NCBI GenBank assembly: GCA_023653785.1
Contig: JAMKCH010035235.1
Coordinates: 43,929 to 107,928, forward strand
Origin: Ophioderma brevispina
Taxonomy: Eukaryota > Echinodermata > Ophiuroidea > Amphilepidida > Ophiodermatidae
Direction: 5' to 3'
DNA length: 64,000 nucleotides
In this document: positions 1 through 64,000 of the stretch, piece after piece
Numbering within the stretch: position 1 is the stretch's first letter
Layout of the letters: each line of letters begins with the position of its first letter
Position numbers and translations under genes: made by a program
Notes under the pieces: model-generated
Told to the model about the DNA's origin: nothing
Seen by the model: only the letters and a program-made list of their open reading frames with translations
The model's database searches: none

Positions 1-1820
1 TTGTAATTACTGAAATACATTTGTGGTGTTTCTTGACTATTTCTACTGAAGTGGTATCATATTAATTTGACACATTAACATCTGTTAGCTCCATGTAGTT
101 AGCTCCATTTTGTCAATGTGTAAAGAGCTATATCCAAAAAGATAAGGCTTAAAAAATGAAAATGTTTGTCTCAAAGTTTGTGAGGAATTCAAAATTTTAG
201 ATGGCATGAATATTGAAATTTCCTATTATGTGTGATACTTTTTACAATGGGTTAAATTTGGAATCTATGGCAATAAGGTAAAATGGGCCTTTCTATTTGA
301 AATCCAGGGATGAGTTCCATATGTACAGCCCTCTTTAAAATTCTACATGAAACAAGTTCTTTTATGGCCTAACACTAGCCAAAACCCTGAAACAAGGCAA
401 AAATTAAAAAAAAGATTTTTTATTTGCCTTGCAAAAAAAATAATACAACAGAAAGTGTTACTAATATTTCTGGTATTTTACTGATAAGTAGCCTTTGAGA
501 CAAACATTTTTGTAGCCATTTAGCATGAAAATTATCCCAGATATTGTGACACCTTGCTAAGAAAAAAACACTATAAATTTTTATTTATTCTAATGCATGA
601 CCTGATTAAATAAATAGGACAATTTTGCCAGTTATTTTTGAGTTATGAGCTGATTTTAACCTTCTAATCTATGCGTTTTAATGGTAAAATAAGTAGCAAT
701 TTAAGTAAAGTATAACTTTCCCATTTTTTTGTCATATGATATTTGAAAGGAGTTTAGATAAAACATCAGGTGATAGCACATCACCATCATGTTATTAAAA
801 TATTACAAATTACTGAGCATCGTCATTAATTTCACTTGACCAGGTCAAACATATTTCAGTGCTCGAGTGTATTCAATATGTATAGTGTCATCATCACTTA
901 AATAAGTTCCTCATCCTCTAATTCTGAATTCTTACCAAGGCACAGAAAAGATGTTTGTTTGATGAAGCACGTGGAAAGCAGAATGGTTTGTTGGTTGATT
1001 GGTTGTTTGATTGGGTTTGTTGGGACCTAAATATTACACAAAATCAATCACAACCACAAGAGAGCATTTCAAATTCTGTCTTTCATGATATCATATCATC
1101 AGTTGCCACAGTGCAAACCCTTCATACACATTGAGATGCAGCACAGGTTATACAAATTTATGTATTCTGATGCCATAAAAGTCCATGGGACTGCGAATAT
1201 GATTATTGAGTACAAAAGCAAGTTGTTTCTGAAGTAAAACCATATTCACTACAATAAAATCAAATATTACAGTCAGGTTATGTTTTCTCTCCGATACAGA
1301 TACAGCTTATACCAAACAAGCATTTTTCAGGCCTAAGAATATGTAAAAACAACTTAATTTTGCACACAATGCACTACTCTGGATTTAAAAAGTCTTTCTT
1401 AACTGTCCTGAATTAGATCTAATTTTGTTGATGCATTGCCCTCCATGACTCAACTGAAATTTTCAAATTGGCAAAAAACATTTTAATGCAAAAATGAGTA
1501 CCGACCTTAATTTTGGATCTTTCTGAAAGAATGTTTGTCCTTTCAAACAATTATCTCATTTAAAATAAAATTTATGCCAAAATTTACACTTCTGAACAGC
1601 TATAAAGGTCAATTACAGTATTCTTATTATTAAACTGTTTTCCACACCCATATCAAAAGTCAAGTTTCATGATGGATAAGTATTTAGGGAAAAATCAAAA
1701 TCAAAACTGACATATTTCTTTTATTATTATTTAGGGCATACATCATATTTTTTTGGCCTTAAACATGCATTTATTGCTGCAAATTAAGATGTTTAAGTAT
1801 TTTTAAGACATTCTCAATAC
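1..1820 (-). other. DCTN1 intron, nothing else seen
   Basis: AT-rich sequence without a convincing exon on either strand. I looked for phase-0 Lys-rich exons with GT-AG borders and found none. Confidence 0.5.
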
Positions 1821-1874
1821 CTCTACAGTCATTGGTAATGCATCTTGCACTGGAAGTTTGGGTTCCTTTGCCTT
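1821..1874 (-). CDS. DCTN1: DCTN1 KEPK cassette exon: [18 protein letters not shown]
   Basis: The exon is 54 nt, phase 0, with acceptor ATGTAG and donor GTATTG. It is the third member of the tandem KEPK exon family and the last supported exon before the window edge. The gene continues to the left. Confidence 0.8.
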
Positions 1875-4800
1875 CTACATTCAACAGCGGATTTGCCAAA
1901 AAAGAAATGCAATCATTAAAGGTACTTGGAACGAAATACAGCAAAATCTGGCCTTGTTAAATTCAGAGTTAAAAAGTTAGATGAATCAATCTTGGACAAA
2001 ATTTCTCTTCTACTTATAAATAAGTAATATAGCTTTCCCACTACCATATTGTCTATAATAAATGCATTATTGCTTCTACCATCAAAACCACAAGTTTGTT
2101 AATATTATATACTGTGCTAATATTGATGGTTAACCGTTAAACCGGCATTTTTTGTTTATATCTTGGGAATGAAATGGATTTGAGGGCTCAAATTTCAGGA
2201 CGACAATGAGAAAAATATGGCCTTTCATCTAATATTAAAATCGATACTGCTTCCAGGTAAATGGGGGGGGGGAGGTCCCAAAGACGATCAGAACACGCAC
2301 CTTTAATCACCTGTGATATTTCAGCAAATTGTTGTTCTAAATTTGAAATGAACTGTGTTGTTTAAATTGAGTTATTTCTACTACAATTATCCTGGTTAAC
2401 TACATGAATGTAAATTGATATATTGTGGCCTGGTAAAAAAAGTTGATGTTTTAGCAATAGCAAGATGCAATATTTCACAACATTTCTTATGTATTTTTAT
2501 GTAGAAAAACAAAGTTCCTCTCCAAATGCCAAAATTTCCTGTGATGGATATTCCCAATTTCTCCTTTCTTTCAGGCCTGCACAAAACCTCTCATGTATAT
2601 TTTTAAATCAAGTACATAAATAAATTTGATTTTTTTAATACTGTACTGACCCTAGTATAGTCCCACCTGTTTTTAACCTGAAATTAGCTTGAATTTAGGG
2701 GGTGGGATTATAATGGGATCTCCATCCTAACGTGAAACACATGCTCATCAACATTCAGCCTTTCAGAACTAAACTTATTCCAGATATATTAGTGTGTCAA
2801 ATGAGGTGTGTGATCAACAAAGACATGTAAATGAACTGAAGTATGAACCTAATTAATTTTGTAAAGAAAATCACAAGAAGATGCTACCCAAACAGTAATG
2901 ATTTTAACAAATATTGCATGTAATCTATTGCCTTCCAGCAAAAAAACTTATGGTGGGATTATAATAAGATTTTCCACTATTCTTCAAATTCTTTCAAAAC
3001 TTGGGTGGGATCTGGGATTATAATCGAGCATGGGACTATACTCGGGTCAGTACAGTAATAAAATCCAATTCATCAATAGCAGCCTTTTTAAATATAACAT
3101 ATCATAATACTAAATGCTCAGTACCTGAGTAGGAGTTGGTGGTTGTTCTTGTTTGCTATGTTTAGGCTCCTTCTTCTATAAGCAAAAGTGGATTGGCCAA
3201 AATGGAATACATTTAAAACCAAAACATTAATCATTCATTAGGAGTGGAGGTGATTGTAGTTACGTGATAAACATTATGTAGTAGGGTTATAAACGAGAAT
3301 CCCATTCTAGAAGTTTGGGGAAGAAGGCTTCAAGATGGGTTCTATAGTTTTAAGGGTGCTGAATCTGAATTGGGGTCCAACCTAGGGGAAATTGGGGAAC
3401 TTTTAAAATAAGGGGGTAAAAATTGTACAGGGGTAAAATTTGAATCAAGTCTAATTGTTGTTTAAAATGTACACCAATGTATTGGTCTCATTATAAGGAG
3501 TAAAAAAAGGTATAGTTTGTCTAGGTTGGGACCTTTAGTTAAACAGATACAGCCCTATTAAGGTTCAAGGTCATTCTGGGGCAAAAAAATTCCAATGCTC
3601 AGATTTTGTTGAAACCAGTGTCAAATTATTGCCCTGGTCATACTGAAGCAGAAAATGAATTTCAATTCTTTGGGTGACACCTCTGTATACAATTAGAGGT
3701 CAAGTTTTGGTGACCCCTTAGACCATGTAGACCCTTGTTACATTTTGCTCACTAATTACGAAACCAAATGCCAAACATTGTAAAATAAGGCAAGACAAAC
3801 AATTTGACACCGGTTTCAACAAAATCGGATCACTGGGTGACGTTTACCCCCAGCATGACCTTGAACCTTAATTGGGCTGTATCTGTTTAACTAAAGGTCA
3901 GAACCTAGACAAACTATACCTTTTTTTAATCCTTACAATGAGGACAAATTTAAATTGGGTACAGTTTAAACAAATTTGACTTGATTTCAAATTTACCCCT
4001 GTACAAAATTTTACCCCCTTATTTTACAAAGTTCCCCACATTTTCCAGAGGTTGGACCCAAAAATTCTGATTCAGCACCCTTAAAACTATAGAAACACAT
4101 CTTCAAACCTTCTTCCCCAAACTTCTAGAATGGGATTCTCGTTTATGACCCTACTAATGGCAAAGTTCCACTTCTATAAACTGGCACAGCTGTTGACAGT
4201 CTGAACATGAACTTTACCAATTTCCAATTCACAAAATACATTTTAACGATGTGAATTTGATTCCACTGCTATGCATGTTGCTGATTAACTTTCAAACAGG
4301 TGGATGAGTTTCTTGCAATGGAGATGATCATATCAGCTAGCATAAGTTAATCTATCACTTTCACCATAATGCACTGGGAGTTTTGCTGGTTTCTGACAAC
4401 CTTGGATCCTTGCAAAAGAGAGAACCTCTTGAGGACCTCTCAAGTTACAATTTCAACCATAACTTTTGAATGGAAGCTCTAATTGTTATCAAACAAAAAG
4501 CAATAGAGATTTTCCTCAATTTCAATTTGTAGTTTTATTTTTAGCCTTCTGAAGGGTAAATACACCTGAAATTCCTTAAAACTGATGCAACTGCTGGGAT
4601 AGCCTATGCAATGTACCTCAAGATACTAAGAGCGTGTCTGCTTATGAATATCAAAAGGTGCCTTGGTCTTTATGACATACTTATTGCAAATTAACTAAGA
4701 GAACATCCAAATCTTAAACTTAACCACACCTTCAACAATTTATGCACTTTCTTTATGCACTTGCTTGAAGGAAAGAAAATGCCTACAAATACAGAACCCT

Positions 4801-7800
4801 TTCCATGATAAATTAACAAAGCAAACAATTTGTTTATATACCTCGATAGCAATTTGTGTTGCCTCCTGTTTTGGATGTTTTGGTTCCTTTACCTTCTACA
4901 AGGTAACAGTGGATACGCACCAATGAAAAGATAACAAGCAACAAAATTTGGGGTATTGTAAACTTCAGTGTACTGCTAGACATTTGTTGAAAAGAGGATG
5001 GTAAAAACAAAGCAGGGTAATACATGGTTATTTTACAAACTTACAAAACAATCCGTATAATGTATTTAAGGCAAGGCATCCATTCAAATCCTAAATATAT
5101 CCAACTTCCAAATTTTCAATCAGGGATTTGTTTTGAGGATATCTCAATATATTGGGGATATGAACAGACACCTTGGCTAGATTTAACCAAACTTCTTTAC
5201 AAATTAAGCCTCCAAGACCTGTACACATATATATGGATTAAAAAGAAATGTAGGAATATATTGAACATTATGCACTTGAATACAAGATAGGGAAAAACAA
5301 TTAGTAGAGTAGTAAAGATTACTTTCTCAGTTCTCTGGTGATACATCATATGTTGTTATTCACTCTTTGCACGTTTACACCATTTGCGGGGAGAGCCTCG
5401 GACTGGCAGCAATATGAATGGGAACACTTATGCAATAGTTCGATTCTTTCTAAACAAAACCAATGGCCTTGCAAGAGGTGAATGCAATGTTATATAACAC
5501 ACTCATCTAATCTAGTATCAGTTTGAGGCTCTAACTGCAAATGGCGAACTGTGCAAAGGACAAATACCGCTCTTTCAAAGCAAAAACAAATAAATTAAAA
5601 AAAAAAACACGATCACGAATGTGAAAAAAATACTAACTGAAATTGCAACTCTGTAATAAACAAGTAGAAATAAATAAGGAACCCAGTAAACAAAGAATAA
5701 CTACCAATAAATATGCTTCAATTGATATATATAAATAGCAAAGCCCCTGTCAAGAAGACTATCTAAAGCTACTAACTGTATCAGTACAGCTGGAAAGAGA
5801 TCTACTAGAATCAGTTCCGTAGCATTGTTGAAGCCATTCTAAATCCAGTAATAACCAGAATTCACTAATAAGCATCTAGAAATTTGCCCATCAACTACAA
5901 GAATCTAAATAGGTTTTAAAAAGCACAACATTGTATATTCCACATTTGTAAGGTAAAGAAAAACATGATCCTCTTAACAGAACCAGGAAATAACCAAAGT
6001 TCATGGAAACTTTCTGTTCATTTCCAAAACAAAATATAAGAATCTACAACAGGGTTCCCACTTTGGTGTTTTAACGAGTCCACTGGACCCCATAATTTCC
6101 AAATGTTCAGAATTACCTGGTCAAGTGGAATATTTTGTGGTCCCGAGGCCAGCCTTCCAAATGTTTGTATGTAATACTACTAATCAGGACTTATCAGTTT
6201 CCAAATACATGGTAAGATTTCCTGATTTCTATTGTGTCTTTGGTGAAACTTTTGAGGTATCACATTTCCTTATTTTAATGTTAACAAGTTGGTTTTCTGT
6301 CAGACAATACATTTAGTATAAATAGCAATTGCAATATTATGAATTTGGTTTTCCCACAATAAGCACTATCTTGAATGTTGCATTTAGCAGAAATATCATG
6401 TCTTTAAATTTTGCTTTTGAGGTTTGGAAACATATTTGGAGGTTTGAAAAAAAATCCTTTAGAGGCTTAGAATTATGGGGGTCCAAGTGGACCTCATTTT
6501 GTTACTCAATCTGAATTTATCGTGTCCAGTGAAAATTCTGCCTGTCATTTGACACCAAAATCCTACTAAGCGGGAACCCTGATCTACAAGAATTATGTGA
6601 AAGTAAGCTCAAAGATATGTTCAACAGTAAGTCCAGTAGAAATCAATAGCATTTCATTAAGCTTAAAAAATGATAAGATGAAAATACTGTATAAGTGGAA
6701 AATTGAACGCTACATATTTTCACGCTTTAGTGCACTTCTAAGCCAGTGGCAAAATTAAGAAATCAAAAAATTTATTTTATGGCAAGTCTATGTAGGAAAG
6801 CTGAAAAAAGGCCAAATTAAAAAACAAGGCGTTCTCGAACCACCAAGTGGCGACTGGTTGCGCGATCACTTGCTTTATGATGAGTTGGCAAATGATAATT
6901 AGAAAGAGAAACAAAGCCCTGGAGAGAGGAGTTTATACAAAATGACCAAGTTTGGTATAAAAATTTGGATTGTGAGTTCCATATTATTGGTCGAGTTATG
7001 AGTTGCAAAAAATATTTGGCGAGACTTGTAAGCCATATTTTAAAAAATCAGACGGACCAATTAATATTGGGTGAAAATCATCCAATTTTATCATTATTAT
7101 GTTTTGGATCCAAATATTGCCCAACTTGGATCCATACAAACCTAATAATGAAGTAAATCGGCATAGGTGTTTAAGCCAGCAGAAGCATTAAAAAAAGTGC
7201 AAACCGAAATGTATGAAAAGTACATCGCGGTAGTTGGATGCTAGTGTCGTCTGCCATCGCGGTTTGTGAAGGGGGTCAAAGGGGACATGAGAGTCACCAA
7301 GGTGACATGAGGTAACCAAGGTCACATGGGGTCACATGGGGCACTGAGGGTCCATGGGTCACAAGGTCACTAAGGTACATGAGGTCACTAAGGGCACATG
7401 AGGTCACACCACCCCTCCCCGATGCACTCTTCCCCTCCCGACAACACCCCCCAACTACCCCACACCCCAGACAACCACCCCAACTCACCCCCCACTCCCC
7501 CCCTTCGCATCCCATCCCGACCGCTCCCCGTGCACCGATTTGTGAATGGGCCCAAAGGTGCATGAGGTCACCAAGGTCCATGGGGTCACACAAATGTCAC
7601 CAAGGTCACCAAAGTCACCTAATGCACATGAGGTTACCCACCCTCCCCGCCCCCCCCACCCCAACTCCACCCAGAACGCCACCACCCGACCACCTCCCGA
7701 CGAAGCACCCACCACCCACCCCCTCCCCGACGCAACCCCACCCTGCGCACTAACACCTCACCCTTCCCCCTCCCCAACACCCACCACTGCCTCCTCCCCA

Positions 7801-10206
7801 ACGACAGAACATCAAACACCCCACCCTTCGGTCCCTCCCCAACACCCCAACCACCCGGTGCCCTTCCCCAACCACCGCCACCCTGCCGCCCTCACCCCCC
7901 CCCCCCCCCTTCCCCTCCATATGATTCACACACAAGATGTATGGTTTTGTAGTTTTTCATGTAGCTAAGGAATTTTGCATATCCGAGTCCACTTTAGCGA
8001 GACAGCATTATGCAATTAAATAGCTCATGCATACATAAGCATGCATGTATCAGGACTTTCAAATGGCAAAGAAGATGCGACCATAATGGGTTTTCGGCGA
8101 GTGAAGGATTTGGCATATCCGATGTACCGTTGACAAAATATAGCAATTACGCTGATTGTTGCAATTAATGAGCTCATTTGGATATGTAATTTGCCCGAAA
8201 AATATGCCCAACATCTCTTTAACCCACTTACTCCACCAAGTTAAATTCATTATAGGCCTTACGGAAACTACAGGTAACGCACACAAGCCTTGCGGGGAAA
8301 AAGGGTTGAACAGCCAAAATAGCTAATTAATATTCATGAATAGGCAAATAACGAGCCAATAGCTACACATAATAATTTGGCACCTCACTCTATCACCCTA
8401 CCGAGTATGAAGTAAATTGGGATTAGCGTGTTTTTGTTTTTTAGCCAAGCAGAGCATGTTCAAAAAGGTTAACCGAAATGTCTGAAAAATATGCAAATAG
8501 CTAATAAACTTCATGATGCAAATAATGAGGCCAAAAGCTACACATAATCTTGCGGCACCTCACTCATCATCCTATCAAGTTTGAAGTAAATCGGGGATAG
8601 CGTTTAACCTGCCAGAGCATTTTAAAAAGGTTAACTGAGTCATACGGAGCGACGGACATACGGACACACAGAAATTGGCACTAGATGTGCCTCCATGAAC
8701 ATTCGTTCAGGTGACACAACAAGTGAAAATCACTAAAAAGCGAACGCGTGAAAATTATCTTTTACAGTATTGCTTGTCTCAAAGTGCCAAAACAAGACAC
8801 CAAATTTCCAACATAATTAATTATAGAACAAAAATTCAGAGTTTGTGGATTATATCTTGGTGGAAATAACAAAGTATTTTTTTTTCCACACATTACCAAA
8901 TAAAATTGAAAATTTAAGACTTTTCAAGCAATTATTATTGATGTTGAATTGTCTCAACAAAATAAATCAAATTTTTCTTTTTTTACAATCTGGTTTGGGA
9001 AAATTTTGATCAAAATGCTAATTCTTCATCAGCTAGTAAACTGCCAGAACAATTACCAATCAAGGAATAGTCAAGTCAAAACAAATATTACCATTCTACA
9101 TGCAAATTGAAAAGTACAACCCTATCAAATACCTCAACTCAATGGGAATGGATGATGTCAACTTCTTCACTTTAGATATTCCCTACTGGCGTGTTGATCT
9201 ATAGCAAATTTACAGCATAAACCAAGACAAAAAATTGAATACCTTTTAAATGTGGAATCTTTAAAAGATGCAAATATGTAGGAAATCTGTTTAAAGAGGA
9301 GCAAGGGTATGTGTGTGTATGTGTGTGTGTGTGTTGTGGTATGCTTGTCCCGGTGGTGTAACTCATATGACCATGTGTACGCAGATCATTCCCTTTTTTG
9401 CGAAAAAGGGTGTATTTTGAAAGAGGTCGCGAAAATGAATGTTCGCAATTTTTAAAAAAAAGGGTCCTTTTGTCATCGATGATGTACTCGATATTTTTGA
9501 AAAAGGGTTTTTTTCAATTTTGTGAACACGAAAATGTGAAATTCTAGAAATCTTACCAATTTATCGCTTAATTTAATCCAGTATTACATTTTGTCATGTT
9601 TTTTGCCCCAAAATTCGCAACTTTCCAGGGGACAACTCCGCTGGAAAGTTCATGAAGTTCAGGTCGGATCCCCGTTTGTTTACATTTCACGTAATCGCGT
9701 AAACAGGGGCTTCCCCCGGTAGAGGACAATGATTCCATGGGTCTTTTTATCAAGCGCTAATCAAATGCAGACGGTCTGTGGAACCATGACAAGCAGGGTA
9801 TCATGAATTCATCTGGTGCTGACACAAAGGCAAGGGGCCCCGTTCGTCTCCAGTGCAAGAACTGCCGCGAATATTGCCGACTTTCCTCAGGAGTATAATA
9901 ATATAAATAATATTTATTTGAAGTACTTGGGGGGAGTCGAGGAACAACATTTATAAAAAAGAAATGGTACAATTACATACAACAGGCAAGTAATTCAGGA
10001 TGAGCGAATGGGCTTTGAAAAGCCAAAGACACAGGGTGCTCACTCATCCTATAAAAAAAAGGTGATGGCACAAGCGACAGCAAAATTACAGGAACATTTC
10101 CACAGAGTACATACATTACCAAAGAAGTTCAAAGAACAAATACATGATGTATATAAAATAAATAATGATAAATAAGCCCACAGTCGCCCCATATCAGATG
10201 CAAAAA

Positions 10207-10247
<41 letters not shown>

Positions 10248-13200
10248 ATAAATGAAACTGGGTAATAAAAGGGTAAAAAAGAGCCAATTAGGCAATGATT
10301 TCCATAAAAAAAGATTTACATCTGATTTGAAAGTAGCAAGTTTTGAGCCTCTTGAATAAATAAGGAACAACCATTCACAAAGCTGGAAGAGCACACCAAC
10401 AAAGAATTAAAGAAAGAGAAGTTCTGGCATTTACATGCAAAAGTCTGGAAACCGTTTTTAATTCTACTTCTTTGCCACAAGTGAACTAAAAGTTTCAGGT
10501 TTTAAAAAATCATTCAAAAGTTGTAACCAAAAGACCAACTTTGGAATTGAAAAGGCATCCTCAAGTTTCATCAACTCTGCAGTTCGGTAAGCCTTTCTGT
10601 ATAGTTCGGTCTACTCCCATCACCACTGGGAAATTGCTATAAGAAACACTGGTGATTTTCCTCTGAACTCTCTCCCAATCTATCAATATTAAAAATTTCT
10701 TTGAAAAGGGGCCCCGACACACGGACACAGTATACAACAGAGGTAAATAAGAGATTGTAGAGATTGAGCAGGCAGCAGAAGACATATTTTTGGTGCATTC
10801 TAATGATACACCCAGAAAGCTTAGAAATTTTGTCAGCTACCCCCAATGACAACATGAGAACAAAAGAGAGATCCTTACTAAAAGTTACACCAAGCAGTTT
10901 GAAGTGATTAAACTTCATAAAGTTTCACAGTACCATTAAATAAGAGCTACAGAAATTTGGAGACACAGACCTGGTCATGTGCATGACAGAGCATGTGGAA
11001 AAGATTTAAAGGAAGTTTATTGATGATTGACCACTGAACGATTGAAAAGATATTTTGAATGTCCTGCTGCAGAATGTGGTGATCATGTTAACTATTGATA
11101 GGTCGAACAATTGAATGAGAGTCTGCAAATTGAGAGTGGAGGAAGAAAACAACATGTTTGATGTCATTACAAAGAGCAGAAATAGTAAAGGACCAAGGAC
11201 AGGCAGAACCTGAGGCACACCAGAAGTCACGGTGCACCATTCAGGAACACACACCTTGAAAAAACACGCTTTGTCTACGCATAAACAGAAAATTTTGGAA
11301 TCCCAATGCAGAAGTGAACCTCTAAAACCCAAAAAAAAGAATGGAGCTTACTGAGCAAGAGGTTATGATCAACTTATCAAAAGACTGTGAACTGAAATCC
11401 AAAAAACACTCCATCAACAAGCTTACATTTTCGATCATCCAAGGACTTACTGATAAGATGGAAAAATTTTGCAAGAATTGTCCACCAAGTTCTGCACTCG
11501 AAAACAAATTGGTTGCAGAGAGCATATATTCTCATATATAATTCATCATACGCAGGAAATTAACTTTTCAAAAACCTACCAAGCACACTTGTTAAGAAAA
11601 ATGTGTCTGTAACTGCCAATATCTTTCCTTTAGGCCTTACCAGGATCCTTATAAAATAGGAACTACATTAGCATAGTTCCAAGGCAGGGACTTTACCATG
11701 TGAACAAAAACTTAAAAAGGTCACACAAAACAGGAGCAAGCTCATTCACACAACAAACCTTCAAGAAGACCGGAAGTAAGTCATCAGGACCGGGAGATTT
11801 AGAAGTATCCAGATATTTCACAGCACCCTCAATCACTTCATTCACAGTAAGGGATCAAGGAAAAAGGGGCCTGCACCATGACGACGGTTGCTGAATCGGC
11901 CCAAGGATTGCTAAGTCAAGAGGATCGTACATATCATCAAATTTGCTGCTTAGAGAAAATAATTGTTAAAAGCAGCAGCAATAGTCATAGGATCATTGAC
12001 AACTTCATCATCGATAGTAAAAGAAAAAATGATCAGAGCTTCCTTGTTGATGCTACATAAGACCAGAACTTTTGGGATTTGCTCTTGAAATTTCAGAAAT
12101 GGTATATGCTGTAACTACTGTTGACTTTTCCCGAATTCATTGCTTTTCAACGTATTACTGCAGTCCTTAAACTGCTGCTGAGCAACAGAAGATTTAACAA
12201 CTTAGCCCTCTATACAAACATCTTTTTCTTTGTACAAAAGCTTCCTAATATCCCTATTCATCCAAGGTAAGTTGATGTTTTCCTAACAACTTTATTTGGA
12301 ACAGCTAAATGACTTATGAGATGTTTTAATTGTAAGTGCCTTGACTTTCTCTGATGTAACAATTCGCTGTATCAGAACGTCATGTTAATAAGGAGCTTAA
12401 TGTAGTGCACAATGCAAGCAAGGAATTGTTCACACAAGTAGACCACAGGTTATTGGGAAAGATAACTTTGATATTTGAAATTGGGACAATTCATGTACTT
12501 TTGTTATTTGAATTCAGTGTACTTTTCTGTTATTTGTTTTCCTATAAATATTAGGCCTAAAGATGGTATTAAAACAGTTAAAAAGGACAAACAGATTTCA
12601 TCTTTGAAAAGAAAACATGTTTTTGTCATGTTCTGATATTTAAAAAAGGGATTGATTTTGTAAAAGTGTACTTGAATATGAAACAAGGGTTGTTTTTAAA
12701 GGTTAATTTGTACCCGTTTCATGTAAAAAAAGGTGGTCAACAGTGCTGAAGAAGTACTGAAACCACAAGAAAAAGGGGGTGGGGTATTTTTTTGATTGGG
12801 GAACGATCATTCGTTACGCCTTTGAATAGAAAGTGACACCAAGATGCTTGTATAATAAAGACTTCGAGGACCAACTCACAAACAGAAATTCTTTCTAACA
12901 TAGACTTTGAAAGCAATTATTTCGTCCTCAGAAGTAAACAATGTGCTTTATTTTGTGTTTTGCTTTGCAACCAAGGACCCAGTCCTTTCGATGTCCTCAA
13001 AGTACAAAAGATATGTTTTGTGTGTGTGGGGGGGGGCGAATTGTGTGTATAAGAAGTTAACTATTTTGTATGGTCAGATGGAGGCTAGAATTAGGCTACA
13101 ATTTAGCCAAAATTGTGCAACAAGACTGCTCTTTTTGCCCAGATTATTGCCGTATTTTTTAAAGAGATATATAGGAAATAATGTCCCAACTTGGGTTGGG

Positions 13201-16200
13201 AGGCTGGAAGATTCCCTCTATCCAACCATCCCTCCCTATCCCCACCAATCAATTGGTTCTTGTGTTGGTGGCAAAAACAAAATTTCAGGATTCTTCAACA
13301 TTGTCAGGGGGGAGAGGGGGGGGCATTTTGAAGAAAGGCCAATAAAAGTGTTCCAACACTTTTGGCAGAGATTGTATAGTACATTAGAAATAGGATTTCA
13401 TGTTTAACTTAATGCCATGCCATTTCAATTAGATAAATGAATTGAAATTAATGAAATGTACAAAATATAGGTACAAATAAGATGTTCCATCTGAGTATAA
13501 AATTACACTTCCTCCCTGCCTTACTTTAGGGAATGGTCACTTTTAATCAGCATAGGCCTTACTTTCAATTGTGTTTTAAGCTACATTCATGGGGTTACAA
13601 ACGGCATTGTTGCAAGATGCCATTGTGCTTTCTGCGGTATAAAGTGTCTTATTTGTGTTAAATTATATTATTTCATAATTGTCAAAGATTCAAACAACAA
13701 ATAAATTTTTAAAGCTATGGTAACTGAAAAAAAGAAGGATTTAACATGGTCAATACGTTTCATATAGGGTTACGCGCTTTATTTGATACATAGGGGTTAA
13801 ATTTTAAATGAAAATAACCGAATTCCGAAAAGGATTGATTTTGAACCGCGAACGTCCCGCTTGCAAGTCGAGATCTTTGCCTCTAAGTCTAGCCCAAATC
13901 ACTCCTACATACTGATCATTCCTTCAAACCTAAAATATGTTTAAATCAATGATCGACGACGGGTAACCAAATCCTACACACGTAAATCAAGATGATGCCA
14001 CGATCACCATATTAACAATAGATACGACAGAGTCATGATCTTTTTCATATGTTTAGCCGTGGTAGCGTTGGATTTTTATTAAAGACATTTTTCAGAGAGC
14101 TAATTTATTCTTGAAAATAGAATTTTTACCGTGGATAAATCGATGTCATGGACAAGGTGAAAATATCGAATCGGTTGATAAAAGATCACTTCACGTGTAA
14201 CAATGGGTTGTTTACATTTGTTTTCAGTAAAACTTATAGAGCCATACCAATGTATCTTGGCGTGTTTATATACACCTTTATCCTCGTCATCACATCTCGT
14301 TGTCGTCGTCGTCATCATCATCATGTATCATCATCATCATATATTTAAAGAGAGCGAATTGGCTTAGAGCAAAGATCTCTCCTTATAAAGCGGTAGTTTC
14401 GGCGGTTTCGAAGCAAGTCCTGCATTTGGACTTCGGTTATTTTCATTGCCAAATGTAAGCTACCTATATATCATATAAAGCACTGAACCCTATATGTAAC
14501 GTAATGTAATGTTAAAACTTTTCATTTTTTCCCCCCCCTAGTTTTACGTGTCTTCTAAATTGTCTTTATTGTAAACATTTTACAACTAAATAGTAAGTTG
14601 TTAAATACAAATATACACTTTTGTACCGTGGAAAGCACACTGTCGTCGTCATCGTCGTCCTCGTCATCTCATCTCTCCCCTGAATTCCACTACTGTTTTA
14701 ATTTATTCCTATATTCATTATACAATGCAGAAGGTGGCACCAAGAATGTTTTGGGTTTTCTTTGCTTATATGTGTAACATTTGTAATATATTGCGCCTGT
14801 ACCATCTTGGGATTAATTGATTATGTTTTACTATTTATTTTTCATTTAAGTAAAATGTTTATGCAGTCAGAATGCCCGATTTCTAGAATAACTTAGGGAC
14901 GACACACTAAAACGCTAGATAAATGCAAAAAAAGTTGTTCCAGTAGGTCCCGCACATTTTTTAAAAAGTCCATTAACCACACTTTGTTTTTATTGTATGA
15001 CCTGATAAAATTTTGATTTTTTTGGACAAAAAATTCCTCAGGACCGAAAATTTCAATTTTGGACAAAGTGATCCCACATTGATATTTTTGTTTTATAAAC
15101 TAATAATTTTACAGTGTGGATTGCAATTGTTTTAAGTTACTATTTGGTGTGATTTGAGGTATTTCGAAGGAAATTCCTTTTATTACACTTACTGTGCTCA
15201 AGGGATCCAAGAATCTCGATCAAACATTTGGCAGGTATTTATAAAATGCCTGCCTTTGTGTCAAAGAGTGTTAAAAAAAAAACAAATCATTTTGCATTTA
15301 AGGCTTTTGGAACTTTTTTTTTTGCCTAATTTCTCCTAATGAGAATCCCTTACAAAAATATTATACAGATTTATCATCAATAGCAAGCATCCCCATGCAA
15401 GCAATGTTGGAGTGGTTTCTGTGGATGCTAAAAAACATGCAAACAATACGCCTATTTTGAGCATACTTTAGTCACTGAGCCCCTGGATTTCCAGCTGAAT
15501 TCATATTATGCATATTAATGTCAAGTTGTCTAAACCAGCCCCCTGAAGATTCTAGAAGAGATTGCAAGAATTGTTCAAGTGTCTGGCCCAACCACCAAAG
15601 GAATTCTACACACTACTCTCAGCCCGCCATGTTTGTGGGTTTCTACATGAGCATGCCTTCAAAGAACTCCCAATATATAGTATGGTTACCTCAACTGGCA
15701 TGACATGGCTGGGGGCATGTCCCTCTTGCTTGTTTGTAACATCCTCCTTTGTCTTTTGATTACAAAATACAATGATATATTAGATGTATACAAAGAATTT
15801 TAACTTGAACATAGAGAACAGTCTCTTATGCTGAAGTATGCATAATTTCCCTTCTATAGAATGATACATTGTGGGGCCCGGTGAGGTGGGGAAAAGTGTA
15901 TCAGTTTCCTTGAAGCAATTGGTCTACAGAACCAAGAATATAAATTATCTACAGTTCCAATGATTTTATTAGGCCTAAATATTGTTTGGTTGTAACCAAC
16001 CTTCACCCTCACACACACACACAAACACATGCATGCACACACACAAATGTTTCTTTCCACAAAAACAAGAATTATGCAGTGCCTAATTATGATGGCCCCA
16101 CAACTGTGGTTTTTATTCATTTTATTGAGAATAAGCAAATGAGCTCATTAATATTCATAACCTGTCCAAAATGTATACAGCTTATGACCTTGTCATGTTC

Positions 16201-19200
16201 TATCATGTCATCTTAGAAGTTCAATGACTAATCGGTTTAGTCTGTAGAGTGGATTAGTGAATTTTCTTCAAAATATGCAAATGAGCTGGCACCCATTTAT
16301 ATACCTGGGTAGCGAGGAGTAATTGAAGTAAAGTGCCGTACCTACTATTGCACAACATGTTAGCCAGAGCGGAACTCAAACTCACAATCATTGGTCTGAA
16401 GGTTGGGTGCCTTATCCACTGGACCACAAGGTATTTTATGTGAATTGCAAGCTGATCACACATCTGTCTCAAGATTTAAAAAAAGAAAGAAAAGCATACA
16501 CGCACACATGCATACACACACAAACACACACACACAAAAACACTAACAATTATGACTCAATGATACTCCTTAAAGCCCGAGTCGTGATTTGGGATCTTTA
16601 GTTACCTGGTCGTGTGACTCATTTGTGGAAAAAATGCCTTGACACATGATACTTTTTGCTTGTGAGGAAAAGTTACAAATTTTCCATAATTACACCAACA
16701 ACCATATTTTTACCAGCCTGTTACAACATCCAAACAATTTTTAGGCCTAAGAGAAAAATACTCTTCTATGGGTAAGATGAGAGAGAAATGAAAGTCTAAG
16801 ATTGAAGAGGTTGGATAAAGTTATTCCCTTCTACCTTTTCTACCTTTCTTTCCACTGCTCTACCTATCAAAAGATCAAAATTAAATAGGCATGCTAGTTT
16901 TAAAGATACCTGCACAACATTGTCTTTCGGTTCTTGTATAGGACTTGTAGGTTCTGCAGGTTTTCGGTGAAATGTTTCGTCTGAATGACAAGATGCCACA
17001 TTAGAAGACGTTAGTCAATTTTGAAACTCCGTGTAAATGAAAGTCTAAAGCAAGACCGTACAAGAAAAATTTCTAAATTTAGATTTTTTCTTTAGACAAT
17101 ACCAATTATTTAAAGAACTTACAGGGGCAGGAGGAGATTTTTTAGATAACTAGTTTTCATTCAATTTGCACTTGATGGTACCAAGAACCTTTTTGAAGGT
17201 TTATGGGACAAACAAGTAAAAAAGAAAACCAAAAACTATGTTTTTGAACTTGCCTGCTATAATAATTGTTCCCATACAAAAAGCATGCTTGATTTTTGTA
17301 ATGCCACGAATAAAATTATAAATTATCTCCTCAATGATCTTATTAGGCCTAAAAACAAAATTGTTTTGCTTGGCGTACATAGAAAAAAATAGGGTAGGTA
17401 GAGTTCGGGAGTTTTTTTTTTTTTTTTATGTTTCACATACCAGAACCCAAAAATATATGCAACATACTAAACAAAGCCACTCTTCACTTTCTGTAACACT
17501 CCTTGTATATGTTAATTGAATGTCCTGCAAATCTGTTAGAGTCCCGAAGTATGACGTCATTAAATTCCTTGTTTTTGCATTCAGCGTTTTCATGACCATA
17601 TATCAGTAGAACATGATGGAAAACCTTTTTTTGCACACACAACAAATAAAAACTATCTAGGGTCGGCGGTTAAAATAGGGTCGGTCGGTTACGCCAATCA
17701 AACAATTTTTTTTCGGCCTTAATAAAAAGACGTGCGTATTTGGGTGATTGCACTTCAGCGTGTGATTAATATTTGTAAGCCTTCCAAATATGCAACAACC
17801 CCGGGTTCGAAAAACATTTGGGCGCTTCTTTCTAGAAAAATGTCCTTGGTCGCTTGAATATCGCCTGCCTGGGACAAGGCAACATGTTTGATATTTAACA
17901 ATCTTCGTAGAACTATCGAGCTAACAAGTGTCACAGAAAACTGGTATTTTTTAACAGGGTCAACCCAAGACACCAAACAATGATAAGTCACAAATTATAA
18001 GTCAAATAACATGGGAAATGAACACACAAACATGACCACACCATTTTGTTTCGCCTTTGTTTTGCTCAATATTTGTTATCGTGTGGGGTGGGTTAGGGTT
18101 AGGGGAAAGATCAGAGTTATTGATGAAGTCCATAATTTAAGCAATCAGACGCGACATGATATATCGTATGTACCAGAGAAGAAGGTGACCGATGTAGACA
18201 CAACAATGACGACACATCCCCACATCCAAAAACCTTAGGGGCATAACACTAACATTTACCTCAATGGGTGCTGTGGGCTCTTTTCATTGCCTCATTTTAT
18301 CTTTGCCAGGCCCATGTTCTTCACAGAGATTAAAAAGAAAACACGTCCCATTAAGACATTCACAAATCTGCATTCATTAAGGACAATAGAAATTGACCAA
18401 AACCTCAGTATTTCAAAGATCATCAGGAAAGCTAAGCACCACCATAAACTATCACTATCAGCAAAAGAAATGTGAGAGCCTTGAACAGTATAAGAACATG
18501 AGAAGTCGTCATATTGTTCTGAAATAGAACTGTTAAATACCAGGCTTATTCAAAAGCAGTTCACAACCAAATTTAGGCAAGTTTTAGCTGAATATTGCCT
18601 TGCTCTCTCTCCTTCACATTCAAAGGCACTTAATTCAGCAGCTCAAAATTTAGGTTTGCTATTTCCCCATTAGATTTTCTACATAAGACATGCACATCTG
18701 TATGAAATGTGAATTGTTCCTATGTATGATAAAAAAAAATCACTTTTCAAACAAGAATGTTATGCAGTAAATAGTTTCACAGATGCTTTGAAGGCACTAC
18801 CAGTAATCTAACAAAAAAATATTTGAAATTTGGGGGAGTAGCTTAGAAGTGAAGGATAAGTCTGTATAATTCTAATTTTTTTTCAAATGAAAATTTGACA
18901 AAATCAAATACAGCAGTGTTGAAATATATGAAACTCAATTTAATTGCATGTTGCAGTTAAAGGTGGGCAACCCTATCATGTCTAATTTTTCATATGAATA
19001 TTTCTCCATCACATTAAAGTATATCACTAAAAACATCAAATTTTAAGTTGAATAATTTGGTCCAGCTGTTTATAGCAGAAGTAAAAATGTGTACTGAATT
19101 AGTCCATATGACAGTGTGTGTGTGTGTGTGTGTGAGGGTGTGTGTGTGTGTGTGTGATGGTGTGTGTGTGTGTGTGTGAATTAATGTGGTTGACCACATA

Positions 19201-22200
19201 TGGAGATATTTTTATTCCTAACTTCAAAAAACATTTTCTGGGCCTTAAATTTTACTGGGGTGATGAGAAAAATATAAACTTTCTATTGATACCAAAATCT
19301 CATTTTTGATGGAGTAAAGTCGAGGGCCAGATTGTCGATTGGGTCACCTATCTTTAAGTGTGTATGGGGGCCATTTTTCGGTCACGTCTGTGACCAAAAA
19401 CCGGTGTTTTACTTTCAACCCAATGCTGTTTTGTCAACGTAACAAATCTGTAATTCCTTTTTACATTATTAATAACCTTGAGTCTAAGCCTAACAAAATA
19501 ACCAATCCACCAAAACTGGAAACATTATTTCGTCAGGGGGGGAATAAAGGTTATTTTTGTGACCATCAGTAGGTCACACATGTGACCAAACTTTGGGGGG
19601 CAACCATGACAAAATAACCAATCTACCAAAAGTGGAAACATTATTTTTGGTTAGGTTTGGACTGAAGGTTATTAATAATGTAAAAAGTAATAACAGATTG
19701 GTTATGTTGACAAAACAGCATTGGGCTGAAAGTAAAAAATCGCCGTTTTTTGGTCACACACGTGACCGAAGAATGGCCCATGGATAGTAATGACTGAAAT
19801 ATCTGATTTTTATCCTCATAGGTTGCTTTCGGACGAATTACTCATAGGGTACATGATATTGTTACAGACATGCAAAAATCTGATTTGTTTTTATTTTCTG
19901 ATTTAGCAAATGCACTGATAGTACCTTTAATCTTGTGGCTAGTGTTTTCTTACATGAGCTCTGAGGACTTGCCTTCTATACCTCTTTTAAACAAATAACT
20001 TTTTTAATAAACTAAACATCAAGAAACATTATTTGCCTACCTAAAACAGTACTATTATAATTTTAAAATAGAGACATTTTACCTCAACAGGCTTTGCTGG
20101 TTCATGATCTGCTGGTTGTTTTGATTTCTTTGCAGTACCACTGCTCTAATTTTCAGAGTATCAAATGAACATTGACAAAACATTACATGGGAAAAGAACT
20201 CAGGAAAGCATGAAAAATCAATTTTCTAATTTTCTAGAACTGAATTACAAGGAACAGCATAATAAACCCCAAGTAGAAGATATTAAAAAATACTGAGAGA
20301 GCATTAAAAACTGACAGACAAGATAAAAATCTGCTGATATCTACCTAAATACAAAGAAAAGCTAAGGCAACCTCCAGAATTCTGCCCCAACTCCCCAAGT
20401 TTTACAGCATTCTTATCTACAAAGTGTTTTTCTTATATTTTCTACAATGCAGCTAAGAAATAGAGTCAACTGATTGATTCTAAAGTAGAGCAAGGTATAT
20501 GTACTACAACCAATACATATCTAATATACTAAGAAATGCATAGCCATTATCTCTTGCAACTCATCAAGAGCAACTATATTTTTTAAAGATTCCCAAGCCA
20601 CTTTCACAACTTTAATACAATAAGCAAAACCAGTGAAAGAAAAATAAGTTTCTCAGGTTTATGGAGAATGAGGGAGAAAAATTGACTGTTTTCAGATATT
20701 AAATGGGATAGATCAGCACTGAAAAAATATTCAAACTTGTTTTAATATTTATCTTTGCTAGAGTTCCCTTTTGACACTCTAGATTCAACCTCCATTATTC
20801 TTTGCTTCTATGAGATTTTGGCCCAAAATTATGCTCCAGGACCATAAGTAATTTGGAGAAATATTCCAAGTCAAATTTTGATGCACATGCTCCAGGACCC
20901 CATATGGGGCTGGAATAGTATTTAACTTAGAATACGTCTCCACTGCCCCAGGAGCATATTTGCCATATGGTCCTGGACCATTTGTGTATTTAAATATGCT
21001 CCAGGATCATATACAGCATATTCAAATATGCTCCTGGAGCATATTTGTTTATTTATGCTCCAGGACCATATGGTCCTGGACCATATTTGACTTAGAATAT
21101 TTTTCCAGATTATTTCTGCTCCAAGACCATTTAGTCCTGGAGCATAATTTTGGGCCAAAATCTCATAGAAGCTTATTCTTCATACATAACAAGTCAAATC
21201 AAGATGGTTACTAGTATACAAACTCCTACCCATAGTTTCCTGTGACCCCTGAAAACACATTTTCACATAACCCTATTTTCCCTTAACCCCATTTTCCCAT
21301 AACCCTACAAACAGTCTAAAAAAAAAAAAAAAAAAAACAATGCAGCTAAGAAATAGAGTCAACTGATTGATTCTAAAGTAGAGCAAGGTATATGTACTAC
21401 CACCAATACATATCTAATATACTAAGAAATGCATAGCCATTATCTCTTGCAACTCATCAAGAGCAACTATATTTTTTAAAGATTCCCAAGCCACTTTCAC
21501 AACTTTAATACAATAAGCAAAACCAGTGAAAGAAAAATAAGTTTCTCAGGTTTATGGAGAATGAGGGAGAAAAATTGACTGTTTTCAGATATTAAATGGG
21601 ATAGATCAGCACTGAAAAAATATTCAAACTTGTTTTAATATTTATCTTTGCTAGAGTTCCCTTTTGACACTCTAGATTCAACCTCATTATTCTTTGCTTC
21701 TATGAGATTTTGGCCCAAAATTATGCTCCAGGACCATAAGTAATTTGGAGAAATATTCCAAGTCAAATTTTGATGCACATGCTCCAGGACCCCATATGGT
21801 CCCTGAAATAGTATTATAACTTAGAATACGTCTCCACTGCCCCAGGAGCATATTTGCCATATGGTCCTGGACCATTTGTGTATTTAAATATGCTCCAGGA
21901 TCATATACAGCATATTCAAATATGCTCCTGGAGCATATTTGTTTATTTATGCTCCAGGACCATATGGTCCTGGACCATATTTGACTTAGAATATTTTTCC
22001 AGATTATTTCTGCTCCAAGACCATTTAGTCCTGGAGCATAATTTTGGGCCAAAATCTCATAGAAGCTTATTCTTCATACATAACAAGTCAAATCAAGATG
22101 GTTACTAGTATACAAACTCCTACCCATAGTTTCCTGTGACCCCTGAAAACACATTTTCACATAACCCTATTTTCCCTTAACCCCATTTTCCCATAACCCT

Positions 22201-23422
22201 ACAAACAGTCTAAATTATGTCAAAATAATATCAAAGACAAATTAAAAATATAGCAGTTTGTCATCCCAGCTCACTTCCTTTTTCCTCCCACCTCAATCAC
22301 TCTTAATTAAAAAACAAAGGCAAAATTTCCATATTAGCACACATTTGCTCTTATATTGATTGTAATTATTCTCTCCACATGTATTCATCTCCAGAAGCAC
22401 ATCAAAGATGAAGGGAGTCTATGTATCCAAATATTTTAATTATAAAATCTGCCTTCTTAGATCACCATTTTGCAACCTTTTTGTAATAGGTTCCAAGAAA
22501 GTTTTTTTTTACTCGGTCTAATTTACAGGCCCAAACAGGTTACCCTGCCCAAACAGGGGTCATCGTCCCTTTAACTACATTGACGTGATTGCTCGAGACA
22601 TCAAGCAGGAGCCATCTGACATCCCCAACTTAATGATGTACAGGGACATTTGGCACTACATGATGAACAGCATCTCAGCTGCGGCTGCGACTGCTAGATC
22701 GATAGATAGAATTTACAGGCATTTGTTTTGTGTGCAGTATAATACTAAACACACCAAATACAGCAAAAAGGATCTCTCATTCAATTAAACAATCAACAGC
22801 GATACCACTTTGCCATGTAAGATATACCCTTTACCAATGCAAGGGTCTCAAAAACCCACACCATTTTAATAACACCATGCACCCTAAAAAATCAACATGC
22901 AAAAGATTTCATTTGGTTGCCACAACAACCAGACTTTCATCAGCAATTACCTCCTCAGCATCAGCCTTCGATTCCTGTTTATGACTGATACCATTCTTGG
23001 GTTTCTTGGGAGTAGTAACCTTTTGCTAATCAGCACAGAAAGACAATAAGGATATTAAGCATATTTATGGGCTGCATGCTTTCGTAATCATGGATGGAGC
23101 TTCTGCCACTAACTGAGGTCTACCACCTTTATTACAGCATCTCTGATTGGCCTTAAAATGGTAAACATTGACCTCATTAACCAATCAAAATAGACTTTCT
23201 ATATAACTCTCTGCACCTATAACAGAACTGCCAACATTTACATTTAGCCATCAGGGAGGTTTCACACAGAAATCAAGGTGGTTTCCAATTTTACATGTAA
23301 CCTAATGGGTGCATATCTTCCACACTAACAACAAATTATGAATTAAGATTCCTTTTGGCACAAAACAAATCTGACTTGTGATTAAAGGCTTAATTACATA
23401 GTTCCTATGCTATATTTGTTTG

Positions 23423-23492
<70 letters not shown>

Positions 23493-24966
23493 TATGAGTG
23501 AAAGGTGTGCACTGAATGGATCTATCACAAAATTTGTAATGACATTAAAATTACAACTTACTCGGCAGTTACTATTTTTTTTAAAAAAAATAAAAAAAAT
23601 ACTAAATATTTATTTTTAATTTCAGTGTTTTTTTGTTTGTTTTAATGATGCAATTACTCCTACACACCATTGACACTGGGGAGGGGGATCATACCCATTA
23701 TGCGTACTGCTTGGGTATTATAATCAATAAGTAATCAATTGTTAAACTGCAACCACACTTGGCATTCATACAACAACCCCACACAAAATAATTTTTCACA
23801 CAAAAAGTAAATAAATTAAAAAAAGCAAAATCAATTGAAATCTGCTGATGCGTTTCTAACCCGCAATCCTGCTTAATCATCACAATCAACTATGCACACA
23901 ATCCCAACATTTATAATGTGGATGTGAATAAAACATTTTTTTACCCTATCAAAGATCTTCATGGCTAAAAAACCATGTCGTGTACACTCTAAACAATGCA
24001 CAGTTTAAACAACACCAACATTGTACATTGACCCAAAGACGATGCTTGATATATGTTGTTCAAACTAGCTCAAGAAACCTACTTGTCAGATACAACCATT
24101 CAAATGTAAGGAAATGCAGACCTCATAAAAACTCCAAAAGCACAGAGCCGAGCTCAAAGCAAACCTATATGATATTTATACAAAACTTAAATGAACAACA
24201 CAATCAATTTAAAATTAAAAAAAAATATGAGAGAAGGGAGCCAAAGAAAATACATAACACCATGGATTATAAAGAAGTGAAAGGCCCAAATAAGGAAGGT
24301 CTTTCTGACAGCAATATAATATCTTGATTTTGATAACTTGGTTCATCACCTACCTGCATCACCTGTGAGAAAACTTTCCAAACTGCAAGTGCATTATTTT
24401 TTTACACTACAGTCTGTTCTGAGCTAAATTCATTAGAAAAAATGCAGAACTATTGGTCCTGATTTCAGAAGATCAATGCACTTGACAATATACCATTATT
24501 GTTTTGTTTATGAATGCTATGGCAAAACTATATATTTCAGCATAATATAAGGATTGCAATTCAGTTGTAAACAAAATATAGAATAAGTCAGTGATGGCGA
24601 CGGAATGATTTTCAAAGTGGAGGGTCCACTTGGCAGTTATGTGAGAACATTTTTCAAATACTTTTTTTTTTTAAAAGATTTCCTTTTAAAGGAAGTTTAC
24701 ACCCAAGTTGATGATATAGTGAAAACTGGGGGGGGGGGCAGGCCCCTCCACTTTCAAAAGTGGAGGACTATGGAACCCACTGGTCCCCAGTCCTGCCACC
24801 ATTGGACTAAGATGATGCCTGTTCCCACCAACCAACAAAATAATTGGTAGAGAATATTTTAGGATGTTCCAACTAATTGTCAGAGTACAGATTTTGATGC
24901 AGCAAAAGCAACTGACAATTTCTAACATTCAATTTTTTTCTGTTGGAACAAGTTCAATATCAGAAC

Positions 24967-25013
<47 letters not shown>

Positions 25014-28000
25014 TATATATATGTACAATATATTGTAATGGATTACCAACTCTGCATGTAATTATTTGGCCTATTGAATATTGCTACATATTAATTGAAA
25101 GATGCAGAGAGATTAGTGGAAAATTTAAAACATTTCTCAATTTGAAATGTTTGCTTGATACTTTCTCTTACCTCTTTACATGTATGAACACAATCACTTT
25201 CAATAAATACACAAAAGATCAAAGAGTCCCCACTTACCTATTTTTGTAAGATTTCTCAATGATAACAAGTGTTCTGTAGAAAGTTATGGAATATGTGCAT
25301 TTTGCCATGATCTTTCATTACTTCAGGCATAACATTTCGTACTTCCAAATTTAACTTCCCAACCTCTCAATGCATGCATACAAAATCATGTGTTAAGTCA
25401 CCAAAAATATCATCATGCATATTCAAGTTTGTTATCCATTAATAAACATTCTCCCTAATAAGGGTTTAAGAGCACATTCCCTTCTGGCCACATACCTGTT
25501 AAACTCTGATACAAAATGTCTTATTTTTTTTATTTTTTTTATTTTTTTTCACCTTATATAATGAGTAAATGTACATGTGGGTTCTACTGGACCAGTTATA
25601 ATACCTAGTTTGCAATTTTCATATATGATTTTCATTTACAAAATAGCGATCGCAATTAAAACATTCATATGCCACATTGTATCAAAAACATGTTAATTTT
25701 CAAAATAAGGATTTCTGGTAAGAAGTTACTCCATTTGTTTTGAAAACCAATTCTTGTTAGCCCTTTTTTAACACTAATATGTTAATAAGCACCCATCCAA
25801 ATGTCTTGGAAAATAAAGTACCCGAGGCCCTTTATTAGAGAGAATATGATACATGAAATCAATTTCAAACCAATAATGACTCGGTAACACCAAAACATGC
25901 AAATTCAATATATGAACATCCCAACACAGACAGGTTATTAAAATACATATTGAAACATACCAAATGATAGATGCTACTACTGTAAAACAATTCATTTCTG
26001 CCTGAAGAAAATATTTGCCTGGTGAAATGTTTTGAATATTTGGTAAAGAAACCCTCATTTTTTAGGCAAATTTTGCCTAAGGTAAAGGTAAAGGGGACGG
26101 ACCTGTATACACAGGAACGGAGTGCCCATCTCTCTTTCGAAGTGATTGGGCCAGACTCCACCATATAGTGTTGCTGTAGGGGGCTCGCTACACCTCCTCT
26201 ACAGCGAGTCTGTTTGCCTACTCCTTGCCAAACAAAGAGCACTGTAATTTACAGCAGGAAATTTTCACATTTAATACTATACTCATGAAATTTGTGGAAA
26301 GTTCTCGCTGTGAATTTTTGTTTTACAGTAGTTTTTTTTCCCCACATGGGTAACTATCTAGATCTACTACAGACACTCACTCTAGGCACATCAGACGACC
26401 GACGAGGTGTAAAGGTAGGGATTCTTCTAGTGAAAAGATCCTGAAGAAAGATGAGTTGGGTAAGTACAGGTAAAAGACATACCAAGCAAAACATAGCAAT
26501 AAAAGTGACATGCACAAGAAAACAAGGCAGGCAGATTAACATGCACATACTGATTAATCAACTTTTACCAGATTAATGAACTATTGACCAATGTATTGAC
26601 CCAAACTAGAGAAATCTTGTGTAAAGCTGATTGAAATTGTAGTGTTCGTAGCTAACAAAACCATACCATTTTTGGGGGGGAGAGAAAATACTTCACAGAA
26701 AATCCTTTTGGGTCTAATATGTGCCAATTGATTCCTAACCTATGTTCCTGGTGTTGGTATAAGTACCATAATTACCATTCTTATGTTTGCTCATTTATGG
26801 TTTCAAGCTGAGTAAAATGTAAAAATATTCACATGATAAATTTTGTCATTACCTTTTGACAAATCACAACTTGTTTTAAAATTCCGGACCCAGATTTTTT
26901 GTTATACACGTAAATGTTTATTGCACCAAACCGAAAAATCCGATTAAAAACTCAAACTTTGGAAGTGAGCAAATTTGGTGACCATCTTTAGTTCCAGTTG
27001 ACTATTTTTAATTAATATACCCAGAAATATACCATTTAAAAATCTGAAAGTCGGCCTTTAAATGTGATTTCTCTAGTTTTCCCAAGTCCTGCCGATACAT
27101 TTCCAGCATTACAAAACATTACTGATTTATATGTATTGAGCAATTGATAAACTGAAGAGTATCTTGTACAAAAAAGCACAGAGTGGGGAACATTCAATTT
27201 CTTGAAGGTTCAAATCATTTACTGTTCATTATTTGTTCTTATGTTTCTTATAAATGTATGTCATTTGTAATTTAACAGGCCAACTTTAAACAATCCTTGA
27301 TTTATTTGTTATTTCACTTGAAAGTGATTTATTTTTGGGACAGGAATCAGGTCTGAATGAAGTTGCTTTTTTGCCCTTAATTTTTTAAACAAAATAATAT
27401 TTTTACAGCTTTAAACAGTTATGGCACTTGCATTGCAGCTTCAAACTAAATACTAAAAAAAAACACCAATCAAAAATATTTTCACAGCCTTTAAATTATT
27501 TGCAATTCAAAATTTAACCACAAAAAAACATAACAAATTTGTAAACATTTTCTGCAATACAGTACAACCCATTACAGATTTGTACTGGTCTATTTTAGTA
27601 CTACACAAAATTACATATGAAATAGCAAAACATGTTTGCCACTGTAGTTCATGTTAATTTGAACAAACTGCACAGTCCAACTGAGTATAATTTATGTTAA
27701 TGATTTGCATGTGACGAGGTTTATACAATGGTAACATATTGTAAAATATTGTAAAAAAAAAAAAAAAAAAAAAAGGGGGGAGAGAAAATACTTCACAGAA
27801 AATCCTTTTGGGTCTAATATGTGCCAATTGATTCCTAACCTATGTTCCTGGTGTTGGTATAAGTACCATAATTACCATTCTTATGTTTGCTCATTTATGG
27901 TTTCAAGCTGAGTAAAATGTAAAAATATTCACATGATAAATTTTGTCATTACCTTTTGACAAATCACAACTTTGTTTTAAAATTCCGGACCCAGATTTTT

Positions 28001-31000
28001 TGTTATACACGTAAATGTTTATTGCACCAAACCGAAAAATCCGATTAAAAACTCAAACTTTGGAAGTGAGCAAATTTGGTGACCATCTTTAGTTCCAGTT
28101 GACTATTTTTAATTAATATACCCAAAAATTTACCATTTAAAAATCTGAAAGTCGGCCTTTAAATGTGATTTCTCTAGTTTTCCCAAGTCCTGCCGATACA
28201 TTTCCAGCATTACAAAACATTACTGATTTATATGTATTGAGCAATTGATAAACTGAAGAGTATCTTGTACAAAAAAGCACAGAGTGGGGAACATTCAATT
28301 TCTTGAAGGGTTCAAATCATTTACTGTTCATTATTTGTTCTTATGTTTCTTATAAATGTATGTCATTTGTAATTTAACAGGCCAACTTTAAACAATCCTT
28401 GATTTATTTGTTATTTCACTTGAAAGTGATTTATTTTTGGGACAGGAATCAGGTCTGAATGAAGTTGCTTTTTTGCCCTTAATTTTTTAAACAAAATAAT
28501 ATTTTTCCCTTGAAAAGCAATTTTTACAGCTTTAAACAGTTATGGCACTTGCTTTGCAGCTTCACACTAAATACTAAAAAAAAACACCAATCAAAAATAT
28601 TTTCACAGCCTTTAAATTATTTGCAATTCAAAATTTAACCACAAAAAAACATAACAAATTTGTAAACATTTTCTGCAATACAGTACAACCCATTACAGAT
28701 TTGTACTGGTCTATTTTAGTACTACACAAAATTACATATGAAATAGCAAAACATGTTTGCCACTGTAGTTCATGTTAATTTGAACAAACTGCACAGTCCA
28801 ACTGAGTATAATTTATGTTAATGATTTGCATGTGACGAGGTTTATACAATGGTAACATATTGTAAAATATTGTAAAAAAAAAAAAAAAAAAAAAAGGGGG
28901 GAGAGAAAATACTTCACAGAAAATCCTTTTGGGTCTAATATGTGCCAATTGATTCCTAACCTATGTTCCTGGTGTTGGTATAAGTACCATAATTACCATT
29001 CTTATGTTTGCTCATTTATGGTTTCAAGCTGAGTAAAATGTAAAAATATTCACATGATAAATTTTGTCATTACCTTTTGACAAATCACAACTTTGTTTTA
29101 AAATTCCGGACCCAGATTTTTTGTTTATACAAGTTACATGTTTATTGACACAAAATCAAGTAAAATCGACCAATTTTAAAGAACTCAAAACATTGGAAGT
29201 GAGCAAATTTGGTGACAATCTTAGTTCCAGTTGACTATTTTTATTAATATACCAAAAATATACCATTTAAAATTGAAAGTCGCCCTTTAAATGGAGATAG
29301 ATTTCTCTAGTTTTCCCAAGTTCATGCCGATACATTTCAGCATTACACAAAACATTACTGATTATATGTATTGAGCAATTGATTAAACTGAAGAGTATCT
29401 TGTACAAAAAAGCAGAGTGGGGAAATTCATCTTGAAGGTTCAAATCATGTACTGTTCATTATTGTTCTTATGTTTCTTATAAAGATGTATTTGTAATGTA
29501 ACAGCCAACTTTAAACATCCTTGATTTATTGTTATTCATGAAATGATTTATTTGGGACAGGATCAGGTGAATGAAGTGCTTTTTGTCCTGAATTTTTTAA
29601 ACAAAATAATCTTTCCTTAAATAGCAATGTGTACAGCTTTAAAAACAGTGATGGAATACTTGCATTAGCTGCAAACTAAATACTAAAAAAAAAAACCATC
29701 AAAATATTTTCACAGCCTTTAAATTATTTAAATTCAAAATTTAACCACAAAAAGCCATAACAAATGTAAAACTTTTCTGCAATACAGTACAACCCATTAC
29801 CGAGTGTACTGGTTATTTTAGGACTGACACAAAATTACATATTGAAAATAGCAAAACATGTTGCCACTGTGTTCATGTTATATTTGAACAAACTGCACAG
29901 TCCAAATGAAGTTATAATTTTTTATGTTATGATTTGCATGTGACGGTTTTATACAATGGACATAATGCAAATATTGCAAGAGCTTACAATGGAAGCCAGG
30001 TGGCCATATGAATCTTTTGGCTTATGACATTACACACATGCATTTTGTTTAAGTGTCAAGTAGCACTGTGCATACTAAATGAACATTTGAGACAAAAATC
30101 TGGAAGAAAATGGAGACAACTTTTATCAACAAATTTTGCATTTTTTTTGTGTCTGTGTGTGAAAAACTGTGCAGAGGAAAAGTGAAGGAAGAGGTAGTAT
30201 TCGTGTCTGAGACAAAAAAATCCTGGTGCTTGCATTATATTTATTTTTGTATTTTCATAAGTACAGTAAATTTGAAATCCTGGAGTTTTTAATTTGACAT
30301 ATAATCAAATGAAAAATTGCAGATATTTCATCACATGACACTGACAAATATTGTTGTTTATATCACAATGGTAACTTGTTTATTATCAAATAAAATCTGA
30401 AATGGAGAGGGTGTTGGCTTGAATGCATTATTCCATCAGAACCTATGACTTGGCCAACTCAAATAATACACATGGGTAGTGGTGTAAATTTGTTTTTGAC
30501 ATTGGGGATGGTGTTGATGGAAATTTATGAATGAAACTGGTTTTGCTGACAAGATATGATATTAGTACATATGTGCACAAATCATGCTATAAATTTTGCC
30601 ATTAAGAACCTAAAATCAATTTAAATGTAGAACAAAATGTGAATGAAGTGCACAGAAATTTACCATTTTAAAACTAATATGGTAAAATATGAGGTTATTT
30701 TGGTCAAAAAACATGCACAGGCATCAACACGGGAGGGGAGTGATCGTATGGACTATCCACGCTGATCAAAATATTGGGAGGCTATATCACTCATCCCCCA
30801 AGATTATAGCCGAGTCAAATAAACAATATCAAGCCGAGTAAATGTAGTCTGAATAAATGGAGCCTTTATAAAATCTGGTAACATCTCACAAATGATAATG
30901 AAATGTAGGTTATAAATATTACCTTTAATGGGATTTTTTAATGTGAGGGTTATATAAGGCTATGGGAAGAATACTTTTAACACAATTAGAAATAAATTAA

Positions 31001-34000
31001 CAGAACAATGTGATCAGTCATGCATGAAACTTCTATTAGCATATTGTTAGTTACATGCAGCAAGAAAAACAATGACTTGTTCATCAGATCAATCAATCAA
31101 TCAATCTTTATTTCCATAAAAAAACAATACATCAAATAACATCAAACACACAAAACATATGGAGGAGTAGGCTGGAAAGCCATCAGAAGGAAACTGAGCT
31201 CAATTCTGGTGACAGGGTCAATTTTTAAAGTCAATTTTGATTGACTTTGCACATTGACATGCCTTAACTCATCAGACGGAATAACAAATTTGTATACATA
31301 GTTGTTATTTATTGCCTTTTAGGTAACTGAAAAGTACTTAAACATGGAACATGAAATTAATTTTCTCATGACAATGAGCTTTTCACACTAGAGCACAAAA
31401 ACGTAACATGTTTTTAAAATTACATCCCCTGAAGTTTTTGATCAAGATGCTAAATACTAAGTAGCCCAAATGCCCAGGGAAACGACGTATGCTACGGGCG
31501 CCGCCATATTACATATTTTTTTGGAGATCCCTCTTCTGTAATTGCAACACTGTGTAATTATGCTGAATTTGTACAAGAACTTCATAAACAGAGGATTTCC
31601 ATGTTTGTGTAAAAGTCAGAAATTATTAAAAGCAGCAGTACTGAAATTTAAAGCTTTATTTTTACTGATGGCAGACAATTTTCGTGAAAATTTGGCTTCA
31701 GTAATTAAACTAATACTGAAAAATAAGTTGTTTTTGCTTAAGTGTAAACATGTAGTGAGTGAGTGGTCTTTCCGTCCATGTGTACACGTCACAGCACTAG
31801 TGTTAACTGAACATCGGAAACAACCACATTCACAGTAAATTACAATCATCGTTATTATTTCTTTATGGTTGAATAAAAATGTTTCACACTGAAATTCATG
31901 TATTTAGAAATTTACATATTGTTTTAAAATAGATCAAAGAAAAATACAAATAAAAAAGATGGCAAGTCATTATTTTTCCATGCAATACAGAACACAGGAC
32001 TCAAACCACATGCAATTATAACATAGCACATGCACTACATTGTATGAACCAGGCACATGCAGGGGACTTGGTAACATGGGGCCTATAGGGCTAGTTAGAA
32101 CTCACTTTCTCGGATCCAGCGTGATCGCCAGACCGTTTAGCTGAACCCTGCTGCTGAGATTTGCGACCTGCTGGTGTCTATGAAAATTTCACCATGATCA
32201 TGTCATATTTTAGGTTGTAAAAGTTAATTGTTTTATCAAAAAGACAAGTTGTAACTGAAAATTTATAAACTTTACGAAATCCTCAAGAAAAGAAAAACAC
32301 TTTACTATAACGGGTTCAGCTGTGCTGCCAAGTTATAACAGTGTAAAATAGTGTTTCAGAACTGAAAACATTATTCCTTTCTTTTTAATTGTGAATTTCT
32401 TGAACTTTTGAAAGTGCTTCTTTATATTGTGTTTGTTTGATTTTTTTCTTTACTTAAAGCAATATTAGCACATTTTTTTGAAGAGCGCCCCCAATTTTTC
32501 AAAAAATTTGAAATTTTTACACGGTTGCATTGGTAACTGGCTAGTAAACATGTGAATGGTTAAGCTCAAAAATGTCTGTGTCTCACAAACGAAGGAATTT
32601 TGTAATTAGAATAATTATTATCGGGATCCTGATAATAATTCAACGGCTGCTGGAAACGGCCTTCCAATGTGAAATAGCCAGGAAATAGTGCCATGTACGT
32701 GTCTACGCTCATCCATTAGTTGTTTTATTGGTTCAGGCAAATCAAGTTAGAGGTTATTTTCTCGAGGTGGCACTATTTCATCATGGACGGACATAAACGT
32801 AGCACTTCCAGCTCTGCCATTAAGTCCAATCTGGGATCCAATTCTAATTACAAAATTGCTTAATTTATGATAAATACACATTTTTTAGCATTCTCGTTCG
32901 CAGGTATAGTTTCCTAGACAATCACCAACGTAACTGTACCAAAATATCAAATTTTGAAAATTGGGGGCGCTCTTCAAAAAATATGCCATTATTGCTTTAA
33001 CGAAATGAAATACAAAGTACATAGAGAAGGCTAAATTTTCTACTTTGCTATTTAAGTAGGACTTTTTAGAAAAACATTCTTTGAAAACAAATGCAGGCTA
33101 AGAAAATGACAGAAATTGCTGTACATATCAAACGAAATGTTCAGATAATGTTAATGAAAAAGTTGAGAATCATACCAAATTTCTGAAAGAGCTTTTATAT
33201 TTGATTGTAATTGAAGCAAGGACACAAAAACTACTGCCTACCATACGATGGTACGACGGTCCAGTTCTGATCAAACAATATTAATAATTAACAAGCAATG
33301 ATAGACACACAACGACAATATAGACTTCTAGATTCTTACTTATCTAATATTGGTGGATATTTTTGCATGGTTTTATTTGTGTGAATTTTCACGATAAAAA
33401 TAACAACAATAACAGAACACAGAGGACTTTTGTCATCAATCCTGAAAATGAATCTATAAAAGTGAAAATTACTATTAAATTATGAACAGTTGGTCAGAGT
33501 TAATTTTCATGGGTTCATACCTGAAGTCCTTGCACCTTATCCCTGGGCACTACCTGCCTATCTATCGGTATCTAAGCACTATTTTGATTGGTCACTTGGA
33601 AGGTAATATCATGTAATGAGCAAATCAGAGAAGTAAGAATGTTGGTAAGGTTTACACATACATATATAAAAGCACTATTTTGATTGGTTACTCACAGAGC
33701 TATCTCATGTTGTGTCCTGTAATGAGCCAATCAGACAGATATGTAAGAACAGTGGTGTTCTAATGACTCGTAAGGAATGCTTGCTTACCTTCTCCGATGT
33801 TGATGTAACAAATTGCATTGTCTTTAGGCAGATGCAGAACCTCCCATAAATATATATTCCCACATAATATATATTCATTTCGATCACCCTGTATGACGAC
33901 ACCCCCCCAAGTGACGTCATACCCACAATCCTCTTCCTCTTTTCGTAAAAAAAAAAAAAAAAAAAAAAGTTGAGAATCATACCAAATTTCTGAAAGAGCT

Positions 34001-37000
34001 TTTATATTTGATTGTAATTGAAGCAAGGACACAAAAACTACTGCCTACCATACGATGGTACGACGGTCCAGTTCTGATCAAACAATATTAATTATTAACA
34101 AGCAATGATAGACACACAACGACAATATAGACTTCTAGATTCTTACTTATCTAATATTGGATATTTTTGCATGGTTTTATTTGTGTGAATTTTCACGATA
34201 AAAATAACAACAATAACAGAACACAGAGGACTTTTGTCATCAATCCTGAAAATGAATCTATAAAAGTGAAAATTACTATTAAATTCAGGGCTAGAATTTC
34301 AGCGGGAATCCGAGAATCGATTCTCGCAAAGATTCTCGTAAACTGATTTGTGTGAATCAATGTTGATTCTCGTAAACTTTAGAAATTAACATAAGAGGGA
34401 ATCACATGATTCTCGCAAAATTTGTTGTTGGGAATCAAGACTGATTCTTGCACTCAGTGACAAAATTCTACCCCTGAAATTATGAACAGTTGGTCAGAGT
34501 TAATTTGCATGGGTTCATACCTGAAGTCCTTGCACCTTATCCCTGGGCACTACCTGCCTATCTGTCAGTATCTAAGCACTATTTTGATTGGTCACTTGGA
34601 AGGTAATATCATGTAATGAGCAAATCAGAGATACTGTAAGAATGTTGGTAAGGTTTACACATACATATATAGAAGCACTACTTTGATTGGTTACTCACAG
34701 AGCTATCTCATGTTGTGTCCTGTAAGGAGCCTATCAGACAGATTGTATCATTCGTCCCACTCCATCTGAGTTTCTACCAGTGCTTTCAAGCACTGCACCT
34801 GCAGTGCTTCAGAGAGAGAACATCACATGCATAAAATGGTAAACAAGGCTCTGTTGGACAACAAGCACCTGCTGCTTAACTCTGTCAAAGAATCACACCA
34901 GCTTGGCAGAAAGAGACTGAGCTCTTGTCGACCTTTCTGTTGACACGCTGCTAAACTCTCCAGCTCCCCATTCAACATCATACAGCCATGGAACACTGCC
35001 TGGCTAGATACTCCAAGACCAGACCAACTCACTATCACACCTATGACAGAACTCCTACATGGTAGCAATCTTCCACGCAAGGAATGAGTCACCTTGAACC
35101 AGAGTTGGTTGTTTCAACAGCAATATGCACCGATGGGGCTGCGACCATCTCCAGCCTGCCAATGTGACTCTCCTTCACAGACTGCGGATCACATTCTCAA
35201 TGAGTACCCTACCTTTCGTCCACCGGTGGATATAGACTTCTCAAACCCCAACCAATCAACAGGGAGCTGGCTCCACCAACTTCAACATATTTAGCTGCTG
35301 CCTCATATGCAAGAAGAAGATTGGATCATATGTGGTAGTGCCCAGGGCAGGGCTGGAAAAAATGCCAAATTTCCAAGGAACACAAAAAAGATTCCCTCCA
35401 AGATTTGAAAATTTCCATTGAATTCTTATGTATTTCTTTATTTACATGACAAAAATTTCCCTTCAATTGGAAATATTTCCCGGGAACCAGATTCCCAGTT
35501 CCCGCACTTTTCCAAGCTTGGCCCAGGGGGTTAAACCCTTTCTACAGTCATGTAGTGGACGCTTTGCTGCCTTCTCTAAACCCTTCTTCTGAACACTAAG
35601 CCCATACAGGTATTTACACCAAAGAAAAACTCAACAGCATTTTTGTTTACTTGTTTTTCAATTTTACTTTTAATTCTACAAGTAAAATCCTTTGACTAAT
35701 TGGAAAAAATGTATTATCTGGAGCAGATTAAATTGAAGGAAATCTAGAAGTCTATAATGTTACAAAAATGCAGAGTGTTATTGGCAGACAATGTTTGAAT
35801 TTAATGAAACGACACACATAAAGAGAATTGGAGCTAAACATTTAGAGACATTAACATTCCTGTGTGTGCCTACTGCACACACACAAACTCTCTACTTTGA
35901 ATCACATGATATGAATATTGATTAGAAACACTGGGGGAAATATGTTGCTATGGTAACTCACATCTTTCTTGGAAGGCTTCGGTGCACCTGCTGGGGTGGT
36001 AGATGGTGAAGGAGTCTTGCCGTGTGTTGGTGAATCATCTTTAATGGTAATCTAGGCAAAGAAAAAATAAAAACATATATAATCATATGCCACATAATAG
36101 GATTCTTTCACCGGCAATCACATGCAATACACTGCATTGAAATCTCATGCTGTAAGCTCTGTGATTTGTTCTGACCAATTACTGGGGCAACAAATCCGAT
36201 TACGTGACACTTCTGCAGGGAACAGAAAATAAGGCCACCTTAATACAGAAGCAAGTGGTGCTCTAGCTTCTAGTCTTCATACTTGCAAAGTTTCTCTGAA
36301 GCATTTTATAACAGAGTTTATGACAAAAATATTTTGCAACCCTGTAAAGGTTTAGTACTTATGTATAATGGAAACCTGCCTGCTAAAATGGACTATTAAA
36401 CACAAATGGACATGCCCCTTCGAACCAGTGGCATAACCGGACCTTTGCAAATGTGTGTGTGTGTGGGGGGGGGGGGGACAGAAGGGGTGCCGAGGCATTT
36501 TCTGAGGGGGGCCCTTCATAAACACTATACAAACGGTCACACTGTAAACTGAAAATGTCTTGAATTGGAAAAATCATCTAAATTTTAAGCCCTCACAGTG
36601 AATAGAGAATTAAGCATAACAACAGGAAAGCATTTTAAATCAAGATCAAATCCAACATCCAAAACCAAATCAATAGGATTTCTTATAAGCTACATACAAT
36701 ACTGCCTATTATATGAGTGCACCCAGGCAAATCTTACAATCTTAAATTCCACACACCATGAAATTATGATTACATCTCAAAAGAAAGCTGGTGACCTTAG
36801 GAAATGAACAGAATAAAGTTTCGATTTTTATCTGTCTTTATAAAGCTTTGGGGGCTTAAAAACTTTCAAGATTTTATGTATTTTCCTGTATTTTCAATAC
36901 ACCCAAAAAGCGCCCAATTGCCTTATTATAAATGCATGACGTCATTTCGGTATCACCGATCACGTAAAAAAAAAAAAAAAAAAAAAAACTGAAAATGTCT

Positions 37001-39702
37001 TGAATTGGAAAAATCATCTAAATTTTAAGCCCTCACAGTGAATAGAGAATTAAGCATAACAACAGGAAAGCATTTTAAATCAAGATCAAATCCAAGATCC
37101 AAAACCAAATCAATAGGATTGATTTCTTATAAGCTACATACAATACTGCCTATTATATGAGTGCACCCAGGCAAATCTTACAATCTTAAGCCCTCACCAA
37201 AGATAAACAGTTGGTGGAATCATCTTGAATTCAATCATTGACTTCTTTTGTTGTATCTGGATTTGGGTCTTGAATTCATTGTAGTATTTTCTTCAGGGTC
37301 TTGAATTCATGGATGCAACAAAAGTTAATTCCTCATTGTACGGGGTATTTAAATATAAGATGAATTTTCCAATTCAAGACATTTTCAGTTTACAGTGTCA
37401 GTTCATTTGGAGGGCTGTTGGGGGGGGGGAGGGTTCTAAGCAGGGGGAAAGGGTTCCGAGCAGGGGGGCACTTGTTCCCCTGCCCCCCCCCCCACTGGTT
37501 ATGCCACTGCTTCAAACCAAACCAATTCCAAAAGGGTGTCCTACAATACCACAATCGTGCTCAAATTAAGCCTGACTGAGCTAGTTGTACAGTCAAAGCT
37601 AAGACACAAAAACTAGCCACAGCTACCCAAAATACTTCCCAAACGTCAAGTGTATTTTGGACCTTCTGAATTTGGTAGAGGTGTGTAAGGTCAACTCGGT
37701 GAACCCGGAAGTAATGCTAAGAAAAAAGCTATTGCTGTGCATTGCCAGTGGGCCGCTTTCCACTCAATAGATGACCGATAACCTACTGAAGTGGCAGGTG
37801 GGACGTGTTCCCCTTAGGATTCCTATTGCTGGTGGGATTTCAATGCTATTCTGCTGATTTTTTGCTGCAGGGTAAACGACCCATCAGCAGACTAAAGCAC
37901 AATTTCTGATGGGACATCTAGAGCTACAAAGGTTTTCCTGTGCATTACCTGTGGGAAACCCCCAAATACCAAGCTGTAGTTACCATCTTGATATTTTGTG
38001 GTATTTCGGATTCCACTAGCATGTTTGTATACAAACCATCAGTGACCATGAAATTCAGTCCAATGTCTGCACGGTATTTAAATTACGGGTGGAGTGTTGT
38101 ATATACTTTACAAGACTTCAGCAATTTTTTTTTCTTTCGTTAGATTTTCCTCATACCTGGGATTGTCGTACAAAGATGCCATGATTGTCCGGAGCACTGA
38201 AGTACTTCTTTCCTTGCACAGTGCCATTATTTTTCCCTTTGGGATCATCAAGGATCACTCCAATCCATTTGCCACTGTTAACAAAACACACAAAAATTGG
38301 TAAACCACCATGGCTGTACAGACAGATTGTACAATATTAACCGTTTTTGTTTTCTCAACCCCTGTCAGACCAAGGGGAGGACTGTGGGGAATTAAGGGCT
38401 TGTGCCCTCCTACATTATAACATATCTAAGTTTGGCTGCCATAGCTTATGTAGAAAAAGATATGGGCATATGTTTACTTTTAGTGCACTGTTGACCTTTT
38501 TTGTTGATACAATGAATACTTCATATACATGTACATGTATGCTTAAAGTCCCACTCAGTAATTTGCTTTATAATGAAAATACCTATTAAGTTAAGGCCAA
38601 TTACATGCACATAAAAAAAAAACAAGTTTGCCTAAGAAGAAATGTGAAAAAAGGCACTGCGAAAGACGTTTGGAAAAGCTAGCGGCAATCTGGAAAACTT
38701 TCCGATTAAAATAGGAGGACCTAAAAATCAGGTGCATTTTAATGTTGATAACTACAAATTTAAGCTATGCAATGAGTTTTATGACCATGGCTTTTCACGT
38801 CATGTATTACTCGGGCATTTCCCAGTATTTCCTGTCATTTCCCAGTATTTTGGAAATTATTTCCTGGCAAATGGCCACCCCTGTTATCAGTGAACCCTCA
38901 CCCATCCCAGCCGAGCAACTTACGCATCTTACCTTGCAAATGATGTAACCCCAACAAAAGCTACTTTGCCATGCAAATTCTTGCCGGTAATTTCCACACG
39001 GACGCCAAGCTTTACTGGCTTATCTGAAAAAAAAAAAAAAAAAAAATGATACAATGAATACTTCATATACATGTACATGTATGCTTAAAGTCCCACTCAG
39101 TAATTTGCTTTATAATGAAAATACCTATTAAGTTAAGGCCAATTACATGCACATAAAAAAAAACAAGTTTGCCTCAGAAGAAATGTGAAAAAAGGCACTG
39201 CGAAAGACGTTTGGAAAAATATTAATTAATGCGAAATTTGGGTTTTATTTTTGATTGCCCCTTTTTTTGGCTGCTTGCATATATAAAAATAGTCTAATAA
39301 AGACAGAATCATAAACGAAAAGCTAGCGGCAATCTGGAAAACTTTCCGATTAAAATAGGAGGACCTAAAAATCAGGTGCATTTTAATGTTGATATCTACA
39401 AATTTAAGCTATGCAATGAGTTTTATGACCATGGCTTTTCACGTCACGTATTACTCGGGCATTTCCCAGTATTTCCTGTCATTTCCCAGTATTTTGGAAA
39501 TTATTTCCTGGCAAATGGCCACCCCTGTTATCAGTGAACCCTCACCCATCCCAGCCGAGCAACTTACGCATCTTACCTTGCAAATGATGTAACCCCAACA
39601 AAAGCTACTTTGCCATGCAAATTCTTGCCGGTAATTTCCACACGGACGCCAAGCTTTACTGGCTTATCTGCCATGATGAGGCTGATGGATTCCCTAATTT
39701 AT
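1821..39702 (-). CDS. DCTN1: Dynactin subunit 1 (p150Glued) gene, 5' half, multi-exon
   Basis: p150Glued is the large dynactin subunit. It binds microtubules and EB proteins through an N-terminal CAP-Gly domain followed by a basic linker, and binds dynein through later coiled coils. The sequence shows a CAP-Gly domain split over two exons (39577-39674 and 38157-38274). These are followed downstream on the minus strand by small GT-AG exons of 51-90 nt that translate to Lys/Pro/Ser/Glu-rich linker. The exon 1/exon 2 join is in phase 2, and every well-supported later exon is phase 0 and a multiple of three. The coiled-coil part is not in the window, so the gene must continue below position 1. 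Introns reach about 11 kb (4.9-15.7 kb). Identification rests on the CAP-Gly sequence and its close match to the dynactin type (ending HGIFVRQSQ). CLIP or TBCB-type CAP-Gly proteins are less likely because the domain is N-terminal and followed by a basic linker. Confidence 0.85.
2641..3055. mobile_element. MITE with ~26-bp TIRs and TA target duplication
   Basis: The ends read CTGTACTGACCC...GGGTCAGTACAG, with inverted similarity over about 26 bp, and are flanked by TA on both sides. The interior repeats GGTGGGATTATAAT three times (near 2700, 2952 and 3003). A TA duplication is typical of Tc1/mariner-mobilised elements. It has no coding capacity. Confidence 0.75.
3125..3175 (-). CDS. DCTN1: DCTN1 KEPK cassette exon: [17 protein letters not shown]
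   Basis: The exon is 51 nt, phase 0, with acceptor CTTATAG and donor GTACTG. It shares KEPKH-S/P-KQE with the 4.8-kb exon. It lies between two foldback MITEs (2641-3055 and 3281-4154) that have inserted in the flanking introns. Confidence 0.8.
3281..4154. mobile_element. 874-bp foldback MITE, near-complete hairpin
   Basis: The first ~330 bp and last ~330 bp are inverted copies with point differences and small indels. The ends read GTAGGGTTATAAACGAGAAT and its complement, and are flanked by TA. The unpaired centre is about 200 bp. It is noncoding and sits in the intron upstream of the 3.1-kb exon. Confidence 0.8.
4842..4895 (-). CDS. DCTN1: DCTN1 KEPK cassette exon: [18 protein letters not shown]
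   Basis: The exon is 54 nt, phase 0, with acceptor CTTGTAG and donor GTATAT. Its sequence is clearly homologous to the next two exons (shared K-x-KEPKH-x-KQE), so these arose by exon duplication. Confidence 0.8.
5030..7150. other. Intron, no feature recognised
   Basis: AT-rich sequence with only short chance reading frames. No exon with paired splice sites and no terminal repeats were seen. Confidence 0.4.
7157..8690. repeat. Composite dispersed repeat with AGGTCA-rich and C-rich low-complexity parts
   Basis: From 7270 to 7640 there are many copies of the hexamer AGGTCA/GGTCAC in short irregular tandem. This is interrupted by C-rich low-complexity DNA (about 7400-7540 and 7635-7915). At 7157-7200 and again at 8400-8640 a related module occurs (pattern GAAGTAAATCGG...TTAACCGAAATG), twice in the second place, ending in a GACGGACATACGGACACAC-type tail. 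The AGGTCA module recurs at 39.8 kb with the same leading words, so it is a dispersed family. The long Pro-rich reading frames here come from C-rich DNA and are not genes. Confidence 0.6.
9307..9336. repeat. (TG)n microsatellite
   Basis: Short TG/TATG repeat. Confidence 0.8.
9895..12430 (-). mobile_element. Decayed 5'-truncated non-LTR retrotransposon
   Basis: Read on the minus strand in order, there is linker sequence with [16 protein letters not shown] (about 12.25 kb), [13 protein letters not shown] (about 11.95 kb), a [11 protein letters not shown] reverse transcriptase motif (about 11.8 kb), SGVPQ...[11 protein letters not shown] (about 11.2 kb), and [14 protein letters not shown] (about 10.9 kb). 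These are the successive RT landmarks of Jockey/CR1-group elements. Frameshifts and stops separate them, and a YADD-type catalytic block is not readable. The 3' end is near 9.9 kb, with an AATAAA-like signal and an AT-rich tail. The endonuclease part is missing. The element is dead and lies inside the large DCTN1 intron. Confidence 0.78.
10208..10245. repeat. 38-base A run
   Basis: A homopolymer inside the non-LTR remnant. Unlike the six 20-23-base runs elsewhere it is not bordered by a duplication, so it may be a natural poly-A/T, or a placeholder plus natural As. Confidence 0.6.
12440..13800. other. Intron, no feature recognised
   Basis: The sequence contains a frame at 12907-13407 with repeated G-rich stretches but no recognisable domain. 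It lacks paired splice sites and I do not call it a gene. Confidence 0.35.
13832..13908 (-). repeat. tRNA-like sequence (SINE head or tRNA pseudogene)
   Basis: Read on the minus strand it has a D-arm-like GGCTAGACTTAGAGGCAAAG, an anticodon-arm-like CTCGACTTGCAAGCGGG, and a T-arm-like CGCGGTTCAAAATC. Pairing is imperfect, so a working tRNA is unlikely. A similar but weaker copy lies in the opposite orientation at 14352-14415. Confidence 0.45.
14280..14345. repeat. (CGT/CAT)n trinucleotide repeat
   Basis: Interrupted CGTCGT and CATCATCAT runs. A similar CGTCGTCATCGTC stretch lies at 14641-14672. Confidence 0.8.
14352..14415 (+). repeat. Degenerate tRNA-like sequence, plus strand
   Basis: TTGGCTTAGAGCAAAGATCT followed by a CGGCGGTTTCGAAGC T-arm-like part resembles the minus-strand copy at 13832-13908, about 450 bp away and facing it. 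Confidence 0.3.
15690..15752 (-). CDS. DCTN1: DCTN1 linker exon: [17 protein letters not shown]...
   Basis: The exon is 63 nt, phase 0, with acceptor ATCAAAAG and donor GTAACC. It encodes 21 residues with a KQE centre and a PVE end, matching the cassette pattern of its neighbours. The next exon downstream lies about 10.8 kb away across a repeat-filled intron. Confidence 0.68.
16005..16045. repeat. (CA)n-rich stretch
   Basis: Interrupted CACA/CATGCA repeat. Another CA-rich stretch lies at 16497-16538, beyond the SINE. Confidence 0.7.
16265..16430 (-). mobile_element. tRNA-derived SINE
   Basis: On the minus strand the head reads GTGGTCCAGTGGATAAGGCA (A-box region), followed by GAGTTTGAGTTCCGCTC, a B-box-like stretch, about 35 bp later. 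The body then holds ACCCAGGTATATAAATGGGT and the copy ends near an AT-rich flank. Box spacing is as in tRNA-derived SINEs. Family not identified. Confidence 0.62.
16910..16980 (-). CDS. Candidate linker exon ([19 protein letters not shown]), phase conflict
   Basis: A clear acceptor (GTCATTCAG) and donor (CAG then GTATCT) bound 71 nt. Read so that it ends at a codon boundary, it gives Lys/Pro/Glu-rich sequence fitting the linker ([11 protein letters not shown]). At 71 nt it is one base short of a phase-0 exon, unlike the surely placed neighbours. A single-base deletion in the assembly would explain this. Otherwise it is a non-symmetric or unused exon. Confidence 0.42.
17123..17149 (-). CDS. 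Candidate 27-nt microexon LSKKSPPAP
   Basis: Acceptor AACTAG is followed by nine codons LSKKSPPAP and a strong GTAAGT donor. It is phase 0, basic and Pro-rich like the rest of the linker. The upstream pyrimidine tract is weak. Confidence 0.42.
18260..18279 (-). CDS. Candidate small exon (EPTAPIE), one base out of phase
   Basis: A good donor (GTAAAT) follows codons reading EPTAPIE, resembling the KEP-type cassettes. The only nearby acceptor AG leaves 20 nt, one short of a phase-0 exon, and a TGA lies just upstream in frame. It is either a single-base assembly deletion or a dead cassette. Confidence 0.25.
19110..19183. repeat. (TG)n microsatellite with GAGGG/GATGG interruptions
   Basis: Three TG runs separated by short interruptions. 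Confidence 0.85.
19362..19795. mobile_element. Foldback element with ~140-bp inverted arms and internal direct repeats
   Basis: The arms (about 19362-19500 and 19655-19795) are inverted copies starting GGCCATTTTTCGGTCACG and containing GTCACGTCTGTGACC, itself a small palindrome. Between them the module AAAATAACCAATC...GGAAACATTATTT occurs twice in the same direction (from 19495 and 19612). Noncoding, no clear target duplication. Confidence 0.65.
19925..19975 (-). CDS. Candidate cassette exon [17 protein letters not shown]
   Basis: The exon is 51 nt, phase 0. Its acceptor TATAG precedes AAG, the same start as the exons at 3.1 and 4.8 kb, and its donor is AAG followed by GTACTA. It is basic and in the right order, but lacks the KEP motif and may be decayed or rarely used. 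Confidence 0.42.
20083..20145 (-). CDS. DCTN1: DCTN1 linker exon: [20 protein letters not shown]
   Basis: The exon is 63 nt, phase 0, with acceptor AATTAG and donor GTAAAA. It encodes 21 residues ending in VE, like several of its downstream neighbours. Confidence 0.72.
20803..21172. mobile_element. ~370-bp MITE with TIRs and ~8-bp target duplication
   Basis: The TIRs start GCTTCTATGAGATTTTGG and continue for about 40 bp. The flanks are TTATTCTT on both sides, an 8-bp duplication compatible with hAT-type transposition. The interior is made of repeated palindromic words built on GCTCCAGGACCATATGGTCC, so most of the element can fold. Reading frames in it are chance products of the palindrome. 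Confidence 0.7.
21318..21337. other. 20-A run at a contig overlap (probable gap placeholder)
   Basis: The run lies exactly between 20445-21317 and its near-identical copy 21338-22211. Confidence 0.8.
21338..22211. repeat. Second copy of 20445-21317, including the MITE
   Basis: About 874 bp, nearly identical with a few substitutions and 1-3-base indels. The second MITE copy spans about 21697-22066 with the same flanking sequence, so the whole segment is doubled, not the element alone. Confidence 0.85.
22951..23025 (-). CDS. DCTN1: DCTN1 linker exon: Lys-rich
   Basis: The exon is 75 nt, phase 0, with acceptor GATTAG and donor GTAATT. It encodes 25 residues beginning [19 protein letters not shown] and ending EE. 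It shows the recurring pattern of a Lys-rich start, a central HKQE or similar, and an acidic end before the donor. Confidence 0.75.
23422..23491. repeat. (TG)n microsatellite, ~35 units
   Basis: Uninterrupted TG run. Confidence 0.95.
24354..24362 (-). CDS. Candidate 9-nt microexon (VMQ) of DCTN1
   Basis: On the minus strand a good acceptor (TTTTCTCACAG) is followed by GTGATGCAG and then a near-consensus donor (GTAGGT). The exon would be 9 nt, phase 0, adding Val-Met-Gln. It lies between two supported exons in the correct order. Microexons this short cannot be proved from sequence alone. Confidence 0.3.
24970..25022. repeat. (TA)n microsatellite
   Basis: A TA run with one GTA interruption near 25010. 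Confidence 0.9.
25514..25550. repeat. T-rich low-complexity (T8A)n
   Basis: Repeated blocks of about eight T separated by A. Confidence 0.8.
26080..26228. mobile_element. Candidate SINE-like or short dispersed element
   Basis: A GC-richer block in AT-rich intron starts GGTAAAGGTAAAGGGGACGG and includes the palindromic CTGTATACACAG. It has two partly inverted stretches (GGGGGCTCGCTACACC and CTACAGCGAGTC) and ends near CTACTCCTTGCC. Its composition and compact size suggest an inserted short element. I could not place A and B boxes or name a family. Confidence 0.4.
26381..26440 (-). CDS. DCTN1: DCTN1 linker exon: [20 protein letters not shown]
   Basis: The exon is 60 nt, phase 0, with acceptor TTCTTCAG and donor GTGAGTG. 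It encodes 20 Arg-rich residues. Unlike its neighbours it uses Arg, not Lys, and has no KEP motif. The splice sites are strong on both sides. Confidence 0.7.
26674..27752. repeat. ~1.08-kb segment, copy 1 of 3
   Basis: Noncoding AT-rich intron sequence starting with a G run and GAGAGAAAATACTTCACAG. It is repeated at 27775-28873 and 28896-29985. Confidence 0.9.
27753..27774. other. 22-A run between copies 1 and 2
   Basis: A homopolymer exactly at the junction of two near-identical segments, consistent with a 20-base gap placeholder plus adjacent As. Confidence 0.75.
27775..28873. repeat. ~1.1-kb segment, copy 2 of 3
   Basis: Near-identical to copy 1. Differences include a 20-bp extra stretch near 28505 and a few single bases. 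Confidence 0.9.
28874..28895. other. 22-A run between copies 2 and 3
   Basis: As for 27753-27774. Confidence 0.75.
28896..29985. repeat. ~1.09-kb segment, copy 3 of 3, indel-rich
   Basis: The first ~200 bp match copies 1 and 2 closely. From about 29120 single-base losses and short insertions appear every 10-20 bases. The sudden change from clean to indel-rich within one copy looks like unpolished long-read sequence used to fill a gap. Confidence 0.75.
29990..31080. other. Intron, no feature recognised
   Basis: AT-rich. A 60-residue frame at 30110 has no recognisable features. Confidence 0.4.
31086..31205 (-). mobile_element. 3' end of a CR1/L2-like non-LTR element or its SINE
   Basis: On the minus strand the sequence ends TATGGAAATAAAG followed by (ATTG)n, the short tandem tail typical of CR1/L2-clade 3' ends. 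The upstream body is too short to show coding sequence. The 5' boundary is uncertain. Confidence 0.55.
32106..32177 (-). CDS. DCTN1: DCTN1 linker exon: Gln/Ser/Lys-rich
   Basis: The exon is 72 nt, phase 0, with acceptor CATAG and donor GTGAGT. It encodes 24 residues beginning [16 protein letters not shown] and ending GSEK, a basic low-complexity linker. It is flanked by large repeat-filled introns. Confidence 0.75.
32458..32996. mobile_element. 539-bp MITE with TTAA target duplication
   Basis: The ends AGCAATATTAGCACATTTTT and the inverted counterpart near 32996 extend as TIRs of about 50 bp, including GAAGAGCGCCCCCAA. TTAA flanks both sides (32454-32457 and 32997-33000). A TTAA duplication is typical of piggyBac and Kolobok superfamilies. 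The interior also carries a smaller inverted pair (GAATTTTGTAATTAGAAT at 32590 and its inverse near 32845). Noncoding. Confidence 0.72.
33162..33946. repeat. Segment duplicated at 33969-34743, copy 1
   Basis: 33162-33740 matches the later copy closely. The last ~200 bp before the A run do not match. This copy carries the empty site (33477-33481) of the MITE present in copy 2. Confidence 0.8.
33947..33968. other. 22-A run at a contig overlap
   Basis: A homopolymer bordered by a direct duplication, as at the other five places. Confidence 0.78.
33969..34743. repeat. Segment copy 2 of 33162-33740, with a MITE insertion
   Basis: Same sequence as copy 1 apart from scattered substitutions and the 191-bp insertion at 34286-34476. 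Confidence 0.8.
34286..34476. mobile_element. 191-bp MITE with CAGGG ends and 5-bp target duplication
   Basis: The ends are CAGGGCTAGAATTT and AAATTCTACCCCTG, 14-bp TIRs with one mismatch. AAATT is duplicated on both sides, while copy 1 of the surrounding segment has a single AAATT and no insert. The interior has repeated GATTCTCG words in both orientations. CAGGG-type ends are common in hAT elements, although most hATs make 8-bp duplications, so the superfamily is tentative. Confidence 0.85.
34760..35310 (+). mobile_element. C-terminal remnant of a non-LTR retrotransposon ORF2
   Basis: Plus-strand frames give [13 protein letters not shown] and then, after a one-base frame change, [20 protein letters not shown]. 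This is the typical C-terminal zinc-binding end of Jockey/RTE-group ORF2 (Cys-x-Cys, then QTADHI and normally a Cys that is Tyr here). It ends with an Ala/Arg-coding tail just past 35290. The RT domain is absent. It is on the opposite strand to DCTN1. Confidence 0.68.
35962..36051 (-). CDS. DCTN1: DCTN1 coding exon 3: Ser/Thr/Pro-rich linker
   Basis: The exon is 90 nt, phase 0, with acceptor GCCTAG and donor GTGAGT. The 30 codons begin [17 protein letters not shown] and end KPSKKD. This corresponds in position to the linker right after CAP-Gly in vertebrate p150Glued, which is Ser/Thr/Pro-rich and then basic. Conservation here is expected to be low, so assignment rests on the splice sites, the phase and the order. 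Confidence 0.8.
36426..37509. mobile_element. hAT-like nonautonomous element with 8-bp target duplication
   Basis: The ends CAGTGGCATAACCGG and its inverse match the common CAGTGGC...-type hAT termini. The flanks are CTTCGAAC (36418-36425) and CTTCAAAC (37510-37517), an 8-bp duplication with one difference. Subterminal G-runs and an inverted stretch (CTGAAAATGTCTTGAATTGG at 36549 and its complement near 37370) extend the symmetry. The internal 36549-36745 is doubled across an A run, so the true element is probably about 640 bp. Noncoding. Confidence 0.8.
36966..36988. other. 23-A run at a contig overlap inside the hAT-like element
   Basis: It sits directly before a second copy (36989-37190) of 36549-36745. 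Three As belong to the copied sequence, leaving 20. Confidence 0.78.
38157..38274 (-). CDS. DCTN1: DCTN1 coding exon 2: CAP-Gly C-terminal half
   Basis: The exon is 118 nt: 1 nt completing a Ser codon plus 39 codons, beginning [17 protein letters not shown] and ending HGIFVRQSQ. It holds the conserved CAP-Gly groove. The motif usually written GKNDG reads GKNNG here (about residues 46-50), an Asp-to-Asn change. The conserved GKW, GxxYF and HGIFVR elements are intact. The acceptor is TTAACAG and the donor GTATGA. An N-terminal CAP-Gly of this type binds the C-terminal EEY/F tails of tubulin and EB1. Confidence 0.92.
38343..38500 (+). repeat. Single unit of the ~165-bp repeat found in tandem at 41.6-42.4 kb
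   Basis: It shares CCTGTCAGACC, AGGGGAGGAC, GCTTGTGCCCTCCTAC, ATATCTAAGTTTGG and GTTTACTTTT in the same order as the tandem units. It lies in the intron just after the CAP-Gly exon start. Confidence 0.75.
38933..39026 (-). pseudogene. Truncated duplicate of DCTN1 first coding exon (probable assembly overlap)
   Basis: This repeats 39577-39670 essentially exactly, including the donor, but stops four bases short of the start codon, where a run of 20 A (39027-39046) begins. The surrounding 38505-39026 is a copy of 39047-39670. The simplest reading is the end of one contig overlapping the start of the next, not a second exon. An annotation pipeline could wrongly use it as exon 1. Confidence 0.8.
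39027..39046. other. 20-A run splitting a duplicate of DCTN1 exon 1
   Basis: The flanking bases of both neighbouring copies are not A, so the inserted length is exactly 20 here, the clearest sign of a fixed-length placeholder. Confidence 0.85.
39047..39670. repeat. Second copy of 38505-39026 with a ~100-bp extra stretch
   Basis: Near-identical apart from an insert at about 39217-39320 (AT-rich, TATTAATTAATGCG...) absent from the first copy, and a few substitutions. Consistent with two haplotypes. Confidence 0.8.
39577..39702 (-). CDS. DCTN1: DCTN1 first coding exon: 5'UTR end, start codon, CAP-Gly N-terminal half
   Basis: The acceptor is a pyrimidine-rich stretch ending in CAG just above 39702. 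It is followed by 28 nt of untranslated sequence, then ATGG with the A at 39674. The reading runs [17 protein letters not shown] and on to FAS, giving 32 codons plus AG, and ends at a GTAAGA donor. This is the first half of the CAP-Gly fold, equivalent to the human stretch beginning LRVGSRVEV. Because there is an acceptor upstream of the ATG, at least one noncoding 5' exon and the promoter must lie above 39.72 kb. I could not locate them. A second, truncated copy of this exon lies at 38933-39026. Confidence 0.88.
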
Positions 39703-39782
39703 CTGTGTCAGAAGAAACAAAAACAAATGTTAGTGAGCTTCCAAAAATGTCATGTAATAAAAAAATACAGCGTTCACCGAAC

Positions 39783-39870
39783 GTATGTGTCATCTGGCGT
39801 CGCAATTTGTGAATGGGACAAAGGCCACATGAGGTCACCAAGGTCACTTGAGGTCACCAACATGTGGTCA
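39783..39870. repeat. AGGTCA-rich repeat, second locus
   Basis: It shares GTCATCTGGCGTCGCAATTT-type lead-in and then repeated GAGGTCACCAAGGTCAC with the 7.2-7.6 kb patch. It lies about 100 bp upstream of the first coding exon of DCTN1, probably in the first intron or 5' region. Confidence 0.6.
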
Positions 39871-40204
39871 CTACCCAAGGCCCATTGTATCCAAGTATCA
39901 TGAAAATGTGCTAAGAATGGGCAACTATGTTCAGGGTTAACATTTGGGTCAACATTTTACCACACACACACACTACCAATGGGTAAATTCATGAGCATCG
40001 CTTGCTTCACAGATGACACAAAATGAGTCACACTAAATTTGATTTCGAGAAATCAGAAATAGGGTGCATTTAAAAAAAAAATTAGAACAGCTGAAACTGC
40101 TCAATGGGTACCACTGGTGACTGCAATTTTCATCAGATTGTGGTTACTCTAAAATGAACATACCATCTTGTTTCGGATAAAATTCAAAAGTGATTCTCAC
40201 AATA

Positions 40205-40745
40205 TTAACCCTAACCCGTCCGAGAGTCAATGAGAATCAATCAAAGGGTGCCAATTGATTCTGATTGACTCTCGGATGTCAAAAACTATATTTATTTTAC
40301 CTGAAATGGTTCTCATTGACTCTCGGACATCTTCCCGTAAAACACCTCATTGATTCTGGTTGACTCTTGGCCGTCTTCCCCGCAGGAGAAGTTGAGAACC
40401 AACTGATTCTCATTGACTTTGAGACATCCACGCACGCAAAACATGAATTTACGTTGCCATATTGTATCCCACCATGCACCGCCTACCCGACGTCCCACAG
40501 GGTTTCCCTCCACTGTGGCCTTATGTTGGGCCCTCCAAATTTAGCAGATGTGTCAAGTTCAACTTTGCACACCCGAAAGTAGAGCGTACATTCCGGTCAT
40601 TGATTCTGGTTGACTTCGGACGCTTTCCTGACAGAAGACGTCGAAAATCAATTGATTATTATTGACTTTTGGCCGTTATAACGGCAGAACAACCATGATT
40701 CTGGTTGACTTTCGGACGTTTCACCGGCAGAACATCCAATGACTT
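40205..40745. repeat. Degenerate tandem repeat of a GATTCTGGTTGACT-type word
   Basis: The word TGATTCT(G/C)(G/A)TTGACT followed by TCGGAC and a variable CCGxxAGAA part recurs at about 50-65-bp spacing. The first two copies (40208-40278) face each other as a hairpin (TCCGAGAGTCAATGAGAATC and its inverse). The same array, inverted, runs off the right end of the window (63840-64000). It may be the terminal part of the large inverted repeat. Confidence 0.6.
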
Positions 40746-41594
40746 CTGTTGACTTTCAGCCATTAACGATTTTCCGCAAGTTATTCCTCTGTGGGGAACT
40801 CATAAGAGATGGACTCAATGCACACTCTGGGCCACGTGACTGTAGTAGCAGATTGGGACAAAATGAATTTGGCAGCCTCAACAGAATAAAATGCATGTTG
40901 AAGGATGTGGTGGCAGAATACTAAATTCATACCCACGATCATTTATAAAGGGAAGAAAAATTACTTTGCCATCAGATTTAAAGGGATAAGCAATGATTTG
41001 CTGATCCGAAACATAAAAAAAATCATCAAAATTTCTGTGCTGAAACAAACCAAGGTGAAAAGTCAAACAGTAAAGTCATATCACTTAAAAGATGGCCATG
41101 TACCTCAGCATTAAAAAAGTCAACTACAACCACTGCTGTAAATGCCTCAAAAAGAAGTATTTTGTGAAAGCAGCAGCTCATTGAATTCTTCCTTTGGAAA
41201 TTTTTTACATCGTAACTATGGTGCTATTGCGCATCTAATATTCAGAAAATCTGTAAACCGCCAATGGTGGTATGGACGGATTGCTTTTTCTCCCTAGGGT
41301 ATGTGCAGCTCTGGGGTGTTGAATAATATGGGTGTACATTGTGTATAGTCTATACTTGATTCAAGAAGGTGGAGACCAAAAAAGTCCATAAGCCAGTCTG
41401 CCTGCATGGAAGGCACTTGAAGCTAAGTGGACTGTTGGACCCAAACCTCAACAAAACTCCATCGGGCAGTTAGGCGGTCGCCTAGGAGCTTATCAAAGGC
41501 ATAGGTCTAAACACTTTCTATAGACTTTAAGTCTATAGACTTAAAATTATATTGAGTTTGGCTACTCTATCATCTAGAAAAAAAGATTTTACTT

Positions 41595-42395
41595 TTTTTG
41601 GGAAATGTTGACCTTTTTTGACATCCCCTGTCAGACCCAGGGGAGGACCCTGGGGGAATGGATTCCATGGTTACTCGGGGCTTGTGCCCTCCTGCAATAT
41701 ATCTAAGTTGGGTACTCTAGCTCATCTGGAAAAAAGGTTATGGCAAAATGTTTACTTTTTTTGTGAAATGTTGACCTTTTTTGACATTTCCCCACCCCAT
41801 GTCAGACCCAGGGGGAGGATGGATTACATGGTTAGTAGGGGCTTGTGTCCTCCTACAATATATCTAAGTTGGGTACTCTAGCTCATCTGGAAAAAAAAGT
41901 TATGGCAAAATGTTTACCTTTTTTAACATTTCCCCACCCCCTGTCAGACCCAGGGGAGGACACTGAGGGAATGGATTCCATGGTTAGTAGGGACTTGTGC
42001 CCTCGTACAATATATCTAAGTTGGGTACTCTAGCTCATCTGGAAAAAAAAGTTATGGCAAAATGTTTACCTTTTTTGTGTGATGTTGACTTTTTTGACAT
42101 TTCCCCACCCCCTGTCAGACCCAGGGGAGGACCCTGGGGGAATGGATTCCATGGTTAGTAGGGGCTTGTGTCCTCCTACAATATATCTAAGTTTGAGTAC
42201 TCTAGCTCATCTGGAAAAAAAAGTTAAGGCAAAATGTTTACCTTTTTGACATTTCCCCCAAGACCCAGGGGAGGACACTGGGGGAATGGATACCATGGTT
42301 AGTAGGGGCTTGTGCCCTCCTACAATATATCTAATTTTGGGTACTCTAGCTCATATGGAAAAAAAGTTATGGCAAAATGTTTACCTTTTTTGTGT
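41595..42395 (+). repeat. Tandem repeat, about five units of ~165 bp
   Basis: Each unit contains CCTGTCAGACCCAGGGGAGG, an ATGGATTCCATGGTTAGTAG-like part, GCTTGTGCCCTCCTACAATA, TCTAAGTTGGGTACTCTAGC and GGCAAAATGTTTACC. It is repeated inverted at 62340-63010 in the right arm. Confidence 0.85.
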
Positions 42396-42799
42396 CCAGA
42401 CACACACACATATACATACATCCTTACATCCAGACATTGCCATTTCATAAGCCGGATTTTGCTATGCAATCCGTCCAAAAACGGCTGCACCAGTCTTCAA
42501 AAACGGCGATCGATCGCAAAAGTGAATCAATCACCGGCTAAGCCTTATTGTGCGCCATGTCCTGTACAGTTACAAAACGTTCAAAGTCGAGGGACCGTTC
42601 TTTGTTATTGAAATGACGCTCTTTATTATGGTAATAAGCGAACCTATCTGGACGTCTCGGTCATGGCCACATCTCAACAAGCGCTTTGGTTAATGGAGTG
42701 TGATCGATTGTGATCGATTATTTTAGTGTCAATAGATACCGCGATCGTCATGTGACCAGTGTTCGATTTAGAGGGGTTTTACATGCACACATGCACGTA

Positions 42800-42870
42800 A
42801 CATTGGCCCTGTGCATGTAATATTGTCTGTGCATGTAATATTGTCTGTGCATGTAAATTTTTGTGCAATT
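42800..42870. repeat. Short tandem repeat TGTGCATGTAATATTGTC x3
   Basis: Three adjacent imperfect copies. The right-arm equivalent (about 60225-60290) has fewer. Confidence 0.65.
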
Positions 42871-43639
42871 CAGCCTATTTTCAAGGAAAAGTTCTAATTG
42901 TGCATGTAACTTTAATTTCCTAAATCGGACACTGCATGTGACAGTGTGTCGCTTGTCGTGTACGCGTGTCGGCTCGTGTGGCAGCTAGTGCTTATAATAC
43001 TATACTACGGCCGTCCGGTAAGTACGTAATCCTGTTTCTAAAATTGAAAAAAAAAAGATGGCGTAAATTGAAATCAGTGTTTGAAAATTCTCAAGACTGG
43101 AAAAATATTGAAAGGCATTGTGGGAAAAATGGATGCGCCCATAGCGATTGCGTAGTCACTTTTCCGTGTCTGCGAGCACCGAAGTACCTGACAAAAGGTT
43201 CTATAGGTTCAGACCCAATTACGACATATATTCAAAACAAAACATAGTAACGGAACCTCTGATTCAAAAACTTCCATAGAACCCATTCGTTTTCCAGAGA
43301 TATTTGAGATTTAGTTTCATTTACACACACATTGACGGACTGATAACGTTATTCTCTCACGCAGTATCAGGTTAGATAATATCTTTTGCAGTCTGTGACA
43401 CAGACTACCCCGTGGGAAATACTTACTAGACCGCTGTAGTATAATATACAGACTAATTAATGTATTTCATAGGATATTTATTAAATTAAATCAAATTGTA
43501 TTTATCACTATTTTGTTTCTGAATGGGGAGAAATCACGATTTGCTTTACAATAAAATAGGCCCCTATTGTAGATAAACCTTAAATTTCATGTCAATTTAA
43601 AGGGAAAATACGTTTCTCTTTCGATCCCACTTCACAAAC

Positions 43640-44575
43640 TGGACTTTCATTTGTACTCTTGTTTGGGGTAGGTTCAAGTTCAACACTGTGTATAATAGGA
43701 TCGTATTGTATAGTTATCATATCACAATCGTATCACACCGTAAAATTAGTTCTGCTAAGCATAACTTCACATTATGTCTTTAACATGTTGTCATTAACGG
43801 ATGTGAAGTTATGCAAAAGCACATGGAATACCTTTCCCCTGTTACCTACCTCAACTTTGTCGATCTCAAAATCCCTCCAAATGTACGATATATCCCTGTT
43901 TTCACTATCAAACACAACTTGAGATCCTATATAATGCGATGACATATGTGATGTGATCTGGGAAAACCCGACACATGTCGCACAGGACAGTTTTGAAAAA
44001 AATAAAGAAAATAGCTTAAAATCTGGTATATTGTACTTTATTTTTTGTCAGATTGTATAAGGCGTAATTTTTTATGTGTATATCAAAGAAGAAAGAAGTA
44101 AACAGTTATGGAAACTTAATATTTCAAACTCTGCAGTGATAGTAAAAACTCAAAATTTAATTTCCCACCATGTCGCGGGTTTTCCCAGATTGCATCACAT
44201 ATGTGAAAAAAACTTAAAATTAGAAATTAAAAATTTAAAAGAAAATTGCGACCACAATCACTTCTGTATGAGAAAGGTTGTTTCTCTGGAAAATGATGGA
44301 TTTCTACTGTTTTTAAACAAATTTTTGAGGATTAACTATTTCAAAAGGTAATTTATTATCTAAGGAACATATCAACTCGATTCTGAATTGCTTTTGATAT
44401 TTTGTTCGTCTGCAGTCTGCAAAGTTGGCTCTTTGAAATGGCCTGCTCATGCTGGTAACAGGGGAAAGGTATTCCATACGTGTGGTTTTGCATAACTTTA
44501 CATCCGTTAATGACAAAATGTTAAAGACATAATGTGGAGTTATGCTTAGCAGAACTAAGTAAGTTACTAGTAGGA
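43640..44575. repeat. Foldback nested in the left arm
   Basis: 43740-43995 and 44160-44570 are inverted copies. Shared words include AGCATAACTTCACATTATGT, ACATGGAATACCTTTCCCCT and GGGAAAACCC. The right-arm equivalent is 58340-59400. Confidence 0.7.
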
Positions 44576-44769
44576 CTATCTGCCAGCCAGCGCTTAAATT
44601 CGGCACCCTTAACATGCGGTTTATTCCGTTACCGTTCGGCGTTGCCGAATTTGTTGGGTGTTGGCAGAATACTAGGTAAAATTCCCCGGGTAAAATTTTT
44701 TCCTGATCGTGGACCCATAACTTATGGGTCCATAAGACAGGATCATCATTTTTTCAGTAACACTAATGC

Positions 44770-45060
44770 ACTTGTCAATTTCAATCCCGGCCCTGGGGGT
44801 CCCGGGACTAGCGGGGACTTAGCCGGGAATGTACATTTTGCTGTCGTGACACCCCCGCCTTTGTCCCTGCTAAAATAGCACGAAATCCCTGGTAGCCGGG
44901 CTTACATATTTTGTACATCCTCCACTATGTCCCGACCCCTACTAGCCGGGCTTCGGTGTGACAATCCCCGTATATTCTCGGCCAATGGGGACGGGGACTG
45001 CTTTAAAACTCTGTACAATCCCGGCTCGGTCCCGGCTATGCGACAACAGGTCTAGCTATA
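44770..45060. repeat. GC-rich block with repeated TAGCCGGG words
   Basis: TAGCCGGG/CCCGGCTA-type words occur at least six times in both orientations within 300 bp. This is unusual composition for the window. Equivalents lie at 56820-56960 and 58050-58110. Confidence 0.55.
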
Positions 45061-46169
45061 TAAAATCATACTACATTTTGGATCGCCGGAGTGTCATCAG
45101 AACCGAGCCGAAATTTCACCACATCGGAAGTTATGTTTGAGAAACAAACCTCGTTTAGCAGAGTTATCTAAAATCCTACATCATATCTGCCAACGGAAAC
45201 TTCAGCCCCAAAACAAGATCATCATGGTGATTGTCGTTTTGTCGGCCTACTCTGTGATAGTGACTTGCTTAAATCAACTTGAATATATGCCCATGCCGTA
45301 CTCTGTCAGTGGGTATCAATCTCTTCCATGTCGTGAAAGGCAAGCTATACAAGTAGCACACACGCACGTCGTCGCACAGTCGAGATATCAACTAATCCGA
45401 GGATCAGGGTTCACATTAGTGTGCGTTTTTGCGTCTATGATGCACTTTTCCAAAGGTGGACGCACTTTGGTCTAGATAGAGTAAAAGTTTGTGTCTATAT
45501 GTGGACCCAAAAAATATAACCACTTAAAACTATACAAAATCACAGAGTTTGCTCTGGCACATGGTCACAATATTGTATTATTTTCACTCAAACAAATAAT
45601 TATTCTGTTACTATTAAATACATGTACCAAATCTGTGAAAATAAATATAGGTTTAAAATTGACTGTATTTATGTCTTTTTATTTAGTTCACTACCCTCTG
45701 TCACCGTCCCAAAGGGTATTCAAGATACTCCAGTTCCTTTGCAGTTTAAGGGTCATCAGGGTAAACTGGGTAATTACTTTACATCCGTTAATGACAAAAT
45801 GTTATAGACATAATGTGAAGTTAAAAGTTATGCTTAGCAGAACTAAGTAAGTTACTAGTAGGACTATCATGGCCCAGCCGCTTAATTCGTCGACCCTTTC
45901 AAACTGGGTTTTATTCTGTTACCAGTTCGGTGATTCCGATTTGTTGGTGTTCTGGCAGAATACTAGTAAAATTCGCCGGGTAAAATTTTTTCCTGATCGT
46001 GGACCCATAACTTATGGTCATAAACAGGAATCAATCATTTTTTTCAGTAAACACTTGCACTTGTCATTTCAATCCCGGCCCTGGGGGTCCCGGACTAGCG
46101 TGACTTAGCCGGGAATGTACATTTGCTGTCGCCCGCCTTTGTCCCTGCTAGTAGCACGAATCCCTGGTA

Positions 46170-47230
46170 AGTAAAGTGGCTATAGAAGGTCCAATTTTTC
46201 GATCACTTCGAACACAGGCTCATTTGATGACTTTTAGTCACCCGGATCACACTTTCGAAGAAGACTGAAAAAACGTGCGAACACCAGGGTGCCCCATCGA
46301 AAAATCAAAATGGCCGCCAAATTGTCCAAAATTTGATTTTTGAACCATAACTCACTCGGTTATTTTTTGCTCAATTTGACTTATATTTTGGTGGCAAATA
46401 CCCTGGTTTTGGGGTTTTTGGGAATCATGCTATGCCACTTTCATTCATCTCACCAAAATGCCCGTTTCGGTTTCCTGAAATGGCACGTTGTTGCTAAAAT
46501 CTGAAGCTCTGATGGCAGCTTTCCATAAATGCGCATTCTATTAGTATGTTGATTTTAATTCAAAAGTTGAAGAGTTTTCCATTATGACAAACTTGCTGAA
46601 ATTTGACTTGCGTGGTGTTTGCGGATTTTACAACTATAGGGCTTTTTAATTGTCATAATAACTCCCTCCTTGAAACCCACCGTAAGAAGGTCGTTGACCC
46701 CTGGTATTCCAATGAGAGTGTTTTCGTCAAATTTTTAAATTGATTCTACGGGAAAATGGCGAGTGTTTCCAGCTCTAATCGTCCAAAAAAAGCTGTTGAA
46801 TACAACAATTCTGATGATCGCCCACCAGTTAAAAAAACTATGAAACGGTTGATATGTATGTACTTTTTTGAGAAAGCGCCCGTCGTCATAATTTTAAAGC
46901 TAAATTGCCATAATCGAGAAAACGAAACGTCGTGGTGAGATATAAAGTTGCATAGAAATGATTCCTTGCCTGCAAAACATGGGTATTGCCCCAAAATGAA
47001 GGTGATTAAACAAAGCTTATCAAGTTTTTGTCCCAAAAATATTATTTTTGTGGGCCAATTTTGGCGCCATTTTGGTTTTTTCGTTGGGGCACACCCTGGT
47101 TTCGCACTTTTTAATTTTTTTTGCGTCGAAAATGGGACAATCTCATTAAGTCATCATTCTTAGCCTGTGTTCGAAGTGATCTGAAACTAGGACCCAAATA
47201 TGACCCTCTAATATCCCACCTCACCTACGT
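46170..47230. mobile_element. ~1.06-kb foldback insertion (filled site, left arm)
   Basis: The outer parts are inverted copies (GATCACTTCGAACACAGGCT near 46200 and its inverse near 47170), continuing inward with GGTGCCCCATCGAAAA and ATGGCCGCCAAATT. The unoccupied site is seen at 44885-44905 (CCTGGTAGCCGGGCTTACA). A TGGTA-like duplication is likely. The centre has a short frame (46756) without recognisable domains. A second copy in the other arm is at 56962-58012. Confidence 0.72.
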
Positions 47231-47234
47231 GTAC

Positions 47235-48720
47235 CGGCTTAACATCTTTTGTACATACATAACTGCCTGCCTATTTCCCACCGCCTAACTAAGCCTTTAG
47301 CTTCTTCAGAGTGTTCATTGTTACAAACCGACAATAGATCTGTGCACGGCCCTTGATGATTCTCTTCGCCATGTGTTTTAGGTGTACTTTGTCTTTTATA
47401 GAATTTTTGAGGATCCATTCCTGTATGGTGAGGATAAGTTGGCTGGGTGACCGAGTCCCGGTAATTGCGACAACTGTCTAGCTATTAAAATCATCTCTAC
47501 AATTTTTGGATCGCCGGATGTGATCATAGAACCATGAAGGATGGCCGGTAAATTTTTCAACGCACAGTGCTAGACACAAGGCCGAAACCACTGATAATAC
47601 GGGAAGAATCATGGGAAAGGAATAATGGGGGGAAGGGGGGGTACGGGTGCGGGTGGAAAAGAGATAGACGAAAATGACGGGTGATATTTGTACCTGTTTT
47701 GATTAAGCACGGAATCGAGGTGCGGAAGGAGTTCTTCTACCAGGGGTAGGGTTTGTGAACTCTTTCATAAGAACCTATATGAGCTGCTCAGTTCAGTGAT
47801 TAAGTCCTACAATAAAAGGACCAACTTTTCGTTCTTTGCCCTTCGGGGCGGTGGGAAGGATGTATGTTCTCTTCTTCCGCTGTGGCTTGATGATTTGCTT
47901 GAGAAGGGCACCGGGCCGTGGATGGGAATGCGGTCTCGAAAAAAAAGACATCTATGAGCATCATGTTTGTTCTCGGTTGTTCTTTTTATAATAGTAGGTC
48001 GTTTAGGACCAGTTATTGTATAGAGGAGGTTCTTCGGTGTTGTTCTCGGAAAACGAGTTCGATATACTAAATTCTTCTCTGGGGATAAGCCTACCTTATT
48101 ATATACCACTTAAAGGTAAACAGTGAGAAGCTGTTGTCTGTCTTGACCGAAGGTTTCAATTTGGTTCTGCATGCTCTCAGGGTTGTGTGTAGGCTTTATG
48201 TTCGGTTTAGTCTAATTCAAGAATATGTCTGGGATTCCCTAGTCAGTCGGGGTCAAAACAGAGTTTGACTGAAACGGATAAGTGTGGAGTAGGGTGAGAC
48301 GAGTTAAGTGCGTGAATCTGAACACTATTTAAATGAGTCCTGTTGAGGGCGATGAGGTACAGGTCGGGATCACGTTATTGCGTTAGTTGTTAAGGGGAGG
48401 GAAGTGGGAGAAGGGAATTACGACTAAGCATACGCAGGGCGTTCCTAATGAGTCCGTTTGTCTGGTCACCAATTTTTGTTGCTATTTAGGTGGTTGTTGT
48501 TTTGTGCGGTTCATTGGTTTCAAGGCTGTTGAGGTGAGCCTCGATGTGGGGTCGGGGGATTTTGAGCGAGATAATGATGTCCCGGCTATTTGGTTGCTCG
48601 GACTGCGGTCAAAGGGATGGGCGAAAATTAACGTCGTTTTGATCCGTTTGAGAGTTTTTTATCTATGGGTCTGAAATCTTATAGTTGTGATCTTCGATTT
48701 TTGGGAGCTCTTGTGGGTTA
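47235..48720. other. ~1.5-kb block of different composition, absent from the right arm
   Basis: The block is GC-richer and less repetitive than its surroundings, with two ~100-codon frames (47807-48109 minus, 48387-48674 plus) that I do not recognise. It has no counterpart in the inverted arm. It could be an insertion, foreign sequence or read noise. Confidence 0.4.
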
Positions 48721-48729
48721 CGGTGAAAC

Positions 48730-49608
48730 GCCAAAAATATAGCCACTTAAACTATACAAAATCAATGATGATTTAGCTCTGGCCCACATGGTCCAATATT
48801 GTATTATTATTTCACTCAAGCAAGTAATTCTTCTGTTACTATTAATACCTGTACCAATCTGTGAAAATAAATATATGTTTAAAATGACTGTATTTAACTC
48901 CTTTTTATTTAGTTCCACTACCCGCTGTCCCAAACCAGTCCCCAAGGGTAAGCAAGATACATACTCCAGTTCCTTTGCAGTTTAAGGGTCATCAGGGTAA
49001 AACAGGGTAATACTTTACAATATGCCCAGTCTGTTTTGGAATGTGGGTATGGATTTGTTTGCATTCATTAAGTAATACAACCGTGCTCCCACCTTGACAC
49101 TGTTTATATTAATGGCCTCCATTTTCTGATATTAAAAATATTATTTTCACTCAATTTTATTGAAGAAACGTTCTCAAATTCTCGCTTTCTCTACGGTCAA
49201 CGTCACTTGTTTACTATAAAGAGAGAGAAAGGTATACCCCTAGTTTGTTTTGCAAGCTGCAACCTTTTTTAGAATTGAACAATAGCGGAAGTGGGAATTC
49301 CCCAGGATGCTAAACTTAGAACTTTGTTTAGCTTTTGCGATCAAAACATTTAAGATCAGGGAATTCCCCCACAAAGTTATATATCTGTAAACGGTCAACC
49401 TTGACTCAAGGCCAAACCCAGCAGTATACCCCCACTACGGATTCACGACTCCTGAATACTAGCAATACACTGTGATCTGATTCCAAATTTACAACAATAT
49501 TTATTTTATTGTGGTTTAATCAATCTCATTCAACCATCGATTAGGTATCAATAACAAAGATTTAATTATATTAAAGTTGTTAATTTATGAACTACTAAAC
49601 TTACTACC
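48730..49608 (-). repeat. LTR-adjacent block, reverse copy
   Basis: Inverse of 55503-56340 and 51380-52110. It includes the AAATAAATATAxGTTTAAAAT and GGGTCATCAGGGTAA words also present at 45490-45775. Confidence 0.75.
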
Positions 49609-50523
49609 TGTTGTGTGCCGCGAACGCGGACTGCAGCAAGATTTACAATTAAGATGCGGGAACTTCAAAATTTCAAATAGTCCTGCCGCAATATTTCCAG
49701 CGCAAAACTAGCTTCCAATTCCCCAATATTTTGTACGTGTCCACATGACGTCCTTTGTCCTTTTACTGAAGAAAACCAGCTCCTAATGACTCCCTAATCG
49801 GCGGTCTACTAAAATACAGTCCAAAATTGCTGTAGCTTGTTTATCCTTGGTTAACTCAGAGGCCACGAATACAAAACCGAAGACAGCTACACAATCGGAC
49901 AAACTGCTGTAGCTGAGGACTACTATTACATGTCCACTATATCGGGAGATTATGACTAGACTGTGATTACTGTCACGGTCAACTTGGAAACTCTGCGAAT
50001 AACTGGAGCAAGATGTTAAGACACTCTCTTAATAACTTGAGTAAGATTATGTGATACTCTCGCCTCATCTCTCTACCAACAGATCTTAATATCTCCTCTC
50101 AAACAATTCTAGAGTGAATCCCTTCCTCTCTCTATGATTCCTTATACTAAATCGTATTCCCGATTACAACAACACATAAAGTCTTGAAATGCCATGTCCT
50201 GGATACCTTTAAGGATCTCATAGCCGCTCTACACTCACTGACTGTGGTAATTTATACAGCGTAGCGCCACCCCCTATCTTCATCCGTGAACCTGTCTGTT
50301 GGTCAGTTCTCCTGGACTTGAGTTAACTCCAGAAACTTCTCACTCTTTCTCCATTTGAGTTCTAATTGCTACAAATATACACCTAGGTTCTCACAGCACA
50401 CCAGGGGTTATAAAGGGATATCCCGTATTAGTATTACTTAGACTAATTTTAATATTTTATGTGCTATTTATTACTTAATTTTACTCCAAGTGAATTCTTA
50501 GTGGGTCTCTCTCCAGCACACCC
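49609..50523 (-). mobile_element. LTR copy in reverse orientation
   Basis: Read on the minus strand it runs from a TGTGCTGG-like start through AAGAATTCAC, GAGAACCG, GATGAAGATAGG and GCGGCACACAACA. It is about 915 bp with TG...CA-type ends and matches the forward copies at 50560 and 54432. It faces the next copy head to head, with about 40 bp between. Confidence 0.65.
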
Positions 50524-50559
50524 CCACCGTCATTCTTCTTCCCCTCTATCATCTCCCCC

Positions 50560-51379
50560 AAGAATTCCCTTTGAGTAAATTAAGTCATAAATTAGCACAT
50601 ACCATTTATAGATTAGTCTTAAGTAATACAATATGGGATATACCTGTTTGTGTGCATACCTGGTGTGGTATTTAGCATTAGAATTCAGAGAACCGCCCGC
50701 GGAGAGGTTCTGAGTTAACTCAGTCCAGGAGGACTGACCAACCAGGTTTTCACTGATGAAGATAGGTGGCGAACTGCTTTATAATTACACAGTCAGTGAG
50801 TAGCTGCTTTGAGATCCCAAATCTATGCAGTACATGGCAATTTCCATACTTATGGGTATGGACTTTATTTAGTACATGACTCATATAGAGAGGACTGGAT
50901 CCCTCTAGACTTGTTTGAGCGCATATATAAGCTCTGGTGAAGAAGATGAGGGAAGATTCACAACATCTTACTCCAGTTTATTAATAGAGTTTCTACCTCT
51001 TGCTCCAAGTATTAGCAGAGTTTCCAAGTTGACAGTGACCGTAATCACAGTCCTATACTAATCTCCCTATAGTGGACATTGTCCTAGTAGTCTCAGCTAC
51101 CGCAGGTTTCGTCCGATTGTGTAGCCGGATTCGGTTTCATTATTTTGTGGCCTCTGAGTTGTCCAAGGATAAACAAGCTCCAGCACTTTTGGACTATTAT
51201 TTTGTCGACCTCCGAGCTTCGGGAGTCCTTTAGGCAGCTGGTTTTTTCTTCAGTGGACAAGTCGCCGTGGACCTCCACTATTGGAATTGGAGTTTTGCGC
51301 TGAATATTCGCCAGTACTCTTTGCAAGTTCGGCATCTTAATTGTAATCTCGCTGCATCCCGCGTCGCGGCACCCACCAG
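50560..51379 (+). mobile_element. LTR copy, forward, 5' side of the gypsy remnant
   Basis: Same landmarks as the reverse copy, about 820 bp. The element's gag, protease and N-terminal integrase are missing downstream, so this LTR and the pol remnant may not belong to one original insertion. Confidence 0.6.
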
Positions 51380-52130
51380 GTATAATTTTAGTAGTTCTAA
51401 ATGAACACTTTATTATCGATAAATCTTTGAATTATTGATACCTAATTCGATGTTTGAAATGAGAGTGATTTAACACACAATTAAATAAATACTTTGTTTT
51501 AAAAGTGTGCTCAATCAAGATCACAGTGTATTGTCTAGTTGTTCAGGCTTTTGAATCCGTAGTTTTGAGGTGTTTTGCCTTGTGGTCACGGGACCGTAAC
51601 CGAATATCTAACTTTGTGGAATTCACTGATCTTACAATGTTCTTATGATTCAAAAGCATAAACAGTTTCTAAGTTAGCATCCTTGGGGATTCCCACTTCC
51701 CTGATTGTGCAATCTAAACAGGTGCAGCTTGCACCAAACTAGGGTATTCACCTTTTCTCTCTTTATGTAACAGTGCTTTTCCCGGAGAAATCTTTCTACA
51801 TAAAATTGAGAAAATAATATTTTAATAATCAGAAAAAATGGAGGCCATATAACAGTGTCAGGTTTGAGCACTGTTGTATACTTTAATGACCGCAAACAAT
51901 CCATACACAATTCCAAAACCTAGACTGGGCATATTGAAAAGTAACTACCCTGATGACCCTTAACTGCCAAAGGAACTGGAGTATTGAATACCCTTTGGGA
52001 CGGTGACAGAGTAGTGAACTAATAAAATGATGTAATACAGTCAATTTTAAACCTCTTTATTTTCAAGCAGATTTGGTACATGTATTTAATAGTAACAGAA
52101 TAATTATTTGTTTAGTGCAAATAATAACAA
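51380..52130 (+). repeat. LTR-adjacent block, forward copy 1
   Basis: Matches 55503-56340 in the same orientation and 48730-49608 inverted. It stops abruptly where integrase-like sequence begins. Confidence 0.7.
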
Positions 52131-52134
52131 TTTG

Positions 52135-54430
52135 TGACCAATGTGCCCGAGGAGCTTTAGAGAGATTCCACCAAAAACTCTGAAGAATATGACTAGGACT
52201 TACTGTTTGGAATTTGAGAAGGACTGGGATGAGGGAGTTAACTTGTTATGTTTGCTGCAAGGGGACGCAGTTCCAGACCCTAGGTTTCAGTCCCGTTTTT
52301 AGTTAGGTTTTTGGGCGGAACAGTCCGGTCCTTGAAACTCCTAAGGAGAAAAGGCTGAATGATAAAACTGACACCAACCTTTGGGACTATGTTTCCAAAT
52401 TTAAGTGATAGGCTCAATAGGGCACATGAAATTGTTCCCAGGGGGACTTTGAAAAAACAAGCCCAGACCAACATGAAGAAGTGGTATGGACCAAGATGCC
52501 CAGAGTAGGGTCTTTAGGCAGGGAGACAAGTGTTAGGTCTTGTTTTCCAATCCCTGGACAATCCAATGCAGGCCAGGATACCTGGTCCCTATTTTTTTTG
52601 TGTTTTTTTTTTACAGTGGAGTCAAAGGTAAATGAAGTTGACTTAAATAGTCAAAACGCCAGATAGGCGTAAGAGTAGGCAATTGTGCATGTAAAATGTT
52701 GAAAGAGTATGTAAGGAGAAAGGATGATGGCAGTGCAAAACCCAGTGTGCTCTGTAAGTCATACTGAGGAAAAGTAAACATGATGACAATCCTGAATATG
52801 AAGTGTAAATAATGTTCAAACAATGATGACAAGCAGCATGACTATCCAATTAAATTGCAAAATTCAGATGTGCTCAAAGATTTGGATACAAAAAACTAGG
52901 CCATCTTTCAGAAAATCAACGTGTAAATCAGGCAGTGATTCATGAGGTTTAGGATATTTTTTCCTGATGTCCCTAGTAGAACCATGTGCTTTCATGTGTG
53001 ATGTGGGTGATTGTGCACCAATAAAACAGCACCCTTTACAGAGTAAGTCCTATGAAGAAAAGAACTCTCAACAAAGAGATAGAGTAAATGTTGGAAATAC
53101 AAATAATCGAAGCAAGCAAAAGTGAATGGAGTTCCCCATGTATTTTGGTTTCCAAAACCTGATGGTTTCCTTAGGTTTGTTGACAGACTTCAGAAGGGTA
53201 AATCATTGTTCAAAGACTGATTTCATTCCAATACCTCGGATTGATGACTGCATTGACAAAATTGGCAATTCAAATATGTCAGCAAGTTTGACCTTTGAAG
53301 GGGTATGGCAGGTTCCCCTTACCGATCGTGCGAAAGAAATTTGGGCATTTTGCACCGCCGGATGGGCTTTTCAGTATCGGGTTATTCCGTTCGGTATGAA
53401 CAAAACGCCCACTGGAACTTCCAAAGAATGGTAAAATCATATAGTTGCCGGACATAGAAGGCTGCGAAGCATATGTTGATGATTTGATTGTGTATAGTCA
53501 GTCTTGGGAACAAACCACCTTGGCAGCTTCCATCGCTTGGTCAGAAGTTGTCTTTGAAAACAAATTGACAGTCAATGTAGTCAAGAGTGAGTTTTGCCAT
53601 GCCAAGTCACTTATTTAGGCAATTGTAGTAGGTCAAGGCAAGGTCAAGCCCGTCAAGGCTAAAGTGAAGCAATTGAGGAAGTTCCACAACAAACTAGTAC
53701 AGGAAAGAAATTCAGAGATTCTTAGGTATGGCGGGATATTACAGGAAGTTTTGTCCAAACTTTTCGATTATTACCAGTCCTTTGACAAATTTGCTAGCCA
53801 AAATGTCAAATTTGTTTCGTCCGCAGATTTGTTAGTTTCCAGAAAATCAAGCCATACTGATTAGTGAACCATTTCTGATTGCACCATACTTTCAAACCAT
53901 TCCAAGTTGGCCATAGAATGCCAGTGAATAGGGGTGGGTGGAGTTCTTATCAGAAGGAGAAAACGGAATAGACCACCCTAGTTCGTATTTCTCCAAGAAT
54001 TTTAACAAGCACCAAAGAACTTCCTCCACTTTGAGAAGGAGTGTCTTTGCTCTGATTTTGCATTAGGGCAATTTTTTGATGTATATTTTTGTCACCACAG
54101 TGCACCCAGTGCTTGTTTTCACAGATCACAAACTTCCCCCCCAAAATCCCCTCACCCATCAAACAGTATGAAACAAGAATCAGAGGTTAGTGAGGTGGAT
54201 TTTTGACCTTGCAAGAGTACAACCTAGACATCAGACACAATCAAAGGCAAAACTTGTGATGGCTGATGCCCTATCTATAATTTTTAGTTAAGTCAAGACC
54301 CAAGCAAAGCTTTTCAAAAGAAAGTGTAACATTGTGAATAAGTTAATGTATAGGAAGTTTAAAATATTGAGAGCCTTAAATATGTTACGAAAGTTTGCTT
54401 TTCATCAAACTTTCTTTCTTAAGGGGGAGG
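52135..54430 (+). mobile_element. Decayed Ty3/gypsy pol of Gmr1 type (IN C-terminus, RT, RNase H)
   Basis: Plus-strand reading in several frames gives integrase C-terminal parts first: KNMTRTYCLEFEKDW (52.18 kb), AHEIVPRGTLKKQAQTNMKK (52.42 kb), and FPIPGQSNAGQDTWS (52.55 kb). Then come a linker with DVPSRT-like sequence (52.97 kb), RT parts (FPKPDG, TDFIPIPRIDDCIDKIGN, FQYRVIPFGMNKTP, and AYVDDLIVYS at 53.47 kb with the catalytic DD), [15 protein letters not shown] (53.72 kb), and RNase H-region words up to 54.29 kb. Integrase before RT is the order of the Gmr1 group, not of ordinary gypsy elements. Stops and frameshifts throughout mean it is inactive. A purine-rich tract (54421-54431) precedes the 3' LTR. 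Confidence 0.85.
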
Positions 54431-54431
54431 G

Positions 54432-55502
54432 TGTTACAACAGCCCCCCAGAATTCACTGTGAGTAAAATTAAGTCATAAATTACACTAAAAATATTTAAA
54501 TTAGTCTAAGTAATACCCATATGGGAGATACCTGGTTTGTGTGCATAAACTGGTGTGTATGTGGCAATTAAATTCAAGAGAACCGCGGAGAAGGTTCTGG
54601 AGTTAACTCAAGTCCAGGAGAACTGACCAGACCAGGTTTCACTGATGAAGATAGGTGGCGCGCCCGCCAAGAATTCACTTTGAGTAAAATTAAGTCATAA
54701 ATTAAGCACATAATATTATAAATTAAGTTCTAAGTAATACAATATGGGATATACCTGGTTTCGTGTGCATAACTGGTGGTGTATGGAGCAATTAGAATTC
54801 AAGAGAACCGCGGCGAATGTTCTGGAATTTACTCAAGTCCCAGGAGAACTGACCAGACCATGTTTTTCCACTGATGAAGATAGTGGCGCACTGCTGTATA
54901 CTTACACAGTCAGTGAGTAACTGCTAGAGATCCTAAATGGTAATACATAACATGGCATTTCCGACTTTATGTAATGGACTGTATTTAGTACATGACTCAT
55001 TATAGATGACTGGACCCTCTAGAATTTGTTTGAGTAGGATATCTAGCTCTGGATAGAGATGAGGGAGAGTATCACAACATCTTACTCCAACTTATTAAGA
55101 TAGTTTCTTAACATCTTGCTCCAAGTTATTAGCAATTTTCCAAGTTGACAGTGACCGTAATCACATCTAGTACATAATCTCCCATATGTTGGACCATTGT
55201 CATAGTATTCCTTCAGCTCCAGCGTTTCGTCCGATTGTGTGAGCCGGATTCGGTTTGGTATTTTGTGGTCTCTGAGTTATCCAAGTATAAACAAGCTACA
55301 GACTTTTGGACTTTAATATTTAGTCGACCTTCAAGCTTCGGGAGTCATTAGTAGCTGGTTTTTCTTCAGTAATGACAAGTCGTCCTTGGACACTTCCACT
55401 ATTGGAAATTGACGTTTTGCGCTGGAATATTCGCACAGGACTCTTTGCAAGTTCGGCATCTTTTAGTAAATGCTCGCTGCAACCCGCGTCGCGGCACACA
55501 CA
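54432..55502 (+). mobile_element. 3' LTR of the gypsy remnant with an internal duplication
   Basis: It begins TGTTACAACAGCC right after the purine tract and ends near GCGGCACACACA. Its first ~220 bp are repeated in tandem (about 54450-54660 and 54670-54890), explaining why it is longer than the other copies. Confidence 0.72.
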
Positions 55503-56340
55503 GGTAGTAATTTTGTAAGTTCATAAATTAACAACTTTATTATAGATAAAATCTTTTGAATTAATTGATACCTAATCGATGTTTGAATAGATTGATTTAA
55601 ACAACAATTAAAATAAATACTTTGTTAAATTTGTAATCAAGATCACATTGTTTGTCTAGTTATTCAGGAGTTTGAAATCCTTATTTTGAGTGGTTGGGCC
55701 TTGGTCAAGGTGACCGTACTAGATTAATATTAACTTTTGTGGGGGAATTCCTGATCTTACAATGTTTTGATCTCAAGCATAACAAGTTTTCAAGTTTACA
55801 TCCTTGGGGAATTCCCCACTTTCCCCTATTGTGGAATCTAATCAGGTGCAGCTTGCAAAACAAACTAGGGGTATTCACCTTTTCTCTCTGTTATAGTAAA
55901 CAAAGTAGCTTTTCCCGTGAGAAATCTTTTGTCTCAATAAATTTGAGAAAATAATATTTTAATATCAGAAAAATTGAGGCCATATAAAAGTGTCAAGGTT
56001 TAGCACTGTTGTAATACTTAATGACTGCAAACATCCATGACACAATGCCAAAACCTAGACTGGCATATTTTAAAGTAATTACCCTGTTACCCTGATGACC
56101 CTTAAACTGCAAAGGAAACGGGTATCTTGAATACCCTTTGGGACGGTGACAGAGGGTAGTGGAACTAATAAAAAATGTAATTAAAAAAAACAAAGTCAAT
56201 TTTAAACCTATATTTATTTTCACCGATGTGGTACATGTAGTTAATAGTAACACAATAATTATTTGTTTGACGTGAAATATACAATAATTGTACCATGGCC
56301 AGAGCAACTCTGTGATTTTGTATAGTTTTAAGTGGCATTA
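55503..56340 (+). repeat. LTR-adjacent block, forward copy 2
   Basis: Third copy of the block next to the LTR. On its right it continues into the right arm of the large inverted repeat. Confidence 0.75.
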
Positions 56341-56961
56341 ATTTTTTTGCGTCACATAATACACAACCTTTTACTCTACCTAGACCAAGTTGGGCGTCCA
56401 CCTTTGGAAAGGTGCGTCATAGACGCAAAAACGCACACTAATGTGAACCCTGATCCTCGGATTATTTGATATCTCGACTGTGCGACGATGTGCGTGTGTG
56501 CTACCTGTATAGCTTGCCTTTCACCACACATGGAGAGATTGATACCCACTGACAGAGTACGGGCCAATGGGCATTATTCAAGTTTTATTTAAGCGTCACT
56601 ATCCCGAGGGAAGGCCGACAAAACGACGATCACCATGATGATCTTGTTTGGGCTTCTGAAGTTTCAGTTGGCATATATGATGTAGGATTTTAGATATTAC
56701 TCTGCTAACGAGTTTTGTTTCTCTCAAACATAACTCGATTGGGTGAAATTTCGGCTCGTTTCTGACCCTCCGGCGATCCAAATGTAGTATGATTTTATAT
56801 AGCTAGACTGTTGTCCGCATAGCCGGGACTTAGCCGAGTTGTAAAAAAACAGCAGTTCCCCGTTCCCATTGGCCGAGATATACTGGGAGTGTCCACCGAA
56901 GCCGCGGCTAGTATGGTTCGGGACTAGCGGAGTATGTACACAATCTGTAAGCCGGCTACCA

Positions 56962-58012
56962 TAGAGTTGGCTATATAGGGTCATATTTGGGTCCTAGTTT
57001 CAGATCACTTCGAAGTTCGAACACAGGCTAGAATGATGAATTTAAAGAAAACACTTAATTTACATATATACAAAAAATTAAAATTGCGAAACCAGGTGCC
57101 CCACGAAAATCCAAAATGCCGCCAAATTGGTCCAAAAACATATTTTTGACCATAACTGATAAGCTTTTGTTTAATCAAACCTTCAATTTTTGTGTCAATA
57201 CCCCTGTTTTGGCATGCAAGGAAAATCATTCATGCAACTTCTATCTCACCAACGCCTTTTCGTTTTCTCGATATGGCAATTTTAGCTTAAAATTGGACTG
57301 CGAGGGCTCTTTCTCAAACAGTACAATCATATCAAAAGTTTTTCACTTTTAACTGGTGTGCGATCATCAAAGTGTTGATTCAACATTTTTTGAAGGATTA
57401 GAGCTGTTAACCTCTCCATTTTCCCCGTGGCAAAATCAATTTAAAATTTGACGAAAACACTCTCATCATTGGAATATACAGGGGTCAATGAAATTTCTTA
57501 CGTGTGGGTTTCAATGGAGGGTATTTTTTATTATGAACAATAAAAAGCCTTGAAGTTGTAAACCCCGGCTGCAAACCCCACGCAAGTCAATTTCAGCACG
57601 TGTTCATAATGAAACTCTCAACTTTTTGAATGAAATCAACATACTCAATCGAATGCTCATTTATGGTAAATCGCCCTCAGATCCTCAAATTTTAAGCAAA
57701 AACGAACACTTCATTTTCAGGAAACGGAAAGGCTATTGTGGTGAGATGAAGTTGCATAGCATGATTTCTAATACCTCAAAACATGGGTAATTGCCACCAA
57801 AATTAAGCAAATTGACAAAAAATAACCGAGTTCTGGTCAAAAATCAAATTTTGACAATTGGCGGCCATTTTGGAATTTTCGATGGGGCACCCTGGTTTTC
57901 GCAACTTTTTTCTTGTTATCCTCGAAAGTGTGATCATGGTGATTAAAGTCTCAAATGAGCCTGTGTTCGTTCAAGTGATCTGAAACATTGACCTTCTATA
58001 GCCCACCCTATA
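56962..58012. mobile_element. ~1.05-kb foldback insertion (right-arm copy)
   Basis: Inverse equivalent of 46170-47230. The ends read GAGTTGGCTATATAGGGTC and GACCTTCTATAGCCCACCC, partly similar when inverted. TACCA precedes the left end and is the inverse of the proposed TGGTA duplication. Confidence 0.7.
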
Positions 58013-61000
58013 CTATCCAGGATTTCGTGCTACTTTACAGGGACAAAGGCCGGGCGCCAGCCCAAAATGTCCATTCCCGGCTAAGGTCCGCCCGCTATTC
58101 CCGGGACCCCCAGGGCCGGGGATTGAAATTGAACAATTGCATTGTGTTACTGAAAAAAGATGATCCTTTCTTAAGGACCCATAAGTTTCTGGGGTCCACT
58201 ATCAGGAAAAAATTTTAACCGGACTTTACCTAGTATCTGCCAACAACAACCCCACAATTCGGCAACACCGAACGGTAACAGAATAAAAAACCGCATGTTA
58301 AGGTGCCGAATTTAAGCGCTGTCTGGCATATAGTCCTACGAGTCTTACTTAGTTTCGCTAACATAACTCGCCACATTATTATATAAACATTTGTCATTAA
58401 CGGATGTGAAGTTATGCTAAAACACATGGAATACCTTGCCCCTGTTACCAGCATGAGCAGGGCATTTCACCAGAGCACCAACTTTGCATACGGCAGACGA
58501 ACCAAATATCAACAGCAATTCAGAATCGAGTTTTGATATGTTCCTTAGATAATAATTACCTTGTTGGAATAGTTAATCCTCAAAAATTTGTGTTAACATA
58601 AACACTTCCTGTCTCAAGTGTCGAGATCCTCGATCTTAACTGGTGGCATGTATTATCAAAAATCTGCCTTTGTGTGCATTAGAGGTGTTAAAAACAGTAA
58701 GAAATCCCATCATTTTCCAGAGAACCAACCTTTTCTCACTGCAGAAGTGATTGTGGTCGCAATTTTCTTTTAAATTTTTTAATTTCCCTAATTTTAGTTT
58801 TTTTCACATATGGTCGATGCGATCGGGGAAAACCCGCGACATTGTGGGAAATTAAATTTTGAGTTTTTTACTATCCACTGCAGAGTTTGAAATTAAGTTT
58901 TCCATAACTGTTTACTCTTCTTTCTATCTCTTTCTTCTTTGATACACATTAAAAATTGCGCCTATACAATCTGACAAAAAAAAAATTCAATATAACCAAT
59001 TTTAAAGCATTTTCTCTTTATTTTTTTAAAAAACTGTCCTGTGCGACATGTGCGGGTTTTTCCAGATCACATCTATGTCATTCTATTCGCATTATATAGC
59101 ACCTCAAGTTGTGTTTGATACTAGTGAAAACAGGGATATATCGTACTTTGTAGGGATTTTTGAGATCGACAAGAGTTTTGAGGTAGGTAACAGGGGACAG
59201 GTATTCCATGTGTTTTAGCATAACTTCACATCCGTTAATGACAACATGTTAAGACATAACTGGTTAAGTATGCTACCGAACTAATTTTTACGGTGGTGAT
59301 ACGATTGTGTGATATGAATAACTATACAAATACGATCCTATTATCACGTGTTGAACTTGAACTTACACCTCACCCCACACGAAATTTAAACCAAGAGTAC
59401 AATGAAGTTCAGTTTTGTGACGTGGGATCGAAAGAGAAACGTATTTTCCCTTTAAATTGACATGAAATGTAGGTTTTCTACAATAGGGGCCTTTTTGCTT
59501 ATTTATTTTATTGTAAAGCAATCTTGATTTTCTCCCCATTCAGAACAAAATAGTGATAAATACCATTTGGAATTTAATTTGAATAAATATCCATGAATCC
59601 ATTAATTAGTCTGTATATTTATACTACGCGGTCCCAGTAAGTATTTCCCGGGGTAAGTCTGTGTCAAAGACTGCAAAAGATATTCTCAAGCATGATACTG
59701 GGACTGCTTGAGAGAATAACGTTTATCAGTCCCGTCATGTGATGTGTAATAAACTAAATCTCAAATACCTCTGGAAACGAATGGGTTCTATGGGTGTTTT
59801 GGAATCAAGGGTCCTTTACTATGTTTTGGTTTGATATATGTCGGAATTGGGTCTGAACCTATAGAAACCTTTTGTCGGGTACTTCGGTGCTCGCAGAAAC
59901 TGAAAAGTGACTACGCAATCGCTATGGGCGCATCCCATTTTTCCCACAATGCCTTTCAAATATTTTCCAGTCCTTGAGAATTTTCAAACACTGACGTCAA
60001 ATTTATACGCCATCTTTTTTTTTTCAATTTTTAGTAAACAGGATTCCGTACTTACCGGAACCAACGCCGTAGTATAGTATTATAAGCCTTAGCTTCCACC
60101 CGAGCCGACACGCGTACCACAAGCGACCACTGTCACATGCAGTGTCCGATTTCAGGGAAATTAAAGTTCCCTTCACCAATTAAGAACTTTTCCTTGAAAA
60201 TAGGGAGGCTGTAATGCACAAAATTTACATGCACAGACAATATTAAACATGCACAGGGCCAATGTTCGTGCATTTGTGCATGTAAAACCCCCCTAAATCG
60301 AACACTGTCCCCATGACGATCGCGGTATCTATGACCCTTAAAAATAATCGATCCACTCGATCACACCCATTAACCGAAGACCAAAGCGCTTGTTGAGATG
60401 TGGCCATGACCGAGACGTCCAGATATGGTTTCGCTATTACTCATAATAAAGCGTCATTTCATCAACAAGACGGTCCCTCGACTTTGACGTTTTTGTAACT
60501 GGTACAGACATGGCGCACAATAAGGCTTAGCCGGTGATTGATTCACTTTTGGCGATCGATCGCCGTTTTTAAGACTGGTGCACGTTTTTGGACGGATTGC
60601 ATAGCAAAATCGCATTATGAAATGGCAGTGTCTGATGTACGGATGTGGCCTGCGTCTTGAAGTGGGGGGCCTGTTTGGCGTTTCGTATGCAAAATTCAAG
60701 TATCACGCATCATTTTGAGCCTAAAACTTTATAAACTTCCAAACATACATTGCTTAGCATAGAAAAGTAAATTTTCTGAAAGGAAATTGTAAATCTTTCC
60801 AAATATGCTATCAAATCGTTGCAGTAGGGCTAGGTCGTAAGAGTTATTGATCAAAAAATACTCATGGAAAAAAGTAGAAAAAAGTGGTCCGCCCTTCAAA
60901 GTAGCCTTGGCATCAAACCCCAAGCACCTATCCAAAAACAGCTACTTATGTAAACTAGATGTATGTGGCCCATCTAACAAGACTAGTTTTACAGGGATAC

Positions 61001-64000
61001 CCATAGTAGAAGCTATTTGTTTGTATGATTTGTTGGGAGCAACGGGAACAAATTTGGAATAAAAAATATCATATTGCTAAAGTCCTAAAGCTGCCTAAAG
61101 ACTTCTTGCAAGTAGACTTCTGCTGAAGCACCATCAATATTTGCAAAGTATCCAATAACAATTCCTAAATGTAAACTAATATGGTTATAACCCTTGACAA
61201 TTTTTTTTTACTGTATGACAAGTATGATTTACAGGGTCGCGAGCGCAATTGGCATCTCACATGTTAAGTCATCAACAAGTCATATTGATTAAAGAGAAAT
61301 ACACCAAATTAAATTAACCACTCTTTAAAAGTAAACATTTCCATGAGGGAATTTATTTTTCTGATAATCATACCCCTCAAATTAACCTAATTTGTTCAGT
61401 ACGGTAGGGCTTACTGTCCAATTGTTGTCGAAATACAGCTTGTCCTCATTCCTCCACTCTGGTTCTTCCTTTGATTAATTAAGAATACTTATTATTTCAT
61501 CAATGAACATTCATTTTAGGTATTATCTAATGAATTTTTAAATCTGTAATTGTAGAAGATATAATTAAAAACAGGACAGATTCAAAAGTCTCTTATTGAT
61601 TAAAAACAGATTAATTTTCCCTATAAAATGTGCAACGTACTGTGTCACATTTCCTCTGCACCCAGCTTGTCTATTAATTAATGAGCTTCATTAAAATGTT
61701 AGTATTCTGTGGTTAATTAGGCATTGAATGAAGTGTAATTCATTAGTTTTTATTGTTATCTTATAATTCATAACATTCATTTTAAAAAAAAATGGGCTGA
61801 AAAACATTGTTTTGCTCTATTGTAGGTTAATCGTGTCCCATTGTATACTCAATCCCGACTTGGTTTAATTAATCAATTGATTTGATTATAATTTCTTAAT
61901 TAAGCACCACAAAAATATTTATGGTCTCAAATTAAAGGGCCGTTAATTATCTTTAATTAATATAATAATTCACTAATTAAATATTGTTAAGATAAAGAAA
62001 AACAATAAGGAGCCGAAGCTTCATATTCTCTCATAGACTTTACATGGCCGTTTCCCAATCTCCGTGTCCCAATTGCTCCACCGCTCCACCTTTGTTTACT
62101 TAATTTAGGTCATACAATTTTAATTATCTGAAGTCTGGTCAAGATAATTTAGGATCAACTTAAAGCTAACTAAATAGGCTTTAAAATGAGTGCTTACTGG
62201 AATTATTTACATCACATTTAAGTACTCTAATCATTAAAACAAAACATGTAATTTCTCTAAAAATATGAAACAGCTCCACCCTAGAGCAAGCCCCGATTCA
62301 AGAACAGGCCATGTATGTACGTGTTTGTGTCTGGACACAAAAAAGGTAACATTTTGCCATAACTTTTTTGCCAGTTAAGCTAGAGTACCCAAACTTAGAT
62401 ATATTGTAGGAGGCACAAGCTCCTACTAAAACCCTGTCATCCATTCCCCCCTGGGGCTGACCGGGGGTGGGGAAAGTGTCAAAAAAGTCAACATTTCACA
62501 AAAAAGGTAAACACTTTTGCCATCAACTGTTTTTTCCAATGATGCTAGATCCAATCCAGACACTTATAGATATATTGTAGTAAGGCATAAGCCCCTACTA
62601 ACAATTCCAATTCCCCCAGGGTCCTCACATGGGTCTGACAGGGGGAGGTGAAATGTCAAAAAAGGTCAACATTTTTCACAAAAAAGGTAAACATTTTGCC
62701 ATAACTTTTTTCCAGCATGAGCGAGAGTGATACCCAACTTAGATATATTGTATGAGGGCAACCAGCCCTACTAACATGGAATCCATTCCCTCAGGGTCTT
62801 CCCCTGGTTCTGACAGGGGGTGGGGAAATGTTAAAAAAGGTAAACATTTTGCCATAACTTTTTTTCCATATGCAAGCTAGAGTACCCACACGTAGAATAT
62901 ATTTGCGGCAGGGCACAAGCCCCTACTAACCATGGAATCCATTCCCCCCGGTCCTCCCCTGGGTCACAGGGGATGTCAAAAGTTCAACATTTCCAAAAAA
63001 AAACAATTAAAATCTTTTTTTCTAGATGATAGAGTAACCAAACTCATATACTTTTGTCTTAGACTTAAATGTCTATAGAAAAGTGTTTAGACCTATGCCT
63101 ATGATAAGCTCCTAGGCCGACCACCTAACTGCCCGATGGAGTTTTGTTGAGTTTGGGTCCAACAGTCCACTTAGCTCAGTGCCTTCATGCAGGCAGACTG
63201 GCTTATGGACTTTTTTTGTCTCCACCTTCTTGCATGCAAGTATAGACTATACATACCCAATGTACACCTATACATTTTATTCAACACCCCAGAGCTACAA
63301 TACCCTAGGTAGGAACAAAAAGCAATCCGTCCATACCATCACCATTGGTGGTTTTACAAATTTTCTGAAGTATTGATGCGCAATAGCACCATAGTTACGA
63401 TGTAAAAGTTTTTCCAAAGGAAAATCAATGAGCTGCTTTTTTGCTTTCACAAAATACTTCTTTTGAGGCATTTGACGAGCAGTGGTTGTAGTTGGACTTT
63501 TTTAATGCTGAGGTAATTGGCCATCTTTAATTGATATGACTTTAACTGTTTTGACTTTTCACCTTGGTTTGTTCTGCACAGAATTTTGATGATTTTTTTA
63601 TGTTTCCGGATCAGCAAAATCATTGCTTATCCCGTTAAATCTGAATGGCAAAGTAATTTCTTCCCTTATAATGATCGTGGGTATGAATTTAGTATTCTGC
63701 CACCACACTCCTTCAACATTCATTTTATTCTGTTGAAGGCCTGCCAAATTCATTTTGTCCCAATCTGCTACTACAGTCAGTGGCCCAGATGTGCATTGAG
63801 TCCAATCTCTTTATAGTTCCCCACATCCGGATAACTTTTTAACGGCTGAAAATCAACAGAAGTCTTGATGTTCTGCCGGTGAAAACGTCCGAAGTCAACC
63901 AGAATCATGGTTTTTCTGCCGTTATAACGCCAAAAGTCAATAATAATCAATTGATTTTCAACGTCTTTTGCCAGGAAAGCGTCCGAAGGTCAACCAAATC
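56975..64000 (-). repeat. Right arm of the large inverted repeat (continues past the window)
   Basis: Reverse complement of 40597-47205 with many single-base differences. It contains the inverted ~165-bp tandem repeat (62340-63010), the foldback at 58340-59400 and the GATTCTGGTTGACT array at its end. The outer limit is not in the window. A unique ~1.6-kb AT-rich stretch with many TTAATTAA words (about 60690-62330) has no left-arm equivalent. Confidence 0.83.
60690..62330. other. AT-rich stretch unique to the right arm
   Basis: Dense in TTAATTAA and AATTAAT words. It lies where the left arm passes directly from the ~165-bp tandem repeat into the ATCGATCG-containing part. No gene was seen. Either an insertion in the right arm or a deletion in the left. 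Confidence 0.5.

Follow-up and report, generated by a model that had tools for sequence, protein, structure and literature searches.

Does the p150Glued gene of the ophiuroid Ophioderma brevispina carry an expanded series of small, in-frame exons in the linker behind its CAP-Gly domain, and if so, where did these exons come from and what would their splicing change? We addressed this question in a stretch of 64,000 nucleotides, referred to here as the window. The minus strand of the window encodes the 5′ part of DCTN1 (p150Glued). We located the CAP-Gly exons by tblastn, using a human p150 sequence as the query. The coding part of the first one runs from the start codon through 39577..39674 (minus strand) and is followed by a gtaaga donor. 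The second lies at 38157..38274 (minus strand), was recovered by tblastn and translation, and ends in phase 0. Their joined translation matches the Pfam family CAP_GLY (E 8.5e-23). When ranked against the sequences of the PDB, eleven dynactin-1 entries came out on top (E 2.2e-28, for 2hl3, to 1.1e-25), and other CAP-Gly proteins followed from 2.6e-15. The N-terminal CAP-Gly domain is thus nearer to that of dynactin-1 than to those of other CAP-Gly proteins, and the original prediction that this is the p150Glued linker was borne out.

Among the 120 proteins listed, DCTN1 of the starfish Acanthaster planci ranks first and a CAP-Gly protein from an annelid second. Most of the nearest full-length proteins are DCTN1 of echinoderms (Acanthaster, Lytechinus, Apostichopus, Patiria and Asterias). 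In the same list, the 11 echinoderm proteins share 56–61 of the 72 CAP-Gly residues encoded in the window, and the next best protein shares 53, which points to an echinoderm whose own group has no close representative in the list. Coiled coil 1, the dynein-binding region and the C-terminal Arp1-binding part would lie below window position 1.

A second, near-identical copy of the first CAP-Gly exon was found by tblastn at 38933..39023 (minus strand). It lies inside a tandem duplication of ~0.64 kb (99.4% identity over 354 nt) and is possibly an assembly artefact. Within 38933–39674, this copy starts without an ATG, and an exon upstream of it would have to supply one base. If real, it could yield a CAP-Gly form with a different start.

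Nine predicted phase-0 exons in the linker

We predicted nine minus-strand exons of the AG…GT type, numbered E4–E12, in the interval that runs from the CAP-Gly exons down to position 1821. Their lengths are 90, 72, 60, 75, 63, 63, 54, 51 and 54 nt, corresponding to units of 17–30 residues, and every one of them is open and keeps the phase. The series spans 34 kb, with introns of 1.25–10.8 kb. Phase 0 and a length that is a multiple of three hold for 9/9, in a scan that sought only such exons. By length and phase, any of them could be skipped without breaking the frame, as had been proposed.

The exons and their scan scores are, from the CAP-Gly side, E4 (35962..36051, score 31.2), E5 (32106..32177, 17.8), E6 (26381..26440, 9.7, with an acceptor score of 7.4), E7 (22951..23025, 22.5), E8 (20083..20145, 14.6), E9 (15690..15752, 8.9) and the KEPK exons E10 (4842..4895, 16.4), E11 (3125..3175, 20.3) and E12 (1821..1874, 6.7). 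The score combines two components, approximate, typed-in splice-site matrices and a composition term for a linker rich in K, P, S, T and E. Both the opposite strand and 40 first-order Markov simulations served as controls. Because the composition was chosen after the finding had been seen and the matrices are approximate, the comparison with the opposite strand carries the most weight. Over the whole window, 13 candidates on the minus strand scored at least 6, nine of them the linker exons, compared with five on the plus strand, the best at 13.0. Within positions 1–36500 of the minus strand, the thresholds 8, 10, 12, 15 and 18 were reached or exceeded by 9, 6, 6, 5 and 3 candidates, respectively. 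The corresponding means in the simulations were 0.38, 0.20, 0.10, 0 and 0, and the maxima were 2, 1, 1, 0 and 0. Eight of the nine candidates with scores of at least 8 are linker exons (the remaining one is 33821–33789). Five linker exons score at least 15, a value that none of the 40 simulated sequences reached. Strict splice-site thresholds left almost nothing, and one such run returned 0 candidates on either strand.

Several of the exons have poor splice sites. Acceptor scores are low at 20145 (E8, −6.5), 15752 (E9, −5.2), 1874 (E12, −4.2) and 32177 (E5, −2.3), and donors are weak at 1821 (E12, −0.2) and 4842 (E10, 0.3). These values count against our preferred explanation, set out below.

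The original prediction counted at least ten exons of 51–90 nt. Nine are supported; a tenth is not, and three further candidates on the minus strand are doubtful. One, at 16910..16980, has a length (71 nt) that is not divisible by three. Another, at 18260..18318, ends in KEPTAPIE by translation and contains an in-frame TGA. Each of these two is a doubtful or decayed exon. The third is a possible micro-exon of 27 nt (17123..17149; LSKKSPPAP) whose donor reads gtaagt and whose acceptor looks weak; it is absent from the scan candidates. These three exon-like pieces (17149–17123, 16980–16910 and 18318–18260) look as if linker exons had been gained and lost. The series had also been expected to continue at the window edge. 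Two filters found no further phase-0 exon-like piece in positions 1820–1, though the gene itself must continue past that edge.

Relatives of the exons within the gene and in other animals

We compared the exons with each other by alignment against shuffled sequences. E10, E11 and E12 are homologous, with z values of 12.2 (E10–E11), 16.5 (E10–E12) and 9.7 (E11–E12), so that exons of one gene share ancestry at the sequence level. These are the three exons that had been described as clear duplicates sharing KxKEPKHxKQE. Their kinship stands, and the full motif is not common to all of them: it fits the exon at 4842, fits that at 3125 minus one residue and does not fit that at 1821. E8 shows weak homology (z 5.3 with E12). 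For E4–E7 and E9 we established no homology to other exons, the best other pairs reaching z values of 3.1 and 3.6. An nhmmer model was built from E10, E11 and E12, whose own scores (E 2e-27 to 8e-32) are therefore high by construction. Besides these three, the model recovered in the window only E8 (E 0.0051) and a marginal match overlapping the 71-nt piece (16954–16906, E 1.1). E8 is probably a distant relative of the KEPK exons, to which the model links it weakly. These sequence comparisons show exon duplication for E10–E12 and make it likely for E8, and such support does not extend to E7 and E9.

The homologous unit is ~115 nt long and consists of ~50 nt of upstream intron, the exon and a few bases past the donor. 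When the upstream 60 nt were aligned alone, 1/100 shuffles reached the score of E10–E11 and 0/100 that of E11–E12; the pair E10–E12 did no better than shuffles (10/100). Intron stretches of 500 nt further upstream or downstream could not be aligned (z −1.3 to 0.4). Differences among E10–E12 are not concentrated at third codon positions (4/5/6, 5/5/6 and 7/7/7 over the three positions), and this even distribution gives no sign of protein-level selection between the copies. Purifying selection at the protein level was thus not detected, in comparisons of 51–54 nt each that have weak power.

The introns contain other repeated sequence. Five tandem duplication sets, 93–99% identical, lie at 20444–22214, 26675–29979, 33157–34285, 36546–37189 and 38505–39670, and each has, at a junction or next to one, a poly-A run of 20–23 nt on the plus strand. 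The window contains eight A/T runs of at least 14 nt, and six of these are there, all of them poly-A on the same strand. The duplications are either artefacts of the assembly or products of a recurrent mechanism in which poly-A takes part. We considered assembly duplication as the source of the KEPK exons and rejected it, since these exons are 65–80% identical compared with 93–99% for the tandem copies in the introns. A minus-strand open reading frame (11006–11347) without a Pfam match lies in the intron of 10.8 kb that separates E9 from E10, and one stretch of it resembles the reverse transcriptase of non-LTR retrotransposons. Pfam searches of 7 of the 18 open reading frames in the window assigned no family.

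To place the exons among known linkers, we compared each with 158 DCTN1 linkers drawn from 165 fetched proteins, using 40 shuffled peptides per exon. E4 resembles the linkers of echinoderms (0/40 shuffles reached its score). E5 (13/40) and E6 (7/40) are not significant individually; both occur in order within one Acanthaster alignment (score 108, calculated without a shuffle control). As we read the sequences, the position of E5 corresponds to a segment of A. planci X2 that is missing in Patiria miniata X2. E6 resembles the sea star segment SVRRIAKYSPARRST, and the E6-like block is missing in Asterias X3. E7–E12 remained within chance against the same 158 linkers, with 25, 17, 35, 37, 20 and 25 of 40 shuffles reaching their scores, and KEPK occurs in 0/158. 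The expected expansion is upheld relative to the other DCTN1 linkers compared here. Two broader searches returned no relative of the distal exons. One, with residues 66–266, gave 625 candidates, none at E ≤ 10, by a method that needs shared exact words and missed even similarity of the E4 level. The other, for shorter proteins, gave 45 hits, all CAP-Gly proteins and none with more than 55% query coverage. The protein database groups sequences at 90% identity, which may hide isoforms of other species that contain such exons.

DCTN1 of sea stars, sea urchins and sea cucumbers is thus alike in its CAP-Gly domain (56–61 of 72 residues identical), in a similar E4 and in segments at the places of E5 and E6 that vary between isoforms or species. 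It differs in that none of its 11 representatives has a counterpart of E7–E12 beyond chance.

Optional linker exons and competing readings

Optional exons are known in the same part of this gene elsewhere. Human DCTN1 exons 5, 6b and 7 are alternatively spliced and encode 7, 6 and 7 residues (PMC3583065, in the portion available). According to the available portions of two other papers, a human fragment without exons 5–7 forms no stable complex with tubulin (PMC3712912), and a human isoform without the K-rich domain spends a shorter time on microtubules (PMC5574551). The comparison with vertebrates that had been drawn for the Ophioderma gene holds for the gene, the place behind CAP-Gly and pieces whose optional use would alter the number of lysines and arginines, and it is loose in other respects. 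As far as these excerpts describe the human exons, they are three strongly basic pieces of 6–7 residues, unlike the nine putatively optional units of 17–30 residues predicted here, the last five of them nearly neutral. In Caenorhabditis elegans, exons 4 and 5 of dnc-1 are optional and give four linker isoforms, which alter the level of dynactin at microtubule tips as seen by RT-PCR and genome editing (PMC5552355, in part). The worm gene is a p150 gene outside vertebrates with optional linker exons. It differs in having two of them, and the available text of that paper contains no mention of repeated KEPK-type copies.

Amphioxus is the closest match in scale. Among the database gene models listed, Branchiostoma lanceolatum has 17 distinct linkers in 18 isoforms, and B. 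floridae x belcheri has 12 in 40; the rows for B. floridae x japonicum, B. belcheri and B. floridae were left out of this comparison. These predicted linkers differ by whole blocks, and we counted six in-frame optional segments in many combinations. Unlike the Ophioderma units, the segments have 7–30 residues, and the linkers examined contain no KEPK. The set of predicted Branchiostoma DCTN1 isoforms is unusually large, with numbers up to X50. In our reading, linker blocks also differ between X2 and X6 of Lytechinus variegatus and between X1 and X2 of Diadema setosum. A survey from 2012 stated, in the portion available, that alternatively spliced DCTN1 isoforms occur in vertebrates only and were not identified in other species (PMC3583065), a statement with which the C. 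elegans isoforms and the predictions for Branchiostoma and sea urchins conflict. Our literature search, within the text that its sources made available, returned no description of linker exons in echinoderm or amphioxus DCTN1. Outside this gene family, a parallel is the PEVK region of titin, a disordered segment with short charged phase-0 exons that were multiplied within one gene. Titin is a different protein, and the likeness is an analogy only.

We consider it probable that the gene has at least nine phase-0 linker exons, of which E4–E6 belong to the linker shared by echinoderms and E7–E12 are additions of the lineage, and that some of them are spliced optionally. Judged by their position and order, E4–E6 would be the counterpart of the linker in other echinoderms, with individual similarity for E4 only. 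E7–E12 would have been added in the lineage, partly by exon duplication. Some of the linker exons may be included or skipped independently, by analogy with vertebrates, C. elegans and the amphioxus and sea urchin models. Combinatorial splicing is plausible because predicted isoforms of other deuterostome DCTN1 genes combine their linker segments in this way.

It is unlikely, by our estimate, that the distal exons are real and always included, forming a longer linker whose uniform phase stems from the duplication of one phase-0 exon. Duplication alone would account for the symmetry of phase 0 seen in nine of nine exons. However, the weak splice sites of E9, E10 and E12 suit optional exons, and optional DCTN1 linkers exist in vertebrates and C. 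elegans, and the isoforms predicted for amphioxus and sea urchins differ in the same place.

Still less probable is that E7–E12, or the weaker ones among them, are decaying or never-used intronic copies and that the working linker consists of E4–E6 and exons beyond the window. This reading would fit the weak splice sites, the absence of third-position bias in E10–E12, and the stop and the frame break in the pieces near 18.3 kb and 16.9 kb, respectively. It would also fit sea star representatives with an E6-like segment, in which, as we read them, the segment before the coiled coil comes directly after. Set against these points, all nine exons are open and in phase, E7, E10 and E11 have good exon scores (22.5, 16.4 and 20.3), and the exon with its 3′ splice region can still be aligned although the remaining introns have diverged.

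It is very improbable that the KEPK segments stem from a dispersed repeat and resemble an exon by chance: the unit is indeed short and the window has many other repeated stretches, but only four matches in 64 kb pass the inclusion threshold, all on the sense strand of the intron series and bordered by intact AG and GT, and the best plus-strand match has an E value of 7.2.

Splicing signals, charge and reach

Returning to optional use of the nine exons, we looked for seven splice-factor motifs on two sides of them. GCATG, the Rbfox core motif, is enriched downstream (9 versus 2.4, p 0.002, one of 14 tests), and the other 13 of the 14 tests gave no enrichment at p < 0.05. Four GCATG within 250 nt downstream of E5, at 32060–31979, are the strongest part of the enrichment. 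The enrichment of GCATG is a hint of Rbfox-type control of the linker exons.

The net charges of E4–E12 are +2, +3, +3, +2, +1, −2, +1, +2 and 0. E4–E7 hold +10 of the +12 net charge, and E8–E12 contribute +2 over 95 residues. E5 and E6 have pI values of 10.3 and 11.8, and the arginine-rich patch is E6 and not a KEPK exon. It is the proximal exons that hold the basic character, which is known to favour tubulin binding. An explanation by charge only was dropped because E8–E12 are nearly neutral, and the proposed charge module did not hold for the KEPK part of the linker. With so little net charge, E8–E12 would tune length more than charge.

Each splicing choice would add 17–30 residues, which are expected to be disordered. 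Choices among E5–E7 would mainly alter the positive charge that faces the acidic tubulin tails, and those among E8–E12 the reach from CAP-Gly to the coiled coil. We accordingly expect splicing of E5–E7 to change affinity and splicing of E8–E12 to change reach.

The arrangement is most likely a lineage expansion of the known alternative-linker type, larger than that of vertebrates or the worm. We advance only tentatively, and with more doubt than belief, the wider proposal that the p150Glued linker of this echinoderm lineage consists of nine or more independently spliced spacers, partly repeated duplications of a KEPK exon, that set the reach and grip of dynactin. If this were true, the gene could encode up to 512 in-frame linkers, with net charges from −2 to +14 and a range in length of almost 200 residues. 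With nine phase-0 linker exons in the Ophioderma gene compared with six variable blocks in the amphioxus models, our comparison suggests that p150Glued has had optional linker exons since long ago and that these have been remodelled repeatedly. The gene may offer a natural series in which linker length or linker charge can be weighed as the control of dynactin on microtubules.
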